Below, in pieces: positions 1 to 42,191 of a DNA stretch of 42,191 nucleotides (the first letter of the stretch is position 1; the number at the start of each line of letters is the position of its first letter). Location: positions 1-42,191 of the forward strand of contig JAGXAF010000003.1 in the NCBI GenBank assembly GCA_018971675.1. The letters run 5' to 3'. The stretch comes from Bradyrhizobium sp. (lineage in GTDB: Bacteria > Pseudomonadota > Alphaproteobacteria > Rhizobiales > Xanthobacteraceae). A model generated the notes under the pieces. The model was not told where the DNA came from. It ran no database searches and saw only the letters and a program-made list of their open reading frames with translations. A program made the translations under genes and the position numbers.

Positions 1-1
1 G

Positions 2-1426
2 CAGCGGCTATATTGCAACGACAGCATGTTCGATTCACTCGGCGCATTTTACAGCGTGATCTCGTCGACCCAGGGCGGCTGGACCTGGCTGTCCAGCGAA
101 GGCCGCTATATGGGCGCGGCCGCCTGGGGCGACATGAACCGCGACAGCAATCGCTATTACAGCCGGTTAAAGCAGGTTCTGGATTTTGGCCGCGGCGGTG
201 AGGTTCGCATCAATCGCGCGATGGCGAATTGGTACTGCGATCCGTTCGATCGCCCTTACAAGGCGGCCTTGACCGAAATCCTCGGTGAGCCGCTGACGCC
301 GGACCAGCTCTGGAATCCCGACGCCGTGCTGCGCGTCGAGGACATCCATCACCGGCCCGACACGTCAGATCGTCTGGACAAGGCAGCCGCGACCCAACTC
401 GTGTTCGAAGACGCCATGATCCACGTGACGGATCATCTGCTGCGCATAACCGGCGCCAGCCGGCTGGTGCTGACTGGCGGCGTGGCGCTGAATGCCGTCG
501 GCAACATGCGGCTGCTCGAACATTTCAACGAGGCATGGTTTGCGCAGGCCCAGCAACGCGACTGCACCCTCCACCTGTGGGTGCCGCCGACGCCGGGCGA
601 TCCCGGCGTTACCATTGGCGCGGCGTGGCTGTTTGCCCATCTCGCCGGCGCTTCGCGTGGTGGGCCGCTGACGCATGCATTCTATTGCGGCCTGCCGCCT
701 TCTGCGGAAGAGATCGCGGTATCGCTGGAAGTGGGCGATGTGGCGTCGATGCGCGTCGGTGACGTCGCTACACCGGAAGGGCGCGACGCGATCGCCGACC
801 TGATGGCGTTTGCGGTGGCGCGGAACGGCATCATCGCGCTCTATCAAGGCCCTGGCGAAACCGGTCCCCGCGCGCTCGGCCACCGCTCCATCTTCGCCAA
901 CCCCTGCGATTCCGACGCGCGCGAGCGGCTCAACGAGCGCGTCAAGTATCGCGAGGCAATCCGGCCCCTGGCGCCGATGGCCACGCTGGAAGCAGCCCTG
1001 GAATATTTCGATCTCGCACCGGGCGGATCGGATGCCGATTACAACGCCTACAATTTCATGGTGCTGACCGCGCGCTCGAAGCCGCGGGCGGCTGGCAAAA
1101 TCCCGGCGGTGATCCACGCCGACGGCACCGGGCGAATTCAGATCGTCCGCGCGGAAGACGATGCCCTGACGCATGCCTACCTGAAGGCGCTCGGTCGCCA
1201 CATCGGCGTCGAGATGTCGGTCAACACGTCGTTCAATGTCGCGGGTCCGATTGCACAAACACCAAACCAGGCGATCGAAACGCTGCGTCGCTCCAAAGGG
1301 CTCGACGCCGTGCTGATGGTGGCCAGCGATGGCGCGGTGACCGCGGCGTGGCATGGTGGCGAACGCGATAGCGGCCGATTCACCGGCTGGCTTGCAGAAT
1401 GGAAATCCAGATCCGGACGCGCCTGA
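2..1426 (+). CDS. Carbamoyltransferase, NodU/CmcH family (5' truncated by window edge)
   Basis: Transfers a carbamoyl group from carbamoyl phosphate, through a carbamoyl-adenylate, to a hydroxyl of a sugar or small molecule; such enzymes decorate Nod factors, antibiotics and surface glycans. The frame is open to the left edge (first full codon at base 2), so the start lies outside the window; the ATG at 26 is probably internal. Seen in the sequence: the ASKHA-type nucleotide-binding stretch LTGGVALNAVGNMRLL in the middle and the C-terminal carbamoyltransferase motif GPGETGPRALGHRSIFANP, followed by the typical VNTSFNVAGPIAQTP stretch. The reading frame is intact to its TGA. The acceptor substrate cannot be told from sequence; no nod genes are visible nearby, so nodU is not assigned. 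It converges with a broken dehydrogenase gene 5 bases away. Confidence 0.9.
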   Translation, partial: QRLYCNDSMFDSLGAFYSVISSTQGGWTWLSSEGRYMGAAAWGDMNRDSNRYYSRLKQVLDFGRGGEVRINRAMANWYCDPFDRPYKAALTEILGEPLTPDQLWNPDAVLRVEDIHHRPDTSDRLDKAAATQLVFEDAMIHVTDHLLRITGASRLVLTGGVALNAVGNMRLLEHFNEAWFAQAQQRDCTLHLWVPPTPGDPGVTIGAAWLFAHLAGASRGGPLTHAFYCGLPPSAEEIAVSLEVGDVASMRVGDVATPEGRDAIADLMAFAVARNGIIALYQGPGETGPRALGHRSIFANPCDSDARERLNERVKYREAIRPLAPMATLEAALEYFDLAPGGSDADYNAYNFMVLTARSKPRAAGKIPAVIHADGTGRIQIVRAEDDALTHAYLKALGRHIGVEMSVNTSFNVAGPIAQTPNQAIETLRRSKGLDAVLMVASDGAVTAAWHGGERDSGRFTGWLAEWKSRSGRA

Positions 1427-1431
1427 TCCAC

Positions 1432-2297
1432 CTATTTCGGCTGCGACACGATCTCGATCATCTTGCCTTCATCGTCGTCGGGCGCGTGCGCTTCCGCCCG
1501 ATCGTAGGCAGACACGGTCGCGCGCCCCATGATCGGATCGGCGGACAACAGGCTTTCAGCCTGCGCCACCGCGTAAGCGGCGTCTTTACGGCGCAGCGCC
1601 GCAGTAAACGTCGCGCCGGAAAAATTGCGCGCGGCCGTGCGCCTGGAATGGCGGATCACCTGCGGACTGGCGCAACACCGGTCTCGATGGCCTCCAGCAC
1701 CAGCTTCGTGTCGAGACCGGCCTGTTCGGCGATCGCAAGGCCTTCCGCGATGCCGGCGATCTGGATCGCGCCCATCAGATTGTTGATCAGCTTGTAGACC
1801 GTGCCGCTGCCGACCGCGCCGAAATGCCGGATGATCGTAGACAGCGGTAACAGAAACGGCCGCGCCTTCTCGAGGTCGGCGGCATCAGCACCGACCAGCA
1901 AGGTCAGTTTCCCGGTCGCCGCCGCATCCGGCAAACCAGTGACTGTCGGTATAGATCAGCCCTCGCCCGCGCAGTTCGTGCGCCAGCTCCAGTGCATGCT
2001 GATAGGAAACGGTAGAGCATTCGATGCAATAGTGCCCGCTTTCATGGTGGCGGCCGCGCCATCGTTGCTCAGCCATACCGCGCGCGAAGCCTCGTCATCG
2101 GCCACCATGGTCACGACAGCATCGGCATCGATCGCCGCATCCTCCGGCGAGGTCGCCCAGCGCGCGCCGCGTGCGATCAGGTCTTCTGCCTTGGCCTTGC
2201 TGCGATTCGACACCGAGACCGCAAAGCCGGCGTCAAGATAGCGGGCGGCCATCCCGTGTCCCATCCGCCCCAGGCCGATGAAGGCGACGCGCGGCAT
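1432..2297 (-). pseudogene. 3-hydroxyisobutyrate dehydrogenase-like (beta-hydroxyacid dehydrogenase) broken by three frameshifts
   Basis: Pieces of one NAD(P)-dependent beta-hydroxyacid dehydrogenase lie in order in alternating frames. The N-terminal Rossmann motif VAFIGLGRMGHGMAARYLDAG starts 3 bases after the prfB stop (2297 downward). The frame moves near 2030 (AGTIA, then IECSTVSYQHALELA), moves back near 1950 (GLIYTD, then LPDAAATGKLTLLVG), and moves again near 1665 (LEAIETGVA, then VIRHSRRTAARNFSGATF). The family's catalytic lysine region is recognisable in GTVYKLINNLMGAIQIAGIAEG. The C-terminal helical domain runs to a stop at 1432. Because three separate indels are needed while all neighbouring genes read cleanly, decay is more likely than sequencing error, though error cannot be excluded from sequence alone. 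The intact ancestor would have been about 290 residues, normal for the family. Confidence 0.8.
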
Positions 2298-2300
2298 TGT

Positions 2301-3432
2301 CTAATCCACATCCTCGACCGTGCCGGGTCCGGTGCCGAATGCACGTTGCGCCAAGGTCGCGGCCATGAATTCGTCGAGGTCCCCGTCGAGCACGCCCGAA
2401 GTATCCGACGTCTGCACGCCGGTGCGAAGGTCCTTCACCATCTGATAGGGCTGAAGGACATAGGAGCGAATCTGATGGCCCCAGCCGATATCGGTCTTGG
2501 CGGCCTGGTCGGCGGCGGCCTGTTCCTCGCGCTTCTTCAGCTCGATCTCGTAGAGTCGCGCCCGCAGCATATCCCAGGCTTGCGCACGATTCTTGTGCTG
2601 GGAGCGGCCGGCCTGACAAACCACCGCGACGCCTGTCGGAATATGGGTGAGTCTAACAGCGGATTCGGTCTTGTTGACGTGCTGGCCGCCGGCGCCGCCC
2701 GAACGCATGGTGTCGGTGCGAACGTCGGACTCCTTGATGTCGATCTTGATGCTGTCATCGATCACCGGAAAAATCTGGACCGACGAGAACGAGGTATGGC
2801 GCCGTGCATTGGAGTCGAATGGCGAAATCCGCACCAGCCGATGCACGCCCGCTTCCGTCTTCAGCCAACCATAGGCGTTATGGCCGCTGATCTGGATGGT
2901 GGCGGATTTGATGCCGGCCTCTTCGCCCTGGCTTTCTTCGAGGTATTCGATCTTGAAACCGTGCTTCTCGGCCCAGCGCGTATACATACGTAGCAGCATC
3001 GAGGCCCAGTCCTGGCTTTCAGTGCCGCCGGCACCGGCGTGAACCTCGAGGTAGGAATCGAATCGGTCGGCTTCGCCACTGAGCAGGGCTTCGAGTTCGC
3101 GGCGCGCAACTTCTTTTTTCAGCGCTGTTAGCGCGGCTTCGGCTTCGCCAACCACGGCTTCATCGTTCTCGGCCTCGCCGAGCTCGATCATGCCGACATT
3201 ATCCTCAAGCTCGCGCTCGACCTTGCCGATACCGTTGAGCGCATCCTCCAGCGAGGTACGCTCCTGCATCAGCTTTTGCGCTTTCTGGGGATCGTTCCAG
3301 AGATTGGGATCTTCGGCGAGCTTGTTCAGCTCGGCCAGCCGCACCGTGGATGCATCGACGTCAAAGATGCCTCCTCAGCAGTCCGACCGACTGCTTGATC
3401 TCTTCGACGAGGCGTTCGACTTCTGCGCGCAT
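2301..3432 (-). CDS. prfB: Peptide chain release factor 2, with programmed +1 frameshift
   Basis: RF2 reads UGA and UAA stop codons in the ribosome and triggers peptide release. The long open frame (3344 down to 2301) lacks the true N-terminus. An ATG at 3432 opens a 23-codon leader ending CTT TGA at 3366-3361, preceded by the Shine-Dalgarno-like AGG AGG three bases upstream of CTT. Skipping one T gives CTT-GAC and joins the main frame, adding DVDAST before VRLAELNKL. Total length is about 376 residues, normal for RF2. Diagnostic motifs are present: the tripeptide anticodon SPF in [16 protein letters not shown], and the GGQ peptidyl-hydrolase motif in [18 protein letters not shown]. Regulation is therefore the classical autoregulatory loop: low RF2 lets the ribosome slip and make more RF2. 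A broken dehydrogenase follows by 3 bases. Confidence 0.96.
3358..3376 (-). promoter_or_regulatory. prfB +1 programmed frameshift site
   Basis: On the minus strand the site reads AGGAGG CAT CTT TGA C: an internal Shine-Dalgarno-like hexamer, a three-base spacer, a slippery CTT codon and an in-frame UGA followed by C. This matches the E. coli prfB recoding site (AGG GGG TAT CTT TGA C) almost base for base. Only the frame reached after skipping one base continues into the RF2 protein, so the shift is required for function. Confidence 0.95.
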
Positions 3433-3505
3433 GGATGTCACTGATCCCCATTGTGGAATACGAGGGATGTAGCGGCGCGCGCTCGAAACCGCGAATCCGC
3501 CGGAC

Positions 3506-3609
3506 TAGGGCCTTTTCCGTCCCGATGGAATCGCAACGAGGCTCCAGATTCTTGTTTTGACGTGTTTTCTTTACGCCAACCCGTATCCACTTCGCTCGAA
3601 AACGCTCTA
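3506..3609. repeat. Bradyrhizobium-type intergenic repeat
   Basis: The segment between the prfB start and the 3' end of the PBP gene ends in a stretch (about 3556-3608) of the form GTTTTGACGTGTTTTCT ... CCGTATCCACTTCGCTCGAAAACGCTCT. I recognise this as a dispersed intergenic repeat common in Bradyrhizobium and relatives. The repeat runs right up to, and its last bases include, the TAG stop of the PBP gene at 3609-3607. Boundaries are approximate; recognition is from memory and was not searched. Confidence 0.55.
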
Positions 3610-6102
3610 GTACAGTCCGCCTGTGCCAGGACGCAAGATGGTCCGATCGGTATCTGGCGATACCGTAAGCGCGCGGCCGTCGGCATCGGCGACACCGATG
3701 ACCGAATAGTTGTCCGGCGGCCCGGTGCCCGGCTTGAAGGCTTCGAGAATCGTCCTGCCGGTGTCTCCCGGACCCGCCCGCATCCCGGTCTTGGCATCGA
3801 CCCGGATCAGCTTGATTCCAGCCGGCACCTTGAACGGAACCGCCGGCTTGTCGGCGAGAGCCAGTTTGAGGAAGTCGCGGGCGATCGGTGCTGCCAAATG
3901 GCCGCCGGTACCGGCATTGCCCCTGCCAAGCGAGCGCGGCTTGTCATAGCCGAGATAGATACCGACGACGATGTCGGGCGAGAAGCCGACGAACCAGGCA
4001 TCGCGGGCATCGTTGGTGGTGCCGGTCTTGCCGGCGATCGGCTTGCCGACCTCCCTGACCACCGTCGCCGTACCGGCCTGGACCACGCCCTCCATCATCG
4101 AGGTGATCTGGTAGGCGGTCATGGGGTCGAGCACCTGTTCGCGGTGATCGATCAGCTGCGGCTCGGGCTGGTTCTTCCAGCCTTCAGGCGCGTCGCATCC
4201 GCGGCACTCCCGGGTGTCGTGCTTGAAAATGGTATGGCCATAGCGGTCCTGGATCCGATCGATCAGCGTCGGCTTTACCCGTCGGCCGCCATTGTCGATC
4301 ATCGAATAGGCCGTGACCATCCGCATCACGGTGGTCTCGCCGGCGCCGAGCGCGTAGGATAGATAGTTCGGCAGTTCGTCATAGACGCCGAAACGCTTGG
4401 CGTATTCGCCGATCAGCGGCATGCCGATGTCCTGCGCCAGCCGCACCGTCACGGTATTCAGCGACAGCCGCAACGCGTTACGCAGCGTGGTCGGGCCGCG
4501 GTATTTGCCGTTGGAGAAATTGTCCGGCCGCCAGACGCCGGCGCCCTGCCCCTGGTCGATTTCGATCGGCGCATCGACCACGACCGTGGAAGGCGTGTAT
4601 CCGTTGTCGAGCGCGGAGGAGTACACGATCGGCTTGAACGACGAGCCCGGCTGCCGGTAGGCCTGCGTCGCGCGATTGAACTGGCTCTGGTCGAACGAGA
4701 ATCCGCCGACCATCGCGAGCACGCGACCGGTATGAGGATCCATCACCACCATGGCGCCGGAGACTTCGGGCAATTGCCGCAACCGGAACTGGCCGTCGAC
4801 CGGACTGCCGTCTTTGAGCAATGGATCCACATAGATCACGTCGCCGGGCGAAAGGACCTGCGACACCGACGTCGGCGCCCGGCCCTTCGTCGGACCGCTA
4901 GCCGCCTTGGCCCATTTGACGCCTTCCAAAGTGATGATGCCGGTCTGCCGATCCTTGCTGACGGCGCCGCCGAGTTCGCGGCCCGGCTGAAATCCTATTC
5001 GCGCGGATTGGTCGTTGGTCTCAAGCACGACCGCCATTCGCCACGGCGAGATGTCCGACAGCGATTTGATGTCGGCAAGCTTGACGCCCCAGTCGCCTGA
5101 AATGTCGATCTTGCTGAGCGCGCCGCGCCAGCCCTGAGCCTCGTCGTAATTGACGATGCCGGCGGCCATGGTCTTGCGCGCCATCACCTGGATCTTCGGA
5201 TCCAGCGTAGTCCGCACCGAAAGACCGCCTTCATAAAGCTTTTTCTCGCCATAGCGCTCGAAGACGTCGCGGCGGACCTCTTCGGCGAAATATTCGCCGG
5301 CGAATGTGTGCCCGGCGGTGGTGTGGTTGGTGACAATCAGGGGGGCCTTGCGGGCCGTGTCGGCGTCGGCCTGCTTGATCCAGCCGTTTTCCAGCAGGCG
5401 ATCGATCACATAGTTGCGCCGCTCGATCGCTCGATCGTGGTTGCGCACCGGATGCAGCGCCGCCGGCGCTTTCGGCAGTGCGGCGAGGTAAGACGCCTCC
5501 GCGACCGTGAGTTCGTTGACCGATTTGTCGAAATAGACCAGCGACGCCGCAGCGATACCGTAAGCGCCGAGGCCGAGATAGATTTCGTTGAGATAGAGTT
5601 CGAGGATCTTGTCTTTCGAATAGGCGCGCTCGATCCGCATTGCGAGCAGCGCTTCCTTGATCTTTCGGGTGAACGAGACCTCGTTGGTCAGGAGGAAGTT
5701 CTTCGCCACCTGCTGGGTGATGGTAGAGGCACCCTGCGGCCGGCGGTTGGAACCATAGTTTTCCGCATAGAGTATCGCGGCGCGCACCATGCCGGAAAAG
5801 TCGATGCCGCCATGTTCGTAGAAATTCTTGTCTTCGGCAGCGAGGAACGCGTTGATCACAAGTTTCGGAACCGCCTGAATCGGCAGATACAGCCGGCGTT
5901 CCTTGGCGTACTCGGCAAGCAATGAACCGTCGGCGGCATGGACGCGCGTCATCACCGGCGGTTCGTAATCCTGCAGCTGAGAATAATCAGGCAAGTCCTT
6001 GGAAAAATGCCAGATCAGCCCCGCCACGGCAGCCACGCCCACCAGGAACATGACAGTTCCGGCCGCGAACAGGAAGCCCAGGAATCGCACCAGCAAGCGC
6101 AT
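3607..6102 (-). CDS. Class A penicillin-binding protein 1A (glycosyltransferase/transpeptidase)
   Basis: Bifunctional murein synthase of the inner membrane: polymerises lipid II glycan strands and crosslinks their stem peptides. A single N-terminal membrane anchor lies at residues 7-31. The GT51 domain follows, with AAEDKNFYEHGGIDF (catalytic Glu90) and the GASTITQQVAKN motif at 124-135. The transpeptidase domain has the serine motif SSFK (Ser487, Lys490), SLN at 547-549 and KTGTT at 692-696. An inserted OB-like region (about 325-445) separates the two domains, as in PBP1A/PonA. The length of 831 residues is normal. The upstream amiC-type amidase on the same strand, 275 bases away, also works on the cell wall. 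mrcA/ponA naming differs between species, so no symbol is given. Confidence 0.95.
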   Translation of the reverse strand: MRLLVRFLGFLFAAGTVMFLVGVAAVAGLIWHFSKDLPDYSQLQDYEPPVMTRVHAADGSLLAEYAKERRLYLPIQAVPKLVINAFLAAEDKNFYEHGGIDFSGMVRAAILYAENYGSNRRPQGASTITQQVAKNFLLTNEVSFTRKIKEALLAMRIERAYSKDKILELYLNEIYLGLGAYGIAAASLVYFDKSVNELTVAEASYLAALPKAPAALHPVRNHDRAIERRNYVIDRLLENGWIKQADADTARKAPLIVTNHTTAGHTFAGEYFAEEVRRDVFERYGEKKLYEGGLSVRTTLDPKIQVMARKTMAAGIVNYDEAQGWRGALSKIDISGDWGVKLADIKSLSDISPWRMAVVLETNDQSARIGFQPGRELGGAVSKDRQTGIITLEGVKWAKAASGPTKGRAPTSVSQVLSPGDVIYVDPLLKDGSPVDGQFRLRQLPEVSGAMVVMDPHTGRVLAMVGGFSFDQSQFNRATQAYRQPGSSFKPIVYSSALDNGYTPSTVVVDAPIEIDQGQGAGVWRPDNFSNGKYRGPTTLRNALRLSLNTVTVRLAQDIGMPLIGEYAKRFGVYDELPNYLSYALGAGETTVMRMVTAYSMIDNGGRRVKPTLIDRIQDRYGHTIFKHDTRECRGCDAPEGWKNQPEPQLIDHREQVLDPMTAYQITSMMEGVVQAGTATVVREVGKPIAGKTGTTNDARDAWFVGFSPDIVVGIYLGYDKPRSLGRGNAGTGGHLAAPIARDFLKLALADKPAVPFKVPAGIKLIRVDAKTGMRAGPGDTGRTILEAFKPGTGPPDNYSVIGVADADGRALTVSPDTDRTILRPGTGGLY

Positions 6103-6158
6103 TATCGAGTGTCCATTCCCAAGCCTGGCGCAACGGCGCCGCGTTTTTCCAAGTCCGT

Positions 6159-6192
6159 CGTGTTTTCTAACTACGCCGTGTTTTCTAACTAC
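6159..6192. repeat. Two tandem copies of a 16-bp AT-rich direct repeat upstream of the PBP gene
   Basis: CGTGTTTTCTAACTAC occurs at 6159-6174 and again at 6177-6192, 18 bases apart, in the gap between the amidase stop and the PBP start. The spacing is not a whole number of helical turns. It lies about 55-90 bases upstream of the PBP start, so it could be a regulator binding region or just a small duplication. Confidence 0.6.
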
Positions 6193-6377
6193 AATGGCAC
6201 GTACAGCGACCGTTACGCGCGATCGCGGGCCGGATCGGTCTCCTACGACACACGTCCCAATACTTAACCTGCCCGGGCTCGAGCGGAATTCCTGAACGAT
6301 TCCGGCGACCTTGTGGCGGTTTATAGAGCCGCCGCTGTGGCCAAACTAGGGCTTTCAGTTCGGTGCGGTTTCCGCCT

Positions 6378-7673
6378 CTAGTTTGCCGGTCCAGCCGTCG
6401 CCAGCCGCTTTGCAAAGAAGGCGTCGATCGCCTGCGCCATCGACGCTGCGGTCTTCGAGCGCCAGTTCTCCGATACCAGATGTTCGAGATCACCCTTGTT
6501 CGAAACGTAGCCGAGTTCGACCAGCACCGATGGCACATCGGGCGCTTTCAGCACCCGGAAGCCTGCCGACTTCAACGGGTGCTTGTACATTCGCGCGGAA
6601 TTCTTCATCTCGCCGGCGAGCAGGCGCGCGAAGCGATTTGAGAAGGTTCGGGTTTCGCGCTGCGCGAGATCGATCAGGATGTCGGCGACCTCGGTCGGCT
6701 CCTCGGTCAGGTTGACACCCGCGATCACATCGGCCTTGTTTTCCGCTTCCGCCAGCCGCTCGGCCTCGGCGTCGGACGCGCGGTCGGACAGCGTGTAGAT
6801 CGTGGCGCCCTGAGCATCGCCTTCACGGCGTGGCAGCGCGTCGGCATGGATCGACACAAACAGCGCCGCCGACAGGTTGCGCGCGATCTTTACGCGGTCG
6901 TCGAGTGGAATGAAAGTGTCATCGGTACGGGTCATGGCGACCCGGTACTTGCCGCTCTTTTCGATGCGATCCCGTAGCGCCAGCGCAAATCCCAGCACCA
7001 GGTTCTTTTCGCTTTCGCCGCTGGCCTGGGTGCCGTTATCGATGCCGCCATGGCCGGGATCGATCACGATCAGCGGACGAGGATCGGCCACCGCCGGCTT
7101 GGTCGGTTCGGCAGGTATGGTGGCTGGAGCCACGGCATCCATCGAATCCGAGATCGCTGGCCTTAGCTCGGGGCGATTTGCGGTGGCGAGCGACTGCACA
7201 AAGGTGGTGCGGTCCACTTCCTCGAACTCCAGCACCAGCCGCGGCGGCTGGCCGTTGGCGGCGTCGAGCATATAGGATTTGGCGACCTTAGCCGGACCCG
7301 TCAGATCGAACACGATCCGCGAGCCGCCGGGCATCACGAGACCGTAGCGGAACGCCTTGATGAGGCCGCGCCCGGCGCTGCCGGTTCCGGCGGGAAGCGT
7401 GAAATTGACCTGGGGAATGTCGACCACCACACGATAAGGATCGGCGAGCGCAAACGCGTGAAACGGAATCGCCTTATCGAGGTCGAGGATGAAGCGGGTT
7501 TGCTTGGTATCACCCGCCAGCCGGGCGTCGGAGGCTGTGGGAAAACCGGAAGTCGCGACCGCCGGCTGAGACTGCTCTTCGGCACCGGCCAGGGAGATAT
7601 TGGCGCACGCCAAAGCTGCAGCGCACAAGAGCCCAGCCCCCAGCAAAACACGATGATTTGCGCGGCTCGTCAA
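6378..7673 (-). CDS. N-acetylmuramoyl-L-alanine amidase, AmiC type (AMIN + Amidase_3)
   Basis: Zinc amidase that cuts the bond between MurNAc and L-Ala in peptidoglycan, typically at the division septum, acting in the periplasm. An N-terminal signal peptide (hydrophobic to about residue 30) is followed by an AMIN domain (about 50-155) that targets the enzyme to murein. The catalytic Amidase_3 domain (about 200-425) has IVIDPGHGGIDNG (zinc His), ESEKNLVL (zinc Glu), FVSIHADAL (zinc His) and VLVELGYVSNKGDL (catalytic Glu). The start chosen is TTG at 7673, since CGGAGG at 7688-7683 sits about nine bases upstream and no in-frame ATG is near. The PBP gene lies downstream on the same strand. The 5' region is shared with divergent rne and holds a CtrA-like site. 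Confidence 0.95.
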   Translation of the reverse strand: MTSRANHRVLLGAGLLCAAALACANISLAGAEEQSQPAVATSGFPTASDARLAGDTKQTRFILDLDKAIPFHAFALADPYRVVVDIPQVNFTLPAGTGSAGRGLIKAFRYGLVMPGGSRIVFDLTGPAKVAKSYMLDAANGQPPRLVLEFEEVDRTTFVQSLATANRPELRPAISDSMDAVAPATIPAEPTKPAVADPRPLIVIDPGHGGIDNGTQASGESEKNLVLGFALALRDRIEKSGKYRVAMTRTDDTFIPLDDRVKIARNLSAALFVSIHADALPRREGDAQGATIYTLSDRASDAEAERLAEAENKADVIAGVNLTEEPTEVADILIDLAQRETRTFSNRFARLLAGEMKNSARMYKHPLKSAGFRVLKAPDVPSVLVELGYVSNKGDLEHLVSENWRSKTAASMAQAIDAFFAKRLATAGPAN

Positions 7674-7720
7674 TATTGATGGCCTCCGAGCAGCCCTCTT
7701 ACCGCATTAAAACTACACGG

Positions 7721-7735
7721 TTAATCGTGGTTTAA
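7721..7735. promoter_or_regulatory. CtrA-like site, TTAA-N7-TTAA
   Basis: TTAATCGTGGTTTAA fits the full-length alphaproteobacterial CtrA core TTAA-N7-TTAA; the usual C after the second half is G here. It lies inside a larger imperfect inverted repeat (7707-7735) about 50 bases upstream of the amiC start. Cell-division murein amidases are reasonable cell-cycle targets. One short AT-rich match in a high-GC genome is suggestive only. Confidence 0.4.
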
Positions 7736-8105
7736 GGAACTAATCGAGAATAACGGGGACTGTTGCAGCATGGCGACGCCTCCCTTGCGCCGGGCCGCCA
7801 ATCCACGTATGTACGGGGAGCTGATGGCTAATACTCCCGGTTGTGTCGCGTTCAGCCTCCCGGTGCAACGCCGGAACCTCGGTTATTTCCGGTTCCAGCG
7901 TCTTTCCGATCCCTCCCCGGCCAGCGCAGCGCGCGGCTGATATGGAGCGGCGGTTTTGAGCCCGAGCGGCGTTCGGTCCTAGGTTAACTACCTTGTTCCC
8001 GGGACGAATTCAGACACGGCGCAACTGATTACCGCGCCGCAAGGCCTCGATATGCGATGGCCGGTAAGCGCTTCGGCACCACGCCGAGCCTTCAGCGACA
8101 GACAA

Positions 8106-8123
8106 GGCGGCTTTTTTGCCGCC
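8106..8123 (+). promoter_or_regulatory. U-loop hairpin in the presumed rne leader
   Basis: GGCGGC and GCCGCC flank a loop of exactly six T, giving a strong 6-bp stem with an all-U loop about 250 bases before the rne start. It lacks a 3' T-run, so it is not a standard terminator. In E. coli, hairpins with U-rich loops in the rne leader are bound by RNase E for autoregulation; the same role here is inference. Confidence 0.4.
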
Positions 8124-8372
8124 AACGTGTTCAGACGGGCCGACGCTTGATGCGCCAGACTGTATTGCCGATCAGGATCGACGGAAGAACCGCGCCGCTG
8201 CGGAGCAAAAGCTCGGCGCGTCGCCTTGTTCTGCGCGAATCATGTTCGGCGAGGCGCCCAAGGTTGCGTTTCGGCCTTCCCCTCACCCCCGAATCAGGTG
8301 GACCGTCGCGTCCCCCGGTCGCGCGACCGATGCGCCCGGCCCTACGCGCCCGCCGCCGTCAAGAGTTCCAAA

Positions 8373-11300
8373 ATGCCCAACAAAATGTTGATCGACGCCA
8401 CCCACCCGGAGGAGACCCGGGTCGTTGTGGTCCGCGGCAACCGCGTCGAAGAATTTGACTTCGAGACCGCCCAGCGCAAGCAACTGCGCGGCAATATCTA
8501 CCTCGCCAAGGTCACGCGCGTAGAGCCATCGCTGCAGGCCGCCTTCATCGAATATGGCGGCAACCGGCACGGCTTCCTCGCCTTCAGCGAAATCCACCCG
8601 GACTACTATCAAATCCCGGTCGCCGACCGGCAGGCGCTGATCGAAGCCGACGAGCGCGCCCACCGAGAGGCCGAGGAAGAAACCGAAAACCGTTCCAACC
8701 GCCGCCGTTCGCGTCATCGGAGTTCGCGCCGCCGCGGTCACGGCGACCGTGTGCAAAGCGCCGTGGTCGAGGACGCGGGCCCCGATCAAGGCGATGCCGA
8801 GCAGGCGCATGAGTACGATCACCGTGAGCATGGTCACCATGAGCATGACCCTCACGAACATGGCAGCGAAGGTCACGTCGATGTTCAAGGCGACGGAAAT
8901 GACGATGAGCATCAGGCCGCCGATCTGAGTCATGAAGGACATCAGGACCACATCGATCATGATCCCGACCATGCGCATGACGATCAGGACCATGCCCACG
9001 ACGTCGAGACACCGTCAGGGTCGTTCCGTTCGGCAACGCCCGAGACGGCTGTCGAGGCTTCCGAACCGGCTCCGGTCGGCGCGGATGCTCATGATGAGCC
9101 GTCGTATCCGGATCCCTCTCGTCAGGACCACGTGCACGACGATCATCTCCAAGACGATCATCATCAAGACGACCATTATCAAGAGCGCCCGGATGACGAG
9201 AACGGCCGCGAAATTGCCGCCGATGCCGAAGACGCAATTCATGCGGAACAGGAAGGCGACGGCGCCGCGGATCATGCTGAACGGTCCGCCATCTCACGCG
9301 GCGAAGAGCCGCATGACGATGAGGATGATGGTGACGAGGCCGAAGACGATGTTGTCGAATCCGTCGGCGGCGACGACGTGCTGGAAGAAGTGCCGGAGCG
9401 CACCTTCCGTCCTCGCCGCCAATACAAGATCCAGGAAGTCATCAAGCGCCGCCAGGTGATGCTGGTTCAGGTCGTCAAGGAAGAACGCGGCAACAAGGGC
9501 GCCGCGCTCACCACCTATCTCTCGCTCGCCGGCCGCTACGCCGTCCTGATGCCGAACACCGCGCGCGGCGGCGGCATCAGCCGCAAGATCACCAGCGCGC
9601 AGGACCGCTCGCGCCTGAAGGAAGTGGTGCAGGATCTCGACGTGCCCGAGGGCATGGGCATCATCCTGCGCACCGCCGGCGCCTCGCGCACCAAGCCAGA
9701 GATCAAGCGCGACTTCGAATACCTGATCCGTATGTGGGAAACCGTCCGCGACATGACCCTGAACTCGCAGGCGCCTACGCTGGTCTACGAGGAGGGCTCG
9801 CTGATCAAGCGTTCGCTGCGCGACCTCTACAACAAGGAAATCGATGAAATCCAGGTCGCCGGCGAGGCCGGCTATCACGAAGCCCGCGATTTCATGAAGA
9901 TGCTGATGCCATCGAACGTGCGCGCGGTCCGGCAGTACCGCGACGGCCAGCCGCTGTTCTCGCGAATGGGCGTCGAAAGCCAGCTCGACGCCATGTTCTC
10001 GCCAACCGTGCAGTTGCGCTCCGGCGGCTACATCGTGATCAACCAGACCGAGGCCCTGGTCTCGATCGACGTCAACTCAGGCCGCTCCACCCGAGAGCAT
10101 CACATCGAGGATACCGCGCTCAAGACCAATCTCGAGGCCGCCGAGGAAGTCGCACGTCAACTGCGCCTGCGCGATCTGGCGGGCCTGATCGTGATCGACT
10201 TCATCGACATGGACGAAAAGCGCAACAACCGTTCGGTCGAACGCAAGCTCTCTGATTGCCTGCGGCAGGACCGTGCGCGAATCCAGATCGGACGCATCTC
10301 GCATTTCGGTCTGCTCGAAATGTCGCGCCAGCGCATCCGCGCCAGCGTGCTGGAGAGTTCGACCGAGCCCTGCCCGCAATGCGGCGGAAGCGGCCACGTC
10401 CGTTCGGTATCTTCGGTGGCGCTGCAATTGTTGCGCGGACTGGAAGAGATCTTGATGAAGGGCGCGACCCACAATCTCGTGGTGCGCACGCGCACCGACG
10501 TCGCGCTGTATGTTCTCAATCACAAGCGCGGCCATCTGCGCGACCTCGAAAGCAGCTTCAAGGTCACGCTGGCGGTGATCGCCGATCCGACCGTAAGCGG
10601 CCAGCAGTCCTTCATCATCGATCGCGGCGAGCAGGTGCACACGCTGGAGGCCGCCAAGGCGCTCCTGGCCGCCCAGGCCGCAGCCTCCCCGCCGCAGGTC
10701 GACGAACCCTATGACGAGGACGAGGAACTCGATGTCGAGTCCGAAGCCGAGGTGGAAACCGAGGAGAGCGAAGGGCTCACCGGTGACGCCGTGGCCAGTG
10801 AAGCCGGCGACGGTCCCAAGCGCAAGCGGCGGCGCAGGCGCCGCAGCCGTCCCGGCGAGCGTGAAGGCGGCTCAGGGCGAGACGATCATCGCGAGGAGCA
10901 TGACGCAGCGGGCGCCGCGGCGGACGCAGGCGCAGGCACCGACGAAACGGAAACCGACGAGAACGAGACCGGGGAGCAGCCGGGTCTGGCGCGCGCCGAT
11001 CAGGGCGACGGCGGCGACCGGCGGCCCCGCCGCCGGGGACGTCGCGGCGGACGTCGTCGGCGCGGCGCGCCGGAGGATGGTTTGACCGGGTCGATTGCCG
11101 ACGAACTCGGGCCACCTTCGGCTCCGGAAGCCGCGGCAGCGGTTGCCGATTTCGACGGCGGACCGTCCGAGCAACCCCTGCCGGAAATCCAGCCTGAACC
11201 GTCCGCGCCAACGACGGTTTCGCAGCCTGGCGATTACGGCCAGCCGGAAGCCGCTCACCCGGCCGCCACGGAAGAAACCGCCCGGGAGGTCGAGAAGGCC

Positions 11301-11489
11301 GGGAACCGGCGCTCGACCGTGCGCGAAAAAGCCGGCTTCCTGCTCGACAGCCCACCGGCCAGCGCGCCGCCGGCCGAACAGCGACCGGCCGAACCGCCGG
11401 CTCCGGCGCAGCCGGAGACCGAGCCCGCCAGCGACAGGCGGCCGCGCAAGGCAGGCTGGTGGTCGCGGCGCTTCGGCAGCGGCGAATAG
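8373..11489 (+). CDS. rne: Ribonuclease E (Rne/Rng family) with a large His/Asp-rich insert in its S1 domain
   Basis: Endonuclease that starts mRNA decay and processes rRNA and tRNA; scaffold of the degradosome. The start is ATG 8373 (MPNKMLIDAT, the usual rhizobial beginning); an open frame runs further upstream but reads as leader. Protein of 1038 residues. The S1 domain begins at about 38 (RGNIYLAKVTRVEPSLQAAF) and resumes near 347 (RRQYKIQEVIKRRQVMLVQV), interrupted by about 250 acidic residues, of which 145-270 contain about 25 histidines. DNase I-like catalytic part: Asp566 in VSIDVNSG and Asp609 in IVIDFIDM, equivalent to E. coli Asp303 and Asp346. Zinc-link CPQC at 667-670. The C-terminal third is disordered, with acidic blocks and arginine-rich patches near 816-826 and 885-900 likely to bind RNA. 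Confidence 0.97.
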   Translation: MPNKMLIDATHPEETRVVVVRGNRVEEFDFETAQRKQLRGNIYLAKVTRVEPSLQAAFIEYGGNRHGFLAFSEIHPDYYQIPVADRQALIEADERAHREAEEETENRSNRRRSRHRSSRRRGHGDRVQSAVVEDAGPDQGDAEQAHEYDHREHGHHEHDPHEHGSEGHVDVQGDGNDDEHQAADLSHEGHQDHIDHDPDHAHDDQDHAHDVETPSGSFRSATPETAVEASEPAPVGADAHDEPSYPDPSRQDHVHDDHLQDDHHQDDHYQERPDDENGREIAADAEDAIHAEQEGDGAADHAERSAISRGEEPHDDEDDGDEAEDDVVESVGGDDVLEEVPERTFRPRRQYKIQEVIKRRQVMLVQVVKEERGNKGAALTTYLSLAGRYAVLMPNTARGGGISRKITSAQDRSRLKEVVQDLDVPEGMGIILRTAGASRTKPEIKRDFEYLIRMWETVRDMTLNSQAPTLVYEEGSLIKRSLRDLYNKEIDEIQVAGEAGYHEARDFMKMLMPSNVRAVRQYRDGQPLFSRMGVESQLDAMFSPTVQLRSGGYIVINQTEALVSIDVNSGRSTREHHIEDTALKTNLEAAEEVARQLRLRDLAGLIVIDFIDMDEKRNNRSVERKLSDCLRQDRARIQIGRISHFGLLEMSRQRIRASVLESSTEPCPQCGGSGHVRSVSSVALQLLRGLEEILMKGATHNLVVRTRTDVALYVLNHKRGHLRDLESSFKVTLAVIADPTVSGQQSFIIDRGEQVHTLEAAKALLAAQAAASPPQVDEPYDEDEELDVESEAEVETEESEGLTGDAVASEAGDGPKRKRRRRRRSRPGEREGGSGRDDHREEHDAAGAAADAGAGTDETETDENETGEQPGLARADQGDGGDRRPRRRGRRGGRRRRGAPEDGLTGSIADELGPPSAPEAAAAVADFDGGPSEQPLPEIQPEPSAPTTVSQPGDYGQPEAAHPAATEETAREVEKAGNRRSTVREKAGFLLDSPPASAPPAEQRPAEPPAPAQPETEPASDRRPRKAGWWSRRFGSGE

Positions 11490-11514
11490 GCGACGCCTCC
11501 GAGCCGATCCAATG

Positions 11515-11544
11515 AAGGCCGCCCTGCAAAACCGGGCGGCCTTT
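11515..11544 (+). terminator. Rho-independent terminator of rne
   Basis: A perfect stem GGCCGCCC (11517-11524) and GGGCGGCC (11534-11541), extended by AA/TT at its foot, with a 9-base loop and a short T-run. It begins 25 bases after the rne stop. The T-run is only TTT, so efficiency is uncertain. Confidence 0.8.
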
Positions 11545-11613
11545 CGCACATCTGATCCACGACGCTTCCGAGCGAAGGCCGCACGCCAACACCGCGAACC
11601 TTGTGGCGCTAAA

Positions 11614-12804
11614 TTAGCGAGCCAGCCAGCCTGCGATGCGCGATACGGCCTCGTGCATTTCCGCAAGCGAGCGCGCATAGGAAAACCGGACGAAAGCGCG
11701 GCCATGCACCGGATCGAAGTCGATGCCGGGGGTGGCGGCGACGTGGATCTTCTCCAGCATCTCGCCGGCGAATGCAAAACTGTCGGAGCTGAATTTCGAG
11801 ACATCCGCGTAAAGGTAGAAGGCGCCGTCGGCCGGCAGAAAATCCGTAAGACCCGCGCGCGGCAGGCCCTCGACCAGGACGCGGCGGTTCTCCTGATAGC
11901 CGTGCCTGATCGCCTCCATCTCCTCGCGGCCCTCGAACGCCGCTTCGGCGGCGATCTGCGACAGCGTCGGCACCGAGATCGAGAGGTTTTGCTGCAACCG
12001 TTCGATCGGCCGCACCAGTTGCTCCGGCACCACCATCCAGCCAACCCGCCAGCCGGTCATGCAGAAATATTTCGAGAACGAATTGATGACGAGCGCCTGC
12101 GGCGAAAGCTCCGCCGCCGTCACCGCGGGAAATGCGTAGTCGAGGCCGTGATAGATTTCATCCGATATGAAACGAATGCCCGCGCCTTCGGCCGCCGCCA
12201 TCAGGCTGGTGAGCGCCTCGCGCGACATCATGGTCCCCGTCGGGTTCGCCGGGCTGCCGACCAGCACGCCTTGCAGTGGTTTTTGGCGATGCGCGGCGAG
12301 CAGCGCTTCACCGGTCAGCGCGTGACGGGTTTCGCTCGAGGTCCGGATCGGCACCGGCTCGCAGCCTAGCGCGGTCAGGATGTGACGATAGGGCGGATAG
12401 CCGGGCACCGCGACCGCCACGCGATCTCCGGGTTCGAACAGCGCGAGGAAAGCCAGGATGAACCCACCCGACGAACCCGTCGTGACCACGATCCGGTCGG
12501 CATCCACCGCGCAGCCATAGGTCTCGCCATAGTGTCGCGCGATCCGCGCCCGCAGCGAGGGAATGCCGAGCGCGGAGGTGTAGTCGATCCGCCCGCCCTC
12601 GAGCGCGGCGCGCGCGGCGGCGATGGCGGTTTTGGGCGCCGGCGCCGCCGGCTGCCCGACTTCCATGTGGATGACCTGACCGCCGGAGGCTTCGATCCGA
12701 GCCGCCGCGGCCATCACGTCCATCACCATGAAAGGTGGAACATCACTGCGCCCGGACGCCGTCAAAACAGCCCTGGCACGGTCTCCGAGTGTCGCGTCAA
12801 GCAT
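11614..12804 (-). CDS. PLP-dependent aminotransferase, class I/II (AspC-like fold)
   Basis: Fold-type I transaminase that moves an amino group between an amino acid and a 2-oxo acid in the cytoplasm. The PLP lysine is Lys245 in NSFSKYFCMTGWRVGW. Asp215 in ISDEIYHGL binds the pyridine nitrogen and the NPTG motif (187-190) helps bind the cofactor and substrate. Residues 70-80 (GRIDYTSALGIPSLR) match the substrate-entry loop of aspartate/aromatic aminotransferases. The length of 396 residues is typical. The exact substrate cannot be read from sequence. Divergent from the M48 protease gene 114 bases away; its 3' end faces rne. Confidence 0.92.
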   Translation of the reverse strand: MLDATLGDRARAVLTASGRSDVPPFMVMDVMAAAARIEASGGQVIHMEVGQPAAPAPKTAIAAARAALEGGRIDYTSALGIPSLRARIARHYGETYGCAVDADRIVVTTGSSGGFILAFLALFEPGDRVAVAVPGYPPYRHILTALGCEPVPIRTSSETRHALTGEALLAAHRQKPLQGVLVGSPANPTGTMMSREALTSLMAAAEGAGIRFISDEIYHGLDYAFPAVTAAELSPQALVINSFSKYFCMTGWRVGWMVVPEQLVRPIERLQQNLSISVPTLSQIAAEAAFEGREEMEAIRHGYQENRRVLVEGLPRAGLTDFLPADGAFYLYADVSKFSSDSFAFAGEMLEKIHVAATPGIDFDPVHGRAFVRFSYARSLAEMHEAVSRIAGWLAR

Positions 12805-12811
12805 CGAGATT

Positions 12812-12830
12812 TGCTACTTTTCTGCTACTT
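12812..12830. promoter_or_regulatory. Direct repeat TGCTACTT x2, 11-bp period, between divergent genes
   Basis: TGCTACTT occurs at 12812-12819 and 12823-12830, one helical turn apart, just upstream of the aminotransferase start and in the gap shared with the divergent M48 gene. Direct repeats with an 11-base period are typical of tandem regulator sites, but nothing identifies a regulator. Confidence 0.3.
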
Positions 12831-12918
12831 CGATCGGTGCCCCAGACTAGCCGCATTCGGCGGTTTGGTAGGGCATATCCCAGTATCCAATCCGCCGCCA
12901 ACGATTAAAGACCGTCCG

Positions 12919-14349
12919 ATGCTGCTGCGCCTCGCCCAGGGCAGGAAAGTACCGAAACTGACCGCCGTTGCCGCCGCGGTCGCCCTCACCCTGAGCCCGG
13001 TCCTGCCGCCGACTCTTGGCCCGGCGCCAGCCGCTGCGCAGGGAGCGAAAGGCCCGCCGGTCATTCGCGATACCGAGACGGAGCAATTGCTGCGCGATTA
13101 CACCCGGCCGATTCTCCGCGTGGCGGGGCTGGAAAAACAGAACATCCAGGTCGTGATCATCAACGACAGCGCGTTCAACGCCTTTGTCGCCGACGGCCGC
13201 CGCATTTTCGTGAACTACGGCGCGATCATGCAATCGGAGACGCCGAACCAGTTGATCGGCGTGCTGGCGCACGAGACCGGCCATCTCGCCGGCGGCCATC
13301 TCGCCAAGATGCGCGAACAGATTGCCCATGCCCAGACCCAATTGATCATCGCCATGCTGCTCGGCGCAGGCGCGGTGGTGGCGGGAGCCCGGGCCGGCAG
13401 CAGCAATGGCGGCCTGGCCAATGCCGGCGCCGCCGCCCTCTCGGCGCCGCAGTCGATCATTCAACACTCGCTGTTGTCCTATCAGCGCCAGCAGGAGGAA
13501 AACGCCGACCGCGCCGGCGTGAAATTCCTGACCGAGACCGGCCAGTCCCCCAAGGGCATGTATGAAACCTTCAAACGGTTCAGCAATGACAGCCTTTTCG
13601 CTTCGCACGGCGCCGACCCGTACCTGCAGTCGCATCCGATGCCGGCCGACCGCGTCGCAGCACTTGAGGGGTTGGCGCGGTCCAGCCCCTATTGGGACAA
13701 GAAGGACGATCCGGCGCTGCAAATGCGCCACAACATGGTGCGCGCCAAGATCTCGGCTTTCATGGAAAAGCCGGATACCGTGTACCGGCGCTATCCGCTG
13801 TCGGACACCAGCATGCCCGCGCGCTACGCCCACGCCATCGCGACCTATCGCCACGGCGACCTGCGCGATGCGCTGATCCAGATCGATGCGCTGATCCAGA
13901 TGCAGCCCGCCAACCCGTATTTTTACGAGCTGCGCGGCCAGGCGCTGCTGGAAGGCGGCAAGCCCGCCGAGGCCATCGCGCCGTTGCGCAGGGCGGTTCA
14001 ACTCTCCCATAACGCCCCGCTCATCGAGATGTTACTGGGGCAGGCGCTCGTCGGGACCGATAATAAGGCCTATACGGACGAGGCCATCACGATTCTGCGT
14101 GCCGCGGTCAGCCGGGAAACCGAGGCCCCCCTCGGCTATACCCAGCTCGCGATGGCTTACGGCCGCAAGGGAGACTACGCTGAAGCCGATCTGGCCTCGG
14201 CGCAGGCCGCTTACCTTCGCGGCGACAACAAGACCGCGCGTGAACTGGCCGCGCGCGCCAAGACCCGCTTCGCAATCGGCACGCCCGGATGGGTCAGGGC
14301 CGACGATATCGTCACCGCCAAACCGATGCCGGGCCAGAAGAGCAACTGA
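12919..14349 (+). CDS. M48-family metalloprotease with C-terminal TPR (BepA/YfgC-like)
   Basis: Periplasmic zinc protease/chaperone of the kind that oversees outer-membrane protein assembly. The start is ATG 12919, because a signal peptide begins there (hydrophobic core about 14-34, cleavage after APAAA near 40); the open frame upstream has no family similarity. Zinc site HETGH at residues 118-122, third ligand in the EENAD motif around 193-197. A glycine/alanine-rich hydrophobic stretch (about 141-165) follows the zinc helix, as in the family. Residues 280-470 form repeated TPR-like helices (FYELRGQALLEGGKPAEAI, GYTQLAMAYGRKGDYAEAD). The 476-residue length is normal. A DsbA-like gene follows after 77 bases on the same strand, so both may belong to one envelope-quality operon. 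Confidence 0.92.
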   Translation: MLLRLAQGRKVPKLTAVAAAVALTLSPVLPPTLGPAPAAAQGAKGPPVIRDTETEQLLRDYTRPILRVAGLEKQNIQVVIINDSAFNAFVADGRRIFVNYGAIMQSETPNQLIGVLAHETGHLAGGHLAKMREQIAHAQTQLIIAMLLGAGAVVAGARAGSSNGGLANAGAAALSAPQSIIQHSLLSYQRQQEENADRAGVKFLTETGQSPKGMYETFKRFSNDSLFASHGADPYLQSHPMPADRVAALEGLARSSPYWDKKDDPALQMRHNMVRAKISAFMEKPDTVYRRYPLSDTSMPARYAHAIATYRHGDLRDALIQIDALIQMQPANPYFYELRGQALLEGGKPAEAIAPLRRAVQLSHNAPLIEMLLGQALVGTDNKAYTDEAITILRAAVSRETEAPLGYTQLAMAYGRKGDYAEADLASAQAAYLRGDNKTARELAARAKTRFAIGTPGWVRADDIVTAKPMPGQKSN

Positions 14350-14426
14350 AAATGCACCCGCGCCAGACTATCAGGTACTGATCGACAATGGTTTTCAAGA
14401 TCGGCTTTTGCCAAGAGGACTCGCCA

Positions 14427-15197
14427 ATGCCTTCGCTTCGCGTGCTCATCCCTGCCCTGTTCGCGCTGGCCTTGTGCGCCGCCCCGCCCAGCGCATCGGC
14501 GCAGAATTTTTCCGACGCCCAGAAGAGTGACATCGAGGCGATCATCAAGAACTACCTGGTGTCGCATCCCGAGGTGCTGGAAGAAGCCATGGGCGAATTG
14601 AGCAAGCGCCAGGCAGCCGAGGAATCCCGCAAGCATGAAGCAAGCGTCACCGAGAATGCGAAGGCGATCTTCAACTCGCCACGCGGCGTCGTGCTCGGCA
14701 ACAAGGACGGCGACGTCACTTTCGTCGAGTTCTTCGACTACAATTGCGGTTTTTGCAAACGCGCGATGGCCGACATGCTTGATCTGATGAAGACCGATCC
14801 CAAGCTGAGGGTCGTGCTGAAGGAATTCCCGGTGCTGAGCCCGGGCTCGGTTGAGGCGGCCCAGGTCGCGATCGCCCTGCGCATGCAGGATCCGGACGGC
14901 AAGAAATATCTCGAATTCCACCAGAAGTTGCTCGGCGGACGCGGGCCGGCGGACAAGGCGCATGCGATGGCCGCCGCCAAGGATGCCGGCGCCGACATGG
15001 CGCGGCTCGAAAAGGACCTGACGAGCCCGGAAGTGAAGGCCACGATCGCGGAGAACTTCAAGCTTGCGGAGGCGATGGGCATGAACGGAACGCCGAGCTA
15101 TGTGATCGGCAAGGAGGTTGTGGTCGGCGCGATCGGGCTCGACGGTCTCAAGGAGAAGATCGACCTCGCCCGCTGCGGCAAGACTTCCTGCGGTTAA
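14427..15197 (+). CDS. DsbA-family thiol:disulfide oxidoreductase
   Basis: Periplasmic thioredoxin-fold protein that makes or shuffles disulfides. The start is ATG 14427, since an AGAGG site lies at 14414-14418 and a signal peptide follows (MPSLRVLIPALFALALC, cleavage after SASAQ near 26). The active site CGFC is at residues 107-110 in FDYNCGFCKRAM; the cis-proline loop is GTPSYVIG. An N-terminal helical extension (about 27-80, charged) precedes the thioredoxin part, as in the Com1/BdbD-like group. 257 residues. Two more cysteines near the C-terminus (CGKTSC) are unusual and could form a second redox pair; this is an observation only. Follows the M48 protease gene and is closed by a strong terminator. 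Confidence 0.92.
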   Translation: MPSLRVLIPALFALALCAAPPSASAQNFSDAQKSDIEAIIKNYLVSHPEVLEEAMGELSKRQAAEESRKHEASVTENAKAIFNSPRGVVLGNKDGDVTFVEFFDYNCGFCKRAMADMLDLMKTDPKLRVVLKEFPVLSPGSVEAAQVAIALRMQDPDGKKYLEFHQKLLGGRGPADKAHAMAAAKDAGADMARLEKDLTSPEVKATIAENFKLAEAMGMNGTPSYVIGKEVVVGAIGLDGLKEKIDLARCGKTSCG

Positions 15198-15276
15198 GAC
15201 TTCCTGCGGTTAGGGAGTGCTGTGATTAAAGCGTCCTGAGACTGACAACCGGACAGTCCACCATCAAGAAGGTTGA

Positions 15277-15308
15277 AAAGCCGGCGGTCGGTCCGCCGGC
15301 TTTGTTTT
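15277..15308 (+). terminator. Rho-independent terminator after the DsbA-like gene
   Basis: Perfect 11-bp stem AAAGCCGGCGG / CCGCCGGCTTT (15277-15287 and 15293-15303) with a 5-base loop, followed by GTTTT. It begins 80 bases after the stop codon. Confidence 0.9.
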
Positions 15309-15436
15309 AAGCCATGTGGCGCATTCATCGCCCATTCACACAATCAACAAAGCCGGAAGGAACCGGGGATATCTCGGAACATCGCGCATCGCCCACCGTT
15401 GTCGGCGAGGGCAATGCAAATGTGCAAGGAGATATT

Positions 15437-16204
15437 ATGACCAATCGCTTGATGATTTCGGTTGCCGTTTTCGCGCTGATGGCGGGAACCGGTCTGGCCA
15501 ATGCACAGGGCGGAGGCATGGGCCGAGAAGCTCCATCTGCCACGCAACCGGGCGGCGCAACATCCGAACACGGAACCAGCGGCCAGATGAACCATGATGC
15601 GGCGCGGCCGGAAATGAAATCGACGCAGTCCGAGACGAAATCGCGGAACCAGCACGCTGAGGAAAGCAAGCAGGGATCGAAGAACAAGACGCTGAGCAGC
15701 GAAGAAAATGCGGAAAAAGGCAAGACCGTCGGCCAGAGCATGAAGAACGAAGGCCGGGAGGACAAGAATGCGCAGCATGAAGGCCGCGAGAAAAACAAGA
15801 ACGCGCAGCGAAACGACGAGAGGATGAATGCGCAACGCCGCGGCGAGAACGAGAACAGGAACGCACAACGCAACGACGAGAGGATGAACAGCGAGGCTGA
15901 AGGTAAGACCGGCCGCGATTCGCAGACCGTGGGCCAGGCCGGCGCCGGCGCAAAGCTGTCGACGGAACAGCGCACCAGGATCACGAGCGTGATCAGGGAG
16001 CAGCGTGTTGCCCCGGTGACCCATGTGAACTTCGCGATCGCGGTCGGTACCCGCGTTCCGCGTGACGTGACGTTCCATAGGCTTCCGACGGAAGTCGTCT
16101 CGATCTATCCGGAATGGCGCGGATATGAATACATCCTGGTCGGCGAGCAGATCGTGGTGATCGATCCGCGAAGCCTGGAGATCGTCGCGGTGCTGGAGAC
16201 CTGA
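15437..16204 (+). CDS. DUF1236-type secreted protein with charged repeat region
   Basis: Function unknown; DUF1236 proteins are common in Bradyrhizobium and relatives. The start is ATG 15437 with AAGGAG at 15426-15431 and a signal peptide ending near ANAQ (about residue 24). Residues 50-160 are low-complexity and highly charged (Lys, Glu, Asn, Gln, Arg), with a repeated unit NAQRNDERMN that occurs twice almost unchanged. Such a sequence is probably disordered and hydrophilic. The C-terminal about 75 residues form the DUF1236 part: VGTRVPRDVTFHRLPTEVV then GYEYILVGEQIVVIDPRS. 255 residues. It stands alone between two terminators. The repeat gives a codon pattern rich in AAC/AAG unlike its neighbours. 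Confidence 0.8.
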   Translation: MTNRLMISVAVFALMAGTGLANAQGGGMGREAPSATQPGGATSEHGTSGQMNHDAARPEMKSTQSETKSRNQHAEESKQGSKNKTLSSEENAEKGKTVGQSMKNEGREDKNAQHEGREKNKNAQRNDERMNAQRRGENENRNAQRNDERMNSEAEGKTGRDSQTVGQAGAGAKLSTEQRTRITSVIREQRVAPVTHVNFAIAVGTRVPRDVTFHRLPTEVVSIYPEWRGYEYILVGEQIVVIDPRSLEIVAVLET

Positions 16205-16230
16205 TCCGGCGGCCAGCACCAGCCTTTTGC

Positions 16231-16258
16231 GGCGGACAGCAATGTCCGCCATTTTTTT
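16231..16258 (+). terminator. Rho-independent terminator after the DUF1236 gene
   Basis: Perfect 8-bp stem GGCGGACA / TGTCCGCC (16231-16238, 16243-16250) with tetraloop GCAA, followed by A and seven T. It lies 27 bases after the stop codon. Confidence 0.95.
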
Positions 16259-16445
16259 GTCTGCCCCGAACGCCCTCGGGAACCCATCCTTTGACCTTGG
16301 TTAACGAAGGGTTTCCGCAGGTTCTACGGCTCTTTTTTCGAACTGGATGAGGCAGTTGGGGCAAGCCCGGGATGGCCTAAAGGCTTCCCCTTGGCCCCGT
16401 TGTTACCTATAACCGCGCCACCCACCCCACATCGCCGGGATATGG

Positions 16446-16922
16446 ATGGCCAATACACCTGCCAAAACGACCAAGACAATTTACGTCCTCAACGGCCCGA
16501 ACCTCAATCTGTTGGGGGTCCGTGAGCCCGAGACCTACGGCCACGCGACGCTCGCTGATGTGGAGAAATTGTGCGTCACAACCTCCGCACGATTCGACCT
16601 CAAGGCCGAGTGCCGCCAATCCAATCACGAGGGCGAACTGGTCGATTTCATCCACGAGGCACATGCGAACAACGCCGCCGGGATTATCGTCAATGCCGGC
16701 GGCTACTCGCACACGTCGATCGCGCTGCGCGATGCCTTGATGGCCGTGAAAATTCCAGCGGTCGAGGTGCACATCAGCAATATCCACGCCCGCGAGAACT
16801 TCCGCCATCATTCCCTCACCGCCGGGGCCGCTTTCGCGATGCTCTCCGGCTTCGGCATCGACGGTTACCGGCTCGCGATCAATGGCCTTGCTGCCAAGCT
16901 CGGCCTCACGGCCAAGGCCTGA
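16446..16922 (+). CDS. aroQ: 3-dehydroquinate dehydratase, type II
   Basis: Third step of the shikimate pathway: dehydrates 3-dehydroquinate to 3-dehydroshikimate; dodecameric cytoplasmic enzyme. Motifs in order: [17 protein letters not shown] (active-site loop with the essential Tyr), [31 protein letters not shown] and [17 protein letters not shown] (catalytic His and substrate-binding Ser-Asn). 158 residues, about the usual 150 with a short N-terminal tail. accB starts 36 bases downstream and accC follows, the usual alphaproteobacterial order, so the genes are probably cotranscribed. Confidence 0.97.
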
Positions 16923-16958
16923 CCGCCTCACGTCACAGAATGTCCAGGAATCGAGATT

Positions 16959-17441
16959 ATGGCGCGTCCGCCTGACAACCCCGCAGCCGCAAAATCCAGA
17001 AGCGACGACAGTGCGCTGATTCGCGAACTGGCGCTGCTGCTCGACGAAACCAACCTGACCGAGATCGAAATCGAGCGCGCCGGCCTTCGGGTGCGGGTCG
17101 CGCGCAACATCAGCATAACGGCTTCCGTTCCGGCGAGCGCGCAGGCGGTCGCGATCCCTGCTGCCGCTGCCGCAGCGCCCGCCGCCGTCACTGACGTCAG
17201 CAAGCACCCGGGCGTCGTGCCTTCACCGATGGTCGGCACCGCCTATTGGGCCTCCGAGCCGGGCGCCAAGCCGTTCATCGAAGTCGGCAGCAGGGTGTCG
17301 GTGGGCGAGACACTCCTGATCATCGAAGCCATGAAGACGATGAACCAGATTCCATCGCCGAGGGCGGGCATCGTAACGCAAATTCTGGTCGAAGACGGTC
17401 AGCCGGTCGAATTCGGCGAACCTCTGGTGATTATTGAATGA
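16959..17441 (+). CDS. accB: Biotin carboxyl carrier protein of acetyl-CoA carboxylase
   Basis: Carries the biotin that shuttles CO2 between biotin carboxylase (AccC) and the carboxyltransferase in the first step of fatty-acid synthesis. The C-terminal biotinyl domain (about 84-160) has the EAMKTMN motif with the biotinylated Lys126 and the BCCP thumb loop region around 95-106 ([12 protein letters not shown]). The N-terminal helix is joined to it by an Ala/Pro-rich linker (about 55-80), as usual. 160 residues. Downstream is accC, separated by an 86-base gap filled with a palindromic heptamer repeat. Confidence 0.97.
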
Positions 17442-17452
17442 GGGGAATGAGG

Positions 17453-17515
17453 GGCGAATAGCGAGTAGCGAATGATCGTTCGCTTCCATTTGCTATTCGC
17501 CATCCGCTACTCGCC
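17453..17515. repeat. Palindromic array of GCGARTR-type heptamers between accB and accC
   Basis: The left arm (17453-17474) reads GGCGAATA GCGAGTA GCGAATG. The right arm (17487-17515) read on the other strand is GGCGAGTA GCGGATG GCGAATA GCAAATG. Both arms are runs of a degenerate 7-base unit, and together they can fold into a long hairpin with a 12-base loop. It lies within the presumed operon and ends 12 bases before the accC start codon. I recognise similar heptamer runs as dispersed repeats in Bradyrhizobium-type genomes; not searched. Confidence 0.75.
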
Positions 17516-17527
17516 ACCTGGAAACCC

Positions 17528-18877
<1,350 letters not shown>

Positions 18878-18980
18878 AGCCCTCCCTCCTCCAAAATGTC
18901 CGCGAAGTCCGGGAACAATTCGCCCCGGCCGGCGTTGTGTCGACTCGCCGGGGACCCTCCCGCGGGGATAGTCGATTTCG

Positions 18981-20525
18981 CTGGATGAGGCACTTGTAAC
19001 GGTTGATGCCACGCCCCGCCGGGCGATTGGCCAGATCCTTCTGCTGGCGGCGGGACTTTTCGTGCTCGTCGCAATCAGCACGACCTCGGTTGTCCTCGTC
19101 AATCAGTCGCGCAAGGACAACGGTCGGGTGGTTCACACGGTCGAGGTGGAAAACCAGATGAACGCCCTGCTTCTGGAGCTCCGCCGCGCCGAAAGCGCCA
19201 CGCGCGGCTTTCTGCTCACGTCCGAACCTCGCTTTCGCGCCGAATATGAGACGGCGGCCGCGGCCGTGGTCGCCGACGTCGACAAGCTCAGGTCCCTGAT
19301 CGGCGACAATCCGGTTCAGATCGAGAATGTCAAACGGCTGCAGCAGCCGATAGAGGGCCTGCTCGGAGAATTCGCCCGGTCCATCGATTTCGCCAACCGC
19401 CATGATGCGCCTGGTGGCGTCGAAGTCATGCGCGAAGCCGATACCCACAATCTGGCCCAGCGAATGAACGACGTCGTCGAAAACATGCGGGCCGAAGAGG
19501 ATCGGTCGCTCGCACAACGCACCAGGACCGCGGACGGTACCCAGCAACTGGCATCGGTCGTGACCGTCGCAGGCTCGGGTCTCGTGATTGTGCTCGCCGC
19601 CATTTCGATCTGGCTGGTGCGGCGCTCGTCGCGCGCACGCGACGACGCCGAATCCCGGATGCGCGACAACAACCTCAATCTCGAAACCATGGTCGACGAA
19701 CGCACCGCTGATCTGCGCGAGGCCAATGACGAGATCCAACGCTTCGCCTATATCGTCAGCCACGATCTACGCTCGCCGCTGGTGAACATCATGGGTTTCA
19801 CCAGCGAACTTGAGCAGTTGCGTGGCGACATCTTCCGGCGGATCGCGACACTGGACCGTGCCGGCGCGGAAGCGCCGCTGATGCCAGCCGACGGCGACGA
19901 TGTCGAACCGCTGCTGGGAGGCGAAGACGGGCAGCTATCGCAGGACTTTGCCGAGGCGCTCGGCTTCATCAAATCGTCGATTGCCAAGATGGATCGCCTG
20001 ATCTCGGCGATCCTCAATCTGACCCGCGAGGGGCGGCGCCGGTTCGAGCCCGTGAAGATCGACATCCGGGAACTGATCGCAGGCATCGTCGCGACGGTGG
20101 CGCATCAGGCCGCCGAGGCGAAAGCAGAAATCCACATCGAACCGCTGCCGAGCATCGTCAGCGACCGGCTGGCGATCGAGCAGATCTTCTCCAACCTGAT
20201 CGACAACGCGCTCAAATATCTCAAACCGGGCGTTCCCGGCGACATCAGGGTGCGTGGCCGCACCAAGCTCGGCTTCGCGATCTTCGAGATCGCCGATAAC
20301 GGCCGCGGCATCGATCCCAGGGATCACCAGCGGATTTTCGACCTTTTCCGCCGCGCCGGCACCCAGGACAAACCTGGAGAAGGCATCGGGCTCGCCTATG
20401 TTCGCGCGCTGGTGCGCCGGCTTGGTGGCACCATGTCGGTGACGTCGGAACTGAACCGGGGAAGTACGTTCACGATCACGCTGCCCCTTGTGTGGGCGAC
20501 CACAAACCGGAACGGAGATTCATGA
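18981..20525 (+). CDS. CHASE3-type membrane sensor histidine kinase
   Basis: Two transmembrane segments flank a periplasmic CHASE3-like helical sensor (about 15-160 counted from GTG 19062; GVEVMREADTHNLAQRMNDVV). TM2 is at 163-187, followed by a coiled linker and a HisKA domain with His234 in AYIVSHDLRSPLVNIMGF. The HATPase has NLIDNALKYL (N box), DNGRGI, GEGIGLAYV. Start choice: GTG 19062 would cut off half of the first membrane helix. The same frame runs back to a TAG at 18969, giving LDEALVTVDATPRRAIGQIL before the helix, so CTG 18981 is given here; there is no in-frame ATG. The HisKA-to-HATPase linker is rather long (about 50 extra residues). It overlaps the next gene by four bases (ATGA). 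Confidence 0.85.
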   Translation: MDEALVTVDATPRRAIGQILLLAAGLFVLVAISTTSVVLVNQSRKDNGRVVHTVEVENQMNALLLELRRAESATRGFLLTSEPRFRAEYETAAAAVVADVDKLRSLIGDNPVQIENVKRLQQPIEGLLGEFARSIDFANRHDAPGGVEVMREADTHNLAQRMNDVVENMRAEEDRSLAQRTRTADGTQQLASVVTVAGSGLVIVLAAISIWLVRRSSRARDDAESRMRDNNLNLETMVDERTADLREANDEIQRFAYIVSHDLRSPLVNIMGFTSELEQLRGDIFRRIATLDRAGAEAPLMPADGDDVEPLLGGEDGQLSQDFAEALGFIKSSIAKMDRLISAILNLTREGRRRFEPVKIDIRELIAGIVATVAHQAAEAKAEIHIEPLPSIVSDRLAIEQIFSNLIDNALKYLKPGVPGDIRVRGRTKLGFAIFEIADNGRGIDPRDHQRIFDLFRRAGTQDKPGEGIGLAYVRALVRRLGGTMSVTSELNRGSTFTITLPLVWATTNRNGDS

Positions 20526-20953
20526 GCAAGCCAGTTACCATCGTCATGATCGAGGACGACGAGGGACACGCCCGCCTGATCGAGCGCAACATCCGCCGCT
20601 CTGGCGTCAACAACGATATCGTGCCGTTCACCAATGGCACCGAGGCGGTGAATTACCTGTTCGGCGCCGGCAGCCGCCACAAGGGCGACGCGCTGCTGAT
20701 CCTGCTCGATCTCAATCTGCCCGACATGACCGGCATCGACATCCTGCGGCGGGTCAAGGAGGACAGGCATCTGAAATGCGCGCCCGTGGTGGTGCTGACC
20801 ACGACGGACGATTCACAGGAGATCAAGCGCTGCTATGAACTCGGCTGCAACGTCTACATCACCAAGCCGGTGAACTACGAAAGCTTCGCCAACGCCATCC
20901 GTCAGCTTGGCCTGTTTTTCTCCGTCATCCAGGTTCCGCACGCCGCGCCATGA
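20522..20953 (+). CDS. Single-domain response regulator (Rcp1-like)
   Basis: A free receiver domain of 143 residues with no output domain; it passes phosphate between partners or binds a target protein. Acidic pocket IEDDEG at 10-15, phospho-acceptor Asp63 in LLDLNLPDMTG, Thr in VVVLTTTDD and Lys in VYITKPVNYE. The start ATG 20522 overlaps the stop of the histidine kinase gene and its own stop overlaps the next start, so translation is coupled. This kinase/receiver order resembles the Rcp1-type partners of phytochrome-like kinases, but the kinase here has CHASE3 instead of a photosensor. Confidence 0.93.
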   Translation: MSKPVTIVMIEDDEGHARLIERNIRRSGVNNDIVPFTNGTEAVNYLFGAGSRHKGDALLILLDLNLPDMTGIDILRRVKEDRHLKCAPVVVLTTTDDSQEIKRCYELGCNVYITKPVNYESFANAIRQLGLFFSVIQVPHAAP

Positions 20954-22041
20954 CCGCCCCCAGGCCCACCCTTCTGTATATCGACGACGACGCCGGGCTG
21001 GCGCGGCTGGTCGAGCGCGGCCTGACGCGAGCGGGCTTCCGCGTCGTCCATGCCGCCGACGGCCAGCACGGCCTCGAGCGATTGCAACAAGGCGGCATCG
21101 ACGTGGTGGCGCTGGACCAGTCCATGCCCGGTCTCGACGGCCTCGAAACCCTGGATCGCATTCTCGCGACCCCCCATGCGCCGCCGGTGGTGTTCGTCAC
21201 GGCATCGCAGGACTCCAAGATCGCCGTCACGGCGCTGAAGGCCGGCGCAGCCGACTATCTGGTCAAGGACGTCCAGGGCGACTTCATTCCGCTGCTGCAG
21301 GTCGCCGCCGACGGCGCAATCCGGCGGGCGCGGATCCAGAAGGCCCGTGACGACGCCGAGGCCGAGGTTCATGCCTCGCGTGACCGCTATGCCGCGCTTG
21401 CCGCCGAACGCGAGGTGCTGCTGCGCGAGGTCAATCATCGCGTCGGCAACAGCCTGCAGATCATCGCCTCGCTCCTGCATCTGCAGGCGAGTTCAAGCAC
21501 GCAGGACGACGTCAAGGCGGCGCTGACCAACGCCATGGGACGCGTTGCCGCGGTCGCGCAGGTGCACCGTCGACTCTACACCTCGCACGACCTCAAAAGC
21601 GTGCTGCTCAATCAGTATCTCGACGCCCTGCTCGAGGATCTCCGGCGCTCCGCCGAAGGCAACCGGATGTCGCGGCTGACGTTGGAAGCGGAGCAGATCG
21701 AGATCGATCCGGATCGCGCGGTGGCGATCGGCATTATCGTCAACGAACTGGTGATGAACGCGATCAAATACGCCTATCCCGATGGCGCCGGGCCAATCCA
21801 CGTCGATCTCCGCGCGCTTGGCAGCGATGTCATCCTGTCGATTTCCGACGACGGCGTCGGCCTCAACGCCAAGACCGATCCGCGCTCCACCGGGATGGGA
21901 CAGCGTATCGTGACGGCGATGGCGGGCAAACTCGAGGCCAGCGTCGAACGCGATCCCGCCCATGCCGGCACCCGGATCGTGCTGCGGTTCGATCGCATCC
22001 CCGCGCCGGCGACCAACCCCGAAAAGACAGCCGCGGGCTGA
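20950..22041 (+). CDS. Hybrid protein: receiver domain + HWE/HisKA_2-type histidine kinase
   Basis: The N-terminal receiver domain (about 7-120) has IDDDAG and phospho-acceptor Asp56 in VVALDQSMPGLDG. It is joined through a short coiled coil (120-155) to a HisKA_2 kinase: His163 in LLREVNHRVGNSLQIIASLL, N box IVNELVMNAIKYAYP, and DDGVG then GMGQRIVTAMAGKL. 363 residues, no membrane segment. Such receiver-kinases in alphaproteobacteria take a signal from an upstream kinase through their receiver part and often feed the general stress response or chemotaxis-like outputs. No PhyR, NepR or EcfG gene is visible here, so the output is unknown. Coupled to the gene before it by an ATGA overlap. Confidence 0.92.
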   Translation: MTAPRPTLLYIDDDAGLARLVERGLTRAGFRVVHAADGQHGLERLQQGGIDVVALDQSMPGLDGLETLDRILATPHAPPVVFVTASQDSKIAVTALKAGAADYLVKDVQGDFIPLLQVAADGAIRRARIQKARDDAEAEVHASRDRYAALAAEREVLLREVNHRVGNSLQIIASLLHLQASSSTQDDVKAALTNAMGRVAAVAQVHRRLYTSHDLKSVLLNQYLDALLEDLRRSAEGNRMSRLTLEAEQIEIDPDRAVAIGIIVNELVMNAIKYAYPDGAGPIHVDLRALGSDVILSISDDGVGLNAKTDPRSTGMGQRIVTAMAGKLEASVERDPAHAGTRIVLRFDRIPAPATNPEKTAAG

Positions 22042-22119
22042 CGCAGCTTTTGCCCTGGCGTATTTTCCCTCGTATGAACCGGACTCCCATTCGCCGGAAA
22101 ACACGATAGTCTCGCACGC

Positions 22120-22797
22120 ATGGCCTCGCACAACTCCGTCCCGTCTGAAATCACGCCCGAAGTGCTGCTGCGCGCCTACGCCTGCGGCATCTTTCCGATG
22201 GCCGAAAGCGCCGACGACCCGAGCCTGTTCTGGGTCGAGCCGGAAATGCGGGGCGTGATCCCGCTCGACGGCTTTCACGTGTCCTCACGGCTGGCGCGCA
22301 CCGTGCGCTCCGATGCCTTTACCGTCACCGTCGATACCGCGTTCAAGGCGATCATCGCCGGCTGCGCCTCGCCGCAGGAGGGGCGCGAGGACACCTGGAT
22401 CAACCAGCGAATCCGCGACCTCTATGTCGGACTCCACGAGCTCGGGCATTGCCACAGCGTCGAGGTTTGGCAGAACGACGATCTGGTCGGCGGGCTGTAT
22501 GGCGTCAATCTTGGCGGCGCCTTCTTCGGCGAAAGCATGTTTCACCGCGTCCGTGACACCTCGAAGGTGGCGCTGGTGCATCTGGTGGCACGGCTGATCG
22601 CGGGTGGATTCGTGCTGCTTGACACGCAATATGTCACCAGGCACTTGCGCAGTTTCGGCGCGGTTGAAGTCCCGCGGCAACGCTACGGCGTACTGCTCGA
22701 CCGGGCGATCGCCAAGAGCGCGGATTTCCGCAAATTGCCGGTCAATCGTCCGATCTGCGGCGCTGAAGCGCTCGGCATTATCGCCGAGCGCGGCTGA
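22120..22797 (+). CDS. aat: Leucyl/phenylalanyl-tRNA--protein transferase
   Basis: Adds Leu or Phe from aminoacyl-tRNA to proteins with N-terminal Arg or Lys, marking them for ClpAP (N-degron pathway). Family motifs in order: [82 protein letters not shown] and [23 protein letters not shown]. 225 residues, normal. In related genomes it is followed by a DUF2155 gene and an NDUFA12 gene; here DUF2155 is next (convergent), while NDUFA12 is 15 kb away. Confidence 0.97.
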
Positions 22798-22808
22798 CTT
22801 TATTTAGA

Positions 22809-22855
22809 GGCATGATCTCTTCCGAAAACCGGTGACCACTTTTCGGGATCATGCC
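22809..22855. repeat. Palindromic dispersed repeat / bidirectional terminator between aat and DUF2155
   Basis: GGCATGATC (22809-22817) pairs with GATCATGCC (22847-22855), and CCGAAAA pairs with TTTTCGG further in, giving a long interrupted stem. The element is of the common Bradyrhizobium type (GCATGATC ... CCGAAAACCGGT ... TTTTCGGGATCATGC). It lies in the 62-base gap between two convergent genes, so it may stop transcription from both sides. Family recognition is from memory. Confidence 0.7.
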
Positions 22856-22859
22856 GGGC

Positions 22860-23798
22860 CTACTGCCGGAAAATCCCGAACAGCCCGCCGGGTTGCTGCG
22901 GCGGAGGTGGTGGCGGCGGCTGTTGCGTCTGCTGTTGTGGCGGTGGCGGCGGCGGTCGCGGGGCCTGCCTCGGCGCCGCACGCCTCGGCGGTGGAGGCGC
23001 CGCGACCGGCTTCGGCGCTTCGGGCGCTGCGGACACGACTGTGGTTTCCGGACCTTTGCAGTCGGTCAGCCAGATATCGTAGATCGGATGCTCGACCCCG
23101 TGCAGGCCGGGGCTCGCCGCGAACATCCAGCCGGAAAAGATGCGCTTCACCTCGCCCTGCAGCGTGATCTCGTCGACCTCGACAAAGGCGTCGGTATTGG
23201 CGGCTTCGGTCGCCGGCCGCGTATAGCAGGCGTCGGTCTTGACCCGCAGCGCGCCGAACTGAACGGTCTCGCCGATGTCCTCGTCGAAATTGATGATGCG
23301 CCCGGTAATCTTGTCGAGGCCGGAGAAGCTCGCCTTCTTGTTGATGATCTTCTGCGCCGGCGGTTCGGTGACAACCTCGTCGCCGGGCTGCAGTGGAGCC
23401 GGCGCCTGCGGCACGGCCTTGGACTGACGCTGTCCCGGCGGCGGGGCGGCGCCGGGCGGCGCGACTGCGATGCCCGGCGGGGTGTTCTGCGGAACCACCG
23501 TGGTGCCCGGCGGCGGCGCCAGCGGCTGCGACTGCACCGGGCCCGGCGGAGGCACGGACTGCACGGGCGGCTGACGGGTCGGCAGCAGCCTGCCCCGCGG
23601 CAGTTCCGGCACCACTTCCTCGTCGTCGGGCGCCTGCTGTTGATTGCCACGCGGAATATTGCCAGGCGGGCGCGGATTGGGCTCGGAAAAGATGTTGCCG
23701 ATCTGCGCGCGCGCCGGCGGCGCAAGCGTGATCGTCGAGGCGGCAAGCAGGGCCGCAAAGCCAGTGAGGGCAATGGTTCGAAGCATCTCGCGCGGCAT
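22860..23798 (-). CDS. DUF2155-domain secreted protein with Pro/Gln-rich tails
   Basis: Function unknown; conserved in alphaproteobacteria. Starts at ATG 23798 (MPREMLRTIALTGF; 23786 is also possible), then a signal peptide ending near PARAQ. Residues about 30-150 are proline-, glutamine- and glycine-rich and probably disordered. The DUF2155 core (about 155-250) has KASFSGLDKITGRIINFDED, FGALRVKTDACYTRP and EVKRIFSGWMFAASPGLHG then HPIYDIWLTDCK, with two cysteines that could pair in the periplasm. The last 60 residues are again Pro/Gln-rich with runs of P, ending GGLFGIFRQ. The tails are longer than usual for this domain. Confidence 0.85.
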   Translation of the reverse strand: MPREMLRTIALTGFAALLAASTITLAPPARAQIGNIFSEPNPRPPGNIPRGNQQQAPDDEEVVPELPRGRLLPTRQPPVQSVPPPGPVQSQPLAPPPGTTVVPQNTPPGIAVAPPGAAPPPGQRQSKAVPQAPAPLQPGDEVVTEPPAQKIINKKASFSGLDKITGRIINFDEDIGETVQFGALRVKTDACYTRPATEAANTDAFVEVDEITLQGEVKRIFSGWMFAASPGLHGVEHPIYDIWLTDCKGPETTVVSAAPEAPKPVAAPPPPRRAAPRQAPRPPPPPPQQQTQQPPPPPPPQQPGGLFGIFRQ

Positions 23799-24214
23799 TA
23801 AGAGGCGAATCGGGCTGACGCCATTGTACAATCTATGAGCCACCCACAGGCCATCGGGTTAACACGCCGAATACGGCGGGGAAAGGGCGACTTCCCGCGC
23901 GCCGCCGCCCCACTCCCCGTCTGGCGAACCCTCCCGGCACGCGGAATGGCGCGCGGAACAAGGCCGTTCGGGCACATCAGGCGCGGCCCTCATCATCAAA
24001 ACCGAATGCGCGCGTATTGTCGCAGTCGAGGTCGACAGGTCGCGACAAGGCTTGGCCGGGCTCGCCGAGGCGCTGGTCATCGCCGCCGATGTCATCGGGT
24101 ACGTCTGCACCGTGGACGGCGGCTGGCCCGTAGCCTAGGCTCATCCTCGGGGCCGACCGGCTTTGCATCGCCCGTCCATGACTAATCCTGAATTATCGAG
24201 AGGCCTTTTCCGTC
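23799..24214. other. Gap between the DUF2155 gene and the esterase gene, start of the accessory block
   Basis: About 415 bases without an intact gene. Its right half carries a dehydrogenase remnant (23955-24138). The left half (23799-23950) should contain the promoter of the DUF2155 gene; no clear -35/-10 pair stands out. No tRNA, integrase or direct repeat was seen that would mark an insertion junction. Confidence 0.5.
23955..24138 (+). pseudogene. Remnant of a short-chain dehydrogenase/reductase (internally deleted)
   Basis: One frame reads GAALIIKTECARIVAVEVDR, similar to the first Rossmann beta-alpha-beta of SDR enzymes (AlllAkEGArVvavDvdr). After a few residues it passes into ADVIGYVCTVDGGWPVA and a TAG, which is like the SDR C-terminus (yvtG..l.VDGGwpv). 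The catalytic middle (Asn-Ser-Tyr-Lys) and the glycine-rich start are missing, so this looks like an SDR gene that lost most of its centre. There is no start codon. The match is by eye on short segments, hence modest confidence. Confidence 0.45.
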
Positions 24215-25162
24215 ATGCCCGTCGTGCTCGATCCCGATGCCGCCGCGGTCTTCAAGGCATTCCGGGACGCCGGCCGGCCGCCATACGAAACGTTGACGCC
24301 GGCCGAAGCACGCGCGTTGTATCTGCAGAGCCGCCTCGTCACCAATCCCGAGCCGCCGGAACTGAAATCGGTGCAGCCGCTTTCGATCCCCTCGCCCTCC
24401 GGCGCGATCCCCGCGCGGATCTGCACGCCGACAAAACTGCGACAGGCTGGCGGCCTTGCGCCCTGCCTGGTGTTCTTCCACGGCGGCGGCTGGATGATTG
24501 GAGATCTGGATACGCACGACGTGGTGTGCCGCAAGCTCGCGCATGAGGGCGAGCTGATCGTGATCTCCGTCGACTATCGTCGCGCGCCCGAGCATAAATT
24601 CCCCGCCGCCGTCGAGGACGCGATCGTGGCAACCAAATGGATCGCCCGCAATGCCGGACAACTCGGGATCGATGCGTCGCGGCTGGCGGTCGGCGGCGAC
24701 AGTGCCGGCGGCAATCTCGCCGCTGTGGTTTCACTCGCGGCGCGCGACGGCAACGGCCCCGATCTTGCGGGCCAGGTGCTGATCTACCCGGCCACCGATT
24801 TTGCATTGACGCATCCCTCGCACAGCGACCCCGGGACCAGCATCCTGCTCACCCACACCGTCGTAAAGTGGTTTCGCGATCACTATCTGAACGATCTTGC
24901 CGATGGACGGGACTGGCGCGCCTCGCCGGCTCGCGCCAGGTCGCTGGCCGGCCTGCCGCCAACCTATGTACTGACTGCCGGCGCCGATCCCCTGCACGAC
25001 GAAGGGAACGAATACGCCGCACGGCTCAAGGATGCCGGCGTCGCCGTGACCACCAGAACATTCCCGGGCCAGTTTCACGGCTTCTTCACCATGGGCAAAT
25101 TGCTGCCACAGGCCAATGTCGCGGCCAGCGAAATCGCGGGCTGGCTGAAAGCATTGAACTGA
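24215..25162 (+). CDS. Alpha/beta-hydrolase, hormone-sensitive-lipase (family IV) esterase
   Basis: Serine esterase acting on short- to medium-chain esters, probably cytoplasmic (no signal peptide). The oxyanion motif HGGGW is in LVFFHGGGWMIGDLDTHD, the nucleophile Ser in GGDSAGGNLAA, the acid in GADPLHDEG and the catalytic His in FPGQFHGFF. The N-terminal cap helix region (1-50) is as in family IV. 315 residues, normal. An antiporter gene follows after 33 bases on the same strand. It is preceded by a dehydrogenase remnant; together they may be what is left of a catabolic cluster. The substrate is unknown. Confidence 0.93.
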   Translation: MPVVLDPDAAAVFKAFRDAGRPPYETLTPAEARALYLQSRLVTNPEPPELKSVQPLSIPSPSGAIPARICTPTKLRQAGGLAPCLVFFHGGGWMIGDLDTHDVVCRKLAHEGELIVISVDYRRAPEHKFPAAVEDAIVATKWIARNAGQLGIDASRLAVGGDSAGGNLAAVVSLAARDGNGPDLAGQVLIYPATDFALTHPSHSDPGTSILLTHTVVKWFRDHYLNDLADGRDWRASPARARSLAGLPPTYVLTAGADPLHDEGNEYAARLKDAGVAVTTRTFPGQFHGFFTMGKLLPQANVAASEIAGWLKALN

Positions 25163-25195
25163 CATACCGGCCGCTGCAAACGGATCGAACGCAAA

Positions 25196-26440
25196 TTGGA
25201 AACGTCAGCCGCCATCGAGATCGCCCGGCATACCTTGCTGTCGTGCGGCCTCATTCTGGCTGTCGGCACCATCGCCGGCCTGCTGGCGCAAAAGATCCGG
25301 GTACCAGATGTCGCGGTGTTTCTGGTGGCCGGGATCGCCCTTGGCCCGCAGGTCTCCGGGCTGATCGACATCCAGGCGGGCTCTCCCTTGAACGAGATCG
25401 TCCTGCTGTTTGGCGCCAGCTACATCCTGTTCGACGGCGGCGCGTCGATGCGATTTGGCGTATTGAAGCAGGTCTGGATCACTATCGTCGTGATAGCGAC
25501 CGCAGGTGTGCTGATTACCGCCGGAATTGTCAGCCTTGCCGCCCATTACATCCTCGGCATTCCCCTGATCGTCGCGCTGTTGCTGGGCACGACCCTGGCC
25601 TCGACTGATCCGGCCACGCTGATCCCGATCTTCCGCCAGGTGCGCATTCGCGACCGGCTGGCACAAACGGTGATGAGCGAATCTGCTTTCAACGATGCGG
25701 TGGGAGCCATCCTCACCTTCACCGTGCTGGCGGCCGCGACAGGCAGCGGCCAGTTTTCGATGGCGCACGCGATCGCCGATCTCGTCCGGCAATCCGTCAT
25801 CGGCATCGTCGCCGGCGCGGCTTTCGGTTATCTCGCCGCGCTGCTGATCGCCCATCAAAGATGGGGCTTCCTTGCCCAGTATGCTCCGGTCGTCACGCTG
25901 GCAGCGGTGATCGGCACTTATTTCGCGGCCGATGGACTTGCGGCCAGCGGCTTCATGGCGGTGTTCGTGGCCGGCATCGTACTCGGCAACAAGGAGGCTT
26001 TCGGCTTCAGGATGGGTCAGGACGAATTGCAAAAGCTCGACGATTTCGTGCTGACCACCTGCTTTATCCTGCGCCTGTTCATTTTCATGTTGCTCGGCGT
26101 GCAGGTCGATTTCGCGCTGATCGGCCAATACTGGCTCACGGGCGCCGCTATCGCCGCCGTGCTGATGCTGGTCGCGCGTCCGGCGACAGTATTCGTTTGC
26201 GCCCCGCCCGACTACCGCGCGCGCTGGAGCTTTCGCGAGATGCTGTTCATGTGCTGGACCCGCGAGACCGGCATCATCCCGGCGGCGCTGGCGGGCCTGC
26301 TGTCAGGCATGAACGCGCCCGGCGCCGAGATGATCGAATCCATCACCTTCATCACCATCCTGATGACGATCCTGATCCAGGCGCCGACGACGGAGTGGCT
26401 CGGACGCAAGCTTGGACTGATGCAACCCGGCGAAAGCTGA
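25196..26440 (+). CDS. Cation:proton antiporter, CPA1 type (NhaP-like)
   Basis: Integral inner-membrane exchanger of Na+ or K+ for H+. About 11-12 hydrophobic segments from residue 8 to 400. STDPATLIPIFRQVRIRDRL and SESAFNDAVGAILTF carry the acidic transport-site residues of the CPA1 group (the ND pair). No cytoplasmic TrkA/RCK or cyclic-nucleotide domain; 414 residues. The start is TTG at 25196; no ATG is near the beginning of the first membrane segment. It lies 33 bases after the esterase stop. The ion specificity is not readable from sequence. Confidence 0.88.
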   Translation: METSAAIEIARHTLLSCGLILAVGTIAGLLAQKIRVPDVAVFLVAGIALGPQVSGLIDIQAGSPLNEIVLLFGASYILFDGGASMRFGVLKQVWITIVVIATAGVLITAGIVSLAAHYILGIPLIVALLLGTTLASTDPATLIPIFRQVRIRDRLAQTVMSESAFNDAVGAILTFTVLAAATGSGQFSMAHAIADLVRQSVIGIVAGAAFGYLAALLIAHQRWGFLAQYAPVVTLAAVIGTYFAADGLAASGFMAVFVAGIVLGNKEAFGFRMGQDELQKLDDFVLTTCFILRLFIFMLLGVQVDFALIGQYWLTGAAIAAVLMLVARPATVFVCAPPDYRARWSFREMLFMCWTRETGIIPAALAGLLSGMNAPGAEMIESITFITILMTILIQAPTTEWLGRKLGLMQPGES

Positions 26441-26546
26441 GACATCTCATCGCGAACGATCCCTCCTGTGTTTTCAGGAAAGCTGCGATCCGACGTTCCC
26501 ACAATCAAAAATTAGATTCGACTTTCTCGCAATCTTGGATTGATCA
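26441..26546 (+). promoter_or_regulatory. Presumed promoter region of the ferritin-like/LodA-like gene set
   Basis: This 106-base gap is noticeably more AT-rich than the genes around it. It holds a small perfect inverted repeat CAATC-TTG-GATTG (about 26530-26542) immediately before the ATG at 26547. No convincing -35/-10 pair was found. All genes from here to 37240 run in one direction with only a 16-base gap or overlaps between them, so this is the likely main promoter. Confidence 0.35.
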
Positions 26547-28325
26547 ATGACTTCCCGACGCCGCAGATCAATCCCCTGCGTGCAAGGGCGCGAACCCTTG
26601 ACAGCATTTGACCGCGACTCTACTGGTTCCAAGGCCTTGGTAGCGTGTCACGATGTGCCTTCGCTGCCCGCGGTATGGCTCCAGGCGTCTGACGTTGGAG
26701 TGCCCTTGCCCGACATCCCCGCCAGGACAAATCCGAAAGATCCGAATCCCCAGATCGTGGAGGTAACGGACCCGGTCTACAGCAAAAAACGACCGGACAT
26801 GAGCTGGCGCGATCATCTCGTCATGCTTCTGACTTCAGGCGCGGAGGTCGAGCATGCGCTGATGGTGCAGTATCTCTTCGCCGCCTACTCCATCAACAGC
26901 GACCAGCCGACCGAAGAACTCCGGGCGCTGGTCGAAGGTTGGCGAGCCAGCATCCTGTCGGTCGCCCGTGAGGAAATGGGACACCTCCTGACGGTTCAGA
27001 ACGTGCTGGTGCTGCTGGGGGCGCCGATCAGTTTCCATCGCGAGATGATGCCGTGGGATCACCAGTTCTATCCATTCCCGTTCTCGCTCGAACCGCTCTC
27101 GATCCCCACACTGCAATGCTTCATCTATGCCGAGATGCCAAGGCTTGCCGAAATAGAGCACGGCAAAATCTATCCCGAGACGCCGAAGCTGTTGGCGATG
27201 GCGCCGGGCAGACGCCGTGAAAAGGCCGCACCGTCTTCGATTGGGCCCCGTCAAGAATGGGAGTGCATCCAGGAAGTCAAACGCGACCTCGCCAAACGAT
27301 TTGGTGAAGACAACGTCAATGCCGACCTGCATCAGGTCGGCGAACTTTATCACCAGATTATCGACCTGATCTCGGACCCCCGACGGATTCCTGACTCGGA
27401 ATTCAACGAGGCAAGTTACGATATGCAGGCCGACTGGAACGATTGGGGCCGCGGCTACAAACCACAACCGCGCGAGCTCACTCCCGACGGCGATATCGAT
27501 GAGGCGGCCGGTGCCCGCAGGCTGGAGGCTGCGCCCGAATTTCCTTCCTCGATGGCTCGCCGGCACGCCCACGTGCAGGTCGAGCGCGCCGCGACTCGCG
27601 CCCAGGCCGTCAAGGCCCTGCGAGCGATATCCGCGCAGGGCGAAGCGCCCCATTTGAAAGCGGATGACACCGGCGAGCCATCCCACTTCGAGCGCTTCGT
27701 GCAAATTTACGAAGAATACAAGGCCCTCCAGAAGAACGACCCGTCCTGGAAGGCAACCTACGACGTTCCGAGAAATCCGACCACGCGAGAGGACTTCGCC
27801 AGGCTCAACCCGAAGAAAACCACCTACATTCCCGCGAACCTGGAAAGCGCGGCTGCCGCCCATTTGTTCGCCCAATTGTTCAACCAGCGCTATCGTCTGC
27901 TGCTGAACTATCTCGCACACAGCTTCCGGCTTGGCCGCAGCCAACCTTTGCATCAGCCCGGCCGGCGCGGCATGGTCATGCATCGCGCGTTCGGCGAAAT
28001 GTATCATCTCAAGACGATCGCGGGACTATTGGTGCGGCTGTCGCTTCACGATCACAAGAATCCAAAAGCGCATGCCGCTCCGCCATTCGAACTGCCGTAT
28101 ACGCTGGGGTTGCCGCTGCAGGAAATCGATATCTGGCGTCAACATCGCGACCTGATCGCGGTCTCGCAGCATACCTGCAACGAGGTTTTCCGCCTTGCCG
28201 GTGTGAGCGCCAGTTTCAAGAAAGAAGTCGGCGATATCGGCGGCGATATTTATTTGAATACGTTGATCAGGCTCGACAACGAGGCGCAGCGCTGGATCGG
28301 CGCGATCCTCGCGGGCAGGAGTTGA
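26547..28325 (+). CDS. Ferritin-like protein related to iminophenyl-pyruvate dimer synthase (VioB/RebD-type domain)
   Basis: The ferritin-like four-helix part starts near residue 85: MLLTSGAEVEHALMVQYLFAA followed by REEMGHLLTVQNVLVLLGAP. The EVEH and EEMGH motifs are the possible metal ligands, as in the VioB/RebD domain. A second helical segment (about 440-500: YLAHSFRLG, MVMHRAFGEMYHL) and C-terminal CNEVFRLAGVSASF complete the protein. 592 residues from ATG 26547, but the first 45 residues look unlike coding sequence; GTG 26700 or TTG 26706 is a possible real start. No tryptophan oxidase (VioA/RebO) is near, so bisindole synthesis is unlikely. Only 16 bases separate it from the LodA-like gene, suggesting that it works on or with that protein. 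Confidence 0.78.
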   Translation: MTSRRRRSIPCVQGREPLTAFDRDSTGSKALVACHDVPSLPAVWLQASDVGVPLPDIPARTNPKDPNPQIVEVTDPVYSKKRPDMSWRDHLVMLLTSGAEVEHALMVQYLFAAYSINSDQPTEELRALVEGWRASILSVAREEMGHLLTVQNVLVLLGAPISFHREMMPWDHQFYPFPFSLEPLSIPTLQCFIYAEMPRLAEIEHGKIYPETPKLLAMAPGRRREKAAPSSIGPRQEWECIQEVKRDLAKRFGEDNVNADLHQVGELYHQIIDLISDPRRIPDSEFNEASYDMQADWNDWGRGYKPQPRELTPDGDIDEAAGARRLEAAPEFPSSMARRHAHVQVERAATRAQAVKALRAISAQGEAPHLKADDTGEPSHFERFVQIYEEYKALQKNDPSWKATYDVPRNPTTREDFARLNPKKTTYIPANLESAAAAHLFAQLFNQRYRLLLNYLAHSFRLGRSQPLHQPGRRGMVMHRAFGEMYHLKTIAGLLVRLSLHDHKNPKAHAAPPFELPYTLGLPLQEIDIWRQHRDLIAVSQHTCNEVFRLAGVSASFKKEVGDIGGDIYLNTLIRLDNEAQRWIGAILAGRS

Positions 28326-28341
28326 ACGAAAGGGCGGATCG

Positions 28342-30681
28342 TTGACGATCAAGCAGTTGCGAATTTTGCCGCCATTCGCGATCGGCCGGCTGGGCTCGGC
28401 CAGCGAGCCGATGGACAATTATACGTTCGACCTCGATATCAATCCCGCAGATCCGCTGGGCTATCGCCAGCTCAAGGCCCAGCCGACGCTCATCGTCGAT
28501 GAAAACTCCGGCGAGATCAAAGACGAAGTCACGCCGCCAAGGCTGGAATTCAAGCACGGAGGTCGGATCCGGCCGGTTGCGCCGTTCCTTGAGGTGTATG
28601 CCATCACCGACACCGACGAAACGCTGCAACCGCTGACCACGACCCTGCTCAGGAAACACGAGCTGAACGAGCACGGCATTTCCTGGCGGGCCACCGTATC
28701 CAATCGCAAGATCGTGCGTCGAACCGGCAACCACGACGATCTCATCCACGCCCAGACGCGGTGGTTCTCCGATCACCGCAGCCACACGCTCGCCGGCAGA
28801 TGCGCCAATTTCATTTCGCCGGAGGCCTCGGTCAATTTCGGTACGGTGCGCTTCATCAAACCTAATCAGAACCACCCCGAGATCCGCCTGCGTTTCACGC
28901 CGGCTCAAGGATTGATCTACGGGCCCGATCAGCCCACTGACGATACGCAGGCCCAGGACGCCGGTTCCGACGCCTATCAAATCAGTGAAGACCGCGCGAT
29001 CTACGATCGCAGCAAGTCGTGGTTCGGTTTGGGCAGTCCGGAACACCCCGCGAGCAACCAGACCCTGCCGCCTTCGCTGTTTGCGATCAACCCGCCGGCA
29101 CCGTCCTGGCTGTTCGACAACGTCGCGATCAGCCGCGGCTATTTCGATGACGCCTGCGACGGCTTTGTCGAGGTCCAGCTCGCTCTGAAGGACGGCGGCA
29201 CCTTGACCGCCAAGGCGCGCATCTGCGCCGCGCCGCCGGCGATGGCGCCGGACTCGCTGTTCGTGCGCACGCTCGCCGACGATCTCGAACAGGTCATCAA
29301 CGGCCCCGACGTTGCGCCGAACGAGGATCCCGAGGTCACGCGGAAGCGCGCCCTCGATATTATCCGGCGCGCCTATGAGACAGTCCGCTTCATGAATGTG
29401 GCCGTGATGAACGGCAACGACTTCAAGGGCCGCCCCGCGCTTTCGCTGGATTCAATGCCTGAGGAGGAAGCCGCGGATACCCAGCGGGCCATTCGCCCGG
29501 TGATGGCTTCCGGTTCGGTGGATACGCTTGCGATCATGACCCTGCATCAGCAGGTGTTCGCGGCCCTTCAGGGCGGCGCGGCGCCATGGTTCCTGCACCT
29601 GCTGCGCCAGCCGGACGAGGTCGCCGATTTCACCGACCGCGGACGGCGCAAGATGCCGGCGCTGATGTGCGGCGCCGACAACAACTATCTGGCGCTGACC
29701 TGGCGGCAGATCGACACCATCCGCAAGGCCGCTGAAGGTTTGCCTGCGCCGAAGCCGAATGCTGCGGCCGCCGCCGTTCAAAAAGGCCTGACGCCGAAAA
29801 ACCTGTCGGCGCAAATCTCCTATGAGGCCAAGGGTAATCCGATCAGTTCGCGCCCCGTCACGTCGGTCGCCAATTGCTGTCCGGGACTGGAGGTCGATTT
29901 CCGCGCGGTCTGGCGCCGGCTGTTCAAGGGCATCGAGCTGCGCGAGTACGACAACCTCGTCATTGAGGTAGCCAAGGATTGCGACGCGATCGTCAAGAGC
30001 AGCGACGGCGGCGACCTGAAGCCGAGCCAGCTTGCCGGCCATCGCCTGCTGCGCGTCGTCCTGCCACCGGAAAATGGCGGCAAGGAATTTCTGATGATGA
30101 CGCCGATGTGGGGCCCGTCCTCCTCGGATTCCGAGGGCAAGATCAGGCTGACCACCAGCAGCAATCCGGATGGCATGGCGGCGGTCGAGTGGTCGAACGC
30201 GCTGGCGCGGATCCTGCCCTGCAAGGGATCGATGGTTCGTTGCGATTTCAGCGCTGAAGCGTCGGATCAGCAGATGGCGCTGGTGGAGGAATCCGATGAC
30301 GGGCCGAAGAACTATGTGAGCTTCCTTTGCGAGGTGCAGGCCTTTTTCGAGGACGACACCGCAGTCATTTCCGCTGCGCTCGCCGATGCCGGCGAACTCA
30401 CGCAAGGGTTATGCTCGCCCTGGCAAAACGACTATCGCGAATGCTCCTGCTATTACTGGGCTTCCGCCCGGCCCGACTATGTCAATGTCGAATTCACCGC
30501 GAGCGGGCTGAGCACCGGCGACAACTGGATGCAGCGGGAGCGCTCCGGCTCCTACGTCGCCGATGATTATGCCGACACGCGCCTTCTGATGTATGATGAG
30601 CTGTTTGCGCGGTGGGAGCAGGCGCTGAAGTTTCAGATCGGCGGACGCGACGCTCCCGACGAGACGGGCGGGAAAACGTGA
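28342..30681 (+). CDS. Divergent LodA/GoxA-like protein, candidate cysteine-tryptophylquinone oxidase
   Basis: LodA and GoxA are amino-acid oxidases whose cofactor (CTQ) is made from their own Cys and Trp with help from a flavoprotein. Similarity here is by eye: RILPPFAIGRLGSA near the start (LodA-like IyPpIGIARvG), RPVAPFLEVYAIT, NCCPGLEVDFRAVWRR at 511-526 (LodA family C.GG.F.PGIE) and LTQGLCSPWQNDYREC at 686-701 (LodA PWQaD..C), then ARPDYV. Candidate cofactor residues are Cys701 or Cys703 with Trp706 or Trp729; this spacing is much shorter than in LodA (Cys516, Trp581). 779 residues, 13 cysteines, no signal peptide. TTG start at 28342. Its stop overlaps the GTG start of the radical SAM gene. 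The substrate is unknown, and the CTQ assignment is inference. Confidence 0.62.
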   Translation: MTIKQLRILPPFAIGRLGSASEPMDNYTFDLDINPADPLGYRQLKAQPTLIVDENSGEIKDEVTPPRLEFKHGGRIRPVAPFLEVYAITDTDETLQPLTTTLLRKHELNEHGISWRATVSNRKIVRRTGNHDDLIHAQTRWFSDHRSHTLAGRCANFISPEASVNFGTVRFIKPNQNHPEIRLRFTPAQGLIYGPDQPTDDTQAQDAGSDAYQISEDRAIYDRSKSWFGLGSPEHPASNQTLPPSLFAINPPAPSWLFDNVAISRGYFDDACDGFVEVQLALKDGGTLTAKARICAAPPAMAPDSLFVRTLADDLEQVINGPDVAPNEDPEVTRKRALDIIRRAYETVRFMNVAVMNGNDFKGRPALSLDSMPEEEAADTQRAIRPVMASGSVDTLAIMTLHQQVFAALQGGAAPWFLHLLRQPDEVADFTDRGRRKMPALMCGADNNYLALTWRQIDTIRKAAEGLPAPKPNAAAAAVQKGLTPKNLSAQISYEAKGNPISSRPVTSVANCCPGLEVDFRAVWRRLFKGIELREYDNLVIEVAKDCDAIVKSSDGGDLKPSQLAGHRLLRVVLPPENGGKEFLMMTPMWGPSSSDSEGKIRLTTSSNPDGMAAVEWSNALARILPCKGSMVRCDFSAEASDQQMALVEESDDGPKNYVSFLCEVQAFFEDDTAVISAALADAGELTQGLCSPWQNDYRECSCYYWASARPDYVNVEFTASGLSTGDNWMQRERSGSYVADDYADTRLLMYDELFARWEQALKFQIGGRDAPDETGGKT

Positions 30682-32036
30682 GTCTCGCCGACGCCTCGCA
30701 TTACATGCGCATTTCGTCGCCGCGTACACCGCAAGTTCATTTGATCGAAAGCGCACGGGGCGGTCATCTCTTTGTCGCCGACGGCAGCCGTCTGTTCGAC
30801 GCCGATGCCAGCCTGTTCGCGAGCTACCGGTCGGCGATCGAGGGTGGCAGCGAGGCAATCGAGGCGCTGCTCCGCCAGGCTGGTCTGGTCGAGCGTCCCT
30901 TCATCGATGATATGCCGCTGGCGCCGCCGCCGTTGCGCGCGCTCTCGCTGGCGATTGCCCAGAAGTGCAATCTCGGCTGCACCTATTGCTACGCCCAGCA
31001 GGGTGAGTTCGGCGGCATCGCCAGGAACATGGAGCTGACCGAGGCCCATCGCGCGGTCGATCTGTTGGTGGCCCGCGCAGAACCCGGCGCGCGCCTCAAC
31101 CTGGCGTTCCTCGGCGGTGAACCGCTGGTCAACCGCAAGGTGCTGCGTGCCGCGACCCTGCACGCGCTGGAACAAGCGGGCCGGCGAGGCGCGAAAATCA
31201 CCTTCTCGATCACCACCAACGGCACGCTCTTGACCGAGGACGACGGGCGTTTTTTCGAAGAGCACGGCTTCGCCGTGACAGTCAGCGTCGACGGCCCGCG
31301 GGAAGTCCATGATGCGCAGCGCCCCTTCAAGGGCGGTAGCGGCAGTTTTGACACGGTGATGAAACGCGTCGCGCCGCTATTGAAGATGCAGCAACGCATG
31401 CAGGTTTCGGCTCGCGTGACGGTGACACCGCACAATATCTCGTTGCGCCGGACGCTCGACACCTTCGTCGCCGCCGGCTTTCACAGCGTCGGCTTTTCGC
31501 CTATGCTGAGCGCCCCCACCGCTGCGGGCGAGATGCAGTCCGGGGATCTCGAACTCATGCTGGGCGAAATGATCGATTGCGGGCGGGAATACGAACGCGC
31601 TTCGCGGAGTCGTCGGCGTTATCCCTTCGCCAACATGGTCAACGCCATGCGCGAGATTCATCGGGGCACCCACCGCCCCTACCCTTGCGGCGCCGGCGCC
31701 GGCTATCTCGGCGTCTCCGCCGAAGGCGAGCTGTCCGCGTGCCACCGCTTCGTCGGCGACAAGGAAGGCGCGATGGGTTCGCTCGACGACGGCGTCGATA
31801 CGTCCCGTCAGGCCGATTGGTTGGCCGCACGGCATGTTCACCGGCAGGAGCCCTGCCGGTCCTGTTGGGCGCGTTATCTTTGCGGCGGCGGCTGTCACCA
31901 CGAAGTGATCCGGCGTGGACGGCCGGCCTGCGATTACATCCGGGGCTGGCTGCATTATTGCCTCGAAGCCTATCTAAGATTGTCATCCGAGCCGGAAACA
32001 ATGGGGCGCGACCTCGCAGGAATGGCCCATGGCTGA
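30678..32036 (+). CDS. Radical SAM/SPASM protein-modifying enzyme, QhpD/PeaB-like
   Basis: Iron-sulfur enzyme using S-adenosylmethionine radicals, most likely to crosslink or otherwise modify a protein. The radical SAM cluster motif is CNLGCTYC (Cys97, 101, 104 from GTG 30678). The AdoMet site region is LAFLGGEPLVNRKVL (GGE motif), then ITTNGTLLTEDD. The C-terminal SPASM domain for extra [4Fe-4S] clusters has CGAGAGYLGVSAEGELSAC, then EPCRSCWARYLCGGGCHHEV and CDYIRGWLHYC. An N-terminal segment of about 85 residues resembles that of peptide-maturing relatives. 452 residues. GTG 30678 overlaps the stop of the LodA-like gene (GTGA), so that protein is the obvious substrate candidate. It overlaps the next gene by 8 bases. 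Confidence 0.88.
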   Translation: MSLADASHYMRISSPRTPQVHLIESARGGHLFVADGSRLFDADASLFASYRSAIEGGSEAIEALLRQAGLVERPFIDDMPLAPPPLRALSLAIAQKCNLGCTYCYAQQGEFGGIARNMELTEAHRAVDLLVARAEPGARLNLAFLGGEPLVNRKVLRAATLHALEQAGRRGAKITFSITTNGTLLTEDDGRFFEEHGFAVTVSVDGPREVHDAQRPFKGGSGSFDTVMKRVAPLLKMQQRMQVSARVTVTPHNISLRRTLDTFVAAGFHSVGFSPMLSAPTAAGEMQSGDLELMLGEMIDCGREYERASRSRRRYPFANMVNAMREIHRGTHRPYPCGAGAGYLGVSAEGELSACHRFVGDKEGAMGSLDDGVDTSRQADWLAARHVHRQEPCRSCWARYLCGGGCHHEVIRRGRPACDYIRGWLHYCLEAYLRLSSEPETMGRDLAGMAHG

Positions 32037-33441
32037 GGTCTGCGTCATTGGTGCCGGACCCGCCGGCAGCATCTTCGCCGCGCGCATGGCCCAGCTTGGA
32101 CATCAGGTCGATCTGATCGAGCGGCAACGCTTTCCCCGGTCGCATTTGGGCGAATCCCTAAGTCCAGGCGTCATGCCCCTGCTTCAGGCGGCCGGCATGC
32201 GCGAGACGATCGAGGCGGCCGGCTTCCCGAGCGTGACAGGCGTTTGGGTGAATTGGGCCCAGCAACCGCGACTGCGGCAGGATCCCGGCGAAAGGGGTCT
32301 CTTGGTCGATCGCGGTGAATTCGACCGCCGGCTGCTGGCGCGCGCCCGCGCCTTCGGCGTGCGGGTTCACCAACCCGCGCGCGTTCTCGAACGAACCCGT
32401 GACGATGCAAAATGGCATCTCGCCATCGAAGCCGACGGCGCTTTCGTGCGGCTTGACGCCGATTTCGTGGCGGATGCAAGCGGACGGCGCGGCATCTCGC
32501 GACAGCGCCGCATCAGGAAGGGTGCGGCTACGCTGGCGGTTTATGGCTATTGGCGGGGGAAAAGCCAGCCGACCGTGCCGCGCATCGAAGCAGGCCACAA
32601 TGCGTGGTATTGGGGCGTTCCGCTGCCCGACGGCAGCTACAACACGCTGATATTTGTCGATCCTGACCGGTTCAGGTCCGCGCCCGGCACGACAATGTCG
32701 GAGCGCTTTCTGCGCTTGCTTGATCGCTCCACGCTGATGAACGATTGCCGCGACGCCGAGCTGATCGCGGCGGTGCGCGCCATCGATGCGACGCCTTATC
32801 TCAGCGGCGATTGCGTCGCGCCAGACCGAATTGAGCTCGGCGACGCGGCGCTGGCGATCGACCCGATATCCTCGAGCGGCGTTCAAAAGGCCATTCAGAC
32901 CGCGCTCTCCGGCGCCATCGTCGCCAACACGCTGCTGCGCCGGTCCGAATCCACCGACGCCGCACTGAGCTTCTATCGCGCGCAACTTGGCGAAGCCTCG
33001 GAACGTCATCGCCGCTGGGCGGCCGAACATTATCGCGACGTTGCAGAGCGTTGCGCCGGTCCGTTCTGGCAACAGCGCGCCGGCCCGCAGGCTGTGACGG
33101 ACCCCGCGCCGCTTCCCGCGATCGACGCACGCGGCTTCGCCACCACGCCCGTGGAGCTGTCGCCCGAGCTGGAATTCGCGCCCACGCCCTGCCTGCAAGG
33201 CGATTTCGTCAGCCTCGCCCCTGCTTTGCATCATCCGCGCCTGGCCAGTCCGATTGCGTTCCTGGGTGGACGCGAGCTGGCGCCGCTGCTTCGCATCTTG
33301 CAGCCGGGCAGAACGCCGCTGCAGATCGCGCAATCCTGGTCAAACCGCATGCCGCTGCAATCCGGATTGGCGATCGCGGGCTGGCTGGTCAATCATGGCA
33401 TCCTGGTCGAGCAGCGCGGCCGCAGCGGTATGCCGTCATGA
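32029..33441 (+). CDS. FAD-dependent monooxygenase, LodB/QhpG/tryptophan-halogenase-like, with PqqD-like C-terminal tail
   Basis: The N-terminal FAD-binding motif is CVIGAGPAGSIFAARMAQLG (5-24), followed by LIERQRFPRSHLGESLSPG as in flavin halogenases and geranylgeranyl-reductase-type enzymes. VADASGRRG is near 147-155 and GDAALAIDPISSSGVQKAI at 271-289 is the second FAD contact. The halogenase lysine motif was not seen. LodB and QhpG, of this fold, hydroxylate the Trp that becomes CTQ, which fits the neighbours. Residues about 411-463 (ELAPLLRILQPGRTPLQIA then GWLVNHGILVEQRG) look like a small winged-helix PqqD/RRE-like unit that could hold the protein substrate. 470 residues. ATGA overlap with the cyclase gene downstream. 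Confidence 0.85.
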   Translation: MAEVCVIGAGPAGSIFAARMAQLGHQVDLIERQRFPRSHLGESLSPGVMPLLQAAGMRETIEAAGFPSVTGVWVNWAQQPRLRQDPGERGLLVDRGEFDRRLLARARAFGVRVHQPARVLERTRDDAKWHLAIEADGAFVRLDADFVADASGRRGISRQRRIRKGAATLAVYGYWRGKSQPTVPRIEAGHNAWYWGVPLPDGSYNTLIFVDPDRFRSAPGTTMSERFLRLLDRSTLMNDCRDAELIAAVRAIDATPYLSGDCVAPDRIELGDAALAIDPISSSGVQKAIQTALSGAIVANTLLRRSESTDAALSFYRAQLGEASERHRRWAAEHYRDVAERCAGPFWQQRAGPQAVTDPAPLPAIDARGFATTPVELSPELEFAPTPCLQGDFVSLAPALHHPRLASPIAFLGGRELAPLLRILQPGRTPLQIAQSWSNRMPLQSGLAIAGWLVNHGILVEQRGRSGMPS

Positions 33442-36400
33442 AAGCCACGCCTCTTTCGGAATGGCTCGAACTCCACGGACTGGAGCGATTTCTCGACACT
33501 TTCGAGAACAACGAGGTCGATCTGGCGACGCTCCGGATGCTCACCGAAAGCGACCTCCAGGAACTTGGCCTGCCGTTCGGCCCGCGCAAGCGGATCGTCA
33601 ATCTGTTGCGTTGGGAGAAATCGACAGAGAAGGCGGGGATTGCCCATCAGATCGATACAGCGACGAGTGAACGGCGCCATTTGACCGTCCTGTTCTGCGA
33701 CATGGTGGGCTTCACCAAGCTCTCCTACAAGCTCGATCCCGAAGCCATGCAGATCGTGCTTCGCAAATACGAGGAAGCCTGCGAGACCTGCGTCAATCGT
33801 TACGAAGGATATATCTTCAGGATACTCGGCGATGGCGTCGTCGCCTTCTTCGGCTTTCCTCTGGCGCATGAGGCCGAGTCCGAACGGGCGATCCGTGCCG
33901 GGCTGGATATCGTCGACACCTTCGCGCAGCTGCATCTACCGGACGTCGGGCGACTGCAGGTGCGGATCGGCATCACGTCGGGCATGGCGGTCGTCGCCTC
34001 GGGCGAGCGAAACGCGGTGGGCGAGACCATCAATCTCGCCGCGCGCCTCCAAACCATTGCCAAGCCCGGCTCCATCATCGTGAGCGAAAGCGTGCGCCGG
34101 ATGGCGGGCGGCAGCTTTGAATACGAAGACCTCGGCGAGAAAGAACTGAAAGGGGTCAGCGAGCCGACCAGGATTTATCGCGTGCTCGGTGTCAGCCGGG
34201 CCGAAAGCCGCTTCGAAGCGGCGACGCAGCGCGAGCTGACCCCCATCGTCGGGCGCGACGCGGAAATCTCGGCGTTGCTCGACGACTGGCGGCAGGTGCA
34301 AGAAACCGGGGTGGGACGGGCGATCCTGCTGCGAGGAGAATCCGGAATCGGAAAGAGCCGGATGGCCAGCGCGCTGCGCGAGCGCACCCAGGACGAAGGC
34401 CGCCAGACCATGGTGTTTCAATGCTCGCCCTTCTTCGTCAATAGCGCCTTTTATCCGATCAGGGCATCTTTCGAACGCGCGCTGCCGCCAAGCCATGACG
34501 CGGAAACCCGGCTGGACAAGCTCGAAGCGCTGGCCATCGATCGCCTTGGCCTTGCCAGGGACGACGTGCGCCTGATCGCGGCGTTGCTTTCGATTCCGCA
34601 CGAAAAGCGCTACGGCCCGATTCTCCTTTCGGCGAAGCTCGCCAAGGAAGAGACGATGCGCGTCCTGATCGAGTTTGTTCGCGCCCAGGCGCGGATGAGG
34701 CCGACGCTGCTTCTGTTCGAGGACGCGCACTGGGCAGACCCGACGTCGCTGGACCTGCTCACCCGCTTCATCGAACTGCTACCCGACATTCCTACGCTGC
34801 TTGTCATCACCACGCGTCCCGAGCTTAATTCGCCCTTGGCGACCGACCCGGCCGTCACTGTGATGATTCTGGCCAAATTCACCCCGGTTGAGAGCGAGTC
34901 GCTGGTCGCCAATGTCGTCGGCGGAAAGGCGTTGCCGCCGGGCCTCGCCGCCCGGATCATCGCCCGGACCGACGGCGTTCCCCTGTTCGTCGAGGAACTG
35001 ACCAAAACCATCCTGGAGTCCGGCGACCTGATCGTCGAAGGCGATCATTACGCCTATGCCGGGACTCCGGCCGGCATCAGGATCCCCGAGACGCTGCGCG
35101 ACTCGCTGATGGCCCGCCTCGATCGGGTTGCAGCCAGCAAGGAAATCGCGCAGGTCGGTTCGGTCATTGGCCGTGAGTTCAGCTATGAACTGTGTGCCGG
35201 ACTCGAACTGATGAGCGAAGACGCCCTGATCAAGGGTCTGCAGCATCTGACCGCGTCCGGGCTTGCGACCTGTCGAGGCGAGATTCCCAATGCGGTCTAT
35301 ACGTTCTCCCACGCTTTGGTGCAGGACGCCGCCTATGACTCGCTGCTGAAGAGCAGGCGCAAGCAGTTGCACGGCGATATCGCTAATCTCCTGGAAGAGC
35401 GCTGGCCGGACACGCGCAATAGGGCACCCGAACTGCTCGCCTTTCATTACAATTCCGCAGAGCAGTTCCGCGTTGCTGCGCCGCTTTGGCTCCGCGCCGG
35501 CGAAGTCGCGATGCAGCGCTTTGCCCTGCCCGAAGCCATTACCCATTTACGCACCGGCATGTCGGCAGTGTCGAAGCTACGGCCGTCCAAAGCCCGCGAT
35601 CGGGTGGAAATTTCGCTACGAACCGCGCTCGGGCCGGCTCTGGTGGCGTACCGCGGCTGGGCTCACGCGGAGGTCAGCCAGACTCTGGTGCCTGCCTGGC
35701 GGCTTGCGCATGCGCTTGAGCAAAGCAACGCCTATCTCCCGATCCTGAACGCGTTGTGGGTGCATTACATGACCGCGGGCAAATTGACGGAGTCGCTGCG
35801 CTGGGCGGGCAGGCTCTCGAGAGCCGGCGTAGAACTCGGCGACGACGGCCTTGAAATCTTCGGCCACCGCGCAGCCGCCGCTTCCTATTACTGGCTCGGC
35901 GAATTCGCCAAGGCCCGCCGCCGCGGCGACAAGGTTCTCAAACTTTACGATCCGGAGCGGCATTGGGGTCTCGCTACCCTTACCAACACCGACCCTTTCA
36001 CTGGCGAAGGCATCTATCGCAGCCAACTGCTCTGGATGATGGGTTATCCCGAGCAGGCGCTGGCGGCGAACCATGCGATGGAAGCCAACACGCGGCGCAG
36101 GGGTCATCCGTTTGACCTCGCCTTTGCGCTGACGCTGGGCGCGCAATTGTTCAGCTATCTCGGCGATTCCGATACGCTGCAGCGATGCGCCGAAGAGGCC
36201 GAACGGATCGGCAAGGAACACGGCATCGCCCTGCTCGGCGAGATCATGGTGGAGATCAGCCGCGGCGTGGCCTTGCTCGATGCGGGGCGTTTGGCCGAAG
36301 CATTGCCGCAACTCGATCAGGGCATCGAGCGACTGATGCAGACCGGACATCGGGTCTGGATCCACTATCTCAGGGCGCGGCAGGCTGCATGCCTCGCACG

Positions 36401-36815
36401 AACCGGAGACCATGAGCGCGCATGGACGCTGATTGAGGAAGCGGTCACCCGGGCCGAGGCCAGCGAGGAACGGTCGCACCACGCCGAGATACTGCGCCTG
36501 AAGGGCTGGATCCAGATCCTGCGTGGCCATCCCGATGAGGCGATCCCAACCTTGCGCGAGGCGATCGCGGTCGCGCGCAAACAGGCGGCGAAATCCTGGG
36601 AGTTGCGCGCCGCGACCACGCTGGCGCGCCTGCTGGCCAGCCGCGGCAAGCAGGCCGAAGCGCTCGGGCTGCTTGAGCCGCTCCATGACTGGTTCACCGA
36701 AGGGCGCGACACCAGGGATTTGAAGGAAGCGGCCCAGCTTCTAGGCGAGATTCGCAGCGCAGCCGGGCGGCGACCCCGGAGCACCGCCAGATCGAAAGCC
36801 GACGAGGGAGAATGA
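33438..36815 (+). CDS. SAM-domain class III nucleotide cyclase with AAA/STAND ATPase and TPR repeats
   Basis: Multidomain signalling protein of 1125 residues, no membrane segment. In order: a sterile alpha motif domain (about 5-58, LSEWLELHGLERFLDTF); a class III adenylate/guanylate cyclase (about 80-250) with metal Asp88 in FCDMVGFTKLS, Asp132 in ILGDGVVAFFG and Asn199/Arg203 in ETINLAARLQ; an AAA/STAND ATPase with Walker A GESGIGKS (300-307) and Walker B LLLFEDAHWAD; then helical TPR-like repeats to the end (about 780-1100). Such proteins are numerous in Bradyrhizobium. The start ATG 33438 overlaps the flavoprotein stop (ATGA), so it is made together with the LodA-like set; a longer open frame upstream runs inside the flavoprotein gene and was not used. 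The nucleotide product and its target are unknown. Confidence 0.92.
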   Translation: MKATPLSEWLELHGLERFLDTFENNEVDLATLRMLTESDLQELGLPFGPRKRIVNLLRWEKSTEKAGIAHQIDTATSERRHLTVLFCDMVGFTKLSYKLDPEAMQIVLRKYEEACETCVNRYEGYIFRILGDGVVAFFGFPLAHEAESERAIRAGLDIVDTFAQLHLPDVGRLQVRIGITSGMAVVASGERNAVGETINLAARLQTIAKPGSIIVSESVRRMAGGSFEYEDLGEKELKGVSEPTRIYRVLGVSRAESRFEAATQRELTPIVGRDAEISALLDDWRQVQETGVGRAILLRGESGIGKSRMASALRERTQDEGRQTMVFQCSPFFVNSAFYPIRASFERALPPSHDAETRLDKLEALAIDRLGLARDDVRLIAALLSIPHEKRYGPILLSAKLAKEETMRVLIEFVRAQARMRPTLLLFEDAHWADPTSLDLLTRFIELLPDIPTLLVITTRPELNSPLATDPAVTVMILAKFTPVESESLVANVVGGKALPPGLAARIIARTDGVPLFVEELTKTILESGDLIVEGDHYAYAGTPAGIRIPETLRDSLMARLDRVAASKEIAQVGSVIGREFSYELCAGLELMSEDALIKGLQHLTASGLATCRGEIPNAVYTFSHALVQDAAYDSLLKSRRKQLHGDIANLLEERWPDTRNRAPELLAFHYNSAEQFRVAAPLWLRAGEVAMQRFALPEAITHLRTGMSAVSKLRPSKARDRVEISLRTALGPALVAYRGWAHAEVSQTLVPAWRLAHALEQSNAYLPILNALWVHYMTAGKLTESLRWAGRLSRAGVELGDDGLEIFGHRAAAASYYWLGEFAKARRRGDKVLKLYDPERHWGLATLTNTDPFTGEGIYRSQLLWMMGYPEQALAANHAMEANTRRRGHPFDLAFALTLGAQLFSYLGDSDTLQRCAEEAERIGKEHGIALLGEIMVEISRGVALLDAGRLAEALPQLDQGIERLMQTGHRVWIHYLRARQAACLARTGDHERAWTLIEEAVTRAEASEERSHHAEILRLKGWIQILRGHPDEAIPTLREAIAVARKQAAKSWELRAATTLARLLASRGKQAEALGLLEPLHDWFTEGRDTRDLKEAAQLLGEIRSAAGRRPRSTARSKADEGE

Positions 36816-37240
36816 CGATGTCTGACAAGAAGCATCACGCCGAAGAAGCCGCGATCCGCAAGCTCGACGCGGAATGGAGCAAGGCCGCGCAAGACAAGGA
36901 CCTCGATCGCGTCATAACCTTTTATGCAAAGGACGGTTCGGTGGTCTGGCCCGAGAACCCGGCCGCCCGCGGCCATGCCGCGATCCGCGCACGCTGGGAG
37001 GCCGCGTACAAATCGACGCCCGATCTCTATCTGCGGTTTGAGCCGACCCACATCGAGGTCTCGGAGGACGGCGACATGGCCTCCGATTTCGGCGTGGTGT
37101 ATTTCGCGCCGAACGTCAAACCCGACGACACCCAGAATGTCGGCAAATATCTCGTGGTCTGGCAGCGCCAGAACGGCGCGTGGAAAGTGCTCTACGACTG
37201 CTACAACATGAACGGCACCAACAATCCGGTGAAGCAGTAA
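36812..37240 (+). CDS. SnoaL-like / DUF4440 (NTF2-fold) protein
   Basis: Small cone-shaped alpha+beta barrel protein; family members include steroid isomerases, polyketide cyclases and many of unknown role. Typical sequence: EEAAIRKLDAEWSKAAQDKD, RVITFYAKDGSVVWPENPA, ARWEAAYKSTPDLYLRFEP and GKYLVVWQRQNGAWKVLYDC. 142 residues. The first ATG (36812) overlaps the cyclase stop; a second ATG at 36818 is also possible, with GAGGGAG just upstream of both. It is the last gene of the run and ends 10 bases before the convergent regulator gene. The role in the set is unknown. Confidence 0.85.
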   Translation: MTMSDKKHHAEEAAIRKLDAEWSKAAQDKDLDRVITFYAKDGSVVWPENPAARGHAAIRARWEAAYKSTPDLYLRFEPTHIEVSEDGDMASDFGVVYFAPNVKPDDTQNVGKYLVVWQRQNGAWKVLYDCYNMNGTNNPVKQ

Positions 37241-37250
37241 GCGCGATCAT

Positions 37251-38189
37251 CTAACCCGCCCTCGCCGCGCGGCGCAGCGATTGCGGCGGCTGGCCGAAGG
37301 CGCGGAGGAAGGCGCGGCGCATCCGTTCGGGATCGCGGAAGCCGGTGGTCTCGGCGACGCGCTCGATCGCGGCGCTGGAAGATTGCACCTGCTCCCGCGC
37401 CACCTCGATCCTGAGCCGCTCGACCGCCTTCGACGGCGTCGAGCCGGTCTCGGCCACGAAGGCGCGGGTAAAATGTCGGGTGCTCATGCCCGCGCGCTCG
37501 GCCAACGCCTCCACCGTCAGCGGTTCGTCGAGATGCTCGCGCGCCCAGGCGAGCAGCGGCCCGAAGCGACCTGTCGGCGCTTTCAACTCCAATAGCGAGG
37601 AGAATTGCGACTGGCCGCCGCTGCGGCGGTGATACAGCACCAACTGACGCGCGGTGTCCTGCGCGACCTCGTCGCCGAAATCCTCCGCCACCATGGCAAG
37701 CGCGAGGTCGATGCCGGCGCTGATGCCGGCCGAGGTCCAGATATTGCCGTCGCGGGTGAAGATCCGGTCGGGCTCCAGTTTCACCTTGGGATAGGCGGCG
37801 AGGAAATCCTGGGTGCGGCGCCAATGCGTGGTGGCGCGGCGGCCGTCGAGGAGGCCCGCTTCGGCAAGAATATAGGCTCCCGAGCAGACGCTGGCGACGC
37901 GAACGCCGCGCCTGCCCATCGCGCGCACGAAGCCAAGCGTCTTTTCGCATTTGGCGGCGATCCGTATCCCCGAACCTCCGGCCACGATCAGCGTGGTGAT
38001 CGCCGCGTGCGGCCGCAAGCCGCGCGCCAGCAACTCGACGCCGGACGAACTGCGAACCGGGCCCGGATTCACGGCGATGGTCTTGATGGCCGGACCGGCG
38101 CCGCGGTGGCGCATGGCGATCTCGAACACCGAGATCGGACCGGCCGCGTCGAGCAGCTGAAAGTCCGGAAAAATCAGAATGCCGATCAT
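37251..38189 (-). CDS. GlxA/FtrA-type AraC-family regulator with DJ-1/PfpI-like sensor domain
   Basis: The N-terminal DJ-1/PfpI domain (about 1-185) starts IGILIFPDFQLLDAAGPISVF and carries the nucleophile-elbow Cys in VASVCSGAYILAEAGLLDG followed by ATTHWRRTQDF. The C-terminal pair of AraC helix-turn-helix motifs (about 215-308) has LTVEALAERAGMSTRHFTRAF and IERVAETTGFRDPERMRRAF. 312 residues, normal for this group. In such proteins the first domain senses a small amino- or nitrogen-containing compound. Divergent from a gene for a free DJ-1/PfpI protein of the isonitrile-hydratase type, with a shared inverted repeat between them, so it most likely controls that gene. Confidence 0.93.
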   Translation of the reverse strand: MIGILIFPDFQLLDAAGPISVFEIAMRHRGAGPAIKTIAVNPGPVRSSSGVELLARGLRPHAAITTLIVAGGSGIRIAAKCEKTLGFVRAMGRRGVRVASVCSGAYILAEAGLLDGRRATTHWRRTQDFLAAYPKVKLEPDRIFTRDGNIWTSAGISAGIDLALAMVAEDFGDEVAQDTARQLVLYHRRSGGQSQFSSLLELKAPTGRFGPLLAWAREHLDEPLTVEALAERAGMSTRHFTRAFVAETGSTPSKAVERLRIEVAREQVQSSSAAIERVAETTGFRDPERMRRAFLRAFGQPPQSLRRAARAG

Positions 38190-38200
38190 GACCTGACCAT

Positions 38201-38235
38201 GTCTTTAAATGAGGGAAATATGTCATTTAAGACAG
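38201..38235. promoter_or_regulatory. Inverted-repeat operator between divergent regulator and DJ-1/PfpI genes
   Basis: TGTCTTTAAATGA (38201-38213) and TCATTTAAGACA (38224-38235) are inverted copies differing by one extra T, separated by 10 bases. It starts 12 bases from the regulator start (38189) and ends 84 bases before the DJ-1/PfpI start (38320). The position suits a regulator that represses itself and activates or represses the divergent gene. Confidence 0.65.
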
Positions 38236-38319
38236 CGAGCCGAACATGCCACTATGCTGACGTCAAGCAAAACTTCGACCGACCGCAAATTCGGCGAATA
38301 ACCCCGAAAGGCTCCTTCG

Positions 38320-39006
38320 ATGTCGGCATCCCTGCAGATCGGTCTGGTGATATTTCCGAAGGTCACCCAGCTCGACATGACCGGCCCGTTGCAGGTGTTT
38401 GCCGCCGTGCCGGGCGCAACGCTGCATCTGATCTGGAAGCGGATCGAGCCGGTCGCCAGCGACTCCGTGCTGACGCTGACGCCCACCATGACCTTTGCCG
38501 ATTGCCCGCAGCTCGACGTGATCTGCGTCCCCGGCGGCGCCGGCACCAACGACATGGTCAACGACGAGGAGATGCTCGCCTTCCTGCGCCAGCAGGCGGC
38601 GGGCGCCAAATATATTACCTCGGTCTGCACGGGATCTCTGGTGCTGGGCTCAGCCGGCCTGCTCAGGGGTTATCGCGCCGCGACGCACTGGGCCGCGATG
38701 GAGTTTCTCGAACCGTTCGGCGCGATCCCGACCAATACCCGCGTCTGTGTCGACCGCAATCGCATCACCGGCGGCGGCGTGACCGCGGGCATCGATTTCG
38801 CGCTGACGCTGATCGCGATCCTGATCGACCGCAAGACCGCCGAGGCGATCCAGCTGGGGCTCGAATACAATCCGGCGCCACCCTTCAATGCCGGCTCGCC
38901 CGACGTCGCGCCAAGCGAAGTACTCGCATCGGTGAATGAAAGATTGGCAAGCACCCGGCCGCGCCGCAGCGAGGCCATGCGCCGCGCCGCGGCACGGCTC
39001 GCCTGA
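38320..39006 (+). CDS. DJ-1/PfpI family protein, isonitrile-hydratase-like
   Basis: Free DJ-1/PfpI-fold protein of 228 residues: LQIGLVIFPKVTQLDMTGPLQV, DVICVPGGAGTNDMV, and the nucleophile-elbow Cys in ITSVCTGSLVLGSAGLLRG followed by AATHWAAMEFL; then RVCVDRNRITGGGVTAGID. This pattern matches isonitrile hydratase (InhA, forming N-substituted formamides) and relatives, but the exact reaction is not proven by sequence. It shares the fold with the divergent AraC-type regulator, suggesting that enzyme and sensor recognise the same kind of compound. A terminator follows 31 bases after the stop. Confidence 0.88.
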   Translation: MSASLQIGLVIFPKVTQLDMTGPLQVFAAVPGATLHLIWKRIEPVASDSVLTLTPTMTFADCPQLDVICVPGGAGTNDMVNDEEMLAFLRQQAAGAKYITSVCTGSLVLGSAGLLRGYRAATHWAAMEFLEPFGAIPTNTRVCVDRNRITGGGVTAGIDFALTLIAILIDRKTAEAIQLGLEYNPAPPFNAGSPDVAPSEVLASVNERLASTRPRRSEAMRRAAARLA

Positions 39007-39037
39007 ACGGCACTCGGAGATCGAGCGCGCCGATATG

Positions 39038-39070
39038 AAAAAGGCCGCCTGGTTTCCCAGACGGCCTTTC
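39038..39070 (+). terminator. Rho-independent terminator after the DJ-1/PfpI gene
   Basis: AAAGGCCG and CGGCCTTT, with inner CTGG/CCAG pairs and one mismatch, form a stem around a loop of TTTC at about 39040-39069. The T-run is short (TTTCCT). A- and T-rich feet on both sides would let it work in both directions. Confidence 0.75.
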
Positions 39071-39324
39071 CTGTCCTACGGCGGCTCCACATTTTGACGG
39101 GCGATCTCAGAACCTCTGCACCGGGGGCCTATCTCCCAGCCGTATCCTGATCGGCAGCCGCTGCATGTCGGGGCAGTCGCGAACTGTTGCCCGAACCCGA
39201 CGCGATGGTTTCCCATCTCCGTAAGATGCCGCCATTGAGCCGTGATCGCATCCCGGGCGCAAGAACGTAACGACGGACGCGCGGGAATTTCCCCGCTGAT
39301 CCCGTTGTTCACAAGGCTGATGCC
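39071..39324. other. Non-coding stretch between terminator and NDUFA12 gene
   Basis: With the terminator, the gap from 39007 to 39324 is 318 bases. The only frames here are short, lack ribosome sites and resemble no family. A small palindrome GGGAATTTCCC-like element lies near 39280-39292. I see no RNA gene or mobile-element end. This is the right boundary of the presumed accessory block. Confidence 0.4.
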
Positions 39325-39735
39325 TCAGCTTCCCGGCGTCCACGGCTGGTAGTCGCCGGTGGCCTTTGGCCTGCGGCCGCTTGCCAGCGTCGAGCCAGCC
39401 GGGCGATAGGCCGCGGGCGTCCCCGTCATGTTCGGGACATGCGGCTTTTCCCATTCACGCGGCGTGTAACTCTCTTCGGTCGGCGCGACATCGACGGTGT
39501 GGTGCAGCCAGCCGTGCCACGACGGCGGCACGCGGCTGGCATCGGCATAGCCATTATAGATGACCCAGCGCCGCTCGAAGCCGAGCGTCGGATCGATCTT
39601 GCGGCCCTTGGTGCGGAAGTAGCGGTTACCCTGCTCGTCCGTACCCACCAGTTCGCCGAACCGCCGGGTCCACAATTGGGTGCCGAAAGTCTGGCTGTTC
39701 CACCAGGTGAATATTTTGAGCAGGAATTGTTTCAT
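39325..39735 (-). CDS. NADH:ubiquinone oxidoreductase accessory subunit, NDUFA12 (B17.2) family
   Basis: Supernumerary complex I subunit shared by alphaproteobacteria and mitochondria; binds the matrix/cytoplasmic arm and helps assembly. MKQFLLKIFTWWNSQTFGTQ then LWTRRFGELVGTDEQGNRYF, RRWVIYNGYADASRVPPSWHGWLHHT and PREWEKPHVPNMTGTPAAY are the family's signature stretches. 136 residues, typical. It stands alone here. In many relatives this gene sits beside the DUF2155 gene and aat, which here lie at 22.1-23.8 kb; the separation suggests that DNA was inserted or rearranged between them. Confidence 0.95.
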   Translation of the reverse strand: MKQFLLKIFTWWNSQTFGTQLWTRRFGELVGTDEQGNRYFRTKGRKIDPTLGFERRWVIYNGYADASRVPPSWHGWLHHTVDVAPTEESYTPREWEKPHVPNMTGTPAAYRPAGSTLASGRRPKATGDYQPWTPGS

Positions 39736-39950
39736 CGGGGAGGCGTCAGTTCGAACCGCGGTTGCGATCCTGATGCCATCGGCGGCCCGAAATGTCCAGT
39801 TTCGAGCCTTGAGGCCGGATGGCGAATTGTCGCGGAATAGCGTTCTTCACACGGTTGGGGTCTCGCGGTCTGCCATTATCGTGCAATTGGGGGTCGGAAC
39901 CTTCACCCCTCGCAGGGGTTGGCAGGTATCCCGCCAGAGGAGACCCTATA

Positions 39951-40439
39951 ATGATCAGTCTGAAAGTCTTGAGTACCGCTGCTGCGATGACGCTGGTTTT
40001 GCCAATAGCCACGTCGACCGCCAGTTTCGCCGACCCGCCCCATCGCGCCGGCCCGCGCCCCGCCGGCAGCAGCTTCCATCCGAGTGGTAACTTTCATCCG
40101 AGTGGCAATGTCCACTTCAGCGGCGGCGGCAACTATCACCATGGTGGCGGCTTCGGTCCCGGCGTAGCCGCGGGCATTGCCGGTGCCGCGATCGGAGGCG
40201 CCATTGCATCGCAGACTTATTATGGCGGCCCGGGCTACTACTACGACACCGGTCCGGCCTATGTTGCCGGTGCGGCCAACTATGATGACCAGTACGATGA
40301 CGACAGCGGCGTCACGGTGGCCGAGGTGCCGGCGACCGGCGGTGGCGACGTCGCCTACTGCATGCAGACCTATCGTTCCTACGATCCGCAATCGGGCACC
40401 TATCTGGGCTTTGACGGTTATCGCCATCCCTGCCCGTGA
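39951..40439 (+). CDS. BA14K-family secreted protein, Gly/His/Tyr-rich
   Basis: The start is ATG 39951 with GAGGAGA at 39937-39943; the open frame upstream is leader. Signal peptide (MISLKVLSTAAAMTLVLP, cleavage after SFA near 24). Residues 30-60 contain a repeated NFHPSG unit and a Gly/His-rich run, followed by a glycine-zipper-like segment (GVAAGIAGAAIGGAIAS) and a Tyr/Gly/Asp-rich part. The C-terminal BA14K-like part is YCMQTYRSYDPQSGTYLGFD then YRHPCP with two cysteines. 162 residues. BA14K proteins are named for a Brucella immunoreactive protein with lectin-like properties; the role here is unknown. Followed by a strong terminator. Confidence 0.88.
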   Translation: MISLKVLSTAAAMTLVLPIATSTASFADPPHRAGPRPAGSSFHPSGNFHPSGNVHFSGGGNYHHGGGFGPGVAAGIAGAAIGGAIASQTYYGGPGYYYDTGPAYVAGAANYDDQYDDDSGVTVAEVPATGGGDVAYCMQTYRSYDPQSGTYLGFDGYRHPCP

Positions 40440-40483
40440 CGGGCGGCCCTTCACCGCAAGACTCGAACAAGACTCGAAATCGA

Positions 40484-40514
40484 GGACGGCGCGGGTGGCG
40501 CGCCGTCCGTTTCG
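40484..40514 (+). terminator. Rho-independent terminator after the BA14K gene
   Basis: Perfect 10-bp stem GGACGGCGCG / CGCGCCGTCC (40484-40493, 40499-40508) around a 5-base loop, followed by GTTTCGT. It begins 45 bases after the stop codon. Confidence 0.85.
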
Positions 40515-40743
40515 TGTCCGGCCCATGGCGCCCCGCAGGCATCGACGAGCCCGCAACCAGGCAGCCTGATCTGAGTCTCCCAAGCGCAATGCCACAACCG
40601 CAAGAAATCGTTGTCCTGTGAACAGCGGGAGCAGCCCGGATTCCACACCCCGAAGAACAATTTTTTGGCTTGGAATCCCTGAGGACTCACTGATACTTGC
40701 CCAAGAAACGGGAGCGGGTTACCCCCCTGTTTTTCTCCGTTTT

Positions 40744-40759
40744 CCACCATATTTAGTAT
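40744..40759. promoter_or_regulatory. Candidate NrdR box upstream of nrdJ
   Basis: CCACCATATTTAGTAT fits the known NrdR consensus acaCwATATaTwGtgt at its conserved core positions. NrdR represses ribonucleotide reductase genes and usually uses two boxes one or more helical turns apart; a clear second box was not found. It lies 25 bases upstream of the putative -35 element. Confidence 0.45.
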
Positions 40760-40784
40760 TTGATTCAGGAAGTCGTACTAATCC

Positions 40785-40813
40785 TTGACGGGCGTCCAGG
40801 AGTTGCCTAGCTT
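40785..40813 (+). promoter_or_regulatory. Sigma70-like promoter for nrdJ
   Basis: TTGACG (40785-40790), a 17-base spacer and TAGCTT (40808-40813) make a reasonable housekeeping promoter in an AT-richer island, directed toward nrdJ. It predicts a transcript start near 40820 and hence a long leader. Confidence 0.5.
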
Positions 40814-40957
40814 CCGGCCTGTTCGGCGCGAGTGTGTTTGGGTCCCCCGCCGGTCGCTCCCAAAAGGGTTCCAGAATAACCACTCCGACGGCCGGTTGAG
40901 GCAGCGGGTGCAGGGTGTTTGTGCCCTGAATTCAGGGAAATTCGGGGCGTGAAAAAC

Positions 40958-40973
40958 GGGCCGGAAACGGCCC
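40958..40973 (+). promoter_or_regulatory. GNRA-tetraloop hairpin in the nrdJ leader
   Basis: GGGCCG and CGGCCC form a perfect 6-bp stem closed by GAAA, a very stable RNA motif. No T-run follows, so it is not a terminator. It lies 239 bases before the nrdJ start. Confidence 0.5.
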
Positions 40974-41211
40974 AGAACGATGGGTTGGGGCGTTGAATGC
41001 ATGAGCTGGAGGACCCGGAAACGGGCGCTTCAGCATCGTGTCGCGGCAAGGCGGTGCTCGCACCGGTTTGCCGCCGAAGAGAAACAGGCCGGATCCACCG
41101 GCTGAGCTGCGGATCGCCGGATCACGGGCAACAACCCGGACAAGGCATCCGCTCAAGGATAACATCCGGCCCGAGGAACAGCGGTCCGGCAGGCAGAAGC
41201 GGGGCACTACC

Positions 41212-42191
41212 ATGCGAATCGAACGGCGCAACACCACCGAAGGCCAGTCACCCTATGCGGGGATTGATTTCAGACTGACGACATCCGAGATCAGGAACCC
41301 TGATGGCTCGGTGGTTTTCCGCCTCGAGAACGTCGAGGTCCCCGATGCGTGGTCGCAGGTCGCCTCCGACGTGCTGGCGCAGAAATATTTCCGCAAAGCC
41401 GGCGTCGCCGCGCGCCTGAAGAAGGTCGAGGAAGAGACCGTGCCGTCCTGGCTGTGGCGCTCGGTGCCGGACACCGAGGCGCTCGCGAGCCTGCCGGAGA
41501 ACGAGCGCTATGTCAGCGAGCTCTCCTCCAAGCAGGTGTTCGATCGCCTCGCCGGCTGCTGGACCTATTGGGGCTGGAAGGGCAAGTACTTCTCCAGCGA
41601 GCAGGACGCTCTCGCCTTCTATGACGAGCTGCGCTTCATGCTCGCCAAGCAGATGGTCGCGCCGAATTCGCCGCAATGGTTCAACACCGGCCTGCATTGG
41701 GCCTATGGCGTCGACGGCCCCGGCCAGGGCCATTATTATGTCGATCCCTTCACCGGCAAGCTGACCAAATCGAAATCCGCCTACGAGCATCCGCAGCCGC
41801 ACGCCTGCTTCATCCAGGGCGTCGGCGACGACCTCGTCAACGAGGGCGGCATCATGGACCTCTGGGTGCGCGAGGCGCGCCTGTTCAAATACGGCTCCGG
41901 CACCGGCTCGAACTTCTCGCGGCTGCGCGGCGAAGGCGAAAAGCTGTCGGGCGGCGGCCGCTCGTCGGGCCTGATGAGCTTCCTGAAGATCGGCGACCGC
42001 GCCGCGGGCGCGATCAAGTCGGGCGGCACCACCCGCCGCGCCGCCAAGATGGTGGTGGTCGATGCCGATCACCCGGATATCGAGACCTATATCGACTGGA
42101 AGGTGAAGGAGGAGCAGAAGGTCGCCGCGCTCGTGACCGGCTCCAAGCTCAACCAGCGCCATCTGAAAGCCGTGCTGAAAGCCTGCGTCAA
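41212..42191 (+). CDS. nrdJ: Adenosylcobalamin-dependent ribonucleotide reductase, class II (3' part beyond window)
   Basis: Makes deoxyribonucleotides from ribonucleotides using a B12-generated radical, independent of oxygen. Begins MRIERRNTTEGQSPYAGIDF and continues open to the right edge (326 codons seen of an expected 1200 or more). Recognisable parts: LAKQMVAPNSPQWFNTGLHW (start of the catalytic barrel), HPQPHACFIQGVGDDLV with the first redox-active Cys of the active site, YGSGTGSNFSRLRGEGEKLS, and IKSGGTTRRAAKMVVVDADHPDIE. ATG 41212 is chosen because the family's N-terminus starts there. The upstream region carries a candidate NrdR site and a long structured leader. Confidence 0.96.
   Translation, partial: MRIERRNTTEGQSPYAGIDFRLTTSEIRNPDGSVVFRLENVEVPDAWSQVASDVLAQKYFRKAGVAARLKKVEEETVPSWLWRSVPDTEALASLPENERYVSELSSKQVFDRLAGCWTYWGWKGKYFSSEQDALAFYDELRFMLAKQMVAPNSPQWFNTGLHWAYGVDGPGQGHYYVDPFTGKLTKSKSAYEHPQPHACFIQGVGDDLVNEGGIMDLWVREARLFKYGSGTGSNFSRLRGEGEKLSGGGRSSGLMSFLKIGDRAAGAIKSGGTTRRAAKMVVVDADHPDIETYIDWKVKEEQKVAALVTGSKLNQRHLKAVLKACV

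What the first reader, a model, noticed from the sequence alone, without database searches (positions are those of the whole stretch)
26547..33441. Candidate new protein-cofactor or crosslink system: ferritin-like + LodA-like + radical SAM/SPASM + flavin monooxygenase
Seen: four same-strand genes, separated by 16 bases or overlapping, encode a VioB/RebD-type ferritin-like protein, a divergent LodA/GoxA-like protein, a radical SAM/SPASM enzyme and an FAD monooxygenase. Known: LodA/GoxA need only a LodB-type flavoprotein to make CTQ, while quinohemoprotein amine dehydrogenase needs a radical SAM enzyme (QhpD) plus a flavoprotein (QhpG) acting on a small subunit, QhpC. Here no small QhpC-like peptide, heme subunit or protease gene is present. 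Inference: the radical SAM and flavin enzymes act on the LodA-like protein itself (or on the ferritin-like protein), giving a hybrid quinoprotein-type system that, to my knowledge, has not been characterised.
Basis: partly seen in the sequence, partly recalled or inferred. Interest (0 to 1): 0.88.

Follow-up and report, generated by a model that had tools for sequence, protein, structure and literature searches.

The report
LodA-type quinone enzyme with QHNDH maturases
A four-gene set found in the same order in seven bacterial phyla joins a relative of the quinone-cofactor oxidase LodA to relatives of the two enzymes that build the cofactor of a different amine dehydrogenase, and it likely makes a thioether-crosslinked quinone enzyme of a kind that I could not find described.

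The parts
26547..28325 (+). FER: ferritin-like protein, 592 aa; predicted two helical bundles, the first with conserved E102, E143, H146, E196, E366, H380 (predicted dimetal site)
28342..30681 (+). LOD: divergent LodA/GoxA-family protein, 779 aa, TTG start; likely substrate of both maturases and the catalytic protein
30412..30477 (+). LOD residues 691-712, CSPWQNDYRECSCYYWASARPD: candidate CTQ pair C701/W706 and candidate thioether pairs C691-D697 and C703-D712
   Evidence: 119/120 and 120/120 listed database relatives, the window's own protein included; LodA C516 aligns with C701; 0/120 canonical LodA-like proteins have Cys within 5 residues before PWQ or after the CTQ Cys; same C-x5-D-x3-C spacing as QhpC C27-D33-C37
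30678..32036 (+). RSAM: radical SAM/SPASM enzyme nearest to QhpD (start GTG 30678 or ATG 30705)
   Evidence: best NCBIfam model TIGR03906 QhpD 321.9 bits, below its cut-off 453; CX3CX2C and 7 SPASM Cys kept
32029..33441 (+). FMO: QhpG-type FAD monooxygenase (peptidyl tryptophan dihydroxylase family)
   Evidence: NF049967 QhpG 327.4 bits, cut-off 240, whole model 1-423; two canonical LodB-type proteins 163-167 bits, ending at model position 337-340
33438..36815 (+). CYC: SAM-domain/adenylate cyclase/AAA/TPR protein, ATGA-overlapped with FMO; accessory neighbour in one part of the family, not a core part
   Evidence: Pfam, sequence; >=300 bits in 14 of 80 loci

Best explanation
The operon likely makes and matures one LodA-fold quinone enzyme: RSAM is predicted to link C691 to D697 and C703 to D712 of LOD by Cys-Asp thioethers, and FMO is predicted to oxidise W706 so that it joins C701 as cysteine tryptophylquinone (CTQ). 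Shown by sequence: the four-gene set, its conservation, LOD's LodA homology, RSAM's and FMO's nearness to QhpD and QhpG, and the conserved pattern. Inferred from the families: QhpD makes Cys-to-Asp/Glu thioethers and QhpG dihydroxylates the CTQ Trp in QhpC (PMC7876137), so the same order (thioethers first, then Trp oxidation, then Cys-Trp closure) would act here on a large protein without a leader peptide or QhpE protease. The mature LOD would deaminate an amine or amino acid oxidatively. FER would be a dimetal partner that handles the imine product or oxygen/peroxide; this last step is the weakest. Where LOD is split, the C-terminal gene product would carry all crosslinks, like a QhpC subunit.
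For: Order FER-LOD-RSAM-FMO in 69 of 80 loci; 8 of the other 11 are cut by contig ends and 2 are rearranged with all four present. All 73 loci with an FMO match also have an RSAM match. LOD homologous to LodA/GoxA; LodA C516 aligns with C701. The whole pattern is in 119/120 and 120/120 listed relatives; 0 of 120 canonical LodA-like proteins, and none of 8 canonical proteins fetched, have cysteines at the two extra places. hhalign of LOD's C-terminal half with 5 QhpC sequences picks this segment, score 27.2, P 0.0015; 0 of 120 column shuffles reach it (best 26.0); the N-terminal half gives P 0.3. RSAM is nearest QhpD, then PapB, both Cys-Asp thioether formers (PMC8172795, PMC11002830 passages); in 289 class genomes the only 5 other strong RSAM matches are in genomes with QhpC. 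FMO is above the QhpG cut-off and has the QhpG C-terminal stretch that two LodB-type proteins lack. No conserved Cys in FER. No QhpC found in the window's genome.
Against: RSAM is below the QhpD equivalog cut-off, and three members do not match the first 48-85 positions of that model. The QhpC-LOD match is short, hhalign probability only 16.8%; the second Cys-Asp spacing is 9 against 8 in QhpC, the C-C spacing 2 against 4. Locus L018 has FER and LOD with the intact pattern but no RSAM or FMO match in its 3.1-Mb MAG. Most of the 80 loci were found through a search word inside the motif, WQNDYREC (only 9 of 81, the window's own included, carry another of the search words), so conservation of that part, with D697 and C701, is partly built in; C691, C703, W706 and D712 lie outside it. 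The 120-row lists hold the nearest relatives only. Model confidence is 50-62 at residues 691-720 and no distances could be measured; Foldseek TM-scores to LodA/GoxA are only 0.24-0.43. The own-genome QhpC search had a silent control set and the assembly is 83% complete, though the same model worked in 4 of 190 class genomes. The set is sporadic. Substrate and FER role are guesses.
Confidence: 0.7

Rival explanations
1. LOD is the substrate and becomes a CTQ or similar quinone enzyme, but the radical SAM enzyme likely makes other bonds: for example C701-W706 or C703-aromatic links, or a Cys linked to a residue other than D697/D712.
For: Several other invariant residues lie in the same 22-residue segment (E700, Y705, R710); spacing of the second Cys-Asp pair differs from QhpC; RSAM matches other thioether maturase models well too (PapB 265.9, Nif11 243.1 bits).
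Against: The first pair has exactly the QhpC C27-D33 spacing, and D697 aligns with the Asp of the PWQ-x-D motif in LodA; QhpD is the best model.
Confidence: 0.15
2. LOD gets its CTQ in the ordinary LodA way (autocatalytic first hydroxylation plus one flavoprotein), and the radical SAM enzyme serves only a structural or unrelated modification.
For: LodA and GoxA make CTQ with one flavoprotein (PMC4417212, PMC7876137 passages); C701/W706 correspond to the LodA pair.
Against: FMO scores as QhpG, not LodB/GoxB (327 against 100 and 121 bits), and all 73 loci with an FMO match also have RSAM.
Confidence: 0.08
3. The maturases act on FER or on an unlinked peptide, and LOD is only a co-transcribed enzyme.
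For: Many RiPP-type maturases need a leader peptide for substrate recognition (PMC11002830 passage), and QhpD uses the QhpC leader (PMC7876137 passage).
Against: FER has no conserved Cys; no other gene family recurs beside the set in more than 14 of 80 loci; no QhpC found in the genome.
Confidence: 0.04
4. The four genes form a non-catalytic or decayed LodA relative whose crosslinked segment is structural, not a redox cofactor.
For: LOD is very divergent from LodA and GoxA (11-20% identity in structure alignments).
Against: The CTQ Cys, the nearby Asp and the Trp are kept and so is a tryptophan-dihydroxylase-type FMO.
Confidence: 0.03

Closest known systems
LodA/GoxA CTQ-dependent amino acid oxidases with LodB/GoxB
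   Different: Extra C691, C703 and D712; the CTQ Trp 5 residues after the Cys, against 12-22 in 119 of 120 canonical proteins and 65 in LodA itself; a radical SAM gene, a ferritin-like gene, a QhpG-type instead of LodB-type flavoprotein, and a split form of the protein.
Quinohemoprotein amine dehydrogenase maturation (QhpD, QhpG acting on QhpC)
   Same: RSAM nearest QhpD, FMO above the QhpG cut-off, and a C-x5-D-x3-C...C...W-x5-D pattern in the target.
   Different: The target is a 779-residue LodA-type protein (or a half of about 270-290 residues), not a 9-kDa subunit with a leader; no QhpC family match in the genome; no protease or haem-protein family seen among the recurrent neighbours that I looked at.
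Ranthipeptide maturase PapB (freyrasin)
   Same: Second-best model for RSAM (265.9 bits); makes Cys-Asp thioethers (PMC8172795, PMC11002830 passages).
   Different: Below its cut-off 340; no Cys-rich precursor peptide seen.
VioB/RebD and PF12902 ferritin-like proteins (3hl1, CC_0557)
   Different: 38 bits to the VioB equivalog against a cut-off of 1250; FER has a second helical bundle like a bacterioferritin subunit.
Fungal lodA clusters with PF12902 genes (Campillo-Brocal 2015, PMC4417212)
   Same: A PF12902 gene lies near lodA-like and lodB-like genes.
   Different: In that paper's main text 'radical SAM' does not occur and the association is told for five fungal genes; the bacterial four-gene set is not described in the passages that I read.

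Membership tests
LodA/GoxA family (PF17990/PF18417) | Sequence homology to LodA_N and LodA_C | tested here: met
   36/39 members match LodA_C and 20/39 LodA_N at E<=0.01; profile-profile P 2.1e-11. The window protein alone is below the LodA_N cut-off (19.7 against 26.3).
LodA/GoxA family (PF17990/PF18417) | LodA fold | tested here: met
LodA/GoxA family (PF17990/PF18417) | CTQ cysteine and tryptophan | tested here: met
   C701 aligned with LodA C516 by profile; W706 placed by its motif (W followed by R-P) as in canonical members, not by a profile alignment.
LodA (NF038172) or GoxA (NF038173) equivalog | Score above curated cut-off | tested here: not met
   16.3 against 600 and 23.1 against 750 bits.
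LodA/GoxA family (PF17990/PF18417) | LodB/GoxB-type flavoprotein partner | tested here: not met
   FMO 100 and 121 bits to LodB and GoxB models (cut-off 400), 327 to QhpG (cut-off 240).
QHNDH system | QhpG monooxygenase | tested here: met
   NF049967 327.4 bits, above 240, whole model; 3 further members 271-320.
QHNDH system | QhpD equivalog | tested here: not met
   321.9, 312.7 and 366.3 bits against cut-off 453; a QhpD beside QhpC scores 721.
QHNDH system | QhpC gamma subunit (PF08992) | tested here: not met
   0 matches in the window's own genome, which is 83% complete; controls were silent, but the same model found 4 of 190 class genomes.
QHNDH system | Haem-bearing QhpA, QhpB, protease QhpE, exporter QhpF | tested here: inconclusive
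   Not searched one by one. Of the recurrent neighbour families, none identified is a protease or haem protein; a MacB/FtsX-type permease recurs in 8 loci.
PF12902 Ferritin-like | Domain score above cut-off | tested here: met
   FER 102.1 bits, cut-off 22.3.
VioB | TIGR04492 equivalog | tested here: not met
   38.2 against 1250 bits.
CTQ enzyme | Cofactor and amine or amino acid oxidation | not testable with these tools
   Needs purified protein, absorbance, phenylhydrazine adduct and mass spectrometry.

The most novel reading that the evidence does not exclude
This is a third route to CTQ: a LodA-type enzyme in which a radical SAM enzyme stitches two Cys-Asp thioethers into the globular catalytic protein itself, without leader peptide or protease, before a QhpG-type enzyme builds the quinone. 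It would be the evolutionary bridge between the LodA/GoxA oxidases and QHNDH, with the split form showing how a CTQ-bearing domain can become a separate small subunit, and with a dimetal ferritin-like protein as a new redox partner.
Probability: 0.55. Interest if true: 0.87.

Novelty: new variant of a known kind. Interest (0 to 1): 0.76.

Why it matters
CTQ enzymes were known in two forms with separate maturation logics: LodA/GoxA with one flavoprotein, and QHNDH with QhpD and QhpG on a tiny subunit. A widespread set that puts the QHNDH-type maturases beside a LodA-type protein makes the relation between the two forms testable, would extend radical SAM thioether chemistry to a folded protein of about 85 kDa, and offers new oxidases with built-in crosslinks. 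The conserved pattern names the residues to mutate. It would also give a function to proteins mostly without one: among the 120 relatives listed (of 1412 matches at E<=0.001) the source names say 'hypothetical protein' where they say anything readable.

Tried and rejected
Rejected: a chance or strain-specific cluster. FER as crosslink target (no conserved Cys). A separate small QhpC-like gene: no PF08992 match in the genome and no recurrent small gene family seen. 'VioB-type enzyme' for FER.

Dropped rows: L051 and L080 (broken reading frames) and five incomplete loci (L014, L016, L017, L036, L060) were left out of the LOD tree; L016 and P0069 end before the motif. The 80 loci are the best 80 of 127.

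Full report
What is there. Four genes on the + strand, FER 26547-28325, LOD 28342-30681, RSAM 30678 (GTG, 4-base overlap with LOD) or 30705 (ATG) to 32036, and FMO 32029-33441, are packed with a 16-base gap and overlaps. A fifth gene, CYC (33438-36815; sterile-alpha-motif, cyclase, AAA and TPR domains), overlaps FMO by 4 bases.

Conservation. A scan of genome contigs with the LOD protein found 127 relatives and kept the best 80 loci. In 69 of 80 the order is FER-LOD-RSAM-FMO on one strand. Of the other 11, eight (L011, L013, L014, L016, L017, L032, L036, L051) run into a contig end, L002 has FMO upstream, L064 has RSAM and FMO some kilobases upstream, and L018, a 3.1-Mb Gemmatimonadetes MAG, has FER and LOD but no match for RSAM or FMO. 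All 73 loci with an FMO match have RSAM. The loci with the full order lie in Pseudomonadota, Acidobacteriota, Verrucomicrobiota, Myxococcota, Planctomycetota, Bacteroidota and Actinomycetota (trees; titles). The set is sporadic: only the window's own genome has it among 398 genomes of its phylum. No other gene family recurs at this level: in an all-against-all comparison of 967 ORFs the next family that is not antisense, CYC, is in 12 loci (14 of 80 by score).

The segment. LOD residues 690-716 read LCSPWQNDYRECSCYYWASARPDYVNV and are nearly invariant. C701 aligns with LodA C516, the CTQ cysteine (PMC4417212 passage). QhpC of QHNDH reads LC27QPMEAD33LYGC37SDPC41WW43PAQVPD49 (PDB 1jmx_G); there C27-D33 and C41-D49 are thioethers and C37-W43 is the CTQ (PMC8172795 passage). 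LOD therefore has C691-D697 with the same spacing as C27-D33, C701 and W706 at the CTQ places, and C703-D712 near the place of C41-D49. hhalign of LOD's C-terminal half with five QhpC sequences selects just this stretch (P 0.0015, probability 16.8%); 0 of 120 column shuffles score as high, the best 26.0 against 27.2. This is modest statistics and I lean on it only together with the maturases. Of 240 database relatives listed in two searches, the window's own protein included, 239 have the pattern and one ends before it. Of 120 canonical LodA-like proteins, 0 have a Cys within five residues before PWQ or after the CTQ Cys. LodA itself has a Cys directly before PWQ, one place away from C691.

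The maturases. RSAM's best of 68 NCBIfam matches is QhpD, 321.9 bits (cut-off 453), then PapB 265.9; two other members give 313 and 366, a QhpD beside QhpC 721. In 289 class genomes 6 have a strong RSAM match: the window's and 5 others (35-39% identity), all of which have QhpC. FMO reaches 327.4 bits for QhpG (cut-off 240); three other members 271-320, QhpG proteins of qhp clusters 425 and 456, two LodB-type proteins 163 and 167, whose match stops at model position 337-340 of 423. Trees put FMO (support 97/98) and RSAM (80/98) of this system in single groups apart from QhpG, LodB and QhpD.

Split form. In 18 of 74 tree rows LOD is two genes, broken at about residue 465-480; the tree needs six changes (breakpoints), and in 8 of 18 the two genes share an ATGA. 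The CTQ segment is then in a product of mostly 270-290 residues. Some of these C-terminal products are named 'LodA/GoxA family CTQ-dependent oxidase' by NCBI, so the LodA kinship is known to annotators, but not, in what I could search, the pairing with QhpD/QhpG-type maturases.

Mechanism. See best explanation. Shown: genes, order, homology, pattern. Inferred: thioether positions, CTQ, order of steps, oxidase activity, FER's role. Weak points: the search word inside the motif, L018, sub-threshold QhpD score, low model confidence at 691-720.

Papers. PMC7876137, PMC11002830 and PMC8172795: passages only; PMC4417212: abstract, outline and passages; others only as search listings (one search listed none). 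The VioA/VioB logic behind the guess on FER is recalled.

Noticed in passing
33438-36815: SAM-domain/adenylate cyclase/AAA/TPR gene ATGA-overlapped with FMO; at least 300 bits in 14 of 80 loci, so a possible regulator in one part of the family.
   Followed up: partly
L032, L045, L061-L070, L072, L073, L075-L077, L079: LOD encoded by two genes, N about 465 and C about 280 residues, on several branches of the tree.
   Followed up: yes
L018:10325-13369: Where RSAM and FMO would be, a fused phosphotransferase-peptidase M23-class III aminotransferase ORF follows LOD.
   Followed up: partly
L020:4708-6255, also L021, L027, L028, L055, L058: A gene family of about 500 residues lies near FER in six loci; two members scanned have no Pfam match.
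   Followed up: partly
L039:13373-15724 and relatives in 8 loci: A MacB/FtsX-type permease follows the set in Chitinophagaceae loci.
   Followed up: partly
window 1-26440 and 36815-42191: The flanking genes scanned look like ordinary rhizobial chromosome: biotin carboxylase, penicillin-binding protein, histidine kinases, Leu/Phe-tRNA protein transferase, cation/proton antiporter, BA14K.
   Followed up: no
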